Virus record (IMG/VR): IMGVR_UViG_3300036770_004428
Location: 1-64,000 of that record
From: a virus
Strand: one strand, 5' to 3'
DNA length: 64,000 nucleotides
How positions within the stretch are numbered: position 1 is the stretch's first letter; each line of letters starts with the position of its first letter. Made by a program: the position numbers and the translations under genes. The notes beneath the pieces were generated by a model. The model saw nothing but the letters and a program-made list of their open reading frames with translations. It had not been told where the DNA came from and searched no databases. This document shows positions 1 to 64,000 of the stretch, piece by piece.

Positions 1-163
1 TACCACATTTGTCATAAATTTTTTGTTGTATTCTTTTTCTATTCTCATTATTATAAGAGACTATTAAAGCCATTTTATCTGGATTGTTAGTTAAAAAATC
101 AATAACAGAATCAACAAGTCTTGTTGATTTACCCGTTTGTCTACCACTCACTTCAACGTACAT
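1..163 (-). CDS. P-loop NTPase, N-terminal fragment cut by window edge
   Basis: Only the first 54 residues are in the window; the gene continues past the left edge. Right after the start is a glycine-rich nucleotide-binding loop, VSGRQTGKST, followed by a helix and the strand MALIVSY, which is the usual Walker A, helix, beta layout of a P-loop ATPase. The loop begins with Ser rather than Ala or Gly, as in some terminase and helicase-like phage ATPases. The ATG overlaps the stop of the preceding gene by 11 bases, so the two are probably translationally coupled. Which NTPase family it belongs to cannot be decided from this fragment. Confidence 0.6.
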   Translation of the reverse strand, partial: MYVEVSGRQTGKSTRLVDSVIDFLTNNPDKMALIVSYNNENRKRIQQKIYDKCG

Positions 164-509
164 TATTTTCGGGGTTTCTAATAGCTTTTATCCTCATCTT
201 AAAATCGGTATAGTCATTATACATACCACTGTGGTTAGAAAAATCAATAAAACCCTCATCTAATAAAATTTTTGCTAGTTTATTAGATAATAGTTGTTTA
301 ACATAATTGTGATATTCTTCACTATTATTTGATAATAAATTGTTTGATACTCTATCACTAACTATTACGTCTTCATAATTACGAAATGATTGTTCTATAA
401 TAAATTGCTGGTGGTTTTGTTCATGGACAAGCCTTAACCACTCATTTAAAAAATTTGTTGTAGAGACATCTTTTTCAACAAAACTATGTTTTAATTTATT
501 ACCTTCCAT
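153..509 (-). CDS. Hypothetical protein, 118 aa
   Basis: I do not recognise this protein. It is hydrophilic and rich in Asn, Ser, Glu and Lys, with no signal peptide, membrane segment or metal-binding motif that I can see. Its ATG overlaps the stop of the DruA-like gene by one base (TAATG), and its own end overlaps the P-loop NTPase gene by 11 bases, so the three look like one translational unit. The tight coupling supports it being a real gene; function is unknown. Confidence 0.6.
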   Translation of the reverse strand: MEGNKLKHSFVEKDVSTTNFLNEWLRLVHEQNHQQFIIEQSFRNYEDVIVSDRVSNNLLSNNSEEYHNYVKQLLSNKLAKILLDEGFIDFSNHSGMYNDYTDFKMRIKAIRNPENNVR

Positions 510-1648
510 TATCTAACCATATCAACCTCATTATTCTCTATTCTTTCAAGAGTATAGATTTCTAATTCATGTCTTAATTTATTTTCCTCTACCAATTTTT
601 CCCATCTTTTTTGAGCCTTACCTTTCCACCATTCGATCATATAAGAAAGATTGTGTTTGTGGTAATTTTGACCCTCAATTAAAGGAACTTGGCCTTCAGA
701 ATTAATATGCTCAACTACATTGTCAAAACCAAAATTAGAATAATAATATCTTTTTTTGGTTTTAGCTTTCATATGAGATTTAGTAAAATTATGAAACTCA
801 TTGTAAGCTTCCATATCATAATGTCTAAGGTGATTTTTAAGAATAGAAATAGCTTTATTAAACTCTCTCATTTTTGGTCCAGAAGGACCTGGGTCAACAG
901 TATTTCCGTTCCATTCAGGTTTACCGTAAAGTTCTCTCATTTTACGTCTAATTGGGTCGTATACTTCTTCCGTTGGGAAGAGAAACAAATCTGACTCTGT
1001 CATGTCTTGGTATCTAATAAAAGGTTTTAAACCGTCATACTGACTCATACCTTTAATATCACCGTAAAGGGAGGTTGTTTCAAAAAAACATGTATCAATC
1101 TTATCACCATATTTATCTTTCAACATGTTTCTAATTTCATGTGAACAAGCTATTAATGCTAATAATTTACCACCTAAATAATTATAACCAAATGGTTGTA
1201 CTGGAACAATGATAGCACCATTAATCATGTGTTTATTTACCGCTGTTGCTCTAACTGTTTGACCAAAATGGTCGTTTCTAGGTTTAATTGATAGTACGGG
1301 TGAAGCCATACGAACAAAACCAATATATTTATTTGTATTTTTTTCTTTAACACCTAACATAATTTGTCTACCAATTTGTGATTCCAATGGTAGTGATGTA
1401 ATAATTTGTGTTGCTGGATTAAATAAATTACCTTCAATAACCTCCAATTCAAAATCCATATCTTTTGGTTGGATATTATAATCAGTGAACATATCTTTTG
1501 TGTATTTATCTTGGTCTATCCCAATAATCTTTTCTTTTTTTCTTTCTAAGAAATAGTCTTGGATTGACTCCAGGTCCTTGTAAAAATTTATAAACCTTTC
1601 TTTAATATTAAGAGTCTCTTCTTTTGTTAATTTAATTTCTTCAGCCAT
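509..1648 (-). CDS. DruA-like DUF4338 domain protein
   Basis: The middle of this 379-aa protein, roughly residues 140-235, resembles DUF4338, the domain of the Druantia defence protein DruA: the stretch PFGYNYLGGKLLALIACS is followed by a basic helix, then KYGDKID, FFETTSLYG and SQYDGLKPF. The order G-G-K-L-L-A-L-x-x-x-S, Y-G, E-T-T-S and Y-D is the part I rely on. The C-terminal 100 residues are rich in Lys, Arg, Trp and Tyr, as in a nucleic-acid-binding tail. It is the first minus-strand gene after the divergent intergenic region, with two coupled genes downstream. Similar domains occur in T4-like marine phages. The biochemical role is not known, and similarity to a defence protein does not show a defence role here. 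Confidence 0.55.
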   Translation of the reverse strand: MAEEIKLTKEETLNIKERFINFYKDLESIQDYFLERKKEKIIGIDQDKYTKDMFTDYNIQPKDMDFELEVIEGNLFNPATQIITSLPLESQIGRQIMLGVKEKNTNKYIGFVRMASPVLSIKPRNDHFGQTVRATAVNKHMINGAIIVPVQPFGYNYLGGKLLALIACSHEIRNMLKDKYGDKIDTCFFETTSLYGDIKGMSQYDGLKPFIRYQDMTESDLFLFPTEEVYDPIRRKMRELYGKPEWNGNTVDPGPSGPKMREFNKAISILKNHLRHYDMEAYNEFHNFTKSHMKAKTKKRYYYSNFGFDNVVEHINSEGQVPLIEGQNYHKHNLSYMIEWWKGKAQKRWEKLVEENKLRHELEIYTLERIENNEVDMVR

Positions 1649-1678
1649 ATTTTAGTTTATTATATCCTAAATATTATA

Positions 1679-1686
1679 TATATTTG
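1679..1686 (+). promoter_or_regulatory. Bacteroidetes-type -7 promoter element TATATTTG
   Basis: TATATTTG matches the Bacteroidetes -7 consensus TAnnTTTG and lies 43 bp upstream of the only plus-strand gene at this end of the window. A clear TTTG -33 box is missing; TTTA is present at the right distance (1656-1659). The same octamer is found upstream of the other plus-strand gene. The region is very AT-rich, so chance occurrence is possible. Confidence 0.4.
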
Positions 1687-1729
1687 TATATCCAATAATA
1701 ATAAAAGTTAATCAAACAATAAACACTTT

Positions 1730-2272
1730 ATGAAGGCAAGAAGTGAAAAAGAATGGGAAAACAAATTCGAGTGTGTAAAAAGGCTTATGTCTGTTATGGA
1801 TTCCTTGGCTAACGATTTTGGACCAAATGCTGAAATTATTGAAACTTGTGCCACAATGTTAAGAAACCCAATTATTTTTGATAATAACTTAAACGAAGTA
1901 AAAACAAAATTACCTTACACTATAGAAGGGATGGCAAATGAAACTGAAGACCACCTAATTGGTATGAGTAATATAGTTCTCTTCATATATAAAAAAGGTA
2001 TTCATAAAAAATGGTCTAATGTTAATGATTTTAAAAGAACTTTAAAAGCTTTAAACGTGTTACTTCCTGTTGAAAAAAGTTTAAACGACTCTGGTACTTT
2101 TAAAAACGGTTGGATGTTTAGTTACGATAAAGTTGAGGACTGTATTAATTGGGATAAAAAACTAAACTCTGTTGGTATTACTTCTTTGGTTTGTAATAAA
2201 ACTGATGAGAAGATAGATGTTAAAGTAATTAGAGATTCTTGGTTTGAGGAATATAAAGACTTATTGATTTAA
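1730..2272 (+). CDS. Hypothetical protein, 180 aa, orphan plus-strand gene
   Basis: I do not recognise this soluble 180-aa protein. It has a helical, charged N-terminus, scattered Cys (residues about 15 and 41) and no transmembrane segment. It is one of only two plus-strand genes in the window and is divergent from the DruA-like gene, with a Bacteroidetes-like TATATTTG box upstream. Its stop codon abuts the stop of the convergent RecB-like nuclease gene with no room for a terminator between. The solitary orientation and separate promoter suggest an independently expressed accessory gene. Confidence 0.6.
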   Translation: MKARSEKEWENKFECVKRLMSVMDSLANDFGPNAEIIETCATMLRNPIIFDNNLNEVKTKLPYTIEGMANETEDHLIGMSNIVLFIYKKGIHKKWSNVNDFKRTLKALNVLLPVEKSLNDSGTFKNGWMFSYDKVEDCINWDKKLNSVGITSLVCNKTDEKIDVKVIRDSWFEEYKDLLI

Positions 2273-3013
2273 TTATTTTTTATTAACTTCCACCCAATAA
2301 TCAAGCACCTTTTTTGCTTCTAAACCCATATAAGGAACATATATAACCTCAAACTTTTCTGTTTCAGGGTTTAAATAAAATAAATTCATTTTACCCACTT
2401 TTTTACGTGTCTCCATTTGGTACATGTAGGCATAGATTGACATCTGTAAACTATAAATACTGTATTGGCAATCAGTTAAATGTGCTACAGGTGGGTTTAA
2501 CCAATGACCATATTCCGATATATAATTAATTTTTTTATTTGTTTTAAAATCTCTTACATTAAAGTAGTCACCACAATCTTCAATTATATCGGCAGTACCA
2601 GCTAACTTATGCTTAGCAGAAAATAAAACTGTTTCAGGATATATTGTACCCCTCATATCATCTACCTCTTGAAAGAGAGTAATTATTTTTCTTTCGTATT
2701 CATTTTTGGGGATATATATTTTATTAGCCAAAAGGTACCTTTCAAGAATCTCATGAATTTCTGTACCATATTCATTGGCCTCTTTATTGATTCTAACCCA
2801 CTCATCTAAAATCTGTTGCTGGGTCATACCTTTATATTCAGGTTTTCTTACCTCGTCTGGTTGTAGTGATATTCTTAAGGCAACTTCTTCCGCAGGAAAA
2901 TGTGGTTCTAACATACCTAGAACTGTAGTAACCGATTTAAACTTTTCACCTGTTTTACGGTGTATATAAACGTGTTCTATCGGTTCAAGATAAACATCAC
3001 ATTCTCTTTTCAT
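2273..3013 (-). CDS. PD-(D/E)XK (RecB/Cas4-like) exonuclease
   Basis: This 246-aa protein carries the full RecB-family nuclease signature: the N-terminal SVTTVLGML region, a His in GTEIHEIL (H87), Glu127 in YPETVL, Asp142 in AGTADI, the DFK triad D155-K157 and the following helix QYSIYSLQMSIYAYMY, which is the Q-x(n)-Y motif. No helicase domain is attached and no four-Cys iron-sulphur cluster of the Cas4 type is visible. Phages with T4-like replication use such stand-alone nucleases in recombination or host DNA degradation. It sits just downstream of the primase group. The nuclease fold is clear; its exact substrate is not. Confidence 0.85.
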   Translation of the reverse strand: MKRECDVYLEPIEHVYIHRKTGEKFKSVTTVLGMLEPHFPAEEVALRISLQPDEVRKPEYKGMTQQQILDEWVRINKEANEYGTEIHEILERYLLANKIYIPKNEYERKIITLFQEVDDMRGTIYPETVLFSAKHKLAGTADIIEDCGDYFNVRDFKTNKKINYISEYGHWLNPPVAHLTDCQYSIYSLQMSIYAYMYQMETRKKVGKMNLFYLNPETEKFEVIYVPYMGLEAKKVLDYWVEVNKK

Positions 3014-3015
3014 TA

Positions 3016-3279
3016 TCAGCTGATTAATTGTCTAATTCTTGTTATATAATCACTAGTATTGTTACCATTAACATTATTATCTCCTTGGAATTTAAAGGAT
3101 ACGAAAGAATATTTTAGAATATTTTCTAATTTTTTATTTCTATTTTGTAAATCATCAACCTTCCTTTCTAGAGATTCAATTCTCCTTAGAAGTTCATCAT
3201 TTATTTTGATTGCTCTATACTCATCATTATCTCTTGGTTCCTCGTAATAAGGGAGAAATCCTCTACATATCGCTGCCAT
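3016..3279 (-). CDS. Small coiled-coil protein, 87 aa
   Basis: I do not recognise a family. Residues about 28-60 form a short heptad-like coiled coil (LLRRIESLERKVDDLQNRNK), followed by an Asn-rich linker and a short C-terminal tail, so it may oligomerise. The start overlaps the 71-aa gene upstream by 17 bases and the stop is 2 bases before the RecB-like nuclease gene, implying cotranscription with the primase and nuclease genes. Confidence 0.55.
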   Translation of the reverse strand: MAAICRGFLPYYEEPRDNDEYRAIKINDELLRRIESLERKVDDLQNRNKKLENILKYSFVSFKFQGDNNVNGNNTSDYITRIRQLIS

Positions 3280-3478
3280 ATATTATTTTATTTATTTCCA
3301 TATTTTTTTTAGTTGGGCACATATCACAATAAGCAAAATCTAAAATATTTTTTATTTCCTCATCTAACCCAAATAGAGTGTCTGAATTACCAATATAATT
3401 TATAACCCCTTGGTAACCTTCCAATCTAAATCTTCTTATTAATTCTTCTTTTTTAATAAATTTTTTATTAAACCCCAT
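3263..3478 (-). CDS. Hypothetical protein, 71 aa
   Basis: No family was recognised. The protein is basic at the N-terminus (FNKKFIKKEELIRRFRLEG) and has a Cys pair with spacing C-x2-C (YCDMCPTKK) near the C-terminus, which may or may not bind metal because no second pair is present. Its ATG overlaps the last base of the primase stop codon (TAATG), so it is probably translationally coupled to the primase. Confidence 0.5.
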   Translation of the reverse strand: MGFNKKFIKKEELIRRFRLEGYQGVINYIGNSDTLFGLDEEIKNILDFAYCDMCPTKKNMEINKIIYGSDM

Positions 3479-4443
3479 TATAGTTCACTTTCTTTTAATT
3501 TTATACCACTTTTCATAATTTCAACAACACCCTCTCTACCAAAGTCTTCATGTATTTTTGCAATATCATAACCTTCTTTTAGTTTTACTATCTTAACTCT
3601 ATTAAATAATTTCCCAACATTCAATTTAGCGTAGTGTTTTTTGGCATCATCCCATGCGTCAGAATCTAAAAGAATGATAACATCAGCTGAAGCTTTATGA
3701 AAGAGTGAATGCATTAATTTATCTGATATTTTTTTACCTAAAATAGGTATGGAGTTATGTACCACAATATGATCAAAAGGACCCTCTACCAAATAGATAT
3801 CCGAATCCCAATTTAAACAACACTCATTAAATATCATCTGTTCTTTATCTGAATCAGGGTTAAGGTATTTTGGTTTGGCATTAACATAAGTTCTAGTAAC
3901 CCAATAATTTAATTCATTGTTTATATCATAGGAGGGTATAACAATTCTAGAATCATACTTACCACCACTAACATAACCTATCTTAAATTTTTTGATTGTC
4001 TCTTCTGAAAGTTTTCTTTCTTTTGTTAGATAATTCCAAGCTTGTTTATATAATAACGATTTTGGGTTACCCTCTTCAAAACTTATATACCCTTTTGGTA
4101 ACTCTAAGTCTTCAATTACATTAACTTCTTTAACCTTAGCTTTAAAGTCATCTAAATTATAACCAATCATTTTTAATTTTCTGACTTGGCTTTTGTTCGC
4201 GAAATTTTTAAATAACTTTTTTAACCCACCTCTTGTTCCATGTGTTTCACCACAAGCCCAACAATGATAAACACCTTCAGCCAGATTTACCTCAAGGTTA
4301 CCTTTACCGTCACCATCATACTCACCTTTTTCAGAAGAACAAACAGGACAGTCAAAAGCATATTGTTGTTTGTGTTCATTTTTTTTTCTAGGTTTACCTA
4401 AAACATCTAACAATATACCGTATATTAACCTGTTTTCTGCCAT
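3478..4443 (-). CDS. DNA primase (zinc finger plus TOPRIM)
   Basis: This 321-aa protein makes RNA primers for lagging-strand synthesis. A CHC2-like zinc-binding domain is visible at the N-terminus (C32 and C35 in CPVC, C61 and C64 in CWAC). The TOPRIM domain follows, with the acidic motif YLVEGPFDH (E220) and the paired aspartates LLDSDAWDD (D260, D262). This domain order fits DnaG-type or T4 gp61-type primases; the length is close to gp61. It shares the genome with a gp41-like helicase some 30 kb away, which would complete the primosome. It is separated from the upstream RuvC-like gene by a terminator, so it may have its own promoter in the short gap. Confidence 0.85.
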   Translation of the reverse strand: MAENRLIYGILLDVLGKPRKKNEHKQQYAFDCPVCSSEKGEYDGDGKGNLEVNLAEGVYHCWACGETHGTRGGLKKLFKNFANKSQVRKLKMIGYNLDDFKAKVKEVNVIEDLELPKGYISFEEGNPKSLLYKQAWNYLTKERKLSEETIKKFKIGYVSGGKYDSRIVIPSYDINNELNYWVTRTYVNAKPKYLNPDSDKEQMIFNECCLNWDSDIYLVEGPFDHIVVHNSIPILGKKISDKLMHSLFHKASADVIILLDSDAWDDAKKHYAKLNVGKLFNRVKIVKLKEGYDIAKIHEDFGREGVVEIMKSGIKLKESEL

Positions 4444-4480
4444 ATTATAATTATAATAATTTTAATCAATAAAGTCTATA

Positions 4481-4510
4481 AAAAAAAATATCGGTTAAAA
4501 AACCGATATT
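4481..4510 (-). terminator. Intrinsic terminator downstream of the RuvC-like gene
   Basis: A perfect 10-bp stem, AATATCGGTT with AACCGATATT, and a 4-nt loop lie at 4487-4510, followed on the minus strand by a run of eight T. A further copy of the left arm lies at 4528-4538, so a second mutually exclusive hairpin is possible. It sits just after the resolvase stop codon. Confidence 0.8.
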
Positions 4511-4542
4511 ATAAATTATCTGACAATAAACCGATATTTTAA

Positions 4543-5175
4543 TTAATTTTTAGTACAATCCCATTTACCTTCTTTACACATAATAGCTCTAGCACACGTA
4601 TAGGCATCAGTCATATCAAAATTTTCTTTCTTAAGAGTATTGTTTTTAGTGTACTCCCAAACAATCTGTGGTTCTAAATCTGCCACTTTTTCCCATATAA
4701 CAGTTTTCTTATCTACATCCCAAGAATAGTCACCAAATAAAACAGGTTTACTTTTTTCTATTTCTCTCTGACTATAAGGTTCACCTTTTTTATTAAGTTT
4801 TCTGATTTGCATTAATTCTGGGTAAGCATAAGCTCTAGCATCATAAGAAGAAATAAAATCAGGGATTACATTCAAAACTTCTGATACTACTTTTGATATC
4901 ATTCCGTTAAACTTTAGTAGGGTCCCTACCGTATAAACGTTATTACTATTTAATAGAGGTTCCTCTATTACCACCTTCTCAATATCTAACTCAATATAAC
5001 GAGTTATCAATCTTTCAAAAGCATCAACCTTTTTAAACAATTCTTCTAATTTTGTTTCGGGTAAAGGTTTGATTTTTGGTGTAATGTGTGTGAGTTCCAA
5101 TAATCTACCATCCTCTTCAAATAATGAAATGCCGATGGTCTTGGTTGAAACGTCCAATCCTAAGATTCTTGCCAT
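4543..5175 (-). CDS. RuvC-like Holliday junction resolvase
   Basis: The 210-aa protein has an RNase H-like fold typical of RuvC: the first strand ARILGLDVSTKTIGIS carries Asp8, the second acidic motif is KVVIEEPLL (E71/E72), and the C-terminal FDMTDAYTCARA supplies Asp187 and Asp190. These are the four acidic positions expected for two-metal catalysis. T4 itself uses endonuclease VII (gp49), so this would be a replacement resolvase for recombination intermediates before packaging. It follows the fibre gene cluster and ends at a strong terminator. Confidence 0.85.
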   Translation of the reverse strand: MARILGLDVSTKTIGISLFEEDGRLLELTHITPKIKPLPETKLEELFKKVDAFERLITRYIELDIEKVVIEEPLLNSNNVYTVGTLLKFNGMISKVVSEVLNVIPDFISSYDARAYAYPELMQIRKLNKKGEPYSQREIEKSKPVLFGDYSWDVDKKTVIWEKVADLEPQIVWEYTKNNTLKKENFDMTDAYTCARAIMCKEGKWDCTKN

Positions 5176-5199
5176 AAAATAAAACTATTTAATTAATTA

Positions 5200-6417
5200 T
5201 TAACAACTACCATATACACATCCACGGGTATCAGCTAAACTATCGGTTAAGTCACCATCAATAGGAATATCTATTGTTACTATTGAATAGTCACCTTCTA
5301 TTTTTACGATAGGTTGTGAACTTTTGGCCACAACTAAACATCTACCTTGTGAATCGTTAAGTGTTATTGTATTATACGCTACATTACAGTTTGATCCGTT
5401 TTGTAGTGAGTCTTCTATAAAAGATTGATTTAAACTAGTGTTAAAATCACTAGGTGTCATAATCAAATCTAATTGTAATTTTGTACTTGTATCAATATCA
5501 GATCCGTTAAAGTATGCTTCTGATGGAGCGAAAGTTACCATTGTTGTACCAGTACCACCAGTACCACCAGACCAATTAAAGTTGTTAACAAAGTCTTCTG
5601 CCCAAATAAAACCTAATCCTGAATTAACAAAAAATGCTCCAGCCGCAACATCTCTATTAGGCCCATTAGGTGTAATTAAAGGTGCTGATTCTTTTGTATA
5701 TTTGTTAACCACATTATAACCACTAGACCAAGTTTTAGCGGTAGATGAACCACTCCAAGGTTGCCAATCATTAGACATTAATAAAACCAAACCTGAATTA
5801 TATAAACTCATGTTAGATTTATTTCTATTAGATCTAATAAAGTTTCTATCCATTTTACTCGCCGGATTAGTTCCTGTTTGATATGCGTAACCTATGCCAT
5901 AATCATTAGTAAACATCTTATTAGGTTCAGCGTAAGCTAAATCTATTAAATAAGGGTCACAAGTACTTGATGTGGATTTAACTTTTAGGTTTTCTGTATC
6001 AATAAATGCTGAATAAAGTGAAGTTGCTGAAGTTGTACCAGTAAATGTACCACCAGATAAAGGAATCTTAACTTCAATATTTTGACCGTCAATGGATTTT
6101 CTCCAATTTTGGTCACTAAATTCAAACATAATCATCCCGTTAGTATCATAAGCATCTAGTATAGACTCCCATACAGTACCTATCATACCACCTTCAGAAT
6201 AATCTAGATTATATGAACCAAAGTTTTTTTGGCTATTTAAATTAAACATAGACCAAAGGCTATTGTATTTATTGTTGGTAAAAGCCGGGTCATTTACAGA
6301 ATTAAGATAAGTAAACTTAATTTCTGAACCAAAGGCCATAGTGAAAACGTTTGATATGTTTTCATCTTTTAAAATTCTTTTTTGGTCTTCCTGTATTTGT
6401 TTTAAGTAAGTAGCCAT
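5200..6417 (-). CDS. Virion-like protein, 405 aa (probable fibre or baseplate accessory)
   Basis: No family was recognised. The composition is that of a structural protein: rich in Ser, Thr, Asn, Gly and aromatic residues, with Gly-Thr runs (SGGTGGTGTT) and a C-terminal beta-rich region ending in a Cys-containing tail (RGCVYGSC). No signal peptide or catalytic motif is visible. It is the last gene of the 26-kb baseplate and fibre run and overlaps its neighbour by one base (TAATG), so it is probably a fibre tip or fibre-associated protein. The assignment rests on composition and context only. Confidence 0.5.
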   Translation of the reverse strand: MATYLKQIQEDQKRILKDENISNVFTMAFGSEIKFTYLNSVNDPAFTNNKYNSLWSMFNLNSQKNFGSYNLDYSEGGMIGTVWESILDAYDTNGMIMFEFSDQNWRKSIDGQNIEVKIPLSGGTFTGTTSATSLYSAFIDTENLKVKSTSSTCDPYLIDLAYAEPNKMFTNDYGIGYAYQTGTNPASKMDRNFIRSNRNKSNMSLYNSGLVLLMSNDWQPWSGSSTAKTWSSGYNVVNKYTKESAPLITPNGPNRDVAAGAFFVNSGLGFIWAEDFVNNFNWSGGTGGTGTTMVTFAPSEAYFNGSDIDTSTKLQLDLIMTPSDFNTSLNQSFIEDSLQNGSNCNVAYNTITLNDSQGRCLVVAKSSQPIVKIEGDYSIVTIDIPIDGDLTDSLADTRGCVYGSC

Positions 6418-6662
6418 TATAAGTTGTTTTGTTTAATACTTTTTATTATTTCACCGTTTTGGAAATGCCAAAGGTTATCTAGGTTTATAAAATCTATTTT
6501 AACATTTGTATTAATTTCACTATTTTTAATAATAAAAGTTTTATCTTTAGGTGAAATAAAGTTATCTATATTAGATAAACCTGTGTTATCAATATTGTCC
6601 GCTATCCTATTAACAAATGTTAATTGACTGCCGTAATTTACATAATATCCTTTAGCTGCCAT
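6417..6662 (-). CDS. Small virion-associated protein, 81 aa
   Basis: No family was recognised. It is Asn- and Ile-rich, without membrane segments or Cys. It lies one base downstream of the 383-aa fibre-like gene and overlaps the 405-aa gene by one base, so it is part of the same fibre transcription unit. It may be a chaperone or a small subunit, but nothing in the sequence shows this. Confidence 0.5.
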   Translation of the reverse strand: MAAKGYYVNYGSQLTFVNRIADNIDNTGLSNIDNFISPKDKTFIIKNSEINTNVKIDFINLDNLWHFQNGEIIKSIKQNNL

Positions 6663-6663
6663 T

Positions 6664-7815
6664 TTATTCTATTGTATATAAATCTGTACTAACAGTGTTT
6701 TCGTTATAATATAATTCATAAGTTAAACTACCACCCACTTTTTTGTTTTGGTAAGCTCTATTGAATTCTTTTCCTCCTTTAAGGTCAACCATTAAATTAA
6801 TAACCATTTTGTAAATTCCTGGTGACACTTCTTCACCGTTAGATTTCATAAATAATTTTAATTTATCAGTTAAACCATCAATAGCAGGATTTCCTTTGCT
6901 GTCTTTATAACCCCAAACCATATAACCAACACCGTCTTTAGTAGAATAATTTTTATCTTCTTTTAATTGGTAGATTGTGTTGTTTATTCTAACAGCTGGA
7001 TATATTTGTTTATAGGCTTCAGGAGTAGTTTTAATTCTATCTTCAACATCACCAGAATTTAAATAATTACCGTCAGCAACATATCCCCAACTATCGGGAT
7101 AAAGAGCTAATGTACTAGAAGTACCAAACACATCTATACCGTCTATTGATTTGCTATTAAAAGCCATTAACATATTAGATGGGAATCTTGTCTTAGTTTG
7201 TCCGTTAACAAATACTTTTTGTCCTGAAGAATTCACTTCCATGTATTTAGGGTTAACTAAACTATATGTCTTAATATCCTTATCTGATAAAAGTTTATAA
7301 GAAATATCGATATTAGATTGGTAAACTTCTTTTGTACTCCAAGTATTTGTACCTGAATTATAGTTTTCTAAATAACCTAGAATGTAGTCCCAAAGATTAA
7401 TTTTTAAACCAGAAGCCGTTTTTGTATATGTAGTTGACTTTAATGCCAATAAATTATCAATCCATTTATCAATATTAACCTTAACTGTTATATTATTTTT
7501 TTCAAAAGGAACTAAACAATCTTCACTAACAAAAGTTATTTTAACTCTACTATCTAAAGTTTTTATTTCCTCAGGGTTTGGTGGTGTTAATGGTATAGGT
7601 TTTCTTTGTGCAAAAGAACAAATAGGTATTAAAGTTGTACCTTCTCTGTTACCAGTTATAGTAAAATCATAAAACGCTGGTTTAATACCCCCATCTTCGA
7701 TACCATATACTATACTATCATCACCCGCTCTGAATGATGTTATTGAATTTAGAAGACCACTATTCAATAATGTCCTCCAACCTTGTTCTGTTATGTATGT
7801 CTTAAAATTAGCCAT
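6664..7815 (-). CDS. Fibre-like protein with shared N-terminal module, 383 aa
   Basis: The first 40 residues (ITEQGWRTLLNSGLLNS, then SFRAGDDSIVYG) follow the pattern T-E-x-G-x3-L-L-x-S-G-L-L...F-x-x-G-D-D-x-x-x-Y that also starts the next two genes upstream. This resembles the attachment module at the N-terminus of some phage tail fibre or collar proteins. The rest is beta-rich with many Lys, Asn and Thr and no catalytic motif. The start overlaps the end of the 77-aa paralogue by 8 bases. A role in binding one common site on the baseplate or fibre is inferred. Confidence 0.55.
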   Translation of the reverse strand: MANFKTYITEQGWRTLLNSGLLNSITSFRAGDDSIVYGIEDGGIKPAFYDFTITGNREGTTLIPICSFAQRKPIPLTPPNPEEIKTLDSRVKITFVSEDCLVPFEKNNITVKVNIDKWIDNLLALKSTTYTKTASGLKINLWDYILGYLENYNSGTNTWSTKEVYQSNIDISYKLLSDKDIKTYSLVNPKYMEVNSSGQKVFVNGQTKTRFPSNMLMAFNSKSIDGIDVFGTSSTLALYPDSWGYVADGNYLNSGDVEDRIKTTPEAYKQIYPAVRINNTIYQLKEDKNYSTKDGVGYMVWGYKDSKGNPAIDGLTDKLKLFMKSNGEEVSPGIYKMVINLMVDLKGGKEFNRAYQNKKVGGSLTYELYYNENTVSTDLYTIE

Positions 7816-8041
7816 TTCTTAATGGGTTTCTTAAATCATTTTTTATTGTCGTATAATTATTTTTTTTACCTGTAACGTCTGGTACTGGTTGGTCTGCCTT
7901 ATTTAATGTATACATCACATTATCATCCCATAATGTGAAAGATTTTATACTAGAGAATAAACCATTACTCAACATAATATTTAAACCTTCCTCGGTAAAA
8001 ATAATCTCAAATTTATTTTTATCAATGTTAACAAAGCCCAT
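7808..8041 (-). CDS. Short paralogue of the fibre N-terminal module, 77 aa
   Basis: I place the start at the ATG at 8041, giving MGFVNIDKNKFEIIFTEEGL; a longer reading would need a TTG at 8056. With this start it aligns from its first residues with the 677-aa gene (IDKN, then T-x-x-G-x3-x-L-S-x-G-L, then a D-x-x-x-x-Y strand). It consists of little else, so it is either a free-standing copy of the module or a truncated remnant of a larger fibre gene. It overlaps the downstream 383-aa gene, and the upstream gene ends 4 bases before it. Confidence 0.55.
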   Translation of the reverse strand: MGFVNIDKNKFEIIFTEEGLNIMLSNGLFSSIKSFTLWDDNVMYTLNKADQPVPDVTGKKNNYTTIKNDLRNPLRNG

Positions 8042-8045
8042 TCCA

Positions 8046-10079
8046 TTACAAATCAAAAGCCATCTCTATTATAACCGTACTTGTCGGTGTTTTTTCTATA
8101 GGTAAATTCATCTTACCTACCGCTACTAAATCAGTACCACTATAAACACCAACTTCAGAAATGTGAACGTTTTGACCACTATTTGCGTAGGTAGGGTTTA
8201 TTGAGGTATTAAATTGATTTGGTGGTATTGTAAAGTTAAACTTAGTTCTGTACTTAGTAGAGACACCTTTTGTCATAACATTACCATAAAAGAATTGCTC
8301 GTCACCAAATTGTAATAAATTAGGTTCAGATGTTAACGGTATATTAATAAAATTATCTAAATTATAAGTTGTTCCAGAATTAAGATATAAATTATTAGTT
8401 AAAAGGAAACTACTATTTTCCAAATTAACCTTATCTATTCTATTACCAACTGTATGACTATCGATGTATTGTGTCATATCAATTAAAGTCCAGTTATTAG
8501 GTATAGGGTTAGTCCCTATAGTTGTTCTTTGTGCTAACAAATATAATTTATCGGCGTACCATCCCGTACCACCAGTAGTACTTAAGAAAGGGAACTGACT
8601 AGAAGGGAATGTTAATCTTACAGCCTTTTTGTCTGTTGGTGCACAGTCTTCAGCTAATTCATCAAAATCAGCACATAAAATATAGTTACAATGTAATCCT
8701 GTAGTATACCCTGTGTTTGAAGCTAATAAATAAGTGATATAAATAGTTTGTGTACCATCGATAACACCATCCATACTACTTTCTAATGAACCATTAATTT
8801 TAGGTAAGGTCCAGTTTCTATTTGATTTATATGACATCGCTGAAACCAATTCTTGGTCATCGATTGTAAAAGTATGTAAATCGTGGAATACTCTACCAAC
8901 AGGGTTAGCAAATTCGTCCACTAAGTCGTAGTATTCTACATCAGTGTTAACACCATTTAATGTCACATATTTTGTAGTACCAGAACCTTTAAATACATGT
9001 CCGATAGATGTTCCTGTATATTCTCTATGCCACATCAAAGTTGGCATTACCAAACTTGGGTATTCGTCTGAGTCTGAATCTATATAAAATTTTTGACCTA
9101 GTTTCTTTTCGGTTTGATTATCACAACTTTGTGGATTACTAAAATGTATGATACCGATAGAGTTATACCAATTACAGAAAGTACTTGCTGTACTAGATTG
9201 TATTTCGGTAGTATAACCGTAATATTCTTTTGAACCTATATAATTCTCTGAACCATAACTTTCAAACCCTTCGTAGTTAGCTAAGTCTACCCCAGCTTGG
9301 TTGTATGACCAAACATTATTTAAATTCCAAACAGTTCCACCACTATAAAATCCATCATCAGAAAAAGTATTACCAGTTCCAGGATAAAAACTAACCCAAC
9401 AGAAATTAGCTCCTGTGTAGTTAGGGAAGTAAGCGAAATCTCTATCTAATTTAACAGTTAAAGTGTCTGCAGATAAAGCACCTGATTTATCCTGTACTTG
9501 ATACCAAAGATATGGTACAGGTGTATTTAATTCTATCGTATTTTGACTCAATGGTGATAGTAACTCATCATTACTCATCTTAACTAAAAGGAAGTCACCA
9601 TTTTTAGGTTCATATGTATTGGAACCATAAGTTCCTGATTGTCTAATTGGCACATACATCGTAGAACCCGTTAAACCACTTAACGGTATTATTGAATCAG
9701 CTTGATACAAATATTCGGTTGATGTTTGTGCTGTGTAACTAACACTTGTTCCTGTTGTACCAGTAACAAAAAACCCTAATTCAGGTGAGTTAATAATTGT
9801 TAGTATTATATTGTCTTGTAGTGTAGGTATATTAACATCTGGCACCACACTCGTTGTCGTTGGGAATAAAGGCGTTTTTAAATCGGGGTTATTTGATTTA
9901 GCTCTTAAAATGTTATTTAACGAAATATCATAACCACTACCTAAAGTAGTATAATCTATTTCTGAATCACCTAACCTAAAAGTATCAAAAGTTAATAATC
10001 CTTTAGACAATAATTGTCTACCTCTATCAGTAAGTCTCGCACTTATTACGACATTACTATTTTTATCTATATAACTCAC
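8046..10079 (-). CDS. Large fibre-like protein, 677 aa
   Basis: The start appears to be GTG, since no ATG lies near and the N-terminus MSYIDKNSNVVISARLTDRG fits the module shared with the two downstream genes (LTDRGRQLLSKGLL, FRLGDSEIDY). The body is rich in Ser, Thr, Gly, Tyr and Asn and predicted beta. A Cys-containing region lies around residues 300-330 and 470-490. No enzymatic motif was seen. A late-promoter-like ATATTTATA lies 16 bp upstream of the start, so this gene probably heads the last fibre transcription unit. Probably a tail fibre or baseplate-attached adhesin. Confidence 0.55.
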   Translation of the reverse strand: MSYIDKNSNVVISARLTDRGRQLLSKGLLTFDTFRLGDSEIDYTTLGSGYDISLNNILRAKSNNPDLKTPLFPTTTSVVPDVNIPTLQDNIILTIINSPELGFFVTGTTGTSVSYTAQTSTEYLYQADSIIPLSGLTGSTMYVPIRQSGTYGSNTYEPKNGDFLLVKMSNDELLSPLSQNTIELNTPVPYLWYQVQDKSGALSADTLTVKLDRDFAYFPNYTGANFCWVSFYPGTGNTFSDDGFYSGGTVWNLNNVWSYNQAGVDLANYEGFESYGSENYIGSKEYYGYTTEIQSSTASTFCNWYNSIGIIHFSNPQSCDNQTEKKLGQKFYIDSDSDEYPSLVMPTLMWHREYTGTSIGHVFKGSGTTKYVTLNGVNTDVEYYDLVDEFANPVGRVFHDLHTFTIDDQELVSAMSYKSNRNWTLPKINGSLESSMDGVIDGTQTIYITYLLASNTGYTTGLHCNYILCADFDELAEDCAPTDKKAVRLTFPSSQFPFLSTTGGTGWYADKLYLLAQRTTIGTNPIPNNWTLIDMTQYIDSHTVGNRIDKVNLENSSFLLTNNLYLNSGTTYNLDNFINIPLTSEPNLLQFGDEQFFYGNVMTKGVSTKYRTKFNFTIPPNQFNTSINPTYANSGQNVHISEVGVYSGTDLVAVGKMNLPIEKTPTSTVIIEMAFDL

Positions 10080-10095
10080 TTTCTTTTATTTTTTA

Positions 10096-10104
10096 TATAA
10101 ATAT
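10096..10104 (-). promoter_or_regulatory. Candidate late promoter element
   Basis: The coding strand reads ATATTTATA followed by an A/T-rich leader, 16 nt before the GTG of the 677-aa gene. The same 8-9 bp word is found upstream of six other minus-strand blocks. T4 late promoters use TATAAATA, which is the same word on the other strand with partial palindromic overlap. Function is inferred. Confidence 0.45.
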
Positions 10105-10113
10105 GTTATTGTT

Positions 10114-13100
10114 TTAATTTACAAAGAATTGTTTTCTTAATTTTTCTATTGCTGTTTTACCAGGGGTCAATCCAAAATAATAATAAGGTATGTTTTTACT
10201 ACCATTATGTGACACACCAGGGCCAGTCTCCATAATTTGTACGTCCTGTCCTGACCAAAGTAAAGGGGGTTGATTACAATTTACTCCCGTACTACCTCCA
10301 CAAGGACTAAACCTTTGAGCTATTAAATTATCAAAAAGGTAACCACTTATGATTGGCCCATCTTCGTCTTCATCACCACCAGCATCTACTGTACCAGGTG
10401 AGAATTGTTCTAAGTCTGTGTTTATATCTGTTTGTACTGTTACAATGTCAGTATAAATTTTTGAAACCTCTTTAACCCATTGATAAGCAAAATCTTCCAA
10501 TTCTTTTTCGTGGCAACCACTTCCACCTTTAAATAATTTACCAATCTTACAATTTTTAAGATTTAATAACCATCTGATTACATCTTCTGGGCTTTGGTAA
10601 CTAGTAGGCCCCATGTTTTGTGACCAAAAATTAGGATCCCATCCTTCTTCATAAAATGTTCCTGTAAAGAAACCTGGGTTTTGTTTATATAAATCAAAAA
10701 CAGAATTGTTAGCGTTTATGGCCTTTTCTATATCATTTAAAGTGTCTGGACACATTTCTACTCTACCTAAAGAAACTATTTTAGTTGAGTTGTAGGCGTT
10801 ACAATAAATGTTATCTTGTATATCTGTGGCTCCATTACCACAAGAATAGTTACCACATTGTCCATTTACTGTTGCGTTATGCCAATCTTTATGATAATCT
10901 TCTATGTTACTATAGTTTTTGTCTGAAGTTCCAGGTCCTTTAACTAAACATTTTCTACACTCATTGTTAGGGTCTTCGTCATGTGGACAACATTTATTTT
11001 TATGATAGTTATTACCACCCTTAGTATCAGAACCAGGTCCACAAAATTTCTCTTTTTTAACTAATTGTCCCTGTTTTTTTCTTATTTTAGCTTTGTACTT
11101 ATACTGGAACATGTATGCCGAACCAACCAACCAAGCGTCAAATAATGACCTTCTAATGACGTTCCTTTCTTCAGCTAATTCAAGTATTCTACAACATAAC
11201 CATTGTTGTATTAATTGTAATGCAGTACAGTTATCTTGTGATGCAACAAAACCATAAGCCTTTATACACACTGTATCATCATAACAAGCACTACCAGGGT
11301 CACTAGCATTACCAGGACAACCACAAACATCTTCAAAACAAACAAAGGATGTACAAGTACCAAATGAACCACCGTTACAATTTTGTCCACTATTACAAGA
11401 AAATGATCCAGCACAAGGTGGTCCACTTCCAGCACCACATAAATCACCACCTGAGTCCGTTCTAAGACAAAATATAGCATCATCACCACAAGAAAGAGTA
11501 AAACCTCTAGCATCGTTAGGACATGGTCCTGCTAAACCAGCACAATAATCTTCATCAGGTTCATCACAAAATCTACCTAGTATACCACCAATCCATCCAA
11601 AAGGTACGACTCTAATAACTCGATAAAATCTGGCCAAACAAATAGTGTTACCAAAAATTGTAAAACTTAAATTAAACCCTAGGTAAAACCCAAATTCTAA
11701 TGTTAAAAGAATAACAAAGAACTTAATAAAGGCAGCACCAATTTGTAAAAAGAAAGAACCTAGTGCGAATATAAAATCAGCCTTTCTAACTGCTGTATTA
11801 AAGGGTAATGGATTATTTGAAGCACCTTCTTTGTCGGTATTTTTTAGACCTAACCAACTCCACCTACTAGCACCTTTTTTATATTTTTTAATAAATTGTG
11901 AAATGGTGTATAATTGTTTCCACTCAAAAGTGTGAAAATCTTTATTTATATCTTTATAACTATAAACATTATCTGTAAATCTTTGGTCTTCGGTACCATT
12001 AATATCGTTAACATTACCAGTTGAGCTGTATCCACCAGTACCGCCGTGTTCTCTAGATAAACTAGGTATTATTAGGTTAGCCGTTCTTCTTTTAATGTTA
12101 GCGGGAGCTTCAGTAAAAGATAGTTTCATTCTATAAGCACCTTTTGTAGGTAAACCTATTTCAGGGTCTTGTGATGGCACTAAATTACCAAACTCATCTG
12201 TTACCACACGACCCACATTCATAGGGAGTGTTACAACAAAAGTCCCATCATCATCGATGACATCACCACCATTAATATCAAAGTATTCTAATTCTACTGG
12301 GACAACATCTTGTGTGTTAACCCATTGTACAGGGTCTATTTTTTTGGCTCTAATAAAATTAATTGTTCCAGCACCAGTTCTTAACTCATCTAATTCACCC
12401 ATTTTGTTTCTAGGGTTACATCTTTTATTTATAGAATTCTTTTCTTTATCTGAAAAAATAGAACCCATAAAAAGAGCTGTAGTCTCTAATTCAACGTTAG
12501 TATCGATATCTAATCTAGTTATACCTATTTCACAACTTTCAGGGTCACCCCAAAAAGGTATTACGTCTACAGATTGATTACTAGATTTTATCTGTGGTAA
12601 AGAGTCTAGGTTGGTTGAAACTTTAAATTTAGAATAACTTTCAAAGAAACCTTCTGGGGCACCTTGTGAAATTAAATCATATGGTCTAATACTTAATAAA
12701 CCAGCATCACTTAAATCAACGTCCATGTGAAGTATTCTTTGTCCTACAGGTACACCAAAAAGCATATAGTCACCAGAACTGTTAGTTTTTGTTGTGTATT
12801 TGTAGTATTTGTCAAATACTTCAATTACTATATCATTATTTAATAAAGTTTCTTTATCGGGAAAAGTACCTACAGGTTTATTCAATTCACAAGTGGTTCT
12901 ACTTAAAAGTAGATTATACCTTATATTGTTACTATCTTTATCCGTTACTGTTTTGTAAGGATATAGGTCTTTTATTAATTCATTATTTTCATCCTCACTT
13001 GTTATGGGTATGAAGATTGAAACTTTGGCGTTAGGTACACCAAAACCTTTGTTGGCCAAAACTCTACCAACGACTACACCATAATTAGAACATGGGTTAG

Positions 13101-13236
13101 TATAAACATCTTCTTGTGATATTTTTAAACTTAAAACTTCTAAAAAATCAAAATTCTGTTCTAATTTTAAATTTAAATGTTTGTCTGTACCACCAGGTGT
13201 TGTAGATAATCTAATAGATTTGCTTAATTCTGCCAT
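10114..13236 (-). CDS. Large baseplate or fibre protein with hydrophobic core and Cys-rich domain, 1040 aa
   Basis: No whole-length family was recognised. Residues about 48-175 look like a carboxypeptidase-regulatory or prealbumin-like beta-sandwich (VVVGRVLANKGFGVPNAKVS, later NSSGDYMLFGVPVGQ). Residues about 485-550 contain several strongly hydrophobic stretches (FFLQIGAAFIKFFVILL, FGFYLGFNLSF) and are followed by a domain at about 559-665 with more than 15 cysteines in a Gly- and Ser-rich background. A Lys-rich, Cys-containing region follows. It overlaps the upstream gene by one base (TAATG). A membrane-active or disulphide-stabilised tail component is possible but unproven. Confidence 0.5.
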   Translation of the reverse strand: MAELSKSIRLSTTPGGTDKHLNLKLEQNFDFLEVLSLKISQEDVYTNPCSNYGVVVGRVLANKGFGVPNAKVSIFIPITSEDENNELIKDLYPYKTVTDKDSNNIRYNLLLSRTTCELNKPVGTFPDKETLLNNDIVIEVFDKYYKYTTKTNSSGDYMLFGVPVGQRILHMDVDLSDAGLLSIRPYDLISQGAPEGFFESYSKFKVSTNLDSLPQIKSSNQSVDVIPFWGDPESCEIGITRLDIDTNVELETTALFMGSIFSDKEKNSINKRCNPRNKMGELDELRTGAGTINFIRAKKIDPVQWVNTQDVVPVELEYFDINGGDVIDDDGTFVVTLPMNVGRVVTDEFGNLVPSQDPEIGLPTKGAYRMKLSFTEAPANIKRRTANLIIPSLSREHGGTGGYSSTGNVNDINGTEDQRFTDNVYSYKDINKDFHTFEWKQLYTISQFIKKYKKGASRWSWLGLKNTDKEGASNNPLPFNTAVRKADFIFALGSFFLQIGAAFIKFFVILLTLEFGFYLGFNLSFTIFGNTICLARFYRVIRVVPFGWIGGILGRFCDEPDEDYCAGLAGPCPNDARGFTLSCGDDAIFCLRTDSGGDLCGAGSGPPCAGSFSCNSGQNCNGGSFGTCTSFVCFEDVCGCPGNASDPGSACYDDTVCIKAYGFVASQDNCTALQLIQQWLCCRILELAEERNVIRRSLFDAWLVGSAYMFQYKYKAKIRKKQGQLVKKEKFCGPGSDTKGGNNYHKNKCCPHDEDPNNECRKCLVKGPGTSDKNYSNIEDYHKDWHNATVNGQCGNYSCGNGATDIQDNIYCNAYNSTKIVSLGRVEMCPDTLNDIEKAINANNSVFDLYKQNPGFFTGTFYEEGWDPNFWSQNMGPTSYQSPEDVIRWLLNLKNCKIGKLFKGGSGCHEKELEDFAYQWVKEVSKIYTDIVTVQTDINTDLEQFSPGTVDAGGDEDEDGPIISGYLFDNLIAQRFSPCGGSTGVNCNQPPLLWSGQDVQIMETGPGVSHNGSKNIPYYYFGLTPGKTAIEKLRKQFFVN

Positions 13237-14786
13237 TAATAACCATATATTATTTTATCGTTCTTAGTATTAAAATAACCAATAACTTCTGAACTTGTTA
13301 TAATATCTTCATTCAAAATATTTTTATACGTTTGGTTAAAAATGACTCTAAATTTATAGTTTTTATTAACGTTTAGGTTGTAAACAATTTCGTTATACAC
13401 ACCACTATCGTTATTATAATCAATGACATTACTATAAAATAAACTAGTCCAATTAATATCGGATGTTTCTGTCACTTCTAACACAAACTCTCCAGTACAA
13501 TAATTTTGTTGTGAAAGTCTATCAACCTTCCAATTTATATTCACAAAATTTTTATCTAAAGTACCTAAGTCGTTTTGATTATTTAATATATCTTTAAAAT
13601 ACCAAAAAGAAAGTATATCACCGACTTTAATGGTTGTGAAATTAGGGTTAAAGATTATTTTATTAGGTGTACTCACACTTCTGTAATACTCAAGTCCTTC
13701 TGATAATGTAACCCCATTAATTACAACAACTATGTTGGAATTAGGGTCAAAATTATTAGTCAAGAATACTTCTTGTGTACCTTTTACAGTATTATTATTT
13801 ACAATATTGTTAGTGGAAGCACTAATATTTGTTGTAAATCCAGTCACCATAAAAGTATCTATTTCAAAAACATCATTTCTATTTATACCATAAGCTGTTA
13901 AAAAGGCTTGTGGACCAATTAAATATACTATAGTAATGACATCTTCTCTCTCTATATTACCACTTGTAATTGTAACAATAGGATAAGTACTAGGGTATTG
14001 TGAATTATCTAAATAATAGTCTAAGTTTTCTGTTAACCTAATTCCATTAACATATAAATTAATCTTATTACCTATCGGTTGGTTTGATAATTTTATAAAA
14101 TTTAAATAATTACTTCCTTGTATAGTTTCTTGAAATAAACTTATTTTGTCTATAGCTGTGTCAACATTTTTTACAATTGCTGGTGTCGGTGGGTTTTTAA
14201 CTGTAATGAAATACCAATCGTAATCGAAATTAAAATTATTTAATTGCGTAACACTAGACCAAGTATCAACTTCTTTTTTAACACATTCTTTAGGTGTAAA
14301 TTTATAATAACTCCTAAGCATATAGTCATTATTACTAAAGTTTAATTTACTTGCCGATAAAACCTCTGTAATTGTCGATGAGGTTATTCCACTAAAATCT
14401 TTACAAGCCGAATAAGCCGGACTTATAGTATTTAAAATTCTTGTAGGAGTTTTTACTGTAAAATATTCTCTATTATATATGTTATAACAAAACTGTCCTG
14501 TATAACCAGTATAATCAGTAGAACCAGTAAAAATGAAATTTAAATTAAAATCATCTACTTCAGATAAGTTATAAACAGCATAACAATTTGTGGGTGTACC
14601 TGAACAAGGTGATGTAGCACCTGTTATGGCTTTAGTGGCACCACTTAAATCATAGGTTGGTCCATTAAAGGGTTCTATACAAAAACTAGTTGTAGAATTT
14701 ACATTATAGATATTACTTAAACCAAAATCCCTATTCAATGGGTTTTCTAAGTATTTATCTTCTTTTATTTTACACAAAAAACCCAT
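13236..14786 (-). CDS. Virion-like protein with internal duplication, 516 aa
   Basis: No family was recognised overall. The central part holds two copies of a roughly 65-residue beta unit: LYVNGIRLTENLDYY followed by EREDVITIVYL, and VVINGVTLSEGLEYY followed by KVGDILSFWYF. This V-N-G-x-x-L-x-E-x-x-x-Y-Y pattern is common in phage fibre and baseplate proteins. The N-terminal region is Thr- and Tyr-rich with a few Cys. Both ends show TAATG coupling with neighbours. A fibre or baseplate extension protein is likely. Confidence 0.5.
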   Translation of the reverse strand: MGFLCKIKEDKYLENPLNRDFGLSNIYNVNSTTSFCIEPFNGPTYDLSGATKAITGATSPCSGTPTNCYAVYNLSEVDDFNLNFIFTGSTDYTGYTGQFCYNIYNREYFTVKTPTRILNTISPAYSACKDFSGITSSTITEVLSASKLNFSNNDYMLRSYYKFTPKECVKKEVDTWSSVTQLNNFNFDYDWYFITVKNPPTPAIVKNVDTAIDKISLFQETIQGSNYLNFIKLSNQPIGNKINLYVNGIRLTENLDYYLDNSQYPSTYPIVTITSGNIEREDVITIVYLIGPQAFLTAYGINRNDVFEIDTFMVTGFTTNISASTNNIVNNNTVKGTQEVFLTNNFDPNSNIVVVINGVTLSEGLEYYRSVSTPNKIIFNPNFTTIKVGDILSFWYFKDILNNQNDLGTLDKNFVNINWKVDRLSQQNYCTGEFVLEVTETSDINWTSLFYSNVIDYNNDSGVYNEIVYNLNVNKNYKFRVIFNQTYKNILNEDIITSSEVIGYFNTKNDKIIYGY

Positions 14787-15328
14787 TATTCAATAATTAT
14801 TTCTGCTGGTTGTAATTTATTTAAATAAATTTTCTTATTATTTAATTTTGTTAATGGGTCATCAATGATAGAAGGTTCTATTATTGTATTACCCGGTTCT
14901 TTTGCCGTAGGAATAATAGTCACGTTTGGTGTTGAAATAGGCCCTCCTGCTGTAGTCCCGTAGTCTAATGGTGTAAACTCATTGTTACTACCGTTATTGG
15001 GTCCATTATTAGGTTCATAATTAGTTGACTGATTAGAACTTAATGGTCCGTGATTAAATATATTAAAGTTTGGTATTGTAGTTACATCACCCTCAACAAA
15101 CTCAAAATCAAAATCACACTCCTCATATTCCGTACATATTAAGTCTGGTCTATTACACCACCTTTCCCCAGCGACAAATATTGTAGTTGCTGGTACAAAT
15201 TGTTCAACAAACTGCACCCAAAATCCTTGGAAAGTTTTCTTATAATTTTCTAATTGTAATAAGTCAACTTTTTTACCACATCTATTAAAGTCTGCCTTTA
15301 CAGTTACTATTTGGGTACTTCCGGTCAT
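14786..15328 (-). CDS. Virion-like protein, 180 aa
   Basis: I do not recognise this protein. The first half is globular with four to five Cys and an aromatic patch (FWVQFVEQFVPATTIF, then ERWCNRPDLIC); the second half is a low-complexity Asn-, Pro-, Thr- and Gly-rich stretch, then a short acidic-basic tail. The upstream 86-aa gene ends 8 bases before it. Part of the fibre cluster by position and composition. Confidence 0.5.
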   Translation of the reverse strand: MTGSTQIVTVKADFNRCGKKVDLLQLENYKKTFQGFWVQFVEQFVPATTIFVAGERWCNRPDLICTEYEECDFDFEFVEGDVTTIPNFNIFNHGPLSSNQSTNYEPNNGPNNGSNNEFTPLDYGTTAGGPISTPNVTIIPTAKEPGNTIIEPSIIDDPLTKLNNKKIYLNKLQPAEIIIE

Positions 15329-15336
15329 ATCTTAAT

Positions 15337-15597
15337 TTATTCCTTAGGTGTTAAACCAACAATAGTATCTCTAACCGTTGGTTCAACTATAACGGGTGCC
15401 TCATACTTATCTTCCTCTAATAATCCGTTGTGTACCTTTAAAAGTAAACTATCATTACTTTCATTTTCTTCACCTTCAAAATCTACTCTGTAGATAAAAC
15501 CAGATTCATCAGAAACTAAAACAATCCAAGTTCCGTTTTCAAAAGTTGCTCTAACTACATTAGTTTTAGCAATTTCTTCATTAGTTAATTTTGCCAT
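15337..15597 (-). CDS. Small protein of the fibre cluster, 86 aa
   Basis: No family was recognised. The protein is acidic and appears to be one small beta domain (NVVRATFENGTWIVLVSDES, then YRVDFEGEE) with a short helical tail. It lies in the run of fibre genes with an A-rich leader and no Shine-Dalgarno sequence. It could be a small fibre-associated or scaffold-like factor; the sequence does not say. Confidence 0.5.
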   Translation of the reverse strand: MAKLTNEEIAKTNVVRATFENGTWIVLVSDESGFIYRVDFEGEENESNDSLLLKVHNGLLEEDKYEAPVIVEPTVRDTIVGLTPKE

Positions 15598-15612
15598 TTT
15601 TTTTATTTTTTT

Positions 15613-15789
15613 TTATTTATTATTTACCATATTAATAAAGTTATCCCAAATCAATTTTTCATCTGATGATAAATCAACGTAATTAATTATTTGTTGTGAT
15701 GATGGTAATATATCTGTACCATATTGTATCACTAACCTAGTTTCAGGTGCGTTATTTATTTGTAAAATAACTTGTTGTAAATCCTCCAT
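15613..15789 (-). CDS. Very small protein, 58 aa
   Basis: This reading frame runs from an ATG at 15789 to TAA at 15613 and fills the otherwise empty 210-bp gap between the 86-aa gene and the beta-helix gene. It starts MEDLQQVILQINNAPETRLV and ends in an acidic, aromatic helix (SSDEKLIWDNFINMV). The leader is A-rich like that of its neighbours, and the codon use (TTA, ATT, AAT) matches. No function can be assigned. Confidence 0.6.
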   Translation of the reverse strand: MEDLQQVILQINNAPETRLVIQYGTDILPSSQQIINYVDLSSDEKLIWDNFINMVNNK

Positions 15790-15807
15790 TTTTTTTTATT
15801 TTTATCT

Positions 15808-17328
15808 TTATATTATTATATTACCTTGTGTATCACCAGAATTAACAATTCCTTGTGTTATGTTAGAGTTAATCGCTGGGGAAGCACTTGTTCTTAAAAC
15901 TAAATTAGCGTATTTTACAGTTATTGGTGCTGTCGTATATAAACATTCAGCTGAATTTCTAACACTTAATGATCCACCCATTATAGAAATATTGTTATTA
16001 CCACTAACTTGGCAAGCATATCCACTAACACCTGAAATTCCTGATGAAGATTGTAAATTTTTAACAACCAATATACCTGTACCTGTAGCGGATAAAAAAG
16101 ACCCAATATCACTAATAGATTCGGCAACAACATTTTGTAATGAACTATAAACACCGTTAGTTGGTACTGTAGCTTGTAGTCCTATTGAACTATAGGAATA
16201 TCCTAAAATGTTTGATGCGAAAAGGACATTTTGTAACGACATACCTAAAGAAGAACTAGAATAACCCTTACAGTCTTCTATTAATGATGCTGAAGAACTT
16301 ATACCTATATTACCAGCACTATACCCAACACATGATTGCATTCTATTTAAATTTGAAGCGTAGATACCTGCTTGTGCCAAGGAATAACCTTTAGAATTTA
16401 TTAAAACACCACCCAAACTAGGCATTAACATACCAATACCAAATCCAGAACCTTCACTTCTACCAATACTATCATAAACTTCTGAAGTGGTTGTACTACA
16501 ATAGATACCTGTATCAATTGTGGCTATAGCATTGGTGGAATAAATTTTTCCACTATTAACTATACCTCTAGTGTATGCATTAACTATAGCACCCTTAATA
16601 ATACCAACATTGTTAATACCAGTAGTACTACTTGTTTTAAAATAAACACCACTAGTTTCAATAGATGAACTAGAGTTTTGTACATATAAACAAAGTGAAG
16701 ACGTGTCGTCCACATATGTAGAACCAGACCTACTAATAACACCGTTATAAATCTTACAATTAACTGCCACATTGTTATCATCTAGACAATTATCTGAAGA
16801 AGACTGACTTAATGTGTATGTATAACCATTCATATTTAAATTAACACCATCTTTTAAAATCACAGTTGTGGCTGAAGTTTCTGTCACATCAGCGAACATT
16901 TGTATTGTATCACCTGCTGTTGCCGCATTTATTGCACTTTGTAATGTAGAATAATAAGTGTATGAACCTGTACTATCAGAAATACCAAAAACACCAAAAG
17001 AAGATGTTGTTGTTGTGGCAGTAACTATGGTTCCGTTAGAATCTATACCTAAACTAAAAACAGATGTACCTGTACCAAAATTATTAATAGTTATATCAGG
17101 ACAACCATATAAATTACTAACATATAAATCATTTATACATGTAGCTAAAGTATTACCTGTAAAAGAACCCCCACCAGTACCACCAGTAAATAAAGGTGAT
17201 AATAAAGATAGTGGTGCTTTATATGAAGAACCCGCTGGATCTTGTGATAAATCATTTGTATTAACAACGTGTATAAAGGTTTGGTTTAATGTTACCCCAG
17301 TTGCCGTACTTCTTTGTGTTAATTTCAT
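15808..17328 (-). CDS. Tail fibre or spike with parallel beta-helix, 506 aa
   Basis: From about residue 130 the protein has the repetitive short-strand pattern of a right-handed parallel beta-helix: STLQSAINAATAGDTIQMFA and VILKDGVNLNMNGYT are followed by roughly 15 turns of about 20 residues (for example NVGIIKGAIVNA, GIYCSTTTSEVYDSIG, GIGMLMPSLGGVLINSKGYS). Pectin-lyase-like folds of this kind occur in phage tail spikes that bind or cleave surface glycans. No catalytic acid cluster can be pinned down by eye. The first 120 residues are a Gly- and Thr-rich attachment part. A late-promoter-like element lies 15 bp upstream. Confidence 0.65.
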   Translation of the reverse strand: MKLTQRSTATGVTLNQTFIHVVNTNDLSQDPAGSSYKAPLSLLSPLFTGGTGGGSFTGNTLATCINDLYVSNLYGCPDITINNFGTGTSVFSLGIDSNGTIVTATTTTSSFGVFGISDSTGSYTYYSTLQSAINAATAGDTIQMFADVTETSATTVILKDGVNLNMNGYTYTLSQSSSDNCLDDNNVAVNCKIYNGVISRSGSTYVDDTSSLCLYVQNSSSSIETSGVYFKTSSTTGINNVGIIKGAIVNAYTRGIVNSGKIYSTNAIATIDTGIYCSTTTSEVYDSIGRSEGSGFGIGMLMPSLGGVLINSKGYSLAQAGIYASNLNRMQSCVGYSAGNIGISSSASLIEDCKGYSSSSLGMSLQNVLFASNILGYSYSSIGLQATVPTNGVYSSLQNVVAESISDIGSFLSATGTGILVVKNLQSSSGISGVSGYACQVSGNNNISIMGGSLSVRNSAECLYTTAPITVKYANLVLRTSASPAINSNITQGIVNSGDTQGNIII

Positions 17329-17343
17329 TTTTTATTTTTTATT

Positions 17344-17352
17344 TATAAATAT
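17344..17352 (-). promoter_or_regulatory. Candidate late promoter element
   Basis: The coding strand reads ATATTTATAAATAAA ending 15 nt before the ATG of the beta-helix fibre gene. It contains both the shared ATATTTATA word and the T4 late consensus TATAAATA. Function is inferred from its recurrence upstream of block-leading genes. Confidence 0.5.
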
Positions 17353-17366
17353 TATCTCACTCTATT

Positions 17367-19895
17367 TTAGAAATCCATAAAGTCATAAGACTCACCATCT
17401 TGGAACTCAAAATTTTGTCCGTCTTGGAATTGTTTACTAACCACATATTTGTAACAAATATCAGTTCCAGCACTTAATGTATAACCATTTGGACATGGTT
17501 TATATTCTAAACAACATTCACTGCACATATCAAAAGTCATGTACAATTCTTTACTGTTTAAAACTAAGTCACTATGTTTTTCTAATACAGAAGATTGATT
17601 GAAATAGTCTGTGTATCTCCATGGTAAACTAGCGTCAACACTAGGTGCAAATGTCCTATTTATAACACCATAACCTTCAATTAAACCAAACTCTCCTGCT
17701 TGAACAATTTTATTATCGATTAACTCTCCAGCTTGGTCTCTTCTTTGTGAATAATCTAATAAACCTGGATTATAAACCCAAGACTTTTTATTGTCTATCA
17801 CTGGTGCAATATCAAAACCAGGGCATTTATTTTTAATAACATCTGTTACAGTATTAGCACTTAAACACTCAAATTTTATATTATCTATGAATATATCATA
17901 AGTACAACAACAATTTAAACCTGAAGTAAATTGTAAAGCTACGTTATAACCTTCAGTTGTAGCTGTTGTAGCGGTTATAGTAGTAGTATCGAAAACAGTA
18001 CCTAAATCAAACCAAGTTTCTAATTCGTTAAACACTATAGAGTCAGAAGTTTGTAAAATATTGTTTTTACTATCTGTAATAACTAAACTAGCTTCTATAG
18101 GTGTCAATGGATTAAAACAACAAGGTTCCCTGTTTGAAATTAATTCGTCTAAATTTATGTCTAAATTATTTAATATAGGTGTTTTCGGTACTGTATGAGC
18201 TGAATTGTAATCAACTAAATTATTATCCCCATCAAAAGTTAATAAACAAGGTTCAGTCCCATTATCAACATCTATTACATCATCACCCTCATCAACAACT
18301 TCAACACAAGAATTTTCGGGTACACCAAAATAAAAAGAGGCCCCAACACTTAAAGGTACATCACATATGGGTTTGATCAATTCACTATTTAACTTGAATT
18401 TTAAAGGTAAACAAGGACTAGGGTCTCTAGTATAACAATTTAATTCTCCTTGATATTCTTTGTAAACCCAAGGTAAGTTATTTTCAGAAGCTATTTTTAA
18501 ACAACAGGTTTCATCAATAGATTCACCATTAAATGTAACATAAGTTACTGTTTGATTAAAGTTATCTGTAGTGGTAGTTGTTGTTAAATCTTGTAAAGAT
18601 AAATTACATTCACCTAATGGTTTACAGTAACATAAAACACCATCATAAAAACCACCTATCTCAAGACATTTTTGTACTGTTGTTTCTACAGGTATCGTTA
18701 TATTAGAATTTGTTAATGATATAGTACCAGAGGTAGAACCACCAATATTAAAACTTCTATAACAAACATAAAAACCACCTCTAATATACAAGGCATTAGA
18801 TACTAAGATTCTAGCATTTACGTTATCAGGTATACCATCACCACCAAAATCACTAGGATTAAATAAATTATCTATAACAAACTGAGATTCCTCACCTGTT
18901 AATCCCAATGACATTAGGGTAGACATGTTTAATAATAATTCTCTACCTTGTATTGATGCTGCTAAAGCAATAAATTCATCTACAGTTGTTAAACAAGAAC
19001 ATTTTACACTAATTTCGGGTGTTACATTACATAAACAAGCAGAAACTTCATCACCAAAATCATTTGTTACTACTTGGTAATTTGAATTTGGTAGTCTTGA
19101 GCAACATTCTTGTCCTACTATTGGTTCTCCATTTAGAGCGTCTACATAAAAACTTCCGTTAACAAATAAATCACCTTCACCGTTAGAGGTGATGATATCT
19201 ATTAAAAAGTTCCATAAATCATTATCAACATCTTGTAAAGAATCACCATTTATTGTTGTATAAAGATTATCCCACCATGCAAAATTGTTACAATCAATAC
19301 AAATTACTCTACTATTAAATTCAGCTTGTGATATTAATCCCAAAGAAAAACTTTCACATAAACTGTCTGCACCAGTATCACTATAGATATTACAATTAAC
19401 ACCATCCCAAAAGACGGGTTCACCAACAAATTCTTCTTTACAACATTCTTCTTTTAAAGCCGAATTAGAGGCTGTAACAATACCGTTACTAGATATATTA
19501 AACAATAAACTACTACAATAAGTGGTTACATTGTCAGTACCACTACCTGTGCCACCACCTGTGGGTATAACAACTATACCATCTTCTTTATCATCTGGTA
19601 AAACACCTATACCTGTACCACCACCAGTGGGTTGGCCATAGGTACAACATCCATTACAAGCTTGTACAGCGACTGGGTCATAATTATTAGCCTGTGGGTC
19701 CATACAACCTGTAAGATTACTTGCGGGATAATTACAACACCCACTAGTATATGTACCAAATAAATCTGGTGTCGGTTGTCCTACTGGTCCACAAGGTGTA
19801 TCGGCCAATGGGTTATAATTACTAGCCAATGGATCTATACAACCAATAATACCTCTTGGTCCACCTACCCCTGTTTGATTTACTCCTATCGCCAT
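17367..19895 (-). CDS. Cys-rich adhesin-like tail protein with NYNP motifs, 842 aa
   Basis: The N-terminus carries two copies of a motif typical of flavobacterial surface proteins: GCIDPLASNYNPLAD (residues 18-32) and GCMDPQANNYDPVAV (63-77). Further on are several modules of the form N-G-E-x-[IL]-x4-C-C followed by more cysteines (about residues 136-151, 253-264, 453-463), shared with the next gene upstream. A jelly-roll-like segment near residues 600-680 ends CCCTYDIFIDNIKF. The C-terminus has a short repeat, FQDGQNFEFQDGESYDF. There is no signal peptide. Probably a host-binding fibre stabilised by disulphides or bound metal. Confidence 0.55.
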   Translation of the reverse strand: MAIGVNQTGVGGPRGIIGCIDPLASNYNPLADTPCGPVGQPTPDLFGTYTSGCCNYPASNLTGCMDPQANNYDPVAVQACNGCCTYGQPTGGGTGIGVLPDDKEDGIVVIPTGGGTGSGTDNVTTYCSSLLFNISSNGIVTASNSALKEECCKEEFVGEPVFWDGVNCNIYSDTGADSLCESFSLGLISQAEFNSRVICIDCNNFAWWDNLYTTINGDSLQDVDNDLWNFLIDIITSNGEGDLFVNGSFYVDALNGEPIVGQECCSRLPNSNYQVVTNDFGDEVSACLCNVTPEISVKCSCLTTVDEFIALAASIQGRELLLNMSTLMSLGLTGEESQFVIDNLFNPSDFGGDGIPDNVNARILVSNALYIRGGFYVCYRSFNIGGSTSGTISLTNSNITIPVETTVQKCLEIGGFYDGVLCYCKPLGECNLSLQDLTTTTTTDNFNQTVTYVTFNGESIDETCCLKIASENNLPWVYKEYQGELNCYTRDPSPCLPLKFKLNSELIKPICDVPLSVGASFYFGVPENSCVEVVDEGDDVIDVDNGTEPCLLTFDGDNNLVDYNSAHTVPKTPILNNLDINLDELISNREPCCFNPLTPIEASLVITDSKNNILQTSDSIVFNELETWFDLGTVFDTTTITATTATTEGYNVALQFTSGLNCCCTYDIFIDNIKFECLSANTVTDVIKNKCPGFDIAPVIDNKKSWVYNPGLLDYSQRRDQAGELIDNKIVQAGEFGLIEGYGVINRTFAPSVDASLPWRYTDYFNQSSVLEKHSDLVLNSKELYMTFDMCSECCLEYKPCPNGYTLSAGTDICYKYVVSKQFQDGQNFEFQDGESYDFMDF

Positions 19896-19919
19896 TTATT
19901 TTTTTATATATTTTTTATT

Positions 19920-22900
19920 TTATGAAAAATAACAACCAATATCATTATTATAGTTTATACTTGAATTACCCGTTTGTTGTTTATAGTAGTTACAACAAGT
20001 ATTACTTAATTTAGTACCATCGTATTTCACAATTGTTGTATAATTAACACCTAAAACCACAGTATTTACTAATAAATAATTACCTTCGATTAATAATGGA
20101 CATTGGTAACATTTTTGGTTTAAATAATAAAAGTCACTGAATTCACAACAATATTTATCTAGTGCCTGTCCATTAGTGTTAAAGACATAATTACCGTTTA
20201 TTATGATATCATTATTGTTACACTTAATACATAAATTACTTACATTTTCACCATTAACTACTGTTTGGTAGTTAAATCCTAATTTATTACAACAGTCTTC
20301 TGTAATTAACCCACCTTCTAAATCTGTATAATAATTAATTGTGTTGTCATTAATTGTTACCGTATTTTCTTGATATTCTCTAGGACAATTAAAACAAGAA
20401 GATTCTGAACTACCTTGTGTTGTTGTCAATAAAGTCGTAACTAAATTAGTTGGACTCACATTATCAACAGTACCATCTAGATTATTTAATGTAATTATTG
20501 TCGGTCCGTAATTGTAGTTTAATTGTTCACAACAAACCTCATTTAATGGTGTAAAATTATCTACTGATGGTGTTTCATTTAAGTTATTAGGTATACCCAT
20601 CACATCATACAATTCGACCACTTGTTCAGCCGGACAAATGTTTTGTTCTGGCAACTTTTCACATATTTTATTTTCAGGATTCCAAACACCACCTCTAATA
20701 CTACAACAATCTTTGTTTTTCAATGGTTCACCATTAAACATGTAGATACATCTACCTGTTTGGAAATAAGTTCCATATAGATTATTTAAGAAATTTGTGG
20801 CCTGTACTAAATCATTACCATTATAACCATATGTTTGTGCTAAAGATATGGTTGTTTGGTCTGTTAGATTTAAACTATTTAAGTATTGTTCTGTGTTACA
20901 AGCAACAACCATAGAATCAATAGGTGGGCACCACCAACAATAGTAACCTTCATTATTACCTGCAGGTATATCCCCTCCATTTGGATTTAAAACGTCTGTA
21001 GTGTCACCATCACCTGTCGGTCCTGTATGTGGTACAAAGTCTAAACCAGTAAAATCAATATTAGGTAATGTCACACCATCTGTTGTAGTAACAGTATTTG
21101 TTTGTACAGATATAGAAGCGTAACCACTACCACAAGTATATTCCTTTAAACACAATTTAATAGGATAAGTACCTGGATTTAAAGTTATTGTTTGTACGGC
21201 TGTTTGATATTGGTCGGCATTTAACAAATAAGTTAAATTACCTAAGAATAACATTGCCTGATATTTACAACATGCAGCTGTTGCCCCACCAAATAACTGG
21301 AAAGTTACTGTCACAGTACTTCCTTGATTGACAGTTATTGAACCGTATGAACAATCTGTACAATTATTACTAAGACAAACAGGGTTTGTGATTATTGCAG
21401 GTAAACCAACAATACTATTTGTACAATCTACTTGTTGTGTTGGTGTTACTGTTGTATTAACCATATCTAAAACGTATGGTACTGTACTTGTTTGTGGGAC
21501 AAATAAATCTGATGAATCTAAAAAGTCAGTCGGATTTTGTGAAATCACATTATCTCCAGTTACCCCACCACCAACGACTGGTATGTATGAAGTTAATATA
21601 CAGTAACCACCTGTAGTATCTTCTACCCAAGTCACATCTTGTCCTACAATTGTTTTTGTACAACAATTTCTATCCGTAACTTCATTAACAATACCACTGT
21701 TATTTATTAAGATGGTTTGTGGACATTGTGTTACCGTATTGTTTGGTAACCAATAAAAATCACAACATTCTTCTATATTATGTGGTAATAATTCACCGTT
21801 AGATCCTGAAACATATATCATACCGTCATTAGCAAAAGAGGCTTCTGGTGGACAATTATTACAAAGTGTAGACTCTCCTGCTTGGAAAGTTATTCTAAGT
21901 GAATAAGTGTCACCGGTATCTCTTACATTTCTAGGACCATCATTATCACCATATTCGACTAAACCAGCAGATAATACTCTGATATTATCATTAGGGTCTA
22001 TTAAATATTCAGGTACTTGATCACCATAATTAGAAAATGCTTGTCCAAATTCACCAGGAGTGAAAGTACCATTATTATATTCTGTAAAATAATTTACAGG
22101 TATTTCTTCTAATCTTTCTACAAATGTTTCAGGTTCAAAATCTCTTAAGAAACATCTATACCTATCCCAATATCTTTGTCCAAAGTCATAAACACCATAG
22201 TGTGGGTTATTACCTTCAGTTCTTTCGTTGCCACCATTATACCAAAATCCGTCATTTTGAAACCAAAGGGTAAATGAATCTGTGGGTGTTTGTGGAAATC
22301 CTAAATCATCGGCAGCGAATTCAGATACGGAATAAAACTCAGGTAGATTAGTAGTCGGATTTATTATATTATAACCTATAGTACCGATGTCGGTAACAAT
22401 TTCAGCCTGTAGTAAATCTAAAATTTCTGTCATATCTACTTTATCTCTAGCGATATAGACTCTTTCATTTAAAGATGCTAAACATTCATCTATATTGAAT
22501 AGTTCAAGGAAAAATTCCAAAACTTTTCTTGTACCTTTAGACCTAAATAACCACCAAGCGTTTATTACCAATCTTCTCCATAATTCAATATCAATTTCAG
22601 CCGCAGAAAGTTCTCTAGAATAACCTTTAAATTGTGGGTTATCACCTTGTGAATTATCTTCAACAATATTAAACCCACCTAATGTCAACAAAACATCAAA
22701 ACCTAATGTTTTTGCCATCATTTTTATTAAATTGTCTGATGTATTATCCTTTTTGTTGTAGGTTACAACATTTGCAAAAGATAAACCATCTATATATTTT
22801 TTAATAACATCAAATTCGGCACCATAAACACGTAATAATTTAGATACTTTCCTACCAAATCTATCTGTACCATCACCATCGGTATCATATTCTTTTATGG

Positions 22901-23918
22901 AATCTGATACAAATCTTCTTAGAACTAAATCTGTTTTTGCTTCATCATATAAAGCAGCTAATTTAAATAAACCCTCTATATAGTTTTCGTAAGCAAAAGT
23001 GTTTATATCTAGGTTATAATTATCAGAAGTTGGCCATACAAAGGTTTGTAAAGAAAAACCTATATCACCATCTTCATATTTAATAGGTACATTAAATACT
23101 GCTTTGTAATTAGGTGTTTGTAATCTATCTAATAGAACGTTTTGAAAATCAGTTAGGTTATTAAAAAATTTGTCTCTTATTTCTTTTATCGGTTTTATGT
23201 GGTAATCAATTTTACCAAATGTTGACCCAGATAAACTCTTAAAACAATTACCCTTAACTGATACATAAATGTAATTATTAGTTGGTGTGTAACCTGTAAT
23301 ATCGTTTATAACATATTCTTCACTACCGTCATAATTAGTTAATACATAATTAAAAACATTGTTTAAAACATTTTCTGGTATAAAAAGGTTTTCACTTACA
23401 TCTAAATTAAATGGATTACTAGCCGCTATTATAGGACTTCTAAACGTAGTTGTATCAGTATCTAAATCATAACTATAATCTAGAACGGTATTCAAATTAC
23501 TTGGTCTCTCCAAGGTTGGTTGTGGTGGTGTCGAACAAATAAAAATAGAAGCTGGCCACTTTAAAATAATATCTTGTATCTCAGACTCAATAAATTTAGC
23601 AAAACTACCAAAGTAAACATACCTACTAACATCTTCTTTGTTAAAATTTAATTTAACAAAAACTTGATTAGACACCATAGTATCTAATTCGTCTACGGTA
23701 ATATTTAAATTATTTAATGAATAGTAGTCTGACCAATCACCTAATGTAAAATCTTTAAAAGGACTACCTTCAAAATTTGTTGTTATAGAAAAATTACCTA
23801 ATGTAAAAAAAGCGTCACTGTCAGTAAATTGATTTCCGACTAGACTTGGAGCAAAATCTCCCTCCCTTTTTTTATAAGCGTCCGTTAATGAACCTGGTAC
23901 AACTCTTTTTAAAGCCAT
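19920..23918 (-). CDS. Baseplate or tail protein fused to Cys-rich repeat adhesin, 1332 aa
   Basis: The N-terminal half (to about residue 560) looks like a tail attachment protein. It contains FGRKVSKLLRVYGAEFDVIK and the hallmark LWRRLVINAWWLFRSKGTRK seen in P2 gpI-like and related baseplate proteins that hold fibres. From about residue 690 the protein changes to Thr- and Asn-rich beta sequence with at least seven CC modules (CC near residues 718, 752, 1071, 1129, 1209, 1257, 1308), several preceded by N-G-E-x-L. The design suggests a baseplate anchor fused to a repetitive disulphide-rich host-binding arm. It belongs to the same block as the next four structural genes. Confidence 0.6.
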   Translation of the reverse strand: MALKRVVPGSLTDAYKKREGDFAPSLVGNQFTDSDAFFTLGNFSITTNFEGSPFKDFTLGDWSDYYSLNNLNITVDELDTMVSNQVFVKLNFNKEDVSRYVYFGSFAKFIESEIQDIILKWPASIFICSTPPQPTLERPSNLNTVLDYSYDLDTDTTTFRSPIIAASNPFNLDVSENLFIPENVLNNVFNYVLTNYDGSEEYVINDITGYTPTNNYIYVSVKGNCFKSLSGSTFGKIDYHIKPIKEIRDKFFNNLTDFQNVLLDRLQTPNYKAVFNVPIKYEDGDIGFSLQTFVWPTSDNYNLDINTFAYENYIEGLFKLAALYDEAKTDLVLRRFVSDSIKEYDTDGDGTDRFGRKVSKLLRVYGAEFDVIKKYIDGLSFANVVTYNKKDNTSDNLIKMMAKTLGFDVLLTLGGFNIVEDNSQGDNPQFKGYSRELSAAEIDIELWRRLVINAWWLFRSKGTRKVLEFFLELFNIDECLASLNERVYIARDKVDMTEILDLLQAEIVTDIGTIGYNIINPTTNLPEFYSVSEFAADDLGFPQTPTDSFTLWFQNDGFWYNGGNERTEGNNPHYGVYDFGQRYWDRYRCFLRDFEPETFVERLEEIPVNYFTEYNNGTFTPGEFGQAFSNYGDQVPEYLIDPNDNIRVLSAGLVEYGDNDGPRNVRDTGDTYSLRITFQAGESTLCNNCPPEASFANDGMIYVSGSNGELLPHNIEECCDFYWLPNNTVTQCPQTILINNSGIVNEVTDRNCCTKTIVGQDVTWVEDTTGGYCILTSYIPVVGGGVTGDNVISQNPTDFLDSSDLFVPQTSTVPYVLDMVNTTVTPTQQVDCTNSIVGLPAIITNPVCLSNNCTDCSYGSITVNQGSTVTVTFQLFGGATAACCKYQAMLFLGNLTYLLNADQYQTAVQTITLNPGTYPIKLCLKEYTCGSGYASISVQTNTVTTTDGVTLPNIDFTGLDFVPHTGPTGDGDTTDVLNPNGGDIPAGNNEGYYCWWCPPIDSMVVACNTEQYLNSLNLTDQTTISLAQTYGYNGNDLVQATNFLNNLYGTYFQTGRCIYMFNGEPLKNKDCCSIRGGVWNPENKICEKLPEQNICPAEQVVELYDVMGIPNNLNETPSVDNFTPLNEVCCEQLNYNYGPTIITLNNLDGTVDNVSPTNLVTTLLTTTQGSSESSCFNCPREYQENTVTINDNTINYYTDLEGGLITEDCCNKLGFNYQTVVNGENVSNLCIKCNNNDIIINGNYVFNTNGQALDKYCCEFSDFYYLNQKCYQCPLLIEGNYLLVNTVVLGVNYTTIVKYDGTKLSNTCCNYYKQQTGNSSINYNNDIGCYFS

Positions 23919-23930
23919 TTATTTTTTAAA

Positions 23931-24803
23931 TTAAGTAGTTGAGTCTGTTATAGTATTAAAATCTTTAGTTTGATCAATGTTAGACCTTTGTTCCCTAACT
24001 TCAAATAGAGGTTGTCCAGTAAATTCATCTTGTATTTCGTAAAGATTGTATTGTTTATATATTTCGTTAGCGAAATTGTAAATAGTGTAAGTACCATCGG
24101 CAATACTTTTAGTTTGATTACCGTATAATGCTATTGCTAAACTATCTACATCGTATTCAGTTAATTCAACTTCTAATAGGATTGGGTCGAAACTAGTTTT
24201 ATTTATTTTAATACTTTGGCCAACGGTTCCAACAAATGGTAAACTATTCGGTTTCACTGTTGGTGCTGATGAAGGGGTTACTGTTAAAAATATTAAGTTA
24301 GAGTTGTTATTAAATCTATATCTAACAGCTTTTTGTGTCGTACTAGGTAAATTTTGTGTTATAGGTTCTACTTTATTAACAGAAGTTATTATGGTAAATC
24401 TATCTGTAGCGGTGTTACCATCATAATATTCTATTCTAGAACCAACCAAAGAGTCGATGTTACCATCAGGCAATATACTCGAATTTAAAACAACACCTTT
24501 AATATCTGGAAATGCCGCTAAAACACCGCAGTCTACTATTTGTGTATTAATAACCCTAGGTCTTATTATTATTGTGTATATCCCTAAATTAGCAAATTGT
24601 GCTGATGGTAACTTTAATGTATAGTAACCATCCATATCTGTTCCATCAGGTTGTTTTAATCTAGATAATACAGTTACTGGGTCTAAATTTAAAAAATTAT
24701 TTGCTGGTGCCGTATTTCTACTATTATTATATGAGTATAATACCTCTATGTCATTCAAAGAAGTATTAACTAATCTTTTTGTACCGTAATTACCTATAGC
24801 CAT
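23931..24803 (-). CDS. Virion-like protein, 290 aa
   Basis: No family was recognised. It is mainly beta by pattern, with a clear strand-rich region (YYTLKLPSAQF, GIYTIIIRPRV) and a polar C-terminal helix region (FANEIYKQYNLYEIQDEF). There is one Cys. It lies between the 1332-aa baseplate-fibre protein and a 163-aa protein with only 3 bases between genes. Its position downstream of gp25 and gp6 homologues suggests a baseplate subunit. Confidence 0.5.
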   Translation of the reverse strand: MAIGNYGTKRLVNTSLNDIEVLYSYNNSRNTAPANNFLNLDPVTVLSRLKQPDGTDMDGYYTLKLPSAQFANLGIYTIIIRPRVINTQIVDCGVLAAFPDIKGVVLNSSILPDGNIDSLVGSRIEYYDGNTATDRFTIITSVNKVEPITQNLPSTTQKAVRYRFNNNSNLIFLTVTPSSAPTVKPNSLPFVGTVGQSIKINKTSFDPILLEVELTEYDVDSLAIALYGNQTKSIADGTYTIYNFANEIYKQYNLYEIQDEFTGQPLFEVREQRSNIDQTKDFNTITDSTT

Positions 24804-24806
24804 TTT

Positions 24807-25298
24807 TTAAACTTTTTTTAAATTAAAAAACCCATTTTTATAGATTTCTAATTGTCCAATATTATTTATATCCATTAATCTCATGTGTTTTTCATAGATA
24901 TTAGATACACCTCTTTCTATAAATATTTCATCTTCAATTTCAGGCAAAAAAACTTGTTCTAATTTATTCTCTTCTTTTAATAAGGGATATAAATTAAAAT
25001 TATTATTTGTTAATTTTACCTTAAAAATGGTGTCTCTAGTACTTTTACCTAACCTACGATTTGGTTGACTTAACTCGATGGGTGTGGTGTATGTGTAAAT
25101 TTTTCTAGATGGTGTCCTATCGTTAGGTATCCCACTATTACCATTTAAAAAGGTTTTATAAAAAATACCCTCTATTTCATATTCAATATAACTAGGTTGT
25201 ACATTAAATACACCATTAACCCCAACTTTATATGGGTTATTTTTATCTAATGTTTTTACTTCTTGTAACCTATTACTAGTATATCCTGTTAAATACAT
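24807..25298 (-). CDS. Virion-like protein, 163 aa
   Basis: No family was recognised. The protein is basic, Asn- and Tyr-rich and without Cys. A mid-region YIEYEIEGIFYKTFLNG and the C-terminal MRLMDINNIGQLEIYKNGFF look like beta strands of a small structural protein. It sits in the close-packed baseplate run. A minor baseplate or fibre-connector role is only inferred from position. Confidence 0.5.
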   Translation of the reverse strand: MYLTGYTSNRLQEVKTLDKNNPYKVGVNGVFNVQPSYIEYEIEGIFYKTFLNGNSGIPNDRTPSRKIYTYTTPIELSQPNRRLGKSTRDTIFKVKLTNNNFNLYPLLKEENKLEQVFLPEIEDEIFIERGVSNIYEKHMRLMDINNIGQLEIYKNGFFNLKKV

Positions 25299-25308
25299 AA
25301 TTTATTTT

Positions 25309-26160
25309 TTATATTTGTATACAATAAAAATACCACACAACATTATAGTCATCATTATTATTTGGATCCGATGTTGTTCTAATAATGTTAGGGAATGGTG
25401 GGTTATTTGAGTTACACAATATTGATTGTGCGTTATTATAGTTTACACTATAATTTCCACAATTAACTTGTCCTGTACAATCTGAAGAAACAAATAGTCT
25501 ATAAGTATTTTGTGGGCCAGGACAACACGTTTGTGTGGTCGTTGGGCAACCATTAGGTGTACAATTTGTTAAAATTGGGTATGCTCCACCACAACTTGGG
25601 TGTATTGCTCTACACCATTTATTAGCTAAATCTATTAAATAACTATCGCTAAGTGATCCAGGGTCTGATACGTCACCAGAACTTAATTTGAATAAACCAC
25701 CACCTAAATTTTGTGGTTGATCTACATTTGTGGTGTTGTCACTTGTCCCAAGGTTAATAGCACCATTATCACAAGAACCGTCATCGACTGTAGCATTTGG
25801 ATTATAATTTAAAGCGTTAGGGTCAGTACAACCATAAATAGTATAGTTACCATCACCATAATATAATGTATCACCACCATCATTATTACCATAAGGATTA
25901 CTCACCCCATCACTTATAGGGTTTTGTCCCCCATCATTAACCCCATTATTAGAGATATTCCAAAAATTACCTAAATCAATAATTTCAGCCTTTTCCTTAT
26001 AATCCGTGTAAACACCCAAGTCTTTAATGTTTTGTTTTAATATAAATGGTATAAATAAATCATCTGTGTTTACATATGTAACGGTGGTACCGGAATCGTT
26101 AGGGTCAAGTAAACCAACAATACCTAAATTAACTTTTATTTTTTTTAAGTATTTTTCCAT
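25309..26160 (-). CDS. Virion protein with flavobacterial NYNP-DDGSC motif, 283 aa
   Basis: The first 65 residues are a compact domain and the centre is Gly- and Asn-rich. At residues 110-130 lies a full copy of the motif GCTDPNALNYNPNATVDDGS followed by Cys, which is frequent in secreted flavobacterial and marine surface proteins and looks like a small calcium- or disulphide-stabilised repeat. The C-terminal 100 residues hold about ten Cys (for example CGGAYPILTNC and TQTCCPGPQNTY). The start overlaps the 254-aa gene by one base. A host-recognition accessory is plausible. Confidence 0.55.
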   Translation of the reverse strand: MEKYLKKIKVNLGIVGLLDPNDSGTTVTYVNTDDLFIPFILKQNIKDLGVYTDYKEKAEIIDLGNFWNISNNGVNDGGQNPISDGVSNPYGNNDGGDTLYYGDGNYTIYGCTDPNALNYNPNATVDDGSCDNGAINLGTSDNTTNVDQPQNLGGGLFKLSSGDVSDPGSLSDSYLIDLANKWCRAIHPSCGGAYPILTNCTPNGCPTTTQTCCPGPQNTYRLFVSSDCTGQVNCGNYSVNYNNAQSILCNSNNPPFPNIIRTTSDPNNNDDYNVVWYFYCIQI

Positions 26161-26924
26161 TACAAAATAACTTGTTCTGTTAGTGTTATACTATTTGTGG
26201 TGTTGGCTCCTATAAATGGGTCTACAAAAAAATTGTAATTACCGTTATTATTTTTAGGATTAATAATCGTAAAAGGGCTAGACCACCAAGAAGGGTTTTG
26301 GCTAAATTGTGTGATGTTTATTGGTGTGGTGTAGTTTAATGGTGTATTTATGAAGTCGTGTACCTTACCAGTTGCTGCATTAAAGAATCTACCAATAACA
26401 TAAACTTTTTTATTGTTATTGGTCTCTAAAAAATCTTTATAATTTCTAAAAAAATAAAATCTTTTTAATTTTAAAGTAGGTTGTACAGTACTGTTTATGT
26501 CTAGTTCTTCGAAAAAAAGTAAATTTCTATTTTCTAATTCATTGTTTTCATAAAAATATAATCTGAAAAAACTCCTTAAAAAAGAACTTTTAGTTAAACC
26601 AGTTGTTGTATCAAAACCTACAGCAGCATAATCTTGTTCAAAAGAACCTGTTACTTTATTATAAAACCTAAAATTAATTGTACAACCTTCAGTTTCAGTA
26701 AATTTATAGGCAATTTGTTCACCATCAATAAATGGTGTTATCCTTTTTTCTGTTTCTATGTTTACTAAATTTGTGATAGTCTCATCTAAACCTACAGTAG
26801 TAAATTCCATAGGAATATTTACTGGTATGTAAATATCTGTCTTTAAATCAACCAAAACTAGGTCTTCTTCTCTTTGTACTACATTACCGAGTATTAAATT
26901 TCTATTTATAATATATCTATCCAT
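26160..26924 (-). CDS. Virion-like protein, 254 aa
   Basis: I use the ATG at 26924, which overlaps the upstream stop as TAATG; a TTG two codons earlier is less likely. The protein begins MDRYIINRNLILGN and has an aromatic, Phe- and Asn-rich body (FFRLYFYENNELENRNLLFF, then FYFFRNYKDFLE). No known domain was recognised. Position between the 612-aa baseplate protein and the motif-bearing 283-aa protein suggests a baseplate component. Confidence 0.5.
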   Translation of the reverse strand: MDRYIINRNLILGNVVQREEDLVLVDLKTDIYIPVNIPMEFTTVGLDETITNLVNIETEKRITPFIDGEQIAYKFTETEGCTINFRFYNKVTGSFEQDYAAVGFDTTTGLTKSSFLRSFFRLYFYENNELENRNLLFFEELDINSTVQPTLKLKRFYFFRNYKDFLETNNNKKVYVIGRFFNAATGKVHDFINTPLNYTTPINITQFSQNPSWWSSPFTIINPKNNNGNYNFFVDPFIGANTTNSITLTEQVIL

Positions 26925-28762
26925 TAACAAACATCTTGTATTTCTGAAATTTTAATCAACCCTTGGTCTAATACTTTTTCAGGTATAGGTCTTTGTCTTC
27001 TTATATAAAAATTATAATTACCATAAAAATAATGTACGCCATTAACAAATGGGTAATCAACACCATTTTCGTTTTCAGGTTCTATATAACCTATATCTAA
27101 CAAATCCTTCCAAGCTATTACACCATTGGGGTATGTTTCTGCGTAGTTGGGTATTCCTTCCGTAGGTTCATTTATACTACTAGTCTCTATTATATCAGAA
27201 AAAACCATTATTTGTAGTTTTTTAAATGGTTCTAAAAAATAACCCTCACCGTTTGGATCACTTACCTTACCAAATCTGTGTACAATTTTAGAGACCACCC
27301 TCTCTTTTATTTCAGCCCTATTATATTCAGCAAAATCACCAACATAATCAAATAGGTTACTTGGTTTTTCTATTGTACCGACACCGTTATTAACATAGTT
27401 AGATATTGTTTCTAAACCATTTGTTGTATTTATTATACTTCTATTAAAATCCCATCCAGATGTAACTTTAGACCAAGGAAAAGTATTTTGTCCCGCTCTT
27501 TTTATAAAACCTAAATAAAGTTCTGTCAATGGTTTATTATTGTGATCTAAAAGTGTTTCTACATCAACATCTTTGTTAAAATGGTATAACCAAGTTTTAT
27601 TTGAAATACCTAACTCATTGACTACTGTTTCTGGGTAAATACTTGAACTAAATGCACAGTCATAGACATCATAATCATTAGTAGTTAAAACTTTAAATTT
27701 TCTAACATAATATTCTGATGGTGTACCATCTAAAATTCTAAAAGTTGGCCTAGGTTGTGTGAATATCTGTGACTGTCCTTTTACTGTAAAAAATGTTAAT
27801 TTTATAGTAAACAAAAACTCGTCAATAACAGAAACAACTTCAAATAAACCGTTTAAAATACCAACACCCCTAATATCTATTATGGGGTTAACAGTGGTAC
27901 CAGTGGTTATAACTAAGTTGTGTGGTGTTTGTGTTTGTATCCTAGAATAAATTATATCACCAGGATTAAACTGTCCTATTGTACCACCATTATAATCAGT
28001 GGCAGTTATAGAATATATTTCAATAGCATTAGCGTAATTTATATCATTCTGTGATGGATTATATATTCTACGGTAATTGGAGGGCGTAAGATAATCACCT
28101 ACATAAGGTGTGTCTATAACAAAATCTGTATCCATATTTTGGCCCTCATTACCAATACTAATAACTCTATGTACCCCATTATATGGGTTGGTTATTATAT
28201 TAGTATCATTTATATAGATAAAATCATCTTGTTTTAACCCATGTTTTTGAACACCGTTTATTAAAACTTTTTCTTCGCTACCAGAAGGTGTTGCTAAAGA
28301 AAGTTTTTTAATTTGTGGACCTAACTCGGCCTTAGTTTGTATGACTAAAGGATTTGAGGGGTCTCCATTATCATATTTTATGATATATTCATATTCTTTT
28401 TTAAACGGGTATAATATCTGTAAAAGCCAATTATTAGGGGTTAGTTGTGGGTCACCATCAAATAACGGGTCCCAATCTTCATTTAATGCCCCCGTTATCA
28501 CAGTTGTAGTACCATCAGGATTTTCTATTTTTGTTGTTGGGGTTAACTCGTTTGCTGTATAAGTGTTTAATCTCCCTGAAAATCTATATTTTCTAACTTT
28601 TCTTCTTTCATTTTCATAAAGTTCCTGCTGATTAACTACATTAACTAGATCATATTCTAATATCGGTTTTGTAGTTGTACTTAAACCAATACTAACAAAA
28701 TCATCTTTGTCTATAGCATTTTTACTAGTTAACCTGTTAGGTACTTTAGATATTCTTTCCAT
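26924..28762 (-). CDS. Probable baseplate protein, 612 aa
   Basis: No family was firmly recognised. It follows the gp6-like gene by one base, the place where other baseplate wedge genes are expected in T4-like clusters. The sequence is beta-rich with repeated insertion loops (GVQKHGLKQDDFIYINDT, GIGNEGQ-like turns) and a C-terminal domain with many aromatic residues (HYFYGNYNFYIRRQRP). There is no transmembrane segment or enzymatic motif. A wedge protein or fibre-attachment platform is likely, but homology to T4 gp7 or gp8 is not shown. Confidence 0.5.
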   Translation of the reverse strand: MERISKVPNRLTSKNAIDKDDFVSIGLSTTTKPILEYDLVNVVNQQELYENERRKVRKYRFSGRLNTYTANELTPTTKIENPDGTTTVITGALNEDWDPLFDGDPQLTPNNWLLQILYPFKKEYEYIIKYDNGDPSNPLVIQTKAELGPQIKKLSLATPSGSEEKVLINGVQKHGLKQDDFIYINDTNIITNPYNGVHRVISIGNEGQNMDTDFVIDTPYVGDYLTPSNYRRIYNPSQNDINYANAIEIYSITATDYNGGTIGQFNPGDIIYSRIQTQTPHNLVITTGTTVNPIIDIRGVGILNGLFEVVSVIDEFLFTIKLTFFTVKGQSQIFTQPRPTFRILDGTPSEYYVRKFKVLTTNDYDVYDCAFSSSIYPETVVNELGISNKTWLYHFNKDVDVETLLDHNNKPLTELYLGFIKRAGQNTFPWSKVTSGWDFNRSIINTTNGLETISNYVNNGVGTIEKPSNLFDYVGDFAEYNRAEIKERVVSKIVHRFGKVSDPNGEGYFLEPFKKLQIMVFSDIIETSSINEPTEGIPNYAETYPNGVIAWKDLLDIGYIEPENENGVDYPFVNGVHYFYGNYNFYIRRQRPIPEKVLDQGLIKISEIQDVC

Positions 28763-28763
28763 A

Positions 28764-30587
28764 TTATTGTTTTACCCTAACTCTTATATCTGTTTCTGGG
28801 AACCTTACTTGGAACATGGAGTCATACTCAGCAAATAGTGCAAAGTCTTCTGTTAAATCAATTTCATTTGTTGTAAAATCAATAAATCCTTGGCTAGTAC
28901 TATTAAATGAGTATTGGCCACCAGTTTTATTATAGATTTTAAAATCAACTACGTTTAATACACCAGAGACATTATTAATGTTTTCAATTAATTGTGATAA
29001 ATAAATGTTATCACCCATATCCCATTTATTAACATTAAAATAATCTTTTACTGAGGATATTACACCAGAAATAACTTGTCCTTGTGGGAAAGCTTTATCT
29101 ATAAAAATATCTATATCAAAAGCTAAATCAAATACTTTACCATCTCTAATTAAAACATAATCGTTTATCATTCTATAATCAGCCAACCAAGAGGCCATAT
29201 TTTCTTTTAAAGTATTTGTAGACTGATTACTTAATTTACCGGCCGAATCTACACCTATTATGGCAATCTCTATTTTGTTTTGTCTTTCAGAAACATTATT
29301 TCTAAAAGGAATACCAAACTTACCTGGCATTTTATCTATAAGTACAACATAATCTTTCAGGGTCACAGCTCTATTTTGTGAAGAAAAATTATATCTAACC
29401 ATTTTTTTAATTTGTTCTGTACTAGGAGCATCACCACCACCAAAAGCAGGAACAGGGTTATTTACCCTTAAAGAATTTCTAACTCTTTGATTAATCTGTG
29501 GTGTTGGTCCTGTCACATTCATCTGTACTGTACCTAAAGAAGTTAATGAATTTGGTCCAACATTACCAGAAGCACCACCACCAGTTCTATATCTAATATA
29601 CATGGTTGTGTTTACTTTAGGTATTTCACCCATTGAGGTGGTGTTAATAAAGTCCCCCATTCTCAACATGAAATTGTTGTTAGCGTATTGTTGTAAATTA
29701 CTTTCATCAGCATTACCTGAACCAAAAGTTAGTTTACAAAAACCTAAATCAGTATACTCTTTTATAAAACGTCTACTAGTACTCACCCATTTACCAGGTA
29801 TCACACCTTTATTGTCAGAAGCTCTATTTTTATCCTCAAGAAAAATTTTGTTTTCCATCAAAGATTCTACCTCATACCACCTTAGATTAGGGTCTGAAAA
29901 TTGTGCTAATGTCGGATTACCTGTTAAATCATTACCCTCTAGGGTTACTACTTGTTCAATAGATAATACATTTTTATCAGGTATTAAAATTTCTAAAAAA
30001 GGTATTGCCTCTAAATTTGTTATTCTTTTTTTAAGAATATTAGTAGAACCAGCCACAACAAATTCACGTTTAACCAAGGTGTAACCAACTAAAGTACCGT
30101 TATTATTAAAACTAGGTAAAACTAATCTATTAGGTATACCACCACTACTAACTGGTTCACTAAAATCGATGTCATCCAGTGTCTCAAATGTTTGACCACC
30201 ACCAACAACTTGTGCCCCATATTTTAAAACAGGTGCGTATCTAATATCAAAAGTATCACCATACACAGGAACGTTAACAGAAAAATCAACGATAGATACA
30301 GATGGTCTCTTTCCAGGTACATTTAATCCTAATGTTCTAGCTATATTTAATATAGACCTTCTTTCTTGTGCGTGGTCTAGTTGGGTTTCTTGGAACATCC
30401 TATCGGTGTGGTAAGATAACATATCACCAACGGCCGCGTTCAATTCAACTAACATTGTACCAATTGAAGCATCATTAAAATCCGCGAATATATCTGGGTA
30501 ATATTTTTTAATGAAATTAAATAATTCTGTTCTTACATCTAAGAAGTTTCTAGCAAAATAATTTATTTTTCTGTCATTTGCTGCCAT
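28764..30587 (-). CDS. Baseplate wedge protein, gp6/BaseplateJ-like
   Basis: The N-terminal 120 residues match the gp6/BaseplateJ pattern: F-N-F-I-K-K-Y-Y-P-D-I-F, then FNDASIGTMLVELNAAVGDM, then YHTDRMFQETQLDHAQERRS and a GLNVPGKRPS segment. In T4, gp6 forms the inner ring of the baseplate wedge; 607 aa is close to the T4 length (660). The C-terminal part (FDLAFDIDIFIDKAFPQGQV, then INNVSGVLNVVDF) is the usual conserved BaseplateJ tail. It sits 4 bases after the gp25-like gene, the same order as in many contractile tails. Confidence 0.85.
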   Translation of the reverse strand: MAANDRKINYFARNFLDVRTELFNFIKKYYPDIFADFNDASIGTMLVELNAAVGDMLSYHTDRMFQETQLDHAQERRSILNIARTLGLNVPGKRPSVSIVDFSVNVPVYGDTFDIRYAPVLKYGAQVVGGGQTFETLDDIDFSEPVSSGGIPNRLVLPSFNNNGTLVGYTLVKREFVVAGSTNILKKRITNLEAIPFLEILIPDKNVLSIEQVVTLEGNDLTGNPTLAQFSDPNLRWYEVESLMENKIFLEDKNRASDNKGVIPGKWVSTSRRFIKEYTDLGFCKLTFGSGNADESNLQQYANNNFMLRMGDFINTTSMGEIPKVNTTMYIRYRTGGGASGNVGPNSLTSLGTVQMNVTGPTPQINQRVRNSLRVNNPVPAFGGGDAPSTEQIKKMVRYNFSSQNRAVTLKDYVVLIDKMPGKFGIPFRNNVSERQNKIEIAIIGVDSAGKLSNQSTNTLKENMASWLADYRMINDYVLIRDGKVFDLAFDIDIFIDKAFPQGQVISGVISSVKDYFNVNKWDMGDNIYLSQLIENINNVSGVLNVVDFKIYNKTGGQYSFNSTSQGFIDFTTNEIDLTEDFALFAEYDSMFQVRFPETDIRVRVKQ

Positions 30588-30591
30588 TTTT

Positions 30592-30975
30592 TTATAATTC
30601 TATTTCTACAAAATCAGCACCATCGAAAGCAGCTGTTGTTACTCTATAATCTAGTCTAACAATTGCGGCGTGTTCATTTCTTTCCGATTGGGTTACTGTT
30701 ATTCCTATTACTGTTAGGTTTGGGATGAACTCTTGTATAGCCTTCTCTATTTCTAATTGGATGGCTTTTTGAACAGCCCCTTCATTTGGTTCAAAAAGGT
30801 ATTGTCTTAAATTAACACCGAATTTAGGTAAATACAATCTTTGTCTTCTATCTGTTAACAATAAATGTAATAAATCAGATTTTATCGCACGTTTACTTTC
30901 TTTTTCCATTTTTATGAACTTACCCTTGTAATCATCACTAAAAGGAAAAGAAATGTTTATAAACCTTTCACCCAT
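30592..30975 (-). CDS. Baseplate wedge protein, gp25/GPW-like
   Basis: The 127-aa length and the motifs KSDLLHLLLTDRRQRLYLP, FGVNLRQYLFEPN and IEKAIQEFIPNLTVIGI fit the gp25 / GPW_gp25 family, a lysozyme-like fold without catalytic activity that starts sheath assembly on the baseplate wedge. It precedes the gp6-like gene as expected. A late-promoter-like element lies 12 nt upstream, and a terminator separates it from the ribonucleotide reductase gene, so it is the first gene of the 26-kb baseplate and fibre block. Confidence 0.9.
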   Translation of the reverse strand: MGERFINISFPFSDDYKGKFIKMEKESKRAIKSDLLHLLLTDRRQRLYLPKFGVNLRQYLFEPNEGAVQKAIQLEIEKAIQEFIPNLTVIGITVTQSERNEHAAIVRLDYRVTTAAFDGADFVEIEL

Positions 30976-30987
30976 ATTCTTTTTATT

Positions 30988-30996
30988 AATAAATAT
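30988..30996 (-). promoter_or_regulatory. Candidate late promoter element
   Basis: The coding strand reads ATATTTATT followed by AATAAAAAG, ending 12 nt before the ATG of the gp25-like gene and just downstream of the terminator that closes the replication block. It is one of seven copies of this word upstream of structural blocks. Confidence 0.5.
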
Positions 30997-31048
30997 TCAA
31001 TCATGTAATTTATGGGAAAATATTAAAATGTAAATTTTAATAAATAAA

Positions 31049-31071
31049 AAACCCTCCAATAAGGAGGGTTT
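31049..31071. terminator. Intrinsic terminator between replication and baseplate blocks
   Basis: A 9-bp stem, AAACCCTCC with GGAGGGTTT, and a 5-nt loop are followed by T-rich sequence on both strands. On the minus strand it ends the ribonucleotide reductase unit, just after the tiny 31-aa frame. Confidence 0.85.
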
Positions 31072-31075
31072 CTTT

Positions 31076-31171
31076 TTAACCATTCTTTTTTCTAATATTA
31101 TATATTGCGTTAAGAACCTGTTGGATTAGTGTGGTGTCATTACCCCACGAAATTTTTACTTTATTTCGCAT
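31076..31171 (-). CDS. Possible very small protein, 31 aa
   Basis: An ATG at 31171 overlaps the end of the ribonucleotide reductase gene by 16 bases in another frame and is preceded by a GGTGGAG Shine-Dalgarno-like stretch. The frame reads MRNKVKISWGNDTTLIQQVL and then a short basic helix, and stops 4 bases before the terminator stem. It fills the only unexplained 80 bp of this interval. A basic amphipathic peptide is plausible, but length alone makes this uncertain. Confidence 0.4.
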   Translation of the reverse strand: MRNKVKISWGNDTTLIQQVLNAIYNIRKKNG

Positions 31172-33015
31172 GCTCCACCTGCACAAGCCAACTCACCACT
31201 TAAATCAGTGTTATCAGTTAATTCCACAACTTTAGTTAAATCAATATTAGAAAGTGATTTCATCATTCTATTATAAGTTTCTTCATCACAATCTTCAAAA
31301 GGAGCTTGCTGATAAGTCCCACCATTATATGGTAATACAGACAAACCATTATAATATTCACGATTATTCCACATCCATTCTCCGGCTAACTCCCATTCAT
31401 TTTCTTTCAATGAAACTGTAGCTGATACATTGTGTGTATTTTGTCCAGTTCTATGTCCAGGTTTAATCCATTCTTGAGCTACTTTTTTAATTCTTTCTAA
31501 TAATTCAAAAGGAGATTCATGTCTAAGAATAGAACCTGCTGGTGCTTTTTGTGGTACAGAAATAACGGCTGTATCGTGTGGTCTAAATACCTCATCTTCA
31601 ATTAATTCAGGGTGATTAATAGCTAGATATGTATAGATAGCCTCATTCTTACCAACTCTGATTCTTCTAATATAATAGTCGTTATGCCATGCGTGAATAC
31701 CTGAAGAAGTACCTAAGGTTAATGAAGTAGTACCAGCTGGTTTAACAGTTGTTGTACGTGCTGATTCATTAATACCAATTATTTTAGCTATTCTTGCATT
31801 TTCTTCTTTAACTGCTTCTGCTGCTTCAGACATATCATAACCTAAAACAGTACCAGAACCAATACCTGTCATAGAAACACCAATTAAGGCATCTTTTTCA
31901 GTAGTTCTTTTCCATACATCTCTTAAGTAATGGAAATCAGTATATCCGGCTTGTAATGTTCCAATGAATGCTGCCCCTTTAACTCTATTGTTAAAGTCTT
32001 CTTGTGACTCAATGTTAGAAACATTTACTTCACATAGGTTACAGAATTGGAAGGGTCTAAGAGCAATTTCACAACAAGGATTAGTTCCCCAATCTTTATC
32101 ATAAGAGAAATAAATTCCAGGTTCACCTGCTCCCGATAATTCAACTCTTTTCCATAAATCTAAGAAAAATTCTTTTGTGATTTTATTTCTAAGTAAAACT
32201 GCTGAGTTATTAGCTCTACCTCTTTGTGGGTTTAATTCCCACCATGAACCTGACTTACAAGTAACCATATCATTATCATCTGCTGAGAATAAAGAAATCA
32301 ATGCTGCTCTACGGATACCTCCAGCTAACACAGCATCAGCAATATGACAAACAATATCATGTACCTCTATTGTACTTAGTTTTGTATTATCTTCTTTTGC
32401 GTCTAAAACTTTTGTAATATTATGGATACAATCTTTTAGTGGCTGTGGTCCAGGTGCTTTACCACCAGAAGTAACCAACAAAGCTCCTTTTGGTCTAATG
32501 TCTGAAAAATCAAATACAGGTGTAGAAGAAGTAACACCAAAATAAGATTTCATTAAAATTTTAATTGCGTCTGCCCACCCTTCAATCGAGTCACCAATTA
32601 AATATCTTCTTGTTCTATTAGGGTTTGGTTTTTGGATTTCAGGTAATTTTTCTACGTGATGTCTTTGAACTGAATATCCAACACCAGTACCGCCTAATAA
32701 AAGAAACATTGTTTCAGAAAAAGCGTCTATGTGGTCAATCGGTAGGTAAGCACAGTTATAAACTCTGTTAGGTGATATTTCAATCGGTCTACCACCAAAC
32801 TGTAGTGACCTCATCGAAGGTAATATTTTTTTATCATACACCATTTTATAAACTTCCTCAATTTCTTCTTTTAACTGAGGGTATTTCTTTTGATGCATTT
32901 CTTTGTTTCTAGTAACAAGTTCTTCCCAAGTCTCTCTTCTTTCTTTTTCGGGAAGATATTTTGCGTACTTCATATAGACAGTAATGTCCGATAAAATTTC
33001 ATTAGATAACTCCAT
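31156..33015 (-). CDS. nrdJ: Adenosylcobalamin-dependent (class II) ribonucleotide reductase
   Basis: This 619-aa enzyme reduces ribonucleotides to deoxyribonucleotides for phage DNA synthesis, using coenzyme B12. The sequence has the RTPR-type elements: SMRSLQFGG, the redox Cys88 in VYNCAY, the substrate-site loop GGTGVGYSVQ, the radical Cys314 in NPCCEI with Glu316, the second redox Cys325 eleven residues later, TVKPAGTTSLTLGTSSGIHA, and the C-terminal shuttle pair C611/C616 in ACAGGACE. No N-terminal ATP-cone is obvious and it is shorter than the Lactobacillus enzyme (739 aa). It does not need oxygen or a small subunit. It is cotranscribed with helicase, UvsX and SSB. Confidence 0.9.
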   Translation of the reverse strand: MELSNEILSDITVYMKYAKYLPEKERRETWEELVTRNKEMHQKKYPQLKEEIEEVYKMVYDKKILPSMRSLQFGGRPIEISPNRVYNCAYLPIDHIDAFSETMFLLLGGTGVGYSVQRHHVEKLPEIQKPNPNRTRRYLIGDSIEGWADAIKILMKSYFGVTSSTPVFDFSDIRPKGALLVTSGGKAPGPQPLKDCIHNITKVLDAKEDNTKLSTIEVHDIVCHIADAVLAGGIRRAALISLFSADDNDMVTCKSGSWWELNPQRGRANNSAVLLRNKITKEFFLDLWKRVELSGAGEPGIYFSYDKDWGTNPCCEIALRPFQFCNLCEVNVSNIESQEDFNNRVKGAAFIGTLQAGYTDFHYLRDVWKRTTEKDALIGVSMTGIGSGTVLGYDMSEAAEAVKEENARIAKIIGINESARTTTVKPAGTTSLTLGTSSGIHAWHNDYYIRRIRVGKNEAIYTYLAINHPELIEDEVFRPHDTAVISVPQKAPAGSILRHESPFELLERIKKVAQEWIKPGHRTGQNTHNVSATVSLKENEWELAGEWMWNNREYYNGLSVLPYNGGTYQQAPFEDCDEETYNRMMKSLSNIDLTKVVELTDNTDLSGELACAGGACEIK

Positions 33016-33049
33016 TTTTTAAATTTTTAATTAATTAATTATTTGATTT

Positions 33050-34459
33050 TTAGTTTGATTCAGTTTCTCTTTGTTCTTTTCTGAGTCTTGCCATTTTTAT
33101 TCTTTCTCTAGCATTTTCTTCTTTTCTTTCTTCTACTTTTCTTTCATAACCTAAGAAAGTGTCTGAAGATTCTGTGTCGATATAAACCCTACCGTTGTCA
33201 AATGTACAGTCCTCAAATAAAACTCCGTCTTTACCGAATCTAGATTTTAAAACCGCTATCGTTGCTCTATTACCTTCTTTTTGTGGTAATGTTCTAGCGA
33301 TAGACATAATAAAATGACCAATTTGTGCTTTCTTAATTGAGCCACCCATTTGGTCACCTGTTACAACGTCTGATGAGATTGATTGTCTGTTACCTTGTAC
33401 AGCTGTCCATCCTACCATTTCGTATTCGGCTAACATAGATTCAAATCCTCTCATTACGTTGCCTTCACCTGACCATTCATCATTATATTTTCTTGTAGAT
33501 TCAACACAATCAATATAATCTAAAACAATCACGTCAGGTTTAAACCCTGTTGAGATTAAATGTCTCACATATGTCTTAATGTGGTTAACAGTAATCCCTT
33601 CAGAAGGAAACTTTCTAATAACTAAATCGTTTTCTCTGTTTTCAGTTTTTTCTTTTATAACTTCAATAACAGCCTCCTTATCTTCGGATAATTGATTTAA
33701 TTCAATTCCACTCCAACAAGCTGCGTGTTTTCTTTTGATGACATCAGGTATGTCTTCGAAAACGATTTGTAAAACATTTGCTCCCACGTTATAGGCCGTG
33801 TTAGCTATTTTAGTGAGAATGGTCGTCTTTCCTACTCCATATGGCGCCAATACAACCCCTAACTCACCTCTTGATAGACCTCCATCGGTTAATTCATCTA
33901 TACCACTTATTCCCGTAGGAATTGGATGTCTAAAATTTTCTTCTAGTACTGTATCCCATCCTTCAGTAATAGAAGTGCCATCGTCTTTTTCTGCTCCAAT
34001 GGCTAAAGCTTCTTTCATTATTTCAACACATTCATCATATCTACCAAATTCACCGTTATCAATTATTTTTGAAACAGCGTCATTAGCCTTTTTTAACTCT
34101 TGTTGTCTACAAAAATTTAAAGATTCATTTTGTACGTATTCCCAATCCTCAACATTTAGATTTCTAATTTCTTTTGTAATCTCAAAAACATAGTCTTGTG
34201 TAATCTTATCTTTAATTTCTACTTTTAAAATAGTCTCTAAAGTATCCCAAGCAGGAATTTTTTCAAATCTTTCAAAATAATCTTTTACTGTTACAATAAT
34301 TAACCTAAAATATTCATTATCAAAATACTTAGCATGTACAATATCAATAATTCTATCGGCAAACTTTTTATTAGCTGGGTGTAATATTTGGTTTATTAAT
34401 TCTGTCTGAAACTTATATCCTAAATACCCTAGTGTTAACTCTTTACTCATACCAAACAT
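33050..34459 (-). CDS. Replicative DNA helicase, DnaB/T4 gp41-like
   Basis: The 469-aa protein has an N-terminal helical domain and a RecA-like ATPase core. Walker A is APYGVGKTT at residues 205-213, preceded by GISGIDELTDGGLSRGELGV, the usual DnaB-family entry strand. Walker B is DVIVLDYID near residue 305. Further motifs are TAVQGNRQS and KSRFGKDG, equivalent to the DnaB H3 and H4 motifs. The length equals that of T4 gp41 (475 aa). It would unwind the fork together with the primase encoded near the left end of the window. The upstream neighbours are FEN-type exonuclease and UvsX genes. Confidence 0.85.
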   Translation of the reverse strand: MFGMSKELTLGYLGYKFQTELINQILHPANKKFADRIIDIVHAKYFDNEYFRLIIVTVKDYFERFEKIPAWDTLETILKVEIKDKITQDYVFEITKEIRNLNVEDWEYVQNESLNFCRQQELKKANDAVSKIIDNGEFGRYDECVEIMKEALAIGAEKDDGTSITEGWDTVLEENFRHPIPTGISGIDELTDGGLSRGELGVVLAPYGVGKTTILTKIANTAYNVGANVLQIVFEDIPDVIKRKHAACWSGIELNQLSEDKEAVIEVIKEKTENRENDLVIRKFPSEGITVNHIKTYVRHLISTGFKPDVIVLDYIDCVESTRKYNDEWSGEGNVMRGFESMLAEYEMVGWTAVQGNRQSISSDVVTGDQMGGSIKKAQIGHFIMSIARTLPQKEGNRATIAVLKSRFGKDGVLFEDCTFDNGRVYIDTESSDTFLGYERKVEERKEENARERIKMARLRKEQRETESN

Positions 34460-34477
34460 TTAATAATAAATAACGAT

Positions 34478-34915
34478 TTACAAAGATATTCCGCAGTATT
34501 CCACACTAAAATTTTCTGCAGAAAATGTTTCTTGGATTTCTTTAACTAAGGCAGGGATTATCTTTCTAATATCCACAGAGTATCTAATTCTTTGTGGATA
34601 AACATTACCAGTAAACCCTTTTTTAACTAGTAACTTGTCATCAACTTTAATTTCAAAGTCAAAAATGTCTTCGTTATCATAGATATTTTCAGACACTATC
34701 TCTTCAGGTAATTGTTTTTTCCAAGGATTATAACTTTTATGTAAATAATCTGATGTTTTTTCTTTTAAGTCACTTTCAATAATGTTGACACATCTATCTA
34801 CACAATCTTTAACCTCCATTGACCTAAGTGAATCAGGATTAAAATTCTTAACTGTAAAGTATCTTTGACAGATAATGTTTTTGTTGATGTACAACACAAA
34901 TTCAAATTTTTTCAT
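34478..34915 (-). CDS. Hypothetical protein of the replication block, 145 aa
   Basis: I do not recognise a family. The start MKKFEFVLYINKNIICQRYF and the C-terminal SAENFSVEYCGISL look like beta strands, with a charged middle. There is no known DNA-binding or catalytic motif. It overlaps the exonuclease gene by 14 bases and precedes the helicase by 18 bases, so a role in replication or recombination is likely from context alone. Confidence 0.55.
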   Translation of the reverse strand: MKKFEFVLYINKNIICQRYFTVKNFNPDSLRSMEVKDCVDRCVNIIESDLKEKTSDYLHKSYNPWKKQLPEEIVSENIYDNEDIFDFEIKVDDKLLVKKGFTGNVYPQRIRYSVDIRKIIPALVKEIQETFSAENFSVEYCGISL

Positions 34916-35942
34916 TTTTTTGTTTTTTAAAATTTAACGTTTCTTTTTTAATTAATCTAATAAATGGTTCCATAAAATTTATGTAACCGTTTTCCCCACC
35001 AGGTAATGCATATATAACACCGTCTTCTATCATCATTTTTAATACGTTTTTATATTCTCTACCTTCTGGATCTAATGGTAAGTCTATTAAATTTTTCATA
35101 GATTCTCTAGCCTCTTCTGTTAATAAAGGGTGGTTTAAATCAATTATTTTTTGATTTATTTCATAAAATGGTCCTCTATGAACTCCCCTTGATACTCCGT
35201 TAAGTATATTATCTATTACTTTTAAAGGTGATTTACCTCTGCCTTCTTGGATTAATTTGCTTTGTTCAAATATTTCCTCCAAGGTTACCTTTCTTTCTTT
35301 TAATTGTGGGAAATGTGTTAATAATGTATTTTCAGTTACTCCATCAATACCTTTAATATTATCAGAAGAACAACCTTCAATCATTTTTATTAAACCAGCG
35401 TTTTGATAATTATGTTCAAAAAACCAACCATAGTTACCAACACCTACTTCCATTTTTTTATCCGCTAAAAAAATTGTAACTTCCTCATTAATTAACTGAC
35501 ACATATCCCTATCATTAGTGTAAATCATTACATCTTCTGATTTATTTTTATTTAAACAATAAAAAGCGATTAAATCATCTGATTCAACATCAGCGTGTTC
35601 ATATTGTCTAATAAAAAGATCTTCAGCATATTGTTTTACCCTAATCTTTTGTATCTCGTAATCTTGGTCAAAGAATCTAGGTCTATTTTCTTTGTACTCT
35701 GGGTAATAATCTAAACGTAAAGTACCTCCACGTTCACCATCCCAAGTGATTACAACCTTGTCAATTTTATGTTCAACGATTATTTTACGTAACGTACTAT
35801 AAAAAGCGAATATACCACCTATATGTTTGTCTTTATGGTAAACGTTCTTAGCTCCGTTATAAGAACGTTTCATAAGAACGTTACCATCGACAATAAGTGT
35901 TTTTGTACGTTTGTTTAATTTTCTAGGAATTCGTAGACCCAT
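34902..35942 (-). CDS. 5'-3' exonuclease, FEN/T4 RNase H-like
   Basis: I take the ATG at 35942 rather than a TTG 27 bases upstream, which reduces overlap with the previous gene to 20 bases. The 346-aa protein has PIN/FEN features: Asp19 in TLIVDGN, the motif VVITWDGERGG (Asp68), the ADVESDDLIA cluster (E120, D122, D123) and YTNDRDMCQL (D144, D146), then a helix-hairpin-helix-like SDNIKGIDGV. These acids bind two metal ions. T4 RNase H (305 aa) removes RNA primers and flaps on the lagging strand, and the same job is inferred here from its place among helicase, UvsX and SSB genes. Confidence 0.85.
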   Translation of the reverse strand: MGLRIPRKLNKRTKTLIVDGNVLMKRSYNGAKNVYHKDKHIGGIFAFYSTLRKIIVEHKIDKVVITWDGERGGTLRLDYYPEYKENRPRFFDQDYEIQKIRVKQYAEDLFIRQYEHADVESDDLIAFYCLNKNKSEDVMIYTNDRDMCQLINEEVTIFLADKKMEVGVGNYGWFFEHNYQNAGLIKMIEGCSSDNIKGIDGVTENTLLTHFPQLKERKVTLEEIFEQSKLIQEGRGKSPLKVIDNILNGVSRGVHRGPFYEINQKIIDLNHPLLTEEARESMKNLIDLPLDPEGREYKNVLKMMIEDGVIYALPGGENGYINFMEPFIRLIKKETLNFKKQKNEKI

Positions 35943-36174
35943 TCTTTTTAAAATTAAAAGGTCCAACAATACTTTGACTAATTATTTCTTCTTCGGTTAA
36001 TTCTAATACACCTAATTCTAACAATAAGTTTTTATGTTCTTCTGTTATTACATCACCTGTTAAAAATTTTTCAACACCTATTTGTATAACATAATAACAA
36101 CTTAATTGTGACCTCTCATTATCAATAAGAGCCTCCTCATTTAGTTCTTTAAGTTTATTATAATTAAGTTTCAT
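35923..36174 (-). CDS. Hypothetical protein of the replication block, 83 aa
   Basis: No family was recognised. It is an acidic, mostly helical protein (KLNYNKLKELNEEALIDNER, then ITEEHKNLLLELGVLELTEE) without metal-binding residues apart from one Cys. It lies between the recombinase and the exonuclease with a 9-base gap upstream and a 20-base overlap downstream. It may be a small recombination or replication mediator, but sequence gives no direct support. Confidence 0.55.
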   Translation of the reverse strand: MKLNYNKLKELNEEALIDNERSQLSCYYVIQIGVEKFLTGDVITEEHKNLLLELGVLELTEEEIISQSIVGPFNFKKNGSTNS

Positions 36175-36183
36175 TTTTATTTT

Positions 36184-37242
36184 TTAAACTAGTCCATCAA
36201 TTCCCTCATCTAATGTGAGTTCACTTTCTTCTACTTCGAAGTTAAGGTCGTTTTCATTAACCTCCTCAACACCACTTTTAATAAACATATCAATCCAATA
36301 ATCGGCGTATGCTTTTTTGTAGCTGTCTTCAGCCTCTTTAGAATCCTCAATAAAATCATGTGGTGTCACAATAACTTTACCGTCTTGATATCCGATACCA
36401 TTAACGTGGTTTTTAAGAATAGAAATTTTACTTCTAGTAGCGTAATTAATACTTCTACTATTTTTAGTGGCTTTCAATTTTTGTGTTCCAGCATTTTTTT
36501 GATTTCCAAATAAGAAAATCAAAGTACTGTTCAAGTAAATTGCTTCACCACCTTTCATTTTAATTTTTGGTTGTCCCATTGGATTGTCTGGTAATTCAAC
36601 CCATGGTTGATTAACGAATACAATGGTATTTGTATGGAAGTTAGTTTCTTTTCTAGAACCAGTGATTCTACCATTAAGTCCCATACCAATTTTATCCGCT
36701 AAAACTGATGCGTTATGCATTTTACCACCCTTTCCTTCAAAAGTCATTTTACAAGGAATAGAACCAACTGAATCCCACAAGAAACAAATGTCCATCGGAG
36801 TTCCATCTTCATGTTGCCACTTTTCTTTTTCTTGTGTATCTAATACTTCGTTCATGTAGTCAGTGATTTGTTCAATATAGTCAAAATCATCACGGAATAT
36901 GAAGAACCCTGACCAATCGCCAGGGGATTCTTCTTCACAATCAAACCCCATCATTTTTGCGTGAGAGAAATTCCATTTCTTCTCAGTAATAATGAAAACA
37001 GGTAGAATTCCGTTTTTTTGACACCAAATAGCTGACTTAATTAAAGCTGTTGTCTTTCCAGTATCAGAATGACCTAAGAAAACATTAAGATGTCCAATAG
37101 CCGGACCAGGTACACCTGTAGCTCCTTGAAAAACGGGTCCTAGGTCAATAAATCTATCGGGTTTATATTTTGTTTTTGATGAAAATCTATCTTTAACTGA
37201 ATCTAAAGAAAAAGATTTTTTCTTAATACTTGTCTTAGCCAT
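36184..37242 (-). CDS. uvsX: UvsX-like RecA recombinase
   Basis: The 352-aa protein is a strand-exchange ATPase. Walker A is GHSDTGKT at residues 57-64 after PAIGHLNVFL, and Walker B is ICFLWDSVGS at 152-160, the aspartate-serine form seen in UvsX and RecA. The loop FVNQPWVELP and the later GGEAIYLNSTLIFLFG region match UvsX L2 and C-terminal strands. T4 UvsX is 391 aa. It follows the single-strand binding protein by 12 bases, the protein with which UvsX works in recombination-dependent replication. Confidence 0.88.
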   Translation of the reverse strand: MAKTSIKKKSFSLDSVKDRFSSKTKYKPDRFIDLGPVFQGATGVPGPAIGHLNVFLGHSDTGKTTALIKSAIWCQKNGILPVFIITEKKWNFSHAKMMGFDCEEESPGDWSGFFIFRDDFDYIEQITDYMNEVLDTQEKEKWQHEDGTPMDICFLWDSVGSIPCKMTFEGKGGKMHNASVLADKIGMGLNGRITGSRKETNFHTNTIVFVNQPWVELPDNPMGQPKIKMKGGEAIYLNSTLIFLFGNQKNAGTQKLKATKNSRSINYATRSKISILKNHVNGIGYQDGKVIVTPHDFIEDSKEAEDSYKKAYADYWIDMFIKSGVEEVNENDLNFEVEESELTLDEGIDGLV

Positions 37243-37253
37243 ATTTTAATTTT

Positions 37254-38141
37254 TTAGAATGGATCTTCGTCACCGTAATCATCGTCATCATCCATAGATG
37301 GTGTACTTACTTTAGTACTTTCTTTTTTAGGAGCTGACTTAAATGAAGATTCAGAATCAGAGTCATCACCTTTAGCAACAAATTTCTCAAGATTTTTATC
37401 CCATGTAGGGGTCTCACCGTCAGCGATTAATTGTACATAATCTAAAGGTTGTGCCTTGTAAATTTCTTTCCAAGTCATTGTATCACCCATCCATTCTTTA
37501 GCTTTAGCTGACTTAGGGTCGGTTAAAACATCTACATCTTCAGCCATAATAGAAGTTATTTTAGCATAACCTTTATTATCACGACCAATAATTAAAGTAA
37601 TATCTCTACCTTCTCTAGGGTCTGTGATATCACCTCTTTTTGTAAACAAAGGAATGATTTTATCTAAAGCTCCTTCACCTTTATAGTTGTGTGGAAATCT
37701 CCAAAATTTAATACCATCACCTTCATTAGCTCTATCAATAATTCTAGCTAAATAGAATTTTTTAGCAGAATACTGTGTTGCTAGTTCTTTGTCTGTTTTG
37801 TTTCCTGTTTCTTTCCATGATTTGAAAAGTTCGTCTGAAACTTCACATAGTGGACAATGTTCTCCATCGTTATGTTTTCTACAATAGATTTTTCTCCACT
37901 TACCACCGACTTTAATTGAGTGCCAGTGTCCCTCATCAAATGGTGTATCACCTTCTTTTACAACAGGGTGAACACCTTTTTTAGGTGGCATAAGTCTAAC
38001 GGTTGATTCTCCGTTGTCTGTGCCTTCCTCTAATCTTACAGCAAAATATTTACTGAAATCTTGTTCGTATGAACCACCTGAACTACTTCCTCCAGATTTG
38101 TTACCTTCATACTGTTTTGCAATCGCATCGAGTACACTCAT
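37254..38141 (-). CDS. Single-stranded DNA-binding protein, T4 gp32-like
   Basis: The 295-aa protein has a gp32-type zinc site: H74, C87, C96 and C99 (HWHSIKVGG, IYCRKH, HCPLC), with spacing close to T4 H64-C77-C87-C90. The N-terminus (VLDAIAKQYEGNK) is like the gp32 cooperativity domain and the C-terminus is a strongly acidic tail (MDDDDDYGDEDPF) used to recruit partners. It is the first gene of the replication block. A long A/T-rich leader and a terminator lie upstream; T4 gp32 is autoregulated through its leader, but nothing of that kind is visible here. Confidence 0.88.
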   Translation of the reverse strand: MSVLDAIAKQYEGNKSGGSSSGGSYEQDFSKYFAVRLEEGTDNGESTVRLMPPKKGVHPVVKEGDTPFDEGHWHSIKVGGKWRKIYCRKHNDGEHCPLCEVSDELFKSWKETGNKTDKELATQYSAKKFYLARIIDRANEGDGIKFWRFPHNYKGEGALDKIIPLFTKRGDITDPREGRDITLIIGRDNKGYAKITSIMAEDVDVLTDPKSAKAKEWMGDTMTWKEIYKAQPLDYVQLIADGETPTWDKNLEKFVAKGDDSDSESSFKSAPKKESTKVSTPSMDDDDDYGDEDPF

Positions 38142-38215
38142 AATTACTTTTTTTTTGTTAATTAATAATTTGTTATCTGTTTAATTATAATAAAACATTC
38201 TTATTTAGTAAATAA

Positions 38216-38239
38216 AAAAGAGGTCCGAAAACCTCTTTT
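38216..38239. terminator. Intrinsic terminator upstream of the replication block
   Basis: A 9-bp stem, AAAAGAGGT with ACCTCTTTT, and a 6-nt loop are flanked by T-rich sequence on both sides. On the minus strand it closes the unit ending with the acidic 266-aa gene, 20 bases after its stop codon. Confidence 0.85.
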
Positions 38240-38258
38240 ATTTTTATTTAATTTGATT

Positions 38259-39059
38259 TTAATTTTTAATTTTTTTTCTTAATTTAGATTCAGGCATAAA
38301 TGATTTTTTGACACTTTCTTCACTATAATCAGAATCTAATTCTTCAGGCGTTAAAACATATTCTTGACTTACACCATCTTCTGTTTTTTCACCAGTAGAG
38401 ATTTTATATCTACTATCTTTAGCCGCTTTTTCTTCCCAATAATCAGATAATTTCATGTTGAACGGGTAAGAATCTAATGAACGTAATTCTAATTTTTCTT
38501 CAGGTGTTTTAATGTCTTGTTCTAATTTACCTATTTTATTAGCTATATCATCCATTTTAGATAATTGTGCCTCTAAATTAGATAACTTATCTGTTAAAGA
38601 TTGTAGATAAGAACTATTTTGTTGCCCAACTGTTACAGCTTGTTGTGCCATTTCTTTTGCTTCATCAGAACCTTTTACGATAGCTGTTACATCTATTTCT
38701 TCAACATCACCCTCATCTTCAGTTGTTCCCTCTAAATCATCAGCAGCACTAAATTCATCAGCAGTACCAAATTCATCTTCTGTTGCTGGTTCTTCAGTAT
38801 CAGTCTCCTCTTCTTCAGGTGAACCCTCATCACCAAAATCAAAATCAGTGTTTTCTTCATTTCCACCTTCTTCATCTGTTACTGGTTCTTCAGTATCAGC
38901 CTCCTCTTCTTCAGGGTCTGCCTCATTTAAGATTTCTGATTCACTAAAATAAGCACTCCTATCTGGACTCATCCTTTCAGATATCATACCTTTTTCTGGT
39001 TTATAACCAAATAATTGTTTAAATCTTTCTAAATCTTCGTTTATTTTATTTTTAGCCAT
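38259..39059 (-). CDS. Acidic virion- or scaffold-like protein, 266 aa
   Basis: I prefer the ATG at 39059, one base after the upstream stop, giving MAKNKINEDLERFKQLFGY; an ATG at 39077 is also open. Residues about 45-125 are extremely acidic (EEEEADTEEPVTDEEGG and similar repeats of T-E-E-P). A coiled coil follows (LQSLTDKLSNLEAQLSKMDD, then KIGKLEQDIK) and the C-terminus is basic. This organisation resembles prohead core or scaffold proteins, but there are no head genes in the window to support that. Function is uncertain. Confidence 0.5.
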   Translation of the reverse strand: MAKNKINEDLERFKQLFGYKPEKGMISERMSPDRSAYFSESEILNEADPEEEEADTEEPVTDEEGGNEENTDFDFGDEGSPEEEETDTEEPATEDEFGTADEFSAADDLEGTTEDEGDVEEIDVTAIVKGSDEAKEMAQQAVTVGQQNSSYLQSLTDKLSNLEAQLSKMDDIANKIGKLEQDIKTPEEKLELRSLDSYPFNMKLSDYWEEKAAKDSRYKISTGEKTEDGVSQEYVLTPEELDSDYSEESVKKSFMPESKLRKKIKN

Positions 39060-39060
39060 T

Positions 39061-39246
39061 TTATCTAGTATATTCACTTAAAAGTTGACGACCATCATTA
39101 GTGATGATTTTCTTATGTTCTCTTTGAACTAGTTCATCATTATCTTTAATTAAACACTCTTCTTCTTCACAATTTTTATTGTTATTTATAAAATTGTTTA
39201 ATTTATTTTGTAGATCTTTTTCTTTGTTTTTAGTATTATCTTCCAT
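39061..39246 (-). CDS. Small charged protein, 61 aa
   Basis: No family was recognised. It is made of Lys-, Asn- and Glu-rich helices and ends KKIITNDGRQLLSEYTR, a short sequence pattern (D-G-R-Q-L-L) seen at the ends of small proteins of T4-like phages. It sits 12 nt downstream of a late-promoter-like element and is followed directly by the acidic 266-aa protein gene, so the two are probably a unit. Confidence 0.55.
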   Translation of the reverse strand: MEDNTKNKEKDLQNKLNNFINNNKNCEEEECLIKDNDELVQREHKKIITNDGRQLLSEYTR

Positions 39247-39258
39247 AATTACTTTATT

Positions 39259-39267
39259 TATAAATAT
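39259..39267 (-). promoter_or_regulatory. Candidate late promoter element
   Basis: The coding strand reads ATATTTATAAATAAAG, ending 12 nt before the ATG of the 61-aa gene. It includes the recurring ATATTTATA word and also TATAAATA, the T4 late consensus. Confidence 0.5.
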
Positions 39268-39271
39268 GCCT

Positions 39272-39676
39272 TTATTCTATAATCTTCTTATTAAGGGGTA
39301 AAATTTCTAAAACATCATTTTTTAAAGAAACCATAGTATTTTCGTATTTAGACCAATCTATCTCATACTGACTATAGTCAGCGTTACCTTTTGATATATT
39401 GTGTTCTTTTTCTACTAATTTATTTAAGGAATTAATTGTGAAAAATGTGGTACCCTTTTTATGTATTTGTACTGTATTAGGTAACTCTTTTTTAATATCT
39501 ATTTTTTGGTCGAAATCAAGGAATAACCTATATGTTAGAATTAACTGATTATCATTTGTTTCAAAAAGAAAAACTGATTGTTTTTTAACACCAAAATTTT
39601 TATATATTTTATATAGGAATTTATCTAAGTATTCAGAATTAATGAACGTTGCCAATAGTATTACTTTTTTTTGCAT
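39272..39676 (-). CDS. Hypothetical protein, 134 aa
   Basis: No family was recognised. The start overlaps the upstream gene by 38 bases. The N-terminal segment (VILLATFINSEYLDKFLYKI) and the middle (VFLFETNDNQLILTYRLFLD) alternate in a way that suggests a small alpha-beta domain. There is no membrane segment or metal site. The pair with the 188-aa gene is likely to be functionally linked. Confidence 0.5.
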   Translation of the reverse strand: MQKKVILLATFINSEYLDKFLYKIYKNFGVKKQSVFLFETNDNQLILTYRLFLDFDQKIDIKKELPNTVQIHKKGTTFFTINSLNKLVEKEHNISKGNADYSQYEIDWSKYENTMVSLKNDVLEILPLNKKIIE

Positions 39677-40205
39677 TCAAGTATGGTATATATTTTATAT
39701 CAAGATTTTTTAAAATTTCAGGTACTTTACCAATTTCTTTTATATTCAATATTTCTTTAATCTCGTTTATAATGTCCCAAGACATAAAATTCAAAAGACT
39801 AATGTCTATGTGATATATTTCTCTACCACAATAAACATAAAGTCTTTCAGAATATAAATATCCGTCACATCCTTGAACTGCTTCTTTTAGATAATTTAGG
39901 TATTCTATTTTGTTTTCAAAATTTAATGGATTTAAATTATTAGTTTTGACTTCAGATAATAAACTTTGTATTCCCTCAAAAACTAATGATTTTATATTTT
40001 CTTCAAAAATTTTTCTTTTTTCTCTAGGAGAAAACGTCCAATAAACATTTTTATCTATTTTATGGTTTAAAATTGTTGCACCCCTTTCTTTAGCAATATC
40101 CCAACCAACAATTATTTCAATAATACCGGAATCAAAAGACATAATATCGTTCATATAAGAACTAACTAAATCTTTTTCTTCTGTTGTTATTTTAATTAAA
40201 TCCAT
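39639..40205 (-). CDS. Hypothetical protein, 188 aa
   Basis: No family was recognised. The protein is soluble, with helical segments (FEENIKSLVFEGIQSLLSEV), two Cys (in VQGCDGYLYS and YVYCGREIYH) and no known catalytic motif. It lies between the large virion genes and the small 134-aa gene, with which it overlaps. Its upstream side has a weak hairpin that may separate it from the 508-aa gene. Possibly a tail or head assembly factor; this is a guess from position. Confidence 0.5.
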   Translation of the reverse strand: MDLIKITTEEKDLVSSYMNDIMSFDSGIIEIIVGWDIAKERGATILNHKIDKNVYWTFSPREKRKIFEENIKSLVFEGIQSLLSEVKTNNLNPLNFENKIEYLNYLKEAVQGCDGYLYSERLYVYCGREIYHIDISLLNFMSWDIINEIKEILNIKEIGKVPEILKNLDIKYIPYLNAKKSNTIGNVH

Positions 40206-40226
40206 ATTTTAATTATATGAAAAATT

Positions 40227-40247
40227 AAACAACAAATAAAGTTGTTT
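40227..40247 (-). terminator. Weak hairpin, possible terminator after the 508-aa gene
   Basis: A 7-bp stem, AAACAAC with GTTGTTT, and a 7-nt loop lie 13 bases downstream of the stop codon and are followed on the minus strand by AATTTTTC. The stem is short and AT-rich, so it may only attenuate. Confidence 0.4.
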
Positions 40248-40259
40248 TAAATTATAATC

Positions 40260-41786
40260 TTACAATTGAGATATGGGGTAGTTTTGTATTTTTTGTAGGT
40301 TGGCACTACTTCCACCTTCAAACTGATGTATTGCCTTAACTAATGTTTTAAACATTTTTATATTATCAGCATTTGTCTCATTCTTCCCTTTAAATGCTGG
40401 TAATTTTGAGGTAAAGGTGACGGTAGATTTCCATGTTTTCATTTTTTCTACAACAAATTTTTTATATTCTTCAGAATAACCAGAGTCATACCGTGTAAGG
40501 ATTTTTTGGATGGTGTCAAGATTATATTTTGTAAAATAACCAGAAAGATTTTTCATACCACCTCTAATACCATTATCTATATTATCAAACACAACAAAAT
40601 ATTTTCCAGAATTAGATGCCTTTTTCTTACCAGTAGTACCATTCCATTGAGCTTCTAGAGTATCAGGAGTAAGAGGAACCAAATTAAAAGGGTTTTTATC
40701 TGTTGCAGTGACATACGAACCAGAAAGTATTGGTACTTTTCCACTACCGTTTCCATTTTCTCCAGCGGAGTTTGATGTTGCTGCTTGTGTACCAGTGCCA
40801 CTCGTATATTTTAAAAAGTATTGTCTTATCTTTATTGGGCTAGTTACATTTAAATCTAGAACAGTTGTCCAATTAGATAATGAGGGACTAGAAGCTTTTA
40901 GTTCAGGTATTTGGTTAGCAGCTCTTTGGTCAGCACCACTTCCCGCTGAACCTCTAGTTGAAACTCCTGCCCAAGTTTTACCATCTTTACTTTCGTCTAT
41001 AGTAACCTCCCATGAAACATTATAACCATTAAATTTAATACTTATTTTTGTTACATCAGGTTTCACACCTTTACTAATTAAGTCAGACAAGACTTGGTTC
41101 ACACCTTTTCCAGCATAAGTTCCTCCTTGTGTTCCTACTTTAACGTAACTAGCCCATTGAGCAGGTACAGGATCAGTTCTAAACATATATCCACCAAATT
41201 TATCACTAGCTCTTCTATCAAAAGAGTGTAATGCATCACCCCTCGCGTCAATATTTTCAGGGACTTTATAACTACCTTTAATGACTATAGGTAAATTAGC
41301 CTTTTTAGTTTTACCACAAATTTCTAACTTATTTTTAAGTTGTGCTGTTAACCCACCACTGACATCAAAAAATGTTTTTACTTGATTTTGGGATCCTCTA
41401 ACCATTTGTTTACCATCTGAAAGTTTCACATAGTAACCAACACCACATTTATAATGTAATGTTCCAGCTGATTTTAAATTACCGTTGTCGTCAGTTATAT
41501 TTGTATTAACGACTACACTTCCAAAAGAATCAACTAATTGTATAAATTTTGTTGCTTTGGATTTAGCTTCGTTGCCGTCAACAGTAAAACTTAACCCTTT
41601 AAAAATTTTTATAGAATAACTACCATCTTCTTTAGATTGTAAAAGGTAAGAATCACTTTGTAATGTATACTTATTATTGTTTACATTACTATTTAAATTA
41701 CCACCACTAACTGTAGACCCATCAGAATTTTCTACAAGAACATTACCGTTTGAATCTACTACTGTATTACTTTCATTACAAGCCAT
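40260..41786 (-). CDS. Virion protein, 508 aa, P5-like C-terminus
   Basis: The first 330 residues are beta-rich and Ser-, Asn- and Gly-rich with a few Cys, like a structural protein. The C-terminal 130 residues (KYFVVFDNIDNGIRGGMKNL, then YNLDTIQKILTRYDSG and EYKKFVVEKM) follow the pattern F-x-x-F-D-x-x-x-x-G-I-R-G...T-I-x-x-I-L-x-x-Y of the domain called structural protein P5, which is thought to have a lysozyme-like fold. It lies 12 bases after the giant hub protein. A hub-associated cell-wall-active or hub-tip protein is possible; this rests on a weak pattern match. Confidence 0.5.
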   Translation of the reverse strand: MACNESNTVVDSNGNVLVENSDGSTVSGGNLNSNVNNNKYTLQSDSYLLQSKEDGSYSIKIFKGLSFTVDGNEAKSKATKFIQLVDSFGSVVVNTNITDDNGNLKSAGTLHYKCGVGYYVKLSDGKQMVRGSQNQVKTFFDVSGGLTAQLKNKLEICGKTKKANLPIVIKGSYKVPENIDARGDALHSFDRRASDKFGGYMFRTDPVPAQWASYVKVGTQGGTYAGKGVNQVLSDLISKGVKPDVTKISIKFNGYNVSWEVTIDESKDGKTWAGVSTRGSAGSGADQRAANQIPELKASSPSLSNWTTVLDLNVTSPIKIRQYFLKYTSGTGTQAATSNSAGENGNGSGKVPILSGSYVTATDKNPFNLVPLTPDTLEAQWNGTTGKKKASNSGKYFVVFDNIDNGIRGGMKNLSGYFTKYNLDTIQKILTRYDSGYSEEYKKFVVEKMKTWKSTVTFTSKLPAFKGKNETNADNIKMFKTLVKAIHQFEGGSSANLQKIQNYPISQL

Positions 41787-41798
41787 ATATTATTTTTT

Positions 41799-44700
41799 TT
41801 ATCCACCATTTATTGACCAATGCCAAGGTTCAACCTCGTAATTATAAAAATCATATTTATTAGCGTTTGCTAATAACCAATCAAGACATTTTTTACCGTT
41901 TGATTTAGGACAACTTTTTATGGCTGCAGACGTTGGTTTGATTGGGTGACATACTGTACCCGTATTACCACAGGCAAAATCTATTGCCACACCCATCTGA
42001 TGGTTTGATTTACCAGCTGGTGCTGTTGGGTTTTTTTTACATTGTCCGCTTCTTGTCCAATTATCTGGACACCCATTATCTTTTCCAATACGTTTTTGGT
42101 CTGCCATTGTTCTAAATACACTACCAGCCTTTAATGGTACTCCCGCCGCATTAGCGTCTTTTAACATTTTTAAAGTATTTTCAGCTATAACAGCGTTAAC
42201 TTTTCCTGCGTTACTAGCTTTAATATATAAATTAGTGTCATTTAATTTACATAATTTTATTCTATATCTTTTAAGGTTATTATAACCATCTTCTACACCG
42301 GCGTCAGTAAATCCGGCAGGACATTTAGCGTCTTCATTAGAACCTGGTTTCCAATTTTTACCTGCTCCTGATGCTTGGGTATTATCAACTGGTTGTGATT
42401 TACAAGCTCCAAATACAGCTAAAGCGTGATTAACCCTTTTATTTTTTTCTTCTCCAGTTTTACAAGCATCACATCTTTCATATTTAAGAGCGAAGGTTAC
42501 GGTCGCTTCCTCAACTGTTTTAGCTTTTTTAAGTTCAACAATATTTGTACCATTCCAAGAAGTTTTAAGCCATTCTTTTAAATAACTGAAATTAATTTCA
42601 TCTGTAGCATTTGTTGTTGTTAAATCAACACCTTTAGCTTTAGCATGTGTAATAAAATCGTTTTTAAGGTTATAATAAGTCCATTGTGCCCAACCGTATC
42701 CTTTACAAAGAGAAGGTTTATATGGTGGTGGGTCAACACAAGTACTTGGGAATTCTGTTCCGTTCCAACCACCACTCTCAGTAATGTTACCATCAGGACA
42801 ATTTCCTGAAGAACATTGTACTATAGCTGGTCTTAAACCACTTTCCCTAATTAGGTTACCAACGACACCACAAGCTTGTTCTAGTGTTAAACCAACATCA
42901 GAAACCAATCCTTGAGCTATCGCACAACCTTTTTGGTTAACATCCGAACTACCGAATGAAATATCTGAATCACCTCCACCAAATACATCACAATCGTCAA
43001 GTGTTGTTGTATCTAAAACTAATGTATCGTTTCTACCTGTTTTTGCTTCGATAGTTTTTAAAGTATCACTCATAGCTATAGCAACATCTTCAACGACAGG
43101 CACCGTAGCTATTGGTTGTCTAACACCTTTAAAGTTAGTTTCTATGTGATGTGGTTTAATATTGTGTGAAACTTCTGTAATTAAATAGGTTCCGTAGAAC
43201 ATTGGTATATTAGATAATTCAAAATATTGTAAAGGTTGTATCATCATATTACCTAATGAACCGACCTTACAAGTGTAAGACCTAGTTAAATATATATTAT
43301 GTAAATTATTACCTTTTTGTGTTCTATTTGCTGGGTTACCACCATCGGCTAATTTTTCTATAACTAATAAAGATTCATTGGTTTCAGTAAATTCCGTTTG
43401 GTCCAATTCAACCGACTTAAAGTGATTTTGATTTTCTAATCCATAAGCCACTCTAAATGCTGTGAATCCCTGATTTTCTATTCTACTATTGTCTTTATAT
43501 TCGTATTTATTAGGTGATGGTTCTGATGTACCTAAAACATCGTCACCTGAAGGGTGTTGGTACTCATATGGCGTTTCGGCTCCTTCTTCAGATAATGGAA
43601 ATCCATCGTCATTATAATCCATATCCTCTTGATCCTTTGGACAATTTGGTTTTGGTTTTAGGTCTACCATCCTAGATGTACCCCCTACATACATACAAAT
43701 AAAATTAGGTCCACTAGCTTTAACAATATTATCTGTAAAAGGTGAAAACATTTCTCTAGCAACCTTTGCTGTATCACCATTCTTATCACCTGTAAAATTT
43801 GTAAATGAAGGTAATGGAAAGAAATCAAATTTATTTTCACCCAATAAATCTGATATTTGGTTATAAAAACTAATTTTAGGATTGTCTTTCATTGATTTTA
43901 ATTTCGTAACATCTAAAACAGCTTTGTTACCAATTTCACCCATAACTCTATTAACATAAGTAAAGTGTCCTGCTAAAGGAACTCTTTCTGAACCTTTATA
44001 ACCAACAACATCACTATCTGTTATATTAAAGAAATAAGTGTTTTTACCCCCATTAGATCTTGAAGATGATATCCATTTATCACAAATAGATTTAAATGTT
44101 CTATATAAGGATAATTTAGTATCACTATCATCTAAAACACTATCATCTTCTGGTTTTGCATCTTCACTTAATTGTTCTTCTTTTGCTTTATAAGAAGCAT
44201 TCCACTCTTTTTGAAAAGCTTCTAAATATTTTTCAATAACAACTTTATTAGCCATAAAGGCGGATTTATTATTACTCTCTGAAGTAGATTTACCAGGGTA
44301 AACATCTAAACCAAAAAGTTTAGGCGTAGAAACCATTATTTGGTAATATTTACCAAAAATACTTTCAAAAAAATCTTTTACTTCCGTTATTTGGGGATCT
44401 AAAGCTATAACCCCGGAATAAGCATTATCCACCTGACCCGCTTCTGTAGTACTATCAGCAGCATCACCACCAATTAATTGATTTAAAGCAATACTATATC
44501 CATCAGTATTCGCTTTTTTGTAAAAACTACTAAAGCCATAACTTTTAGCTATTAAATTATCACCTTCTTTTTGGCCAAAATTAACTGGATCTATTATTTT
44601 TAAACCATTATTTTTCCATTCCCCATCACACCATTTTTCAAACTCTTCAACAAATCTTTCTTTAACAAAGGTTGGTAATAAAGCTATTAATTCAGAATAT

Positions 44701-47700
44701 TTACCCCCGTCTATTGTAAACCAATTTTTAACATCAGTACCATTTATTTCACACCCATAAACCCAAAATTTAGTTGTATCTGTGTAACTAATAACCTCTT
44801 TTTCTGGTTTTTTATAATTTAAAGAGGATTTATTTAAAAATGAGTTATTAATGTCATAACGATAAGCATATTTTTCGGTGGTAGAAAAACCACCAGCAAA
44901 ATTACTATTATCACTACCCAAATGACCAAAATTACCGACATAATCCCTAAATGGCATATCACTTGGTATTAGAGTTAATGTTTTTTCTACTTGTGTGTTA
45001 TAACCTTCTTTATTTGTACCTCCTTGTACGTCATTAATTACATAACCAAGATTTCCATTAGCACTAACAGCTTCAGTATAAAAATGTTGCCAAGGTGTTA
45101 TAAATAATATAGGCCAATATGTATATCTAGATGCTTCACTAGCATTTTCTATTTGTTTATTTTGTGGTAATCCATAACTTAAAAAATCCTCGTATATATA
45201 AGAATTAACTTGATCTGTTAACATTGGGTCGTCATATACAAAACTCCAGTAAAGTTGTGTCCATATAAAACCACCGCCCTTGTTTGTCCAAGATTGTGGT
45301 CTTGTTTTCCTTAATATTTCGTCATTGTTATAAACACCCCAATAATCAAAATTATAACCAAGGGTACCATATAGTGGGGCTAGTTGGGTGCTGAGATTAT
45401 CAGCGGTATTAGCGTCATAAAAACCTCTATTATGATTTAACCATCTTGTTGTAGATGCAACAAAACAACTAAGTTGTGTGTTAACTTTTGTGTCATGTCT
45501 AGTAGTCCAAAGTTGTCTACCAGGTGTTTCTTTATATAAAAGATTTTCATAAGTTTCGAAACTTTCACTATTCAATGTAAATTCTCTGGTTGTACTTCTA
45601 TTTCTTCTACCACCACCACAACCATCACATATACCAACACCAAATTGTATATTATTTTTGTTTTCTAATGAGTTTACGGCTTGTGATGGGTGTCCAGGTT
45701 GTGCTAATGGGTCAAAACCTATTGGTAACTCTTCAAAATTTGGGTGTCTCCATCTAATGTTTCCATTGGCATCTTTATTAACCCCCATATACATTTTCCA
45801 TCTCCATAACACAGAACCTATACCGTAAACCCAAACTTTAGGTACTTTTATTAATCCTGCGGATAAAGCAAATGGTATTAAAGCTTTAGGATAATGTTCG
45901 TTTATATAATTAAAAACAGCATCACCAGCATCATTATTTTGTCTTGCTCCAGCAGTAATAAATGGTGTTGTTTTACAAGAAGCTAAAAACAAATAAGCTA
46001 AATTCCTACTTTCTATTTCTTCACTTGTATAATCATTAGGTCTATCTATAGTTGATGCCACCGGACCTTTTAAAGGATAAGAAGTGGTTGTTAAAGGTCT
46101 TCCATAACCAGTTGCTAAGGCGGAAAGGTTTTGTCCAGAACCCTTAACGTGTGTTGTAGCTTCTCTAAATCTATTAACATTGTCTAACCATAATGGTGTC
46201 ATTATCATAGTTTCATAAGTTATGGTATCACCCCAACCTTCTCTAGCATCATCACCAGCTCCAGCATCTTTAAGTTTTTGCCAATCTAAACTATCCTTAT
46301 CAAATGAACTAGCATCACCAAAAGAAACACTAGTTTTATATGCCGCCTGATTTTCATAAGCTGTTTTGTTAAGAAATATACCCCTACTAGATATTTCGGT
46401 AGTAAAATTCCAAGCACTTTCACCTTCTTGTGTTTGAACAAAATAATTATTACCACCACAAGGAGCTAAATAATTACTTAAAAGTGTTTCACTTATATTC
46501 CAAATATTTTGTCCCCTATATTTTTGTTGGGTATTGGCAACAAAAAGTGGTAAACAAGCATAGTAAGGACTGAATTTTGGATCTGTCGGTATCCCTTGTG
46601 TGTCGTCAAACGCACTTTGACCTATATTTAAAGTGGTGAATAGACCTTTACCCGATTCGTTAGAACCATCAAAATAATTTAATTTATGATCATCATTTTT
46701 ACTATAAAAAATATAACTATTTGTTGCTTTTAAAGCAGCACCATCTTTTAAATAATTTTTATAAGAATCACCTAAACCTTTAATTAGATTGTCTTTTCTA
46801 TCTTTTTCGCCGTCAGGTTTATCATTGAAAGTCATTTTTCTAACGCCACTTCTTTCATCTTCTTCCCACATTTGGAAAAGGTATTCGGGTCTCATTTGTG
46901 ATATGTCAGTGTATATTCTAACACCGTAAGGGTCATCTTTATCACCAAGACTACCACGAGATTTTATACCTAAAAAATTTATATGACCAGCTTGTGGGTG
47001 ATAGGCCCAATATGTATCCTCCCAACCAGGTATATCCGTTAAATTATTTTCTAATATTTTATTTGTTGTGTTAGTGTATCCCCCTGTTTGTGACTTATAG
47101 TCATAATTTTCATTAAACCAATCTAATTCTCTATTACTTGAATTGGGTTCGGTTCTATTTTCAGATATTTTTTTAAATACTCTAGCAATATCATCTGATA
47201 ATTTACCTTGTTTTATTATTAAATTTATTTGTTGTGCAATTTTTTTATCATCAATACAAGAGAGTAAATTATGTGCATCGATTGATGCAAGAACTGTTAT
47301 TGGTGTATTTGGGTCATCTTCTATTTGACTGTCTATTTTATAATAGTTGGTCCCTCCCATCCACAATCTTCTTTTATTAAAATCACTTATAGACTCTAAA
47401 GCATCTAAATTGTTTTCATTACTAAAACCCTTTTTTTGTGGTGCAGAAAATCCCATTCCAATATTAAAAGGGTTGTATCTAACTGGATCAAAATGAGTAA
47501 AATCTAGTGTGACAAACATTCTTTCACCAATATATTGTAATAAAACACTATTAAAATCCTTACCATCTAAATCAGATGACATTAAATCCAAATACTTTAT
47601 TGACAACTCTGTCCCATTATGTGTTAATCGACTTTCTAATGGGTTTATTGGGATGTAATTATCGAATCCAGGTACACCTGTTAAATCTTCCGCTAAAGTT

Positions 47701-49670
47701 TCATCATCTTCATTTAATTTTTCACAAGCTTTAATAAAATCTTCAACAAATCTAACTTCTGGCCAATCAAAAAAATCTGTGTTCTCACCAGGATAGACTT
47801 CTTTTGTTTCTTTTTTAGAATCATTCTGATTATATGTAGTAGTAGATCTATAATCTTCTTTATAATAAGTTGGCCATGGATAAATTTGTTTTAATTGATC
47901 CCCATTTCTATTTTTTAATTCTAACAACTTATCCGTACTACTACCACCATAACTATTATTTAAACTTGCTTGGTTGTCGTTGTGATGTTGTTCTGCCTCA
48001 ATACAACAATTTAATAATAATTGTACTAAAGTTTCTACGTTACAACTTAATATTGTGAAGACATTTCTTATTGTCGGTCTAAAGCCTAGTTTTTGAGTAA
48101 CCCCCTTATCAATAGCTTCTTTAACAGCATTTCTTTGTTTAGAAATTTCTTCATCTAATTTTTTTAAATCTTCTTCAATTGGGTAAATATACCAACCCAA
48201 ATCTATGTAATAATCTCCTGGTGGGTTTGGTTGTGTGCTAGCGTCTTGATCAACGTAATTTAATTCATTGTTATTGTTAGCCAAGTTTAACATCCCTTTT
48301 TGGAAGTAAACACCTGAGTTATTTAAACCATTTAAAAACTGATATTTAAAAGTTTCATCATCTTCTACAACAGTACAGTTAGTTAAACCACCACCACCAT
48401 TACTATCTACTTGTGAAAAAACAGCAACTCTACTTCCACCACATTCTGTGTCAGAAATTTTTTCATCTTTTATTGAGGCGGTTTGTCTAGCAAAAACACC
48501 TAAACCAGAATCTTCATTACCTGAAATATACCTTTCCCAATAATTTTTTAAAATACTTCTTAATTCTTCACTGGGTGGCCCATTAAAAATAAATAAATCC
48601 TTACTTTCTTGTCTATTTGGGTGGTTACCTACTTTAACGTTACTTTTTTCTACATATCCATCATCTTGTAATTCTCTGGCAAAATCTCTAATATCGTTTA
48701 ATAATTGTTGTACACCAGTTCTCACAGAAACCAAATTAGCTAAGTTTTGATAATCATCATCACCTTTAGCATAAGCTAAAAAATCCTCAACATCTTTTAT
48801 TCTTCTATGTAACTCTGATAGGGTTATACAGTTTACAGTACCACCATCTCCTTGTTCACAAAAAGGTTGTCTAACTTCAGCGTCACTTTGTAGTGTAACA
48901 TCACCACTACCAGATTCTTGGTAATAATCTGTTTCATCATATAAACCATTATCTATATAATATTTTACTGCTTCGTCATATTTGTCTCTTAAAATACCTT
49001 TTGAATTCCACCTTTGGTCCATATAAGGTGCACACCTCACAAATCCCATTAAGATATCCGCTAAAAACGCATATGACCAACCGATAAATTCACCTCTACA
49101 TTCAAAATTACCTGTCTGTGAATTAAATTTTGTGTTAAATTTAACCAAGTTTAGATAATAAGTTATTGGTTTACCATAATATCCTTTAACTGTTAATTCA
49201 AATATTGGGTATGGTAAATGGAAAAATAATGCATAAGGTGAACAAGAACCTTGTTCAAAAAGTGTTGCCCCTCTAATATCAACAAAGTCAATTACAACTT
49301 TTGGGATGTAACTACCTTTAATTTCAATATCCACATTAGTGATACCAAAACCTTCTAAGTCACCTGAAACATTTGTATCTTTAAATTGTGAACCACCAAT
49401 TTCGGTCCAATTGGTTGTTAAGAATTTTCTTTTCCCCAAACCCTCTTGTGTTGCTGAATCAGAAATAACTAAATCCACCGTACTAATATCAACCGTTTCT
49501 AGTGGCTGATAGGAATTATCCACATTTTGTGTTAAAAAAGTTCTACCCCTAGTTTTAGCAACCAAACTAGCGTAGATGTACATATCTTCATGATTTATTG
49601 TGTGTCCTGGTGGGTTTGGGTCAATAATTGTAATATTCCCGTTTTGTATAACTACTGGTTCTGTAGACAT
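41799..49670 (-). CDS. Giant baseplate hub protein with two C-terminal peptidoglycan hydrolase domains, 2623 aa
   Basis: The N-terminus (IPKVVIDFVDIRGATLFEQG, then YPIFELTVKGYYGKPITYY, near residues 110-175) and the region near 2155-2190 (FELSNIPMFYGTYLITEVSH) read like a gp27-type hub fold. Between them is a very long Asn- and Tyr-rich insertion. Residues about 2240-2423 match the phage tail lysozyme domain (EQACGVVGNLIRESGL with its catalytic Glu, GYGWAQWT). Residues about 2490-2620 match VanY/M15 peptidases (SNHQMGVAIDF and EPWHW, giving His, Asp and His for zinc). The protein would puncture and digest the cell wall at infection. It follows the gp53-like gene by 1 base. Confidence 0.8.
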   Translation of the reverse strand: MSTEPVVIQNGNITIIDPNPPGHTINHEDMYIYASLVAKTRGRTFLTQNVDNSYQPLETVDISTVDLVISDSATQEGLGKRKFLTTNWTEIGGSQFKDTNVSGDLEGFGITNVDIEIKGSYIPKVVIDFVDIRGATLFEQGSCSPYALFFHLPYPIFELTVKGYYGKPITYYLNLVKFNTKFNSQTGNFECRGEFIGWSYAFLADILMGFVRCAPYMDQRWNSKGILRDKYDEAVKYYIDNGLYDETDYYQESGSGDVTLQSDAEVRQPFCEQGDGGTVNCITLSELHRRIKDVEDFLAYAKGDDDYQNLANLVSVRTGVQQLLNDIRDFARELQDDGYVEKSNVKVGNHPNRQESKDLFIFNGPPSEELRSILKNYWERYISGNEDSGLGVFARQTASIKDEKISDTECGGSRVAVFSQVDSNGGGGLTNCTVVEDDETFKYQFLNGLNNSGVYFQKGMLNLANNNNELNYVDQDASTQPNPPGDYYIDLGWYIYPIEEDLKKLDEEISKQRNAVKEAIDKGVTQKLGFRPTIRNVFTILSCNVETLVQLLLNCCIEAEQHHNDNQASLNNSYGGSSTDKLLELKNRNGDQLKQIYPWPTYYKEDYRSTTTYNQNDSKKETKEVYPGENTDFFDWPEVRFVEDFIKACEKLNEDDETLAEDLTGVPGFDNYIPINPLESRLTHNGTELSIKYLDLMSSDLDGKDFNSVLLQYIGERMFVTLDFTHFDPVRYNPFNIGMGFSAPQKKGFSNENNLDALESISDFNKRRLWMGGTNYYKIDSQIEDDPNTPITVLASIDAHNLLSCIDDKKIAQQINLIIKQGKLSDDIARVFKKISENRTEPNSSNRELDWFNENYDYKSQTGGYTNTTNKILENNLTDIPGWEDTYWAYHPQAGHINFLGIKSRGSLGDKDDPYGVRIYTDISQMRPEYLFQMWEEDERSGVRKMTFNDKPDGEKDRKDNLIKGLGDSYKNYLKDGAALKATNSYIFYSKNDDHKLNYFDGSNESGKGLFTTLNIGQSAFDDTQGIPTDPKFSPYYACLPLFVANTQQKYRGQNIWNISETLLSNYLAPCGGNNYFVQTQEGESAWNFTTEISSRGIFLNKTAYENQAAYKTSVSFGDASSFDKDSLDWQKLKDAGAGDDAREGWGDTITYETMIMTPLWLDNVNRFREATTHVKGSGQNLSALATGYGRPLTTTSYPLKGPVASTIDRPNDYTSEEIESRNLAYLFLASCKTTPFITAGARQNNDAGDAVFNYINEHYPKALIPFALSAGLIKVPKVWVYGIGSVLWRWKMYMGVNKDANGNIRWRHPNFEELPIGFDPLAQPGHPSQAVNSLENKNNIQFGVGICDGCGGGRRNRSTTREFTLNSESFETYENLLYKETPGRQLWTTRHDTKVNTQLSCFVASTTRWLNHNRGFYDANTADNLSTQLAPLYGTLGYNFDYWGVYNNDEILRKTRPQSWTNKGGGFIWTQLYWSFVYDDPMLTDQVNSYIYEDFLSYGLPQNKQIENASEASRYTYWPILFITPWQHFYTEAVSANGNLGYVINDVQGGTNKEGYNTQVEKTLTLIPSDMPFRDYVGNFGHLGSDNSNFAGGFSTTEKYAYRYDINNSFLNKSSLNYKKPEKEVISYTDTTKFWVYGCEINGTDVKNWFTIDGGKYSELIALLPTFVKERFVEEFEKWCDGEWKNNGLKIIDPVNFGQKEGDNLIAKSYGFSSFYKKANTDGYSIALNQLIGGDAADSTTEAGQVDNAYSGVIALDPQITEVKDFFESIFGKYYQIMVSTPKLFGLDVYPGKSTSESNNKSAFMANKVVIEKYLEAFQKEWNASYKAKEEQLSEDAKPEDDSVLDDSDTKLSLYRTFKSICDKWISSSRSNGGKNTYFFNITDSDVVGYKGSERVPLAGHFTYVNRVMGEIGNKAVLDVTKLKSMKDNPKISFYNQISDLLGENKFDFFPLPSFTNFTGDKNGDTAKVAREMFSPFTDNIVKASGPNFICMYVGGTSRMVDLKPKPNCPKDQEDMDYNDDGFPLSEEGAETPYEYQHPSGDDVLGTSEPSPNKYEYKDNSRIENQGFTAFRVAYGLENQNHFKSVELDQTEFTETNESLLVIEKLADGGNPANRTQKGNNLHNIYLTRSYTCKVGSLGNMMIQPLQYFELSNIPMFYGTYLITEVSHNIKPHHIETNFKGVRQPIATVPVVEDVAIAMSDTLKTIEAKTGRNDTLVLDTTTLDDCDVFGGGDSDISFGSSDVNQKGCAIAQGLVSDVGLTLEQACGVVGNLIRESGLRPAIVQCSSGNCPDGNITESGGWNGTEFPSTCVDPPPYKPSLCKGYGWAQWTYYNLKNDFITHAKAKGVDLTTTNATDEINFSYLKEWLKTSWNGTNIVELKKAKTVEEATVTFALKYERCDACKTGEEKNKRVNHALAVFGACKSQPVDNTQASGAGKNWKPGSNEDAKCPAGFTDAGVEDGYNNLKRYRIKLCKLNDTNLYIKASNAGKVNAVIAENTLKMLKDANAAGVPLKAGSVFRTMADQKRIGKDNGCPDNWTRSGQCKKNPTAPAGKSNHQMGVAIDFACGNTGTVCHPIKPTSAAIKSCPKSNGKKCLDWLLANANKYDFYNYEVEPWHWSINGG

Positions 49671-49671
49671 A

Positions 49672-49992
49672 TTAAATACCGTATAAATTTATATATCTTT
49701 TTATTTCCCTCTCATATTGTTGTAATGATTCATTTAAGGGAAAAGGTACATTTATGATAGCTCCGTCTGGTATGTTAAATTCTAACCCACCAAATTCGGG
49801 ATTAGCTTGCATTATTAACCAGCCAAAGTTAGGGCTATTATAATAGTCATCACTAATAATGTCAAGTCTTGTTCTACCGTTATATTTTACTTGTTGATCA
49901 GTACTTTTTCTAGGAATTCTTATGAATGGTAATATTTTAACTTTACCATTTTCTCTAAATTCTTCATACCTGTCATAATATCTTCTTGCCAT
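49672..49992 (-). CDS. Baseplate protein with LysM-like fold, gp53-like
   Basis: The 106-aa protein ends in a segment (FGWLIMQANPEFGGLEFNIP, then DGAIINVPFPL) that follows the pattern of the LysM/tail protein X family, where an aromatic-rich helix precedes a I-P-D-G-x-x-I-x-V-P strand. The basic start (ARRYYDRYEEFREN) and the position between the 1802-aa baseplate protein and the hub fit T4 gp53, which joins hub and wedge; gp53 of T4 is longer (196 aa). No catalytic residues are present. Confidence 0.65.
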   Translation of the reverse strand: MARRYYDRYEEFRENGKVKILPFIRIPRKSTDQQVKYNGRTRLDIISDDYYNSPNFGWLIMQANPEFGGLEFNIPDGAIINVPFPLNESLQQYEREIKRYINLYGI

Positions 49993-49997
49993 AAATT

Positions 49998-52900
49998 TTA
50001 ATTTTCTGTAAGTATTTTAATTAATCTATCATAACCCACTTTAGTAATTTTAATATCAATTTTTATAAAATCAGTGATACTGTCAGAACTATCTTTCTTA
50101 TTCACTTTAATACCGTATTTAATTCTTGGTAAGCTGTAAGTTTTATTAGGACTATTGTTAATTAGTTCACCTAGTTCTTCCATTGAACCGACTGAAGGAA
50201 AACCAAATCCACCAACTGTATACCCGTTTTTCCATTCTTTTAAGGTATCGTAACCAGTTAAACTTCTAAGTAAATTAAAGGCCGCTATTTGTTCACTAGC
50301 CTCCCTTGCTGGTAAATTAGAAGGGTTACCTAACTCTGATTTACAACAACTATATTCACTGGCTTTACCATCATTTCCATTATAAACATAAGCATTATTG
50401 GTACCTCCACCAACTGCTCCACCATCATCATATGTATTGGTTATGTAGTAATTATAAATTCCGTATGCCTCTGGTGTTAACATGGAATATATGTAGTGTG
50501 GTATAAAACCTAATATATTAAAACCACCCTCAAAGAATGTACCTTCTCCTGCTGTTGTATTTCTAATTGGTCCTTGGTAAGTTATTGAACCATATTCATT
50601 TGTTTGTTCACCGGAAGAACTTAAAAGTGATTTAAAGTTTGGATTTGACTCGTAGAAAGGACTTGTACCAGTCTCTTTCATTGTTTTATTTGTAGTACCA
50701 ACAACAGTTACCTCCTGTAGTTCTTTAGGTGTTTCCTCACCAGGTACAGTATTTAATGGGTTATTTTCTTCACTAGGTTGTGATACCCATGTACCATCTT
50801 CACATTTCCATACTTTATTACCGGCTTCATAATTTTGCACAATTTGAACGTTTTTACCTTCACTAGCTTCTGGTGAATTTTTAAGTGTGTCAATATCTTC
50901 TTTTGTTGCTAGACTACCCTTACCATCTGTACAAGGACAAGGGTTAGAATCCTCTATTTGTTCTGCATTGTCTTCTTCTTCAGCCGCCTTTTGTTGATCA
51001 AGTTGATCAAGAAGTGTTTGTCTAGCTTCTTGGTCGGCTTTAATTGTCTCATCAGCTATTGTTTGTGATGCCCATGGTCCATAATAGAATGTTTCTGGTA
51101 TTGTTGAGTCCTCATTGTATCCTTCGTCACTTTCAACTAAGAATCCTGTTTGTTGTCTTTTAGCTAATATTTTCTGTAATGGCATGTAAATTGCGGTATT
51201 AGCAAAGAAGTTGTAAGATACAGCATTTTGTAATTGTCTTAATGGTCCTTGTAGGGTAGAACCACCAATAAACTTAAAGTTCATATCAACATTAACTACC
51301 ATCGGTTGTACCCCAATTCCTTCAGGGTTTAAATCCCACTGAAGTGGATCAAAAGTGAAATTAATTGAGTCTATAATTATTTTGGTAAAATAAAAATCAC
51401 CTATCCTTAATATACAAACCGGTGGCCTACCAAAGGCAGTGTTTTGTGGTTGGTTTGGATCTATAAATGAAGGTCCCTGTCTACCACATTGTTGTAAGAA
51501 AGTTAACCTACTATTTAAACCTTCAGGCGTAATAGCGTGGAATGCTGGGTGGAAATTTTTTAATTTATCTGTCAAACTTTCATATAAGAAAGAATCTGTT
51601 TTTTTAATTGTTTCAAAATAATCACATTCGTTTATAAAACCTTTAGCTAATTCTAAAACCTTTTGTCTTTCAGCGTCATAAGCTGCTTGAGCTTGTTTAT
51701 TTTTTTCATCAACAATTGTTTTATTAGCCTCATTAATTCCTTGTACTCTTAGTTTTTCTAATTCAGCTAGTTTATCGTAAGCAGGTTTAACACAATTTGT
51801 GTTTGATGTTAAAAATATATCAACCCTTCTAAACATAATATGATTATTGTTTTCTGGGTCTGTAGGGTGATAATGTGCGGGAGTTAAAGTATATACCGCT
51901 GCCGCAGAAGCGTTATTACTATTGTCACCAGCATTACCATTAACATTGGAAGCCTCATCTTTACCTTTTGATTGTACCTTCCATCTTCCACAACTTTCTG
52001 TATCACCTTTTTCTGAAAACAAGTCGATTGGTTCAAAACCTTCTACTGATAATTTTGGTGCCCCCCCATTTTCTGTTTCACATCTAATTAATTCTGATTT
52101 AAGCCATTCTTTAACTGAATTCGCTCTGTCTTGACCTAAAACTTTGTTATAATTACCTCCACCAAAATTACTACAGTTACCAATGACATTAATTGTATAG
52201 TTTTTACCTAATTCTGTGGTAGCTAAAAATTCTATTAATTGACTTATACCAAATCCGGCAACACCATTAGGTTGTGCAACAAATTTATTTGGTAATTCTA
52301 TTCCCGTTAAATCCAATTTTGGTGATGCCCCTTCTCCAGATGTATTAGTTTTACCTCTTTCTTGTGGTACAGGATATGGATATGGGTTTGTACCCCAAAA
52401 CCTTTCATTAGCCCCATATCTTTTTATATAATACCCTACCTCATTAGCTTTATAAGTTGTCGAACCACTAGTGAACGTATTAGGTATTTTTGTACAACAA
52501 TAATTACCTTTTGGGTCACCACCATCTACCCATCTTTTATCAGTTGGCTTATTTACCCAAGGACCGTATTTTTTGTTACTTCCAAAACCTGAACATGGTG
52601 GTTTTGGGAAATTTGCGGGTATCACAACCAATTCACTACTTTCGGTTGTTATAAGTTCAGGAATTATTGTAGTAATATCTTTTTCATCACAAGAAAATGT
52701 GGTATTACCCGCATTTGCCCCACCTGTATAGAGTTTAGGGTTATCATAAGCCTCAAGTGTTACTTTTTCGTAATTAGTGTCAAAACATCTACCTACAAGT
52801 CCATCTGGGCAACTACTATTTGTGACTATATTTGGTTGTCCTTCATAACCATTAGTGTTAACGTCTTTTTCTAAAAAACCTTTAGACTCATCATCTCTAG

Positions 52901-55406
52901 AGTTTTTAAAGTGAAAACTTAATTTATCAACTATTTCAGGTGGTGTAGGTATAATATATTCTTTAGGTTTTTCCTCTACAGGTGTCTCTTCTAATATTGG
53001 TGGTGGAATGAAAGGTACTTCTCTTAAAATTTCTTTTATCTCATCAGTATTACATCCAGCAAAAAAAGTTTCTAAATTAGGTCTTATTGTATTTGTTGTA
53101 GTATTACCTTGTTCATCAGTAACAGTACGTTTTAACTCACCATTTCTTAATTTATTTAAAATAGAAGGGTGGTCTACTACTATTGAGAACGAAAGTGTTC
53201 CAGTTCTTTCCGTATTATTATATGTATATATTGGTTCTGCTCTACCAATAAAATTTGTTGTGTCCCAATTAACACTTGTATTATCAGTAAAATTAATATT
53301 ATATGGTGGAAACCACATTATTCTACCACCGTGTGGACCCTTTTCACACAAAGGTAACATTTTATAATGTGGTGAATCTTTCCAAGCTAAATTTTCTATA
53401 GAAAACATATATGGTATGACAAGGTTTTCGGGTATAGAACTACTGTTAAGTTCTTGTCTTTTACTCCTAACTAGTTCTTCATCGATACCATCTTTTTCGT
53501 AAGCTATTTTTACAACACCTGGGTCTTTTAATACAGAATAATTACCTAATCTTCTAGCAGGGTCATTTTCATCTGGGGTACTTTTTATTGTACCCGGTTG
53601 GTCTAGTCTCCATAAACCATCATATCTTATTAAGTTATCGTATTTATTGTAAGCATTTCTTACAGACCATGAACGACAATAAGGTTCTTTACCGTCAGCA
53701 TTTGGTTTAGTGTCTTTAACTAAATTACCCATAGACATTTCAACATGTCTTCTATCGGTACCTTTACCTTGTAACTCATAGTTTTGATCTGAGTTAGGCA
53801 TACCAATAAATCTACCAGCAGTTCCGTTAACATTTGTAGATTTGTTAATTAATTTTTGGGTATAATTTAATAAACCTCTTTTAGGTAAACCTTCTGTTCT
53901 ACCGTCCTTCCAATATAAATCTTTATTCCATACCCTAGGACCTGGTTCTGGACCATCGTTACCCAATTCTGAACCCCATTGTGTTTCAGACCCATATGTC
54001 GTTATTTGTTGTGGGTCACCATATTGACTTTTCCAATTACTAGTATGTCCACGGTCCCAACCGTCTTTATAGTTATTATATGTTGGGTCGAATTCAGCTC
54101 CATTAGGTTCAAATTCAAATCCTTGGAATTTTAATGCGTCTGTTGTTTTTAATGCTAATGAAGGGTTTTCAGACTCTTTTGGTTCCAATGGTACGTCAGG
54201 TCTAGTATTTCTAGTATCATTGTTTGTGATACCGTCTGTCGATGGTAAGTTACCCGTAATATCTTTAGCTGATTTATTAGCTGTATTATCAACACCTAAT
54301 AAATTAAGACCACTATTTTGTTGGTTTTGTGATAAAGCTTGTTGTTCAGTTAAAGGACCTATGGTGGCCGGTGTTGTACCAGCAACATCTTTTTGTGTTT
54401 GTTCTTTTACTTTTTGGATTTCACCATAAGCTAGATAACCACCTTTTTGTGTTGATTGGTTTGAATCACTAGACTTTGGTGGTTCAGAAAGTGAACTATT
54501 TTGCCCTTCTATTACTGGACCATATTTATTTACTGATAAGGCATCAAATAATAAATTTTTAGTACCTTTACCAGTTCTTTCTAATAATTTTTCTGTTATA
54601 TCTATTGTACTAACAGAGAAGGGGTCATCTAATGGGGCATCCCAATCAAAAGCTCCTTCTGGTAGTGGACCACCAAATAAAGTTGTTAGAGCTTGTGTAT
54701 TTATCCCAGCAACATCTGAAGCAAAATTAATTACATCACCTAAAACACCACCAGCAGGTTTTGTAATGGTGTAGTCCTTACCAAAAAGTGGTTGTCCTGC
54801 CAATAAACCTAATGGGTCTAGATTAATCCTACCTACAGTATTTTCTATTATACCATCTCTAAGTCTAATTTTAGCCTCTTCTAGTCTTCTTTCTTTACCT
54901 ATTTTATCTAAAGGCGAATCAAAGTCTATAAAATTGTTTGAACTAAGTCCTACAGCGTCTAGACCTTCACTTAATAATAGATTGACAACTGGGTTACCAC
55001 CTACAGAAGTAGGGTATTGTATGAATCCCGTATCTTCAACAATTAGTTCAGGGTTTTCATAATTAAAAGCTTGTAATGAAGAAGGTCCGTATTGGTTAGT
55101 TCCTACGTTTTGACTAGGGTTTTGATAACTGACCTCAAAAAGATTAACAGGGAAATTACCCTCAACTAACCACTCATCAATAGAACCCGGGTTAGTTATT
55201 GTAGTATAGTTTATATCTTTTTCTAAACCTTTTTCATTATATTTACTAGTGAAATTACCTGCTGGTCCGTTAACTAATTCGTCAGGTAAAGACTGTAAAT
55301 TTTGACCAAACAAATATGTTAAATAACTATTATCTGTAATTTCACCAAAACTATAGGTTTGAAAAAAATCTATGTTGTAGTTATTTGGGTTTATTGCTGT
55401 TGGCAT
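49998..55406 (-). CDS. Baseplate protein with OmpA-like peptidoglycan-binding domain, 1802 aa
   Basis: The N-terminal half is a Pro-, Asn- and Thr-rich virion sequence with no known domain. Residues about 1030-1200 hold an OmpA C-terminal-like domain: the strand YTINVIGNCSN, then GQDRANSVKEWLKSELIRC, and the final RRVDIFLTSN strand. Such domains bind peptidoglycan. Residues about 1325-1409 (RIGDFYFTKIIIDSINFTFD, then VNVDMNFKFIGGST and QNAVSYNFFANTAIY) resemble baseplate hub-cap or tube-initiator proteins. It stands between tape measure and gp53-like genes, where T4 has gp48 and gp54. A late-promoter-like element lies 19 nt upstream. Confidence 0.65.
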   Translation of the reverse strand: MPTAINPNNYNIDFFQTYSFGEITDNSYLTYLFGQNLQSLPDELVNGPAGNFTSKYNEKGLEKDINYTTITNPGSIDEWLVEGNFPVNLFEVSYQNPSQNVGTNQYGPSSLQAFNYENPELIVEDTGFIQYPTSVGGNPVVNLLLSEGLDAVGLSSNNFIDFDSPLDKIGKERRLEEAKIRLRDGIIENTVGRINLDPLGLLAGQPLFGKDYTITKPAGGVLGDVINFASDVAGINTQALTTLFGGPLPEGAFDWDAPLDDPFSVSTIDITEKLLERTGKGTKNLLFDALSVNKYGPVIEGQNSSLSEPPKSSDSNQSTQKGGYLAYGEIQKVKEQTQKDVAGTTPATIGPLTEQQALSQNQQNSGLNLLGVDNTANKSAKDITGNLPSTDGITNNDTRNTRPDVPLEPKESENPSLALKTTDALKFQGFEFEPNGAEFDPTYNNYKDGWDRGHTSNWKSQYGDPQQITTYGSETQWGSELGNDGPEPGPRVWNKDLYWKDGRTEGLPKRGLLNYTQKLINKSTNVNGTAGRFIGMPNSDQNYELQGKGTDRRHVEMSMGNLVKDTKPNADGKEPYCRSWSVRNAYNKYDNLIRYDGLWRLDQPGTIKSTPDENDPARRLGNYSVLKDPGVVKIAYEKDGIDEELVRSKRQELNSSSIPENLVIPYMFSIENLAWKDSPHYKMLPLCEKGPHGGRIMWFPPYNINFTDNTSVNWDTTNFIGRAEPIYTYNNTERTGTLSFSIVVDHPSILNKLRNGELKRTVTDEQGNTTTNTIRPNLETFFAGCNTDEIKEILREVPFIPPPILEETPVEEKPKEYIIPTPPEIVDKLSFHFKNSRDDESKGFLEKDVNTNGYEGQPNIVTNSSCPDGLVGRCFDTNYEKVTLEAYDNPKLYTGGANAGNTTFSCDEKDITTIIPELITTESSELVVIPANFPKPPCSGFGSNKKYGPWVNKPTDKRWVDGGDPKGNYCCTKIPNTFTSGSTTYKANEVGYYIKRYGANERFWGTNPYPYPVPQERGKTNTSGEGASPKLDLTGIELPNKFVAQPNGVAGFGISQLIEFLATTELGKNYTINVIGNCSNFGGGNYNKVLGQDRANSVKEWLKSELIRCETENGGAPKLSVEGFEPIDLFSEKGDTESCGRWKVQSKGKDEASNVNGNAGDNSNNASAAAVYTLTPAHYHPTDPENNNHIMFRRVDIFLTSNTNCVKPAYDKLAELEKLRVQGINEANKTIVDEKNKQAQAAYDAERQKVLELAKGFINECDYFETIKKTDSFLYESLTDKLKNFHPAFHAITPEGLNSRLTFLQQCGRQGPSFIDPNQPQNTAFGRPPVCILRIGDFYFTKIIIDSINFTFDPLQWDLNPEGIGVQPMVVNVDMNFKFIGGSTLQGPLRQLQNAVSYNFFANTAIYMPLQKILAKRQQTGFLVESDEGYNEDSTIPETFYYGPWASQTIADETIKADQEARQTLLDQLDQQKAAEEEDNAEQIEDSNPCPCTDGKGSLATKEDIDTLKNSPEASEGKNVQIVQNYEAGNKVWKCEDGTWVSQPSEENNPLNTVPGEETPKELQEVTVVGTTNKTMKETGTSPFYESNPNFKSLLSSSGEQTNEYGSITYQGPIRNTTAGEGTFFEGGFNILGFIPHYIYSMLTPEAYGIYNYYITNTYDDGGAVGGGTNNAYVYNGNDGKASEYSCCKSELGNPSNLPAREASEQIAAFNLLRSLTGYDTLKEWKNGYTVGGFGFPSVGSMEELGELINNSPNKTYSLPRIKYGIKVNKKDSSDSITDFIKIDIKITKVGYDRLIKILTEN

Positions 55407-55425
55407 AATTTTCTAAACTTTTTAT

Positions 55426-55434
55426 AATAAATAT
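55426..55434 (-). promoter_or_regulatory. Candidate late promoter element
   Basis: The coding strand reads ATATTTATTATAAAAAG, with its 9-bp word ending 19 nt before the ATG of the 1802-aa gene. The remaining 125 bp between this gene and the tape measure gene hold only AT-rich sequence and a 12-bp palindrome (TTAAGATCTTAA at 55489-55500), with no clear terminator. Confidence 0.45.
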
Positions 55435-55531
55435 TTACAAATCAAAATTTACTTAATAATTTTATTGCGCGAGCTTAAGAAATAATAATTAAGATCTTAA
55501 ATAATTAAATATTAGAATTGCTTAAAAATAA

Positions 55532-58294
55532 TTAACGCCCACCTTTTTTATCCATATCGGTGTGTTCTGCGATAAGACGTTTTAATTCTCTTAGGAATAT
55601 CGGGTCTGTTAATAAATCAGAATTAGCTTTTGCTCCGTTTTGACCGTTAAGGTCTATTTCACCTTGAACATTGATTTCACCAAACTCTATTTTAATATTG
55701 TTACCTGCCATAGCCAACCACCCTGAAAGTGATTTTAGGGCTTCTATGTTTTCTACATTGACCGAGTTGACTGCGTTTACTGCTGTAGCTATACCGTCTG
55801 CATCTACACCAGAAAATGCCTCACTAATAGTGTTACCTACGTCAGCTAAAGCAATTAAACCTAAGAAACCACCTAGTAACATTGATGCCCCCAAAGCTAC
55901 TAAAGCTACAGATAACGCCATAACACCCATACTAACACCGATTAATGCTGGACCTAACATCATAATTGCACCAATGTTTTCCATATTGACTACACTAAAT
56001 AAGTTAGTAAATGAGTCAACAATTAAAGCAATTCCTGCGGATATAAAATAAACTGCTGCTCCTAACATCATCATTGCGGCACCCAAAGCTAATAATACAC
56101 CTGCACCTATATATCCTAATGGAGCTGTAGCACCTAGTAACTCAACAGCTATAACTAACGCGGTTAAACCTACCGCCATACCGACAAGACCCATTGGTCC
56201 TGCTTCTGAGAATAACATAGCGGCAGCACCTAACATAACCATTGCTCCACCTAAAGCTAACATAGCTGCGATACCTGGCCACGCGGTAGAACCAAATGAA
56301 CTTAATACAGGTTGTAGGAAATAAAGACCAACACCTAGACCAGCTAATGTTACACCAGCCTTAGCTAAAGACTCCCATTCTACATCATTGAATTTTAATA
56401 ATGCGTCAGCTAAAAGCCATAAAGCCCCCGCTATTGCTAATATTTGTGCTGCGTTACCTAATGACTTCATCATGGAACCCATACCTGCTGCTTTAGAGGC
56501 TTGTCCTTGCATTGCTGTTTGAGCTCCTGTCATACCACCACCAGCACCTCCCGCACCACCAGCACCTCCGGCACCACCCATTCCACCTACTCCAGCAGTC
56601 ATTCTAAAACCTTTACCAAACATCATACCCGCAACAACTTGTTGACCAATCCAATAAGCCGCAAAAGCTATTGCAGCGACCAGTAAAGCTTCTTTCCAAT
56701 ATGTTGCAATCCATTTAAGTTTTTCCCATAATCCTTTAAAAAACTCTTTTAATTGAGGCCAACTTTCTCTTAATGATTTAGCAAAACTTATCAAACCTTC
56801 TTTCATACCATCAAGTACACCACTACTTAATAATCCGTCTACTAGTGGTTGTAAGAATTCTATCGCTATCAACATTATACCGTTTTGGATAGATTGCCAT
56901 TGTCCAGCTAAAGATTTAGCTTGTTGAGCTCTTTCTTCGTCATCTTTAGCTCTTTTTATTATTTGGTCTCTTTCTTCTTTACTTAAATCCTCTAATTTTT
57001 TAGTAACTAATTTACCATCTTTAGAGAAAGTTACTTCCGCCCCATTTTTAGTCATTTGGGACATACCTAATATTAAGTTCTTATCTTCCTCACTCATACC
57101 ACTAGGTAAGAACTTTTCCATATATTCAATTTTAGCGGCCTGTTTAGCTGTTTGGACCAACTCTTGGTAATCCATACCTAAAGCATCAGCAGATTCACGT
57201 AATCTATCTAATTCGTGAGCTGACATCTCAAACTCACCTGTTTTTTTATTAAACACAGCACTTTCTCTAGCCGCTTTAGTTAATGATTTGGCCAATTCTT
57301 CAGGAGCATTTCTAGCTTGGTACATTAATTGAAATGGGTCACCTAATTGGGCCATAGCTCCACCCATTGTTTGTAATCTAGCTGCCGCTTCAATAGCTCC
57401 TTCAGGTCTAAATACTTTATCAGCTACACCAGCAACAGATTCCATACTTAATTTAAATTTCTCAGAGTGTGCTGACATTTTAGCTAAAGCCGTCATACCA
57501 CCCCTGAAATTAAATCTATTAAGCATTCCTAGATTTTGTTGGAATTTTTTAATTACTTTACCAGCATTAACACCCATTTGTTCTGACATAGATTGTATAT
57601 CAGCTATCATTTGGGTGGCTTGACCGGCACCTAAACCAAAGGACTCCATTTGTCCTGCCATTTGAGCGACTTCCTCAGCAGCCATACCTGTTTGTAAAGC
57701 AACTCTACCGATTAAATCTAATTGTTGTGCGTTTAATTGTACTGCTCTACCTGTTTCTTCATTATAAGATGCGACAGCTTTTATTGCGTAATCTAATGGT
57801 TGATTCCATCTTATAGCGGATTGTCTGGCCTCTTCAGTGGCTAATTTCATTGTTTGGAATGCATTACCTGACATCCCTATGTTAGCAGCGGTTTTTCTAG
57901 TAAGGTCGTCTAACTCCATTACTTTATTTATAACCTCACTTAATGAAGGTAATATACTTTTAAATGCTGCTAAAGCTGAATTACCTGTGGCTTTTAAAAG
58001 TGTTTTAGCACTAGAAAGTTCTTTATTAATTGCCTTTAATTGGATCTCTTGTTTTTTTAAAGAAGCAACTTCTTTATCAATCTCTTGTCTTCTTTCTGCT
58101 GTGGCATTTGCCGCTTCTTCCTCTAAGGCAGCAATATCTGCACTAAGAACTTTTAGTAGTTTAGCGTTTTTAGTTAATTGTTTTTGTGCTTCACGCCAAT
58201 TGGATAAACTTTTGGACTGTCTCTCTAACGACTCTTCTATCTCTAGTTGTATCCTTAGTCTTTCTGCTTCTTCTTTTTTATTATTTAAAGCCAT
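55532..58294 (-). CDS. Tail tape measure protein
   Basis: The 920-aa protein has a long coiled-coil N-terminus (residues 1-110), an Ala-, Met- and Gln-rich helical centre (for example AQQLDLIGRVALQTGMAAEE), a Gly- and Ala-rich low-complexity segment near residues 565-610 (GGAGGAGGAGGAGGG) and a very hydrophobic C-terminal third with several predicted membrane-like segments (LALGAAMMMLGAAVYFISAG). This layout is typical of tape measure proteins, which set tail length and are ejected into the cell envelope. At about 0.15 nm per residue the tail would be near 140 nm. Base composition is more G/C-rich than neighbours because of Ala and Gly codons. Confidence 0.85.
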   Translation of the reverse strand: MALNNKKEEAERLRIQLEIEESLERQSKSLSNWREAQKQLTKNAKLLKVLSADIAALEEEAANATAERRQEIDKEVASLKKQEIQLKAINKELSSAKTLLKATGNSALAAFKSILPSLSEVINKVMELDDLTRKTAANIGMSGNAFQTMKLATEEARQSAIRWNQPLDYAIKAVASYNEETGRAVQLNAQQLDLIGRVALQTGMAAEEVAQMAGQMESFGLGAGQATQMIADIQSMSEQMGVNAGKVIKKFQQNLGMLNRFNFRGGMTALAKMSAHSEKFKLSMESVAGVADKVFRPEGAIEAAARLQTMGGAMAQLGDPFQLMYQARNAPEELAKSLTKAARESAVFNKKTGEFEMSAHELDRLRESADALGMDYQELVQTAKQAAKIEYMEKFLPSGMSEEDKNLILGMSQMTKNGAEVTFSKDGKLVTKKLEDLSKEERDQIIKRAKDDEERAQQAKSLAGQWQSIQNGIMLIAIEFLQPLVDGLLSSGVLDGMKEGLISFAKSLRESWPQLKEFFKGLWEKLKWIATYWKEALLVAAIAFAAYWIGQQVVAGMMFGKGFRMTAGVGGMGGAGGAGGAGGAGGGMTGAQTAMQGQASKAAGMGSMMKSLGNAAQILAIAGALWLLADALLKFNDVEWESLAKAGVTLAGLGVGLYFLQPVLSSFGSTAWPGIAAMLALGGAMVMLGAAAMLFSEAGPMGLVGMAVGLTALVIAVELLGATAPLGYIGAGVLLALGAAMMMLGAAVYFISAGIALIVDSFTNLFSVVNMENIGAIMMLGPALIGVSMGVMALSVALVALGASMLLGGFLGLIALADVGNTISEAFSGVDADGIATAVNAVNSVNVENIEALKSLSGWLAMAGNNIKIEFGEINVQGEIDLNGQNGAKANSDLLTDPIFLRELKRLIAEHTDMDKKGGR

Positions 58295-58301
58295 TAATTA
58301 A

Positions 58302-60023
58302 TTAACTTGGTAACAATGTTATTGTAGCTTCACCTTCTTCTTTGAATTCCTCTCTACCAGCTGCTTTTGGTCCTATTTTAACCTTATAATTTTTTAATTT
58401 TTTACCTATAAATAAATTAGATATATTATCAGTACTAATTAATACCGCGTCAGTACCTAATTTTTGTTTTATACCTGGATAATATAATATAAGTGTATCT
58501 TTTTTAGATATAGATTTTTTAACTAATACCCTATTAGATTTAAATTCATTATTTAAAAATGTTTCAATATTATCTGAAGTCCATGAACTAGCACCAGTAC
58601 CCTTAATATTTGAAATCTTAGAATTACTAGTAGCTAGGGATTCCCCTTTAGGTACATTAGTTTTTTTACCACTACCACTCACTTCATCATCGTCATCATC
58701 TCTTTCATAAGCAAAATTAGGGACAGATAATATTTTTAATTTTCTGTCATAAACATCAGACTCTTCTTCTGCCTCAAAAACCATTTCTTGAATAATACTA
58801 AATAATGATGTAGTACTTTCGTTTTTAGATTTATTGGAAAATTCTATTCTTGTTTTAGCTAGGGCACTTGAAAAATTAACGATTGTACCAACTAATTTTT
58901 TATACAATTGTTCTCTTTTTTTCTCATCACTATAGTTAGCCTGACCTTCTTTTACAATTAAAAATAATAATTTAAAGAATTTTTTAATTTCTGTGTAAGT
59001 AGGTGTGTTTTTACAACACTTATTTAATTTAACAAAAGTTGTAAAAACATTACTAAAAAAAGAAGACATTTGATTTTCCCAACCAACAGGTAATTGATCT
59101 TTTTTATTTATTTCTCTACTTCTAGTAGGGGCCTCTAATAAACCATTTTCTTTTAACTTTTTTAAAGTAACAGAAATAGGTTCACCGTTTATTTTAATAT
59201 TTGTTATTTTAGACCTAATTAAATTTAACAATAAAGCATCTCTGAAATTTTTGTTATCAGAATAATTTGTTAATTTTAATTGTTTAATTGTATTAGCTGA
59301 TTTTTGTAAATTATTTATTTTTTCATTTAAATCTTTTAAATCGTCTTTACCTAATTTAACATATTGTGTACTATCTTTACCACCTTCTTTATTATCGGTA
59401 TTTGTTTCAGTTTTATCATCACCAACATTTGTGTTAGTGCTATTATCATTATTAATTTCTTCTTGATCACTATTTTCTTCAGAATCAGTCGGTATATCAC
59501 CTATTGAGGCTTCAGCTTCAGTGATTTTAACATCATAAATTTTACCCTTTAATAACATGGGTAAATTTATTTTAGTACTTAATAGATTTTTTTGTAATGT
59601 TTTAGGTGAAAATAAAATTTTATATTTTTTTTCTTCTTTCTTATAGGATTCATCTTCAGAATCAACGTCTTCAGTTACAGTAAAATAAATAATAAAATTT
59701 TCTGCTGTACTATCTTGGTCAACCTCTGCTTTACCTTTAATATTTTGATTATTACCATCAAAATAATTATCGATTGGTTTATCTAATGAAAAAGAAAAGG
59801 GGAATTTTTTTAAAGCTTTATAATAATCTATTGTATCTTGATCATCTAATGATGCCGCATTAATACCCATTGACCTTAAATTATCTTTAATTCTATCTAT
59901 AGTAACATCGGCTCTAGCCGCATGATGTGCCGCTTGGTCACCACTTACGGGTTGGGTTTTTAGTCTATCTATATCCTTTGCTTTACCAAAAGGGGAGTCA
60001 GGTATGATATCTCTTACAGGCAT
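58302..60023 (-). CDS. Tail-region protein, 573 aa, paralogue of the right-edge gene
   Basis: No family was recognised. Residues about 265-395 are clearly homologous to the truncated gene at the right edge: RSKITNIKINGEPIS, NGLLEAPTRSREINKKDQLP and WENQMSSFFSNVF. An acidic Asn- and Thr-rich stretch precedes this region (NDNSTNTNVGDDKTETNTDN), a DDDDDE stretch follows near residue 450, and a separate C-terminal domain starts near 480. It stands between the gp26-like gene and the tape measure, with an 8-base gap to the latter. A tail assembly or tape-measure partner is likely from position. Confidence 0.6.
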   Translation of the reverse strand: MPVRDIIPDSPFGKAKDIDRLKTQPVSGDQAAHHAARADVTIDRIKDNLRSMGINAASLDDQDTIDYYKALKKFPFSFSLDKPIDNYFDGNNQNIKGKAEVDQDSTAENFIIYFTVTEDVDSEDESYKKEEKKYKILFSPKTLQKNLLSTKINLPMLLKGKIYDVKITEAEASIGDIPTDSEENSDQEEINNDNSTNTNVGDDKTETNTDNKEGGKDSTQYVKLGKDDLKDLNEKINNLQKSANTIKQLKLTNYSDNKNFRDALLLNLIRSKITNIKINGEPISVTLKKLKENGLLEAPTRSREINKKDQLPVGWENQMSSFFSNVFTTFVKLNKCCKNTPTYTEIKKFFKLLFLIVKEGQANYSDEKKREQLYKKLVGTIVNFSSALAKTRIEFSNKSKNESTTSLFSIIQEMVFEAEEESDVYDRKLKILSVPNFAYERDDDDDEVSGSGKKTNVPKGESLATSNSKISNIKGTGASSWTSDNIETFLNNEFKSNRVLVKKSISKKDTLILYYPGIKQKLGTDAVLISTDNISNLFIGKKLKNYKVKIGPKAAGREEFKEEGEATITLLPS

Positions 60024-60036
60024 ATTTATTTTTATA

Positions 60037-60045
60037 TATAAATAT
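60037..60045 (-). promoter_or_regulatory. Candidate late promoter element
   Basis: The coding strand reads ATATTTATATATAAAAATAAA, ending 13 nt before the ATG of the 573-aa gene. It would allow this gene and the tape measure to be transcribed apart from the gp26-like gene upstream. Confidence 0.45.
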
Positions 60046-60058
60046 TCAGAAAATCATT

Positions 60059-60310
60059 TTAACGCTTCTTAGATTTAGCTCTTTCATATTCACGTTTTTG
60101 ATCTTCCATTTCTTTTTGGAAATAATTTAAATAAATACGTCTTTCGTATATAGGCATTGACATAACACTCTCATATGAGAATCTCATGTGTTTAACCATG
60201 TAATAAATTTCCTGTGTTAGGTTTAATTTATACTCGGGCGTTAGGCCAAAAAAAGTTGATTCCAAGTGGAATTTGGCTGCGAAAGGGTTCTCCAGACGGG
60301 GCCTCCACAT
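60059..60310 (-). CDS. Frameshift extension of the gp26-like protein (overlapping frame)
   Basis: This frame overlaps the last 83 bases of the gp26-like gene in the +1 (or -2) frame. Its own ATG is weak, and the first 21 residues (MWRPRLENPF...) read like out-of-frame sequence, while the part from GLTPEYKLNL onward is well formed (FSYESVMSMPIYERRIYLNY, then a basic tail). A T7 run at 60248-60254 lies exactly where the good sequence starts, so I think it is expressed as a C-terminal extension of the gp26-like protein by ribosomal frameshifting, as for gpG/gpGT chaperones. A separate small protein is the alternative. Confidence 0.65.
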   Translation of the reverse strand: MWRPRLENPFAAKFHLESTFFGLTPEYKLNLTQEIYYMVKHMRFSYESVMSMPIYERRIYLNYFQKEMEDQKREYERAKSKKR

Positions 60311-61001
60311 CCACCGACATATCTATTCCTGGTTCAATTTCATCAATATATTGTCTAAATTGTAACGAATCGTAAGCAGGTATTACCTGAATATATTTTG
60401 AAATGTAATTAGGGTCCCTATTACCATTAACTTCTACTATTTGTTTTTCTAATCTAGAAGTTAAAAGGTTTGTAATAGGTGATTTTGTTAATTTTGCTCT
60501 TTTTTCACTTTTAGCAATAATATCCCTCTCATCACCAACAGTTAACATTTTAAATTTAATCTTAGCTTTTGATTTAGGTAAGGTATATGAAAATTCGTTA
60601 TTTTCATCGGGTTGAGCACCGATAGGTCTAGTTTTTAGTTCATTTAAATCTAATTCATATTCGAATTCATCTGCCGTAACAGGGTCAGTAAGTTTAACAG
60701 GATAAATCTCACCATAACCTGTTGCTCTTAACCAAATCATGATAGCGTTTCTGTCTCCAACCAACATTTGGTCAACTGGTACTGGTGATTCTTTGACTTT
60801 TCTTTCAATTAAAACATCTAAAACTCTACCACTTTTAATTAAGTTTGGTGAAGTTAGAATGTTTTCATCAGCAGCAGTCATATACTCAACCTTAATAGAA
60901 TCTTTTTGTCCGGGGTAAAGTAACCCTTTAGAAGGTAGAGGAAGTACATCAAAGGGTACCTCAAAATGAAATTCATTGTTTTTTTGTGTTGTGTTTGACA
61001 T
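60228..61001 (-). CDS. Baseplate hub or tail assembly chaperone, T4 gp26-like
   Basis: The 257-aa protein matches the T4 gp26 baseplate family: LPLPSKGLLYPGQKDSIKVE, then EYMTAADENILTSPNLIKSG, VLDVLIERKV, LVGDRNAIMIWLRATGYGE and YELDLNEL. Families of this kind act early in hub or tail assembly and lie near the tape measure gene. The last 10 codons overlap another frame at a T7 slip site, suggesting a longer frameshift form of about 313 aa. It is the first minus-strand gene to the left of the M20 peptidase gene. Confidence 0.7.
   Translation of the reverse strand: MSNTTQKNNEFHFEVPFDVLPLPSKGLLYPGQKDSIKVEYMTAADENILTSPNLIKSGRVLDVLIERKVKESPVPVDQMLVGDRNAIMIWLRATGYGEIYPVKLTDPVTADEFEYELDLNELKTRPIGAQPDENNEFSYTLPKSKAKIKFKMLTVGDERDIIAKSEKRAKLTKSPITNLLTSRLEKQIVEVNGNRDPNYISKYIQVIPAYDSLQFRQYIDEIEPGIDMSVDVEAPSGEPFRSQIPLGINFFWPNARV
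60245..60257 (-). other. Candidate programmed frameshift site (T7 run)
   Basis: The coding strand reads AAC TTT TTT TGG in the gp26 frame and TTT TTT GGC in the downstream frame. Moving +1 or -2 on the run of seven T joins the two frames at the point where the conserved downstream sequence begins. No stable stem downstream was established by eye. Confidence 0.55.
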
Positions 61002-61128
61002 CTTAAAAACTTTTTTATAATTTTATATATTATTTTTTTAAATCAATCTAAAGCAGTATAGTAATAAAGTAAAGATTATTTGTTACAGCATATAAATACA
61101 TTAATTTTATTTTTTTTTCATATTTTAT

Positions 61129-61159
61129 TTTGCCGTTGAATTAATAGTTACTATATTTG
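61129..61159 (+). promoter_or_regulatory. Bacteroidetes-type promoter (TTTG - 19 bp - TATATTTG)
   Basis: TTTG at 61129-61132 and TATATTTG at 61152-61159 are separated by 19 bp, as in the Bacteroidetes primary sigma consensus (TTTG or TTG at -33, TAnnTTTG at -7). The ATG of the plus-strand peptidase gene is 21 bp downstream. The remaining part of this 178-bp divergent region is A/T-rich with no other structure seen. Confidence 0.6.
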
Positions 61160-61179
61160 TATTATAAATAAAAAAATAG

Positions 61180-62220
61180 ATGGAAAACACTAAATTACAA
61201 AGATTAAAAGAAGTCCTTTCAATACCAACACACTCTAGACAAGAAGACCTTATGATTTCTTATTTGGAGACAGTACTCTCTGAAAAAGGTTTTGATTATA
61301 GAAAAGACCATATGGGAAACATATATGTAACAAAAGGTAAAGCTGAATACTACCCATGTTTTGTTGCACACACTGATACCGTTCACGATATTAACCACAA
61401 TCTTATGGTTGTACAACTTGAAGAAAATGGTAAAACAATTTTAACAGGTATCGATAAAAAAACCATGAAACCTTCAGGTATTGGTGGTGATGATAAATGT
61501 GGTGTATTTCTTTGTTTGGAAATGTTGGACAAACTTGATAATGTAAAAGTTGCTCTTTTTGTTTCTGAAGAAATAGGTTGCGTTGGTTCAAGAGAAGCTG
61601 ACCCTGAGTTCTTCAAGAATGTGGGGTATGCTATTCAATACGATTCTCCTAAAGGTGATTCTATGAGTATGTCTTTAATGGGTAAAGAATTGTTTGGTAA
61701 AACAACTGAGTTTGGTGAGAAAGTTAGTCCTTTAATTTTAGAACATGGTATCACTGATTGGGCTAGACACCCTTACACTGATATTTGGCCATTGATGGAA
61801 AAATTTGGTTTCTCTTGTTTAAATTTGGCGGCGGGTTATCACAGATATCACACAGATAATGAATATGTTGTTGTAGACGAAGTTGAGAACGCTTTTGAAT
61901 TGGGTTTAAGATTACACCAAATCTTGGGTGAGAATTTCTATGAAAGACCAGCAGAAAAAGAAAAAAGTTATTATTCTAGTTATTTTAGTAATGCTTATTC
62001 TAGTAAAAAGGTCTTAAATGAAAAAAGTGAAGATGATAACAAAACCAATCTTTATTATAACCAAGACGAAGATGATGATTATAATGATGACGATTTTGAT
62101 TATCACTACAAAGACGATGAAGATTTTTCAGACCTTTGGGATTATGATGATTTTAATGGGGGTTATCAAATAGTTAATTACGGAAGTTCTAATGATTACG
62201 ACCACAGATTTGATTGGTAA
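61180..62220 (+). CDS. M20-type metallopeptidase with acidic tail
   Basis: The 346-aa protein has a complete two-metal site of the M20/PepT type: His64 and Asp66 in AHTDTVHD, Asp104 in GGDDKCG, Glu130/131 in SEEIGCVGS, Asp155 in QYDSPKG and a late His in YHRYHTDNE (H221 or H224). It should cleave small peptides or amino-acid conjugates in the cytoplasm. Only about 65 residues separate Asp155 and the last His, so the usual lid or dimerisation domain seems missing. The last 75 residues are very rich in Asp, Tyr and Glu. It is on the plus strand amid minus-strand tail genes, with its own promoter and terminator, as a moron would be. Confidence 0.8.
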   Translation: MENTKLQRLKEVLSIPTHSRQEDLMISYLETVLSEKGFDYRKDHMGNIYVTKGKAEYYPCFVAHTDTVHDINHNLMVVQLEENGKTILTGIDKKTMKPSGIGGDDKCGVFLCLEMLDKLDNVKVALFVSEEIGCVGSREADPEFFKNVGYAIQYDSPKGDSMSMSLMGKELFGKTTEFGEKVSPLILEHGITDWARHPYTDIWPLMEKFGFSCLNLAAGYHRYHTDNEYVVVDEVENAFELGLRLHQILGENFYERPAEKEKSYYSSYFSNAYSSKKVLNEKSEDDNKTNLYYNQDEDDDYNDDDFDYHYKDDEDFSDLWDYDDFNGGYQIVNYGSSNDYDHRFDW

Positions 62221-62231
62221 TTAAACCAAAT

Positions 62232-62258
62232 AAAAAAGGACCTTTAAGGTCCTTTTTT
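62232..62258. terminator. Bidirectional intrinsic terminator
   Basis: An 11-bp stem, AAAAAAGGACC with GGTCCTTTTTT, and a 5-nt loop lie between the convergent peptidase gene and the small basic gene. T runs on both strands allow it to serve both transcripts. Confidence 0.85.
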
Positions 62259-62372
62259 TTATTTATTCTCGTACTTTTTAAGTAACACCATATTATTTTC
62301 GATTCTAGCTAATTTTTTAGCTAAATTTCTTCGGTTTCTTTTAGGTTTACCTTCTTTTTTTGCCTTAGCCAT
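62259..62372 (-). CDS. Small basic protein, 37 aa
   Basis: The frame begins at an ATG that overlaps the tail tube stop codon (TAATG) and ends at the terminator. It is made almost only of Lys, Arg, Asn, Ala and Leu (MAKAKKEGKPKRNRRNLAKK, then a short helix). About 40 per cent of residues are basic, so it may bind nucleic acid or an acidic partner. The coupling to the tail tube and the exact fit before the terminator support its reality. Confidence 0.55.
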   Translation of the reverse strand: MAKAKKEGKPKRNRRNLAKKLARIENNMVLLKKYENK

Positions 62373-62860
62373 TAGAACACAGAAATAGCTCTATCAAATC
62401 TTAATGTAACTGAAATATCAGCGATATCAGAAGAAGAGTAGTCTAGGTCACCAAAGTTAGCTGAAGTAATCATAGTACCCTGTAGAATCCATTTCTCAAT
62501 AACAACTCCTGTTGGGTCTAACAATTCTAATTCAACGTCTTTTTTATAACCCGCTGCGTAACCTTGTCTACCTGTTACAGATTCAGAGTGTAAACGAATC
62601 CACTCCATAAGAGCCTGTGTTGCTGAAGGACCGATTGGGTCACGGAAAGTAACGTCAATGGTTTCCCAAGTAAAACGACCAATTACGAATGTAGAAGTAT
62701 TTAAAAATTGAATTTCAGTTTCTTCTGCTGTATAAGTTGGTCTTGCTCCTGTTGATACGAACCATTCTTGGATACCAAGTGGTGTAGGGAATCTAAAAAT
62801 AAACCTATTCTTTTTCTTTGGTTCGTAAGGAACAGGCATTCTCATTAACAAATCTGCCAT
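62372..62860 (-). CDS. Tail tube protein, gp19-like
   Basis: The 162-aa length and the sequence from RMPVPYEPKKKNRFIFRFPT through FTWETIDVTFRDPIGP, then WIRLHSESVTGRQGYAAGYK and LELLDPTGVVIEKW to NFGDLDYSSSDIADISVTLR, match the T4 gp19 family, which stacks as hexamers to make the inner tube of the contractile tail. The aromatic strand order and the D-Y-S-S-S-D-x-A motif near the end are typical. It follows the truncated right-edge gene and precedes a tiny basic protein gene; a sheath gene would be expected beyond the window. Confidence 0.9.
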   Translation of the reverse strand: MADLLMRMPVPYEPKKKNRFIFRFPTPLGIQEWFVSTGARPTYTAEETEIQFLNTSTFVIGRFTWETIDVTFRDPIGPSATQALMEWIRLHSESVTGRQGYAAGYKKDVELELLDPTGVVIEKWILQGTMITSANFGDLDYSSSDIADISVTLRFDRAISVF

Positions 62861-62896
62861 AATTTATTGTTTTTGTTTTTTTTTATTATCTTTAAT

Positions 62897-62905
62897 TATA
62901 AATAT
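62897..62905 (-). promoter_or_regulatory. Candidate late promoter element
   Basis: The coding strand reads ATATTTATAATTAAAG, 36 nt before the tail tube ATG. A transcript would have a longer leader than at the other six sites, where the spacing is 12-19 nt. Confidence 0.45.
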
Positions 62906-62919
62906 GCTATAATTTTATT

Positions 62920-64000
62920 TTATTTCATTAATTGATTAATTCTTTTTAATTCCTCAATTAAGACATTGTCACCTGGATTATAATGTGCTAATTCTGGTTT
63001 AACATTATTATCTATATTTTTAGTCATTCTTTGTTTACCTTTTTCTTTAGCTGCCCTTCTTTTTTCTATTTCTTCATCTGAAGGTTTACCTTCTTTACCT
63101 TTAACAAAATTTGGTGTTTTAGACATTGTTGAGAAAAAGTTTTGTAGAGAACCAATTAATTTTTTAAATAATTCTGATCTTTTTTTATCGTCACTATAAC
63201 TACCCTTACCTTCTCTACTTATAATATATAGTTGTTTGAATAACTTTTTTATTTGATTATAGGTAGGATTATTTTTACAAGATTTGTTTAGTAAAACAAA
63301 AAGTTTAAATAAATCACTAAAAAAAGCGGTCATTTGATTTTCCCAACCCGATGGTAATTGTTGTTTTTTGTTTATATCTCTACTTCTAAGCGGTGCTTCC
63401 AATAGACCATTATCATAAAGTTGTCTTAAAGTTTCTGATATTGGTTTCCCGTTTATTTTTATAGAAGTTACTTTTGAATTTAAAAAGTTATCTAATAATG
63501 TTTTTTGGAACATTGTGTTACTAGAATAATCCATTAACTTCATTTTTCTTAATACCGAAGCTCTAGACTTAACCCCAGAAAGTAATTGATTTAAATCGTC
63601 TACATTTTTACTACAAAGATTATTGTTTTCCTTTTTAACAGGTTCACCATCTTTATTAGATTCAACGTTATCATCATCATCTAAATTATAGATTACTGGT
63701 ATATTTTCTTCGGTTGGTTTTATATTTTTAAGTGATTGTAATAAATCATCTAAAGTTTTTGCTCTAGACTGTCTTTGGCCTTTTTCTCTTAAAACTTTAA
63801 CAGTTATACCAGCCAAAACTAACCCAAGACCCAACGGGCCTAAAATATTACCTAAACCTTTTGCGGTGTAATAGGCTGCACCAGTTTTAACCGCGGTTCT
63901 AGTAACAAATTTAGTTACCAAAACAGGTACTTGTTTAACTATTATTGATTTTAAGAATGTACCTGATTTAGTACCATATAGTGTTGTATCTAAACCACTA
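62920..64000 (-). CDS. Tail-region protein, C-terminal part, cut by right edge
   Basis: The frame is open to the window edge, so the gene continues beyond it; the TTG codon at 63921 is internal, not the start. At least 359 residues are present. The upstream part is hydrophobic (GNILGPLGLGLVLAGITVKV), like an ejected or membrane-associated protein. The region SKVTSIKINGKPIS, NGLLEAPLRSRDINKKQQLP and WENQMTAFFSDLF is homologous to the 573-aa gene beside the tape measure. The C-terminus is basic with a short coiled tail. It sits before the tail tube gene. Confidence 0.6.
   Translation of the reverse strand, partial: SGLDTTLYGTKSGTFLKSIIVKQVPVLVTKFVTRTAVKTGAAYYTAKGLGNILGPLGLGLVLAGITVKVLREKGQRQSRAKTLDDLLQSLKNIKPTEENIPVIYNLDDDDNVESNKDGEPVKKENNNLCSKNVDDLNQLLSGVKSRASVLRKMKLMDYSSNTMFQKTLLDNFLNSKVTSIKINGKPISETLRQLYDNGLLEAPLRSRDINKKQQLPSGWENQMTAFFSDLFKLFVLLNKSCKNNPTYNQIKKLFKQLYIISREGKGSYSDDKKRSELFKKLIGSLQNFFSTMSKTPNFVKGKEGKPSDEEIEKRRAAKEKGKQRMTKNIDNNVKPELAHYNPGDNVLIEELKRINQLMK

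Follow-up and report, generated by a model that had tools for sequence, protein, structure and literature searches.

Because phage tail proteins are folded in the reducing cytoplasm, they normally contain little cysteine. In the virion of Agrobacterium phage Milano many disulphides were verified in the contractile tail and the baseplate, and it was proposed that they keep the baseplate from opening before a reducing trigger acts (PMC10811340). The structural proteins of Milano, sheath and tube included, contain 2.1% Cys; the cysteines are scattered and many of them form inter-subunit bonds (PMC10811340). A preliminary description of the locus studied here, made from the sequence alone, had considered a cysteine-stabilised arm unexpected in a protein that folds in the cytoplasm, an argument that is weakened by Milano's verified disulphides (PMC10811340).

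The 64,000-nucleotide stretch of viral DNA that we analysed (the window) encodes two adjacent cysteine-rich proteins, of 842 aa (17367..19895) and 1332 aa (19920..23918), and both ORFs were found where the preliminary description had placed them. These and all other features discussed here are on the minus strand. The 842-aa protein contains 45 Cys (5.3%) and the 1332-aa protein 43 (3.2%). By comparison, the Cys content of the contig's ORFs as a whole is 1.2%, and that of the genes for the tube, the gp6-like wedge and the tape-measure-like protein approximately 0-0.5%. The dipeptide CC occurs 8 and 9 times, respectively, vs. 1.35 and 2.3 times in shuffled sequences, none of 5000 of which scored as high.

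The cysteine pairs belong to a repeat, which is real and constitutes a defined module. It consists of CxxC, a beta-hairpin, the sequence (N/D)GxxL(S/T)ExCC where a short helix begins, a G, and a beta-hairpin ending in C or CxxC; a sequence consensus was drawn from 314 non-redundant CC sites. A unit is about 45-85 residues long and has four Cys, the loops between CxxC and CC are about 23-40 residues, and in tandem units the CxxC closing one unit is the CxxC opening the next, in agreement with the tandem, arm-like layout proposed originally. After a CC the following Cys comes at a distance of 12-45 residues, thus the range of 20-40 given earlier was too narrow. Judged by profile the two proteins carry ten copies, of which the 1332-aa protein has seven (CC at 718, 752, 1071, 1129, 1209, 1257 and 1308) and the 842-aa protein three (CC at 151, 264 and 464), hence the earlier count of at least ten units stands for the profile, but only six sites in the two proteins together fit the literal motif [ND]Gx-x-[LI]...CC.

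It is possible to ask whether the pattern is compositional, i.e. whether the proteins are just Cys-rich and Asn/Thr-rich sequences without a defined module. Taken by itself, the 842-aa protein exceeded the Cys-fixed shuffles only marginally in its count of the literal motif (174 of 3000 scored as high), and because of this marginal result the literal reading of this protein was set aside and the profile tests were preferred; in the 1332-aa protein the corresponding number was 0 of 3000. In seven of eight proteins, a profile trained on three copies scored the held-out copies higher than 100 shuffles that preserved the Cys. The flanks of the ten module CC sites outscored at least 99.6% of other positions, those of the six remaining CC sites did not, and a flank-only profile built from other viruses selected exactly these ten of the 16 CC sites. 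Together with the invariance of the cysteines and a stand-alone collinear homologue (both described below), these held-out and cross-virus tests largely refute the compositional explanation, which we now regard as hardly credible. Neither of the outcomes that would have spoken for mere composition, purely compositional matches or unconserved cysteines, was observed.

The preliminary description had called both proteins adhesin-like. The 1332-aa protein is not a plain adhesin, it is a baseplate core with the module array on its C-terminus. The conserved core (residues 1-660, 21939..23918) has very few Cys and has 186 relatives in viral contigs of IMG/VR, where orthologs of the 1332-aa protein occur in the same gene order. 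The core HMM matched proteins of Microcystis phage Mel-JY01 (E=1e-9) and the uncultured LR756508 (E=9e-5), and, weakly, of Flavobacterium phage immuto (E=0.004); in all three the gene of the relative is large and follows a gp6-like gene at a distance of 2-3 ORFs. The window itself contains a gp6-like baseplate wedge gene (28764..30587; PHROG 219, E=4.5e-20, with relatives in isolates), which ties the locus to the baseplate. On the basis of homology to the corresponding myovirus genes we consider the core to be a contractile-tail baseplate protein. The label gp7 was not used because a PDB search with the core profile (A3) was empty up to E=1, with no sequence match to T4 gp7 or to a solved wedge structure.

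The array starts with module 1 (residues 686-732, CNNC...EECC, 21723..21863), which scored 11.4 bits against a shuffle maximum of 8.8 and in which C686, C689, C718 and C719 were invariant in 12 sequences. Module 2 (residues 733-773, DRNCC...C, 21600..21722), assigned by flank score, is degenerate, and in L001 the first C of its CC is absent. Module 3 (residues 994-1086, CWWCPP...KNKDCC...C, 20661..20939), identified by profile, conservation and AF2, carries a helical insert. Module 4 (residues 1095-1178, LNEVCC...CFNC, 20385..20636) was a held-out profile match, also supported by flank score, and the last three were likewise supported by both profile and flank score: module 5 (residues 1175-1233, CFNC...TEDCC...CIKC, 20220..20396), module 6 (residues 1230-1273, CIKC...DKYCC...CYQC, 20100..20231) and module 7 (residues 1270-1329, CYQC...SNTCC...C, 19932..20111).

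Between modules 2 and 3 AF2 and Foldseek point to a jelly-roll domain (residues ~855-942, 21093..21356), which matched CBM35/6/36 structures in the PDB (E=5.7e-4, probability 1.0, TM 0.46 of target). The assignment of a CBM35/CBM6-like fold is a modest one, and provisional because the local pLDDT is only about 50-70; the domain is probably sugar-binding. That a jelly roll of a sugar-binding type adjoins the module supports this part of the preliminary reading, in which the arm would be adhesive. AF2 confidence was moderate: in the 1332-aa protein it reached about 80 for residues 995-1332 and averaged 65, and for the 842-aa protein the mean was 60; the same secondary structure around CC recurred in the two separate models. 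The module itself had no structural match in the PDB or BFVD. The top PDB match of the 842-aa model, birnavirus VP2 (rmsd ~25 Å, TM ~0.1), was dismissed as beta-sandwich noise, and collagen-like proteins matched in the viral fold library were rejected, these matches being long but of low TM.

The 842-aa protein starts with a different Cys motif, the N-terminal pair GC[IM]DPxAxNYxP...CC (residues 18-86, 19638..19844), recognised in the sequence and conserved in A2 and A5. Its modules are CC151 (residues 129-168, 19392..19511) and CC264 (residues 247-301, LNGEPIVGQECC, 18993..19157), both found by profile and flank score, and CC464 (residues 430-487, FNGESIDETCC, 18435..18608), which as a held-out copy scored 13.9 bits vs. 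a shuffle maximum of 8.7. Residues 592-680 (17856..18122), predicted from AF2 secondary structure to be a second beta-sandwich (Foldseek not significant), contain CC and CCC, but were rejected as a module since the CC flanks do not match. The most conserved part is the C-terminal region (A5; residues 690-820, 17436..17828), which has few Cys and a low-confidence fold (pLDDT ~30). A 180-aa ORF (14786..15328) has a QFVEQFVPATTIFVAGERWCN domain, which in L006, L049 and others is joined to the protein of the 842-aa family.

Profile searches of Pfam, PHROG and PDB yielded no credible match covering the module, consistent with the initial impression that no named domain has this pattern. A tblastn search of 50,697 phage records with both proteins and with the array alone found nothing up to E=10. 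Two profiles found no relative in bacterial and archaeal genomes, therefore these searches gave no clue to the host; a scan for Bacteroidota-type promoters, tried for the same purpose, gave a single match, below the number that chance would produce.

The cysteines are strongly conserved among related viruses. At approximately 50% identity, 19 of 21 Cys (90%) were invariant in residues 1000-1332 and 41 of 44 (93%) in the 842-aa protein, whereas in the array region only 0-20% of I, K, L, N, Q, S, T and V were invariant. Most CC and CxxC were invariant across 12 diverged sequences, and the conservation of these pairs noted in the preliminary description is thereby confirmed. Units are gained and lost, the array splits off as its own gene, and the link to the baseplate genes is kept: on the core tree the length of the array changed at least three times, L036 encodes the array in an ORF of its own (397 aa, collinear with residues 994-1332, E=7e-16), in L032 it is partly separate from the core, and the 842-aa protein is a near-obligate neighbour, a Cys-rich gene lying near the core in 37 of 39 loci. 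Some contigs of this uncultured clade are 318-380 kb long.

We favour, with a probability of roughly 0.55, the reading that the modules, small and of an extracellular type, form a detachable, disulphide-braced chain, a peripheral baseplate arm carrying jelly-roll, probably sugar-binding, domains. The CC of each unit would be bonded to the flanking CxxC pairs, thus the chain would be braced by disulphides instead of a large hydrophobic core. Such an arm may be stiff and protease-resistant, and may project from the baseplate rim, bear the putative glycan-binding jelly roll and dock the products of the fibre and spike genes that come next; the disulphides would form late in assembly or after lysis. 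Both proteins are presumably present in the virion. Disulphide pairing appears to be favoured by the joint losses of Cys pairs (1007/1057 and 35/53; few events in shallow alignments), of which 1007 and 1057 of module 3 are missing together in L006/L014, by the near-absence of His (4 and 2 residues in the two proteins), and by the precedent of Milano. Against this pairing, no member of the thioredoxin family turned up on the 95-kb contig, although the contig may be incomplete.

CxxC pairs are typical of zinc knuckles, and it is conceivable that CxxC and CC bind metal (zinc or iron-sulphur) in a zinc-knuckle-like string that folds in the reducing cytoplasm without disulphides. The four Cys of a unit would fit one tetrahedral site, and tail proteins do fold in the cytoplasm before lysis. 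However, CC at the start of a helix is an unusual ligand pair, the scarcity of His and the tendency of Cys losses to come in twos argue against metal, as does the variable spacing after CC, and zinc-ribbon families gave no match. Pfam and PHROG searches found no zinc-binding profile in the two proteins; among relatives there was one marginal match to the Mcm10 zinc motif (E=0.07). We consider metal binding unlikely.

Alternatively, the cysteines could serve as an inter-chain lock, in which the 1332-aa protein, the 842-aa protein and their baseplate neighbours are bonded to each other and the baseplate stays closed until a reducing trigger. The near-obligate proximity of the Cys-rich genes would fit this model, and in Milano such cross-links hold baseplate wedges and short fibres (PMC10811340). 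The model is nevertheless quite improbable: the cysteines are in repeated, regularly ordered units and not scattered as in Milano, array length varies freely, which would be odd for a precise lock, and the tube and gp6-like proteins are almost free of Cys.

If the arm interpretation is correct, the locus makes it possible to test how oxidised, rigid receptor-binding arms are built by phages. The module represents a domain family absent from Pfam and PHROGs, a whole repeat family built on conserved CC and CxxC, linked to baseplate genes and varying in length between related phages, and the locus marks the probable receptor-binding region of a widespread phage group, for which the phage collection searched contained no closely related cultured phage. 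More tentatively, and with somewhat less than an even chance of being right, the module may be a new extracellular-type disulphide repeat fold that serves a large uncultured contractile-tail clade as a length-tunable, exchangeable baseplate arm, either fused or separately encoded.

It is instructive to compare the module with known systems. The C-C-CC-C-C order of the inhibitor cystine knot (knottin) resembles that of one unit plus its neighbour's CxxC. This order matches only if both flanking CxxC, which are common to neighbouring units, are counted, the loops are much longer than the short loops of the knot, and the module had no fold or sequence match to it. EGF/cEGF and TB (8-Cys) domains are likewise small disulphide-rich tandem modules, but with different Cys spacing; cEGF matched weakly in two relatives of the 842-aa protein (best E=2e-4), cEGF, EGF and TB did not match the 1332-aa and 842-aa proteins, and properdin appeared in the PDB search at chance level (E=1.2). 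The likeness to CBM35/CBM6 (12-22% identity) concerns the predicted fold of the domain inserted between modules 2 and 3, not the repeat. The baseplate-region proteins of Mel-JY01, immuto and LR756508 share the core and the gene order, but have 3-9 Cys each, lack CC and carry no module array. The closest precedent is Milano, which also has a contractile tail and Cys-enriched structural proteins, among them baseplate wedge and receptor-binding proteins. The present virus resembles it in the Cys enrichment of its putative baseplate proteins and differs from it in that the cysteines are limited to a small number of peripheral baseplate genes, where they are arranged in a tandem module, while the gp19-like tube protein has 0% Cys and the gp6-like wedge is nearly Cys-free (the sheath gene was not located).

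Both reading frames were found where the preliminary description had placed them, on the minus strand: the 842-aa protein is encoded at 17367-19895 and the 1332-aa protein at 19920-23918. They contain 45 and 43 cysteines, respectively, and CC pairs are far more frequent in them than in shuffled sequences. The ORFs of the contig have an overall Cys content of 1.2%; values above 3% are limited to the 283-aa, 842-aa, 1332-aa and 1040-aa genes of the same region and one distant ORF. The 283-aa protein (25309-26160, minus strand) has a GCTDPNALNYNPNATVDDGSC motif of the type seen at the N-terminus of the 842-aa protein, and size-matched ORFs in related loci carry 16-20 Cys. In the 1040-aa protein (10114-13236, minus strand; 36 Cys) a hydrophobic stretch is followed by a dense Cys-rich segment, whose pattern differs from the CC module; Cys-rich ORFs of matching size occupy its position in the related viral loci L006, L026 and L014.

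The literal motif, [ND]Gx-x-[LI]...CC, occurs six times. From four orthologous 1332-aa proteins the three final units were taken to train a profile HMM, which then searched the remainder of these proteins as well as the 842-aa proteins; the control was 100 shuffles per protein with every Cys kept in place. The best held-out match exceeded all 100 shuffles in seven of the eight proteins, the exception being the 1332-aa ortholog from L006 (8.7 vs. 10.1). A second profile was trained solely on the residues that flank CC, the CC columns themselves being omitted, at 264 CC sites of viruses not belonging to the close clade. It placed ten CC sites, seven in the 1332-aa protein and three in the 842-aa protein, higher than at least 99.6% of the other positions and rejected the remaining six. 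Since the training sites include orthologous positions, this test captures not only internal similarity but also conservation. The consensus of 314 sites is N-G-x-x-L-S/T-E/Q-x-C-C-x-x-Y/L-G-G/F-x-Y/W. In AF2 models of both proteins, with positions taken by hand from DSSP strings, CC begins a short helix flanked by beta-hairpins in most copies. Fold searches of PDB and BFVD gave nothing convincing for the module itself.

In four full-length 1332-aa orthologs 19 of the 21 cysteines after residue 1000 are invariant, and I, K, T, V and Q have no invariant position there. The invariant columns of the array are nearly all Cys in a wider set (n=12) too, and 41 of 44 cysteines are invariant among three 842-aa orthologs. 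Cysteine losses tend to affect two residues at a time (1007 with 1057, 35 with 53); Cys 424, 495 and 662 are missing together in two sister sequences. Judged from these few events, the paired losses would suit disulphide pairs. Metal binding by the module cysteines is possible, and is the main rival to a disulphide-braced arm.

The full IMG/VR record is 94,981 bases long, the window covering positions 1-64000. A set of genes (ribonucleotide reductase, DnaB-like helicase, UvsX-like recombinase, primase, single-strand binding protein), a gp6-like baseplate wedge encoded in the window (PHROG 219, E=4.5e-20) and a weak match to a gp19-like tube protein indicate a contractile-tail phage. Some contigs with core relatives reach 318-363 kb and one with an 842-family relative 380 kb, thus this record may cover just a portion of a larger genome. 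The name DruA comes from the Druantia defence system; this phage genome encodes such a domain (Pfam PF14236, E=3e-15) in a 379-aa ORF (509-1648, minus strand). In a 2623-aa protein (41799-49670, minus strand) the C-terminal end contains a phage tail lysozyme domain (PF18013) and a VanY D-Ala-D-Ala carboxypeptidase domain (PF02557). Among the very few plus-strand genes is a peptidase-like one (61180-62220; PHROG 4191, weak M42), preceded by a TTTG-N19-TAnnTTTG sequence (61129-61159), a pattern not enriched within the window.

The 1332-aa and 842-aa genes lie downstream of the wedge gene on the same strand. Residues 1-660 of the 1332-aa protein, the core, have relatives in 186 IMG/VR stretches, and in searches confined to the corresponding regions a large homologous protein was found in the isolate phages Mel-JY01 (E=1e-9) and immuto (E=0.004) and in the uncultured 484-kb LR756508 (E=9e-5), each time two or three genes after a gp6-like wedge. 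These three homologues lack the module, therefore the array is an add-on to a standard baseplate-region protein. As to equivalence of the core protein with T4 gp7, there was no PDB match. A 1313-aa core relative at L080:9001-12939, with 12 Cys and no CC, is possibly a module-free member; no strongly Cys-rich neighbour was seen on the contig end available.

At 39 distinct intact loci the core protein has 0 to 40 Cys in its C-terminal part, and at 37 of them a Cys-rich ORF (at least 3%) lies within the next three genes. In L036 (9001-12282) the core gene stops ahead of any module, and the array follows as a 397-aa ORF that starts at an ATG of its own, 33 bases past the core gene. This chain is collinear with residues 994-1332 (E=7e-16) and matches locus L016 at E=4e-46; the two genes are a natural fission or fusion pair. 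L032 shows a partial split, and L044 may be another, its overlapping ORFs also being compatible with a sequencing frameshift. On the core tree the state of at least four fused CC requires at least three changes. The 842-aa family behaves likewise: a C-terminal domain that is fused in L006 and L049 is encoded in the window by a 180-aa ORF of its own (14786-15328, minus strand). Between the 842-aa gene and this ORF, which are one protein in L006, sits the gene of a 506-aa protein (15808-17328, minus strand) that, judged by eye, looks like a parallel beta-helix spike.

For the segment that separates modules 2 and 3 the models predict a jelly roll resembling the carbohydrate-binding domains CBM35, CBM6 and CBM36. 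The N-terminus of the 842-aa protein carries two GC[IM]DPxAxNYxP...CC motifs. The same protein includes a second beta-sandwich and a strongly conserved C-terminal region, which AF2 did not fold alone. Of the readings considered, the best supported is a disulphide-braced arm on the rim of the baseplate that would present the putative sugar-binding domains and would link to fibres and spikes, cell binding being putative.

That such an arm would be unusual for a protein folded in the cytoplasm, as the preliminary description noted, is not fatal, because cryo-EM and mass spectrometry have confirmed an extensive network of disulphides in the contractile tail of phage Milano (PMC10811340). We found no paper on such a repeat in the open-access literature and no family model for the module. 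As a kind, the disulphide-rich receptor-binding baseplate already has its precedent in Milano; what appears to be new is the module and the detachable array.
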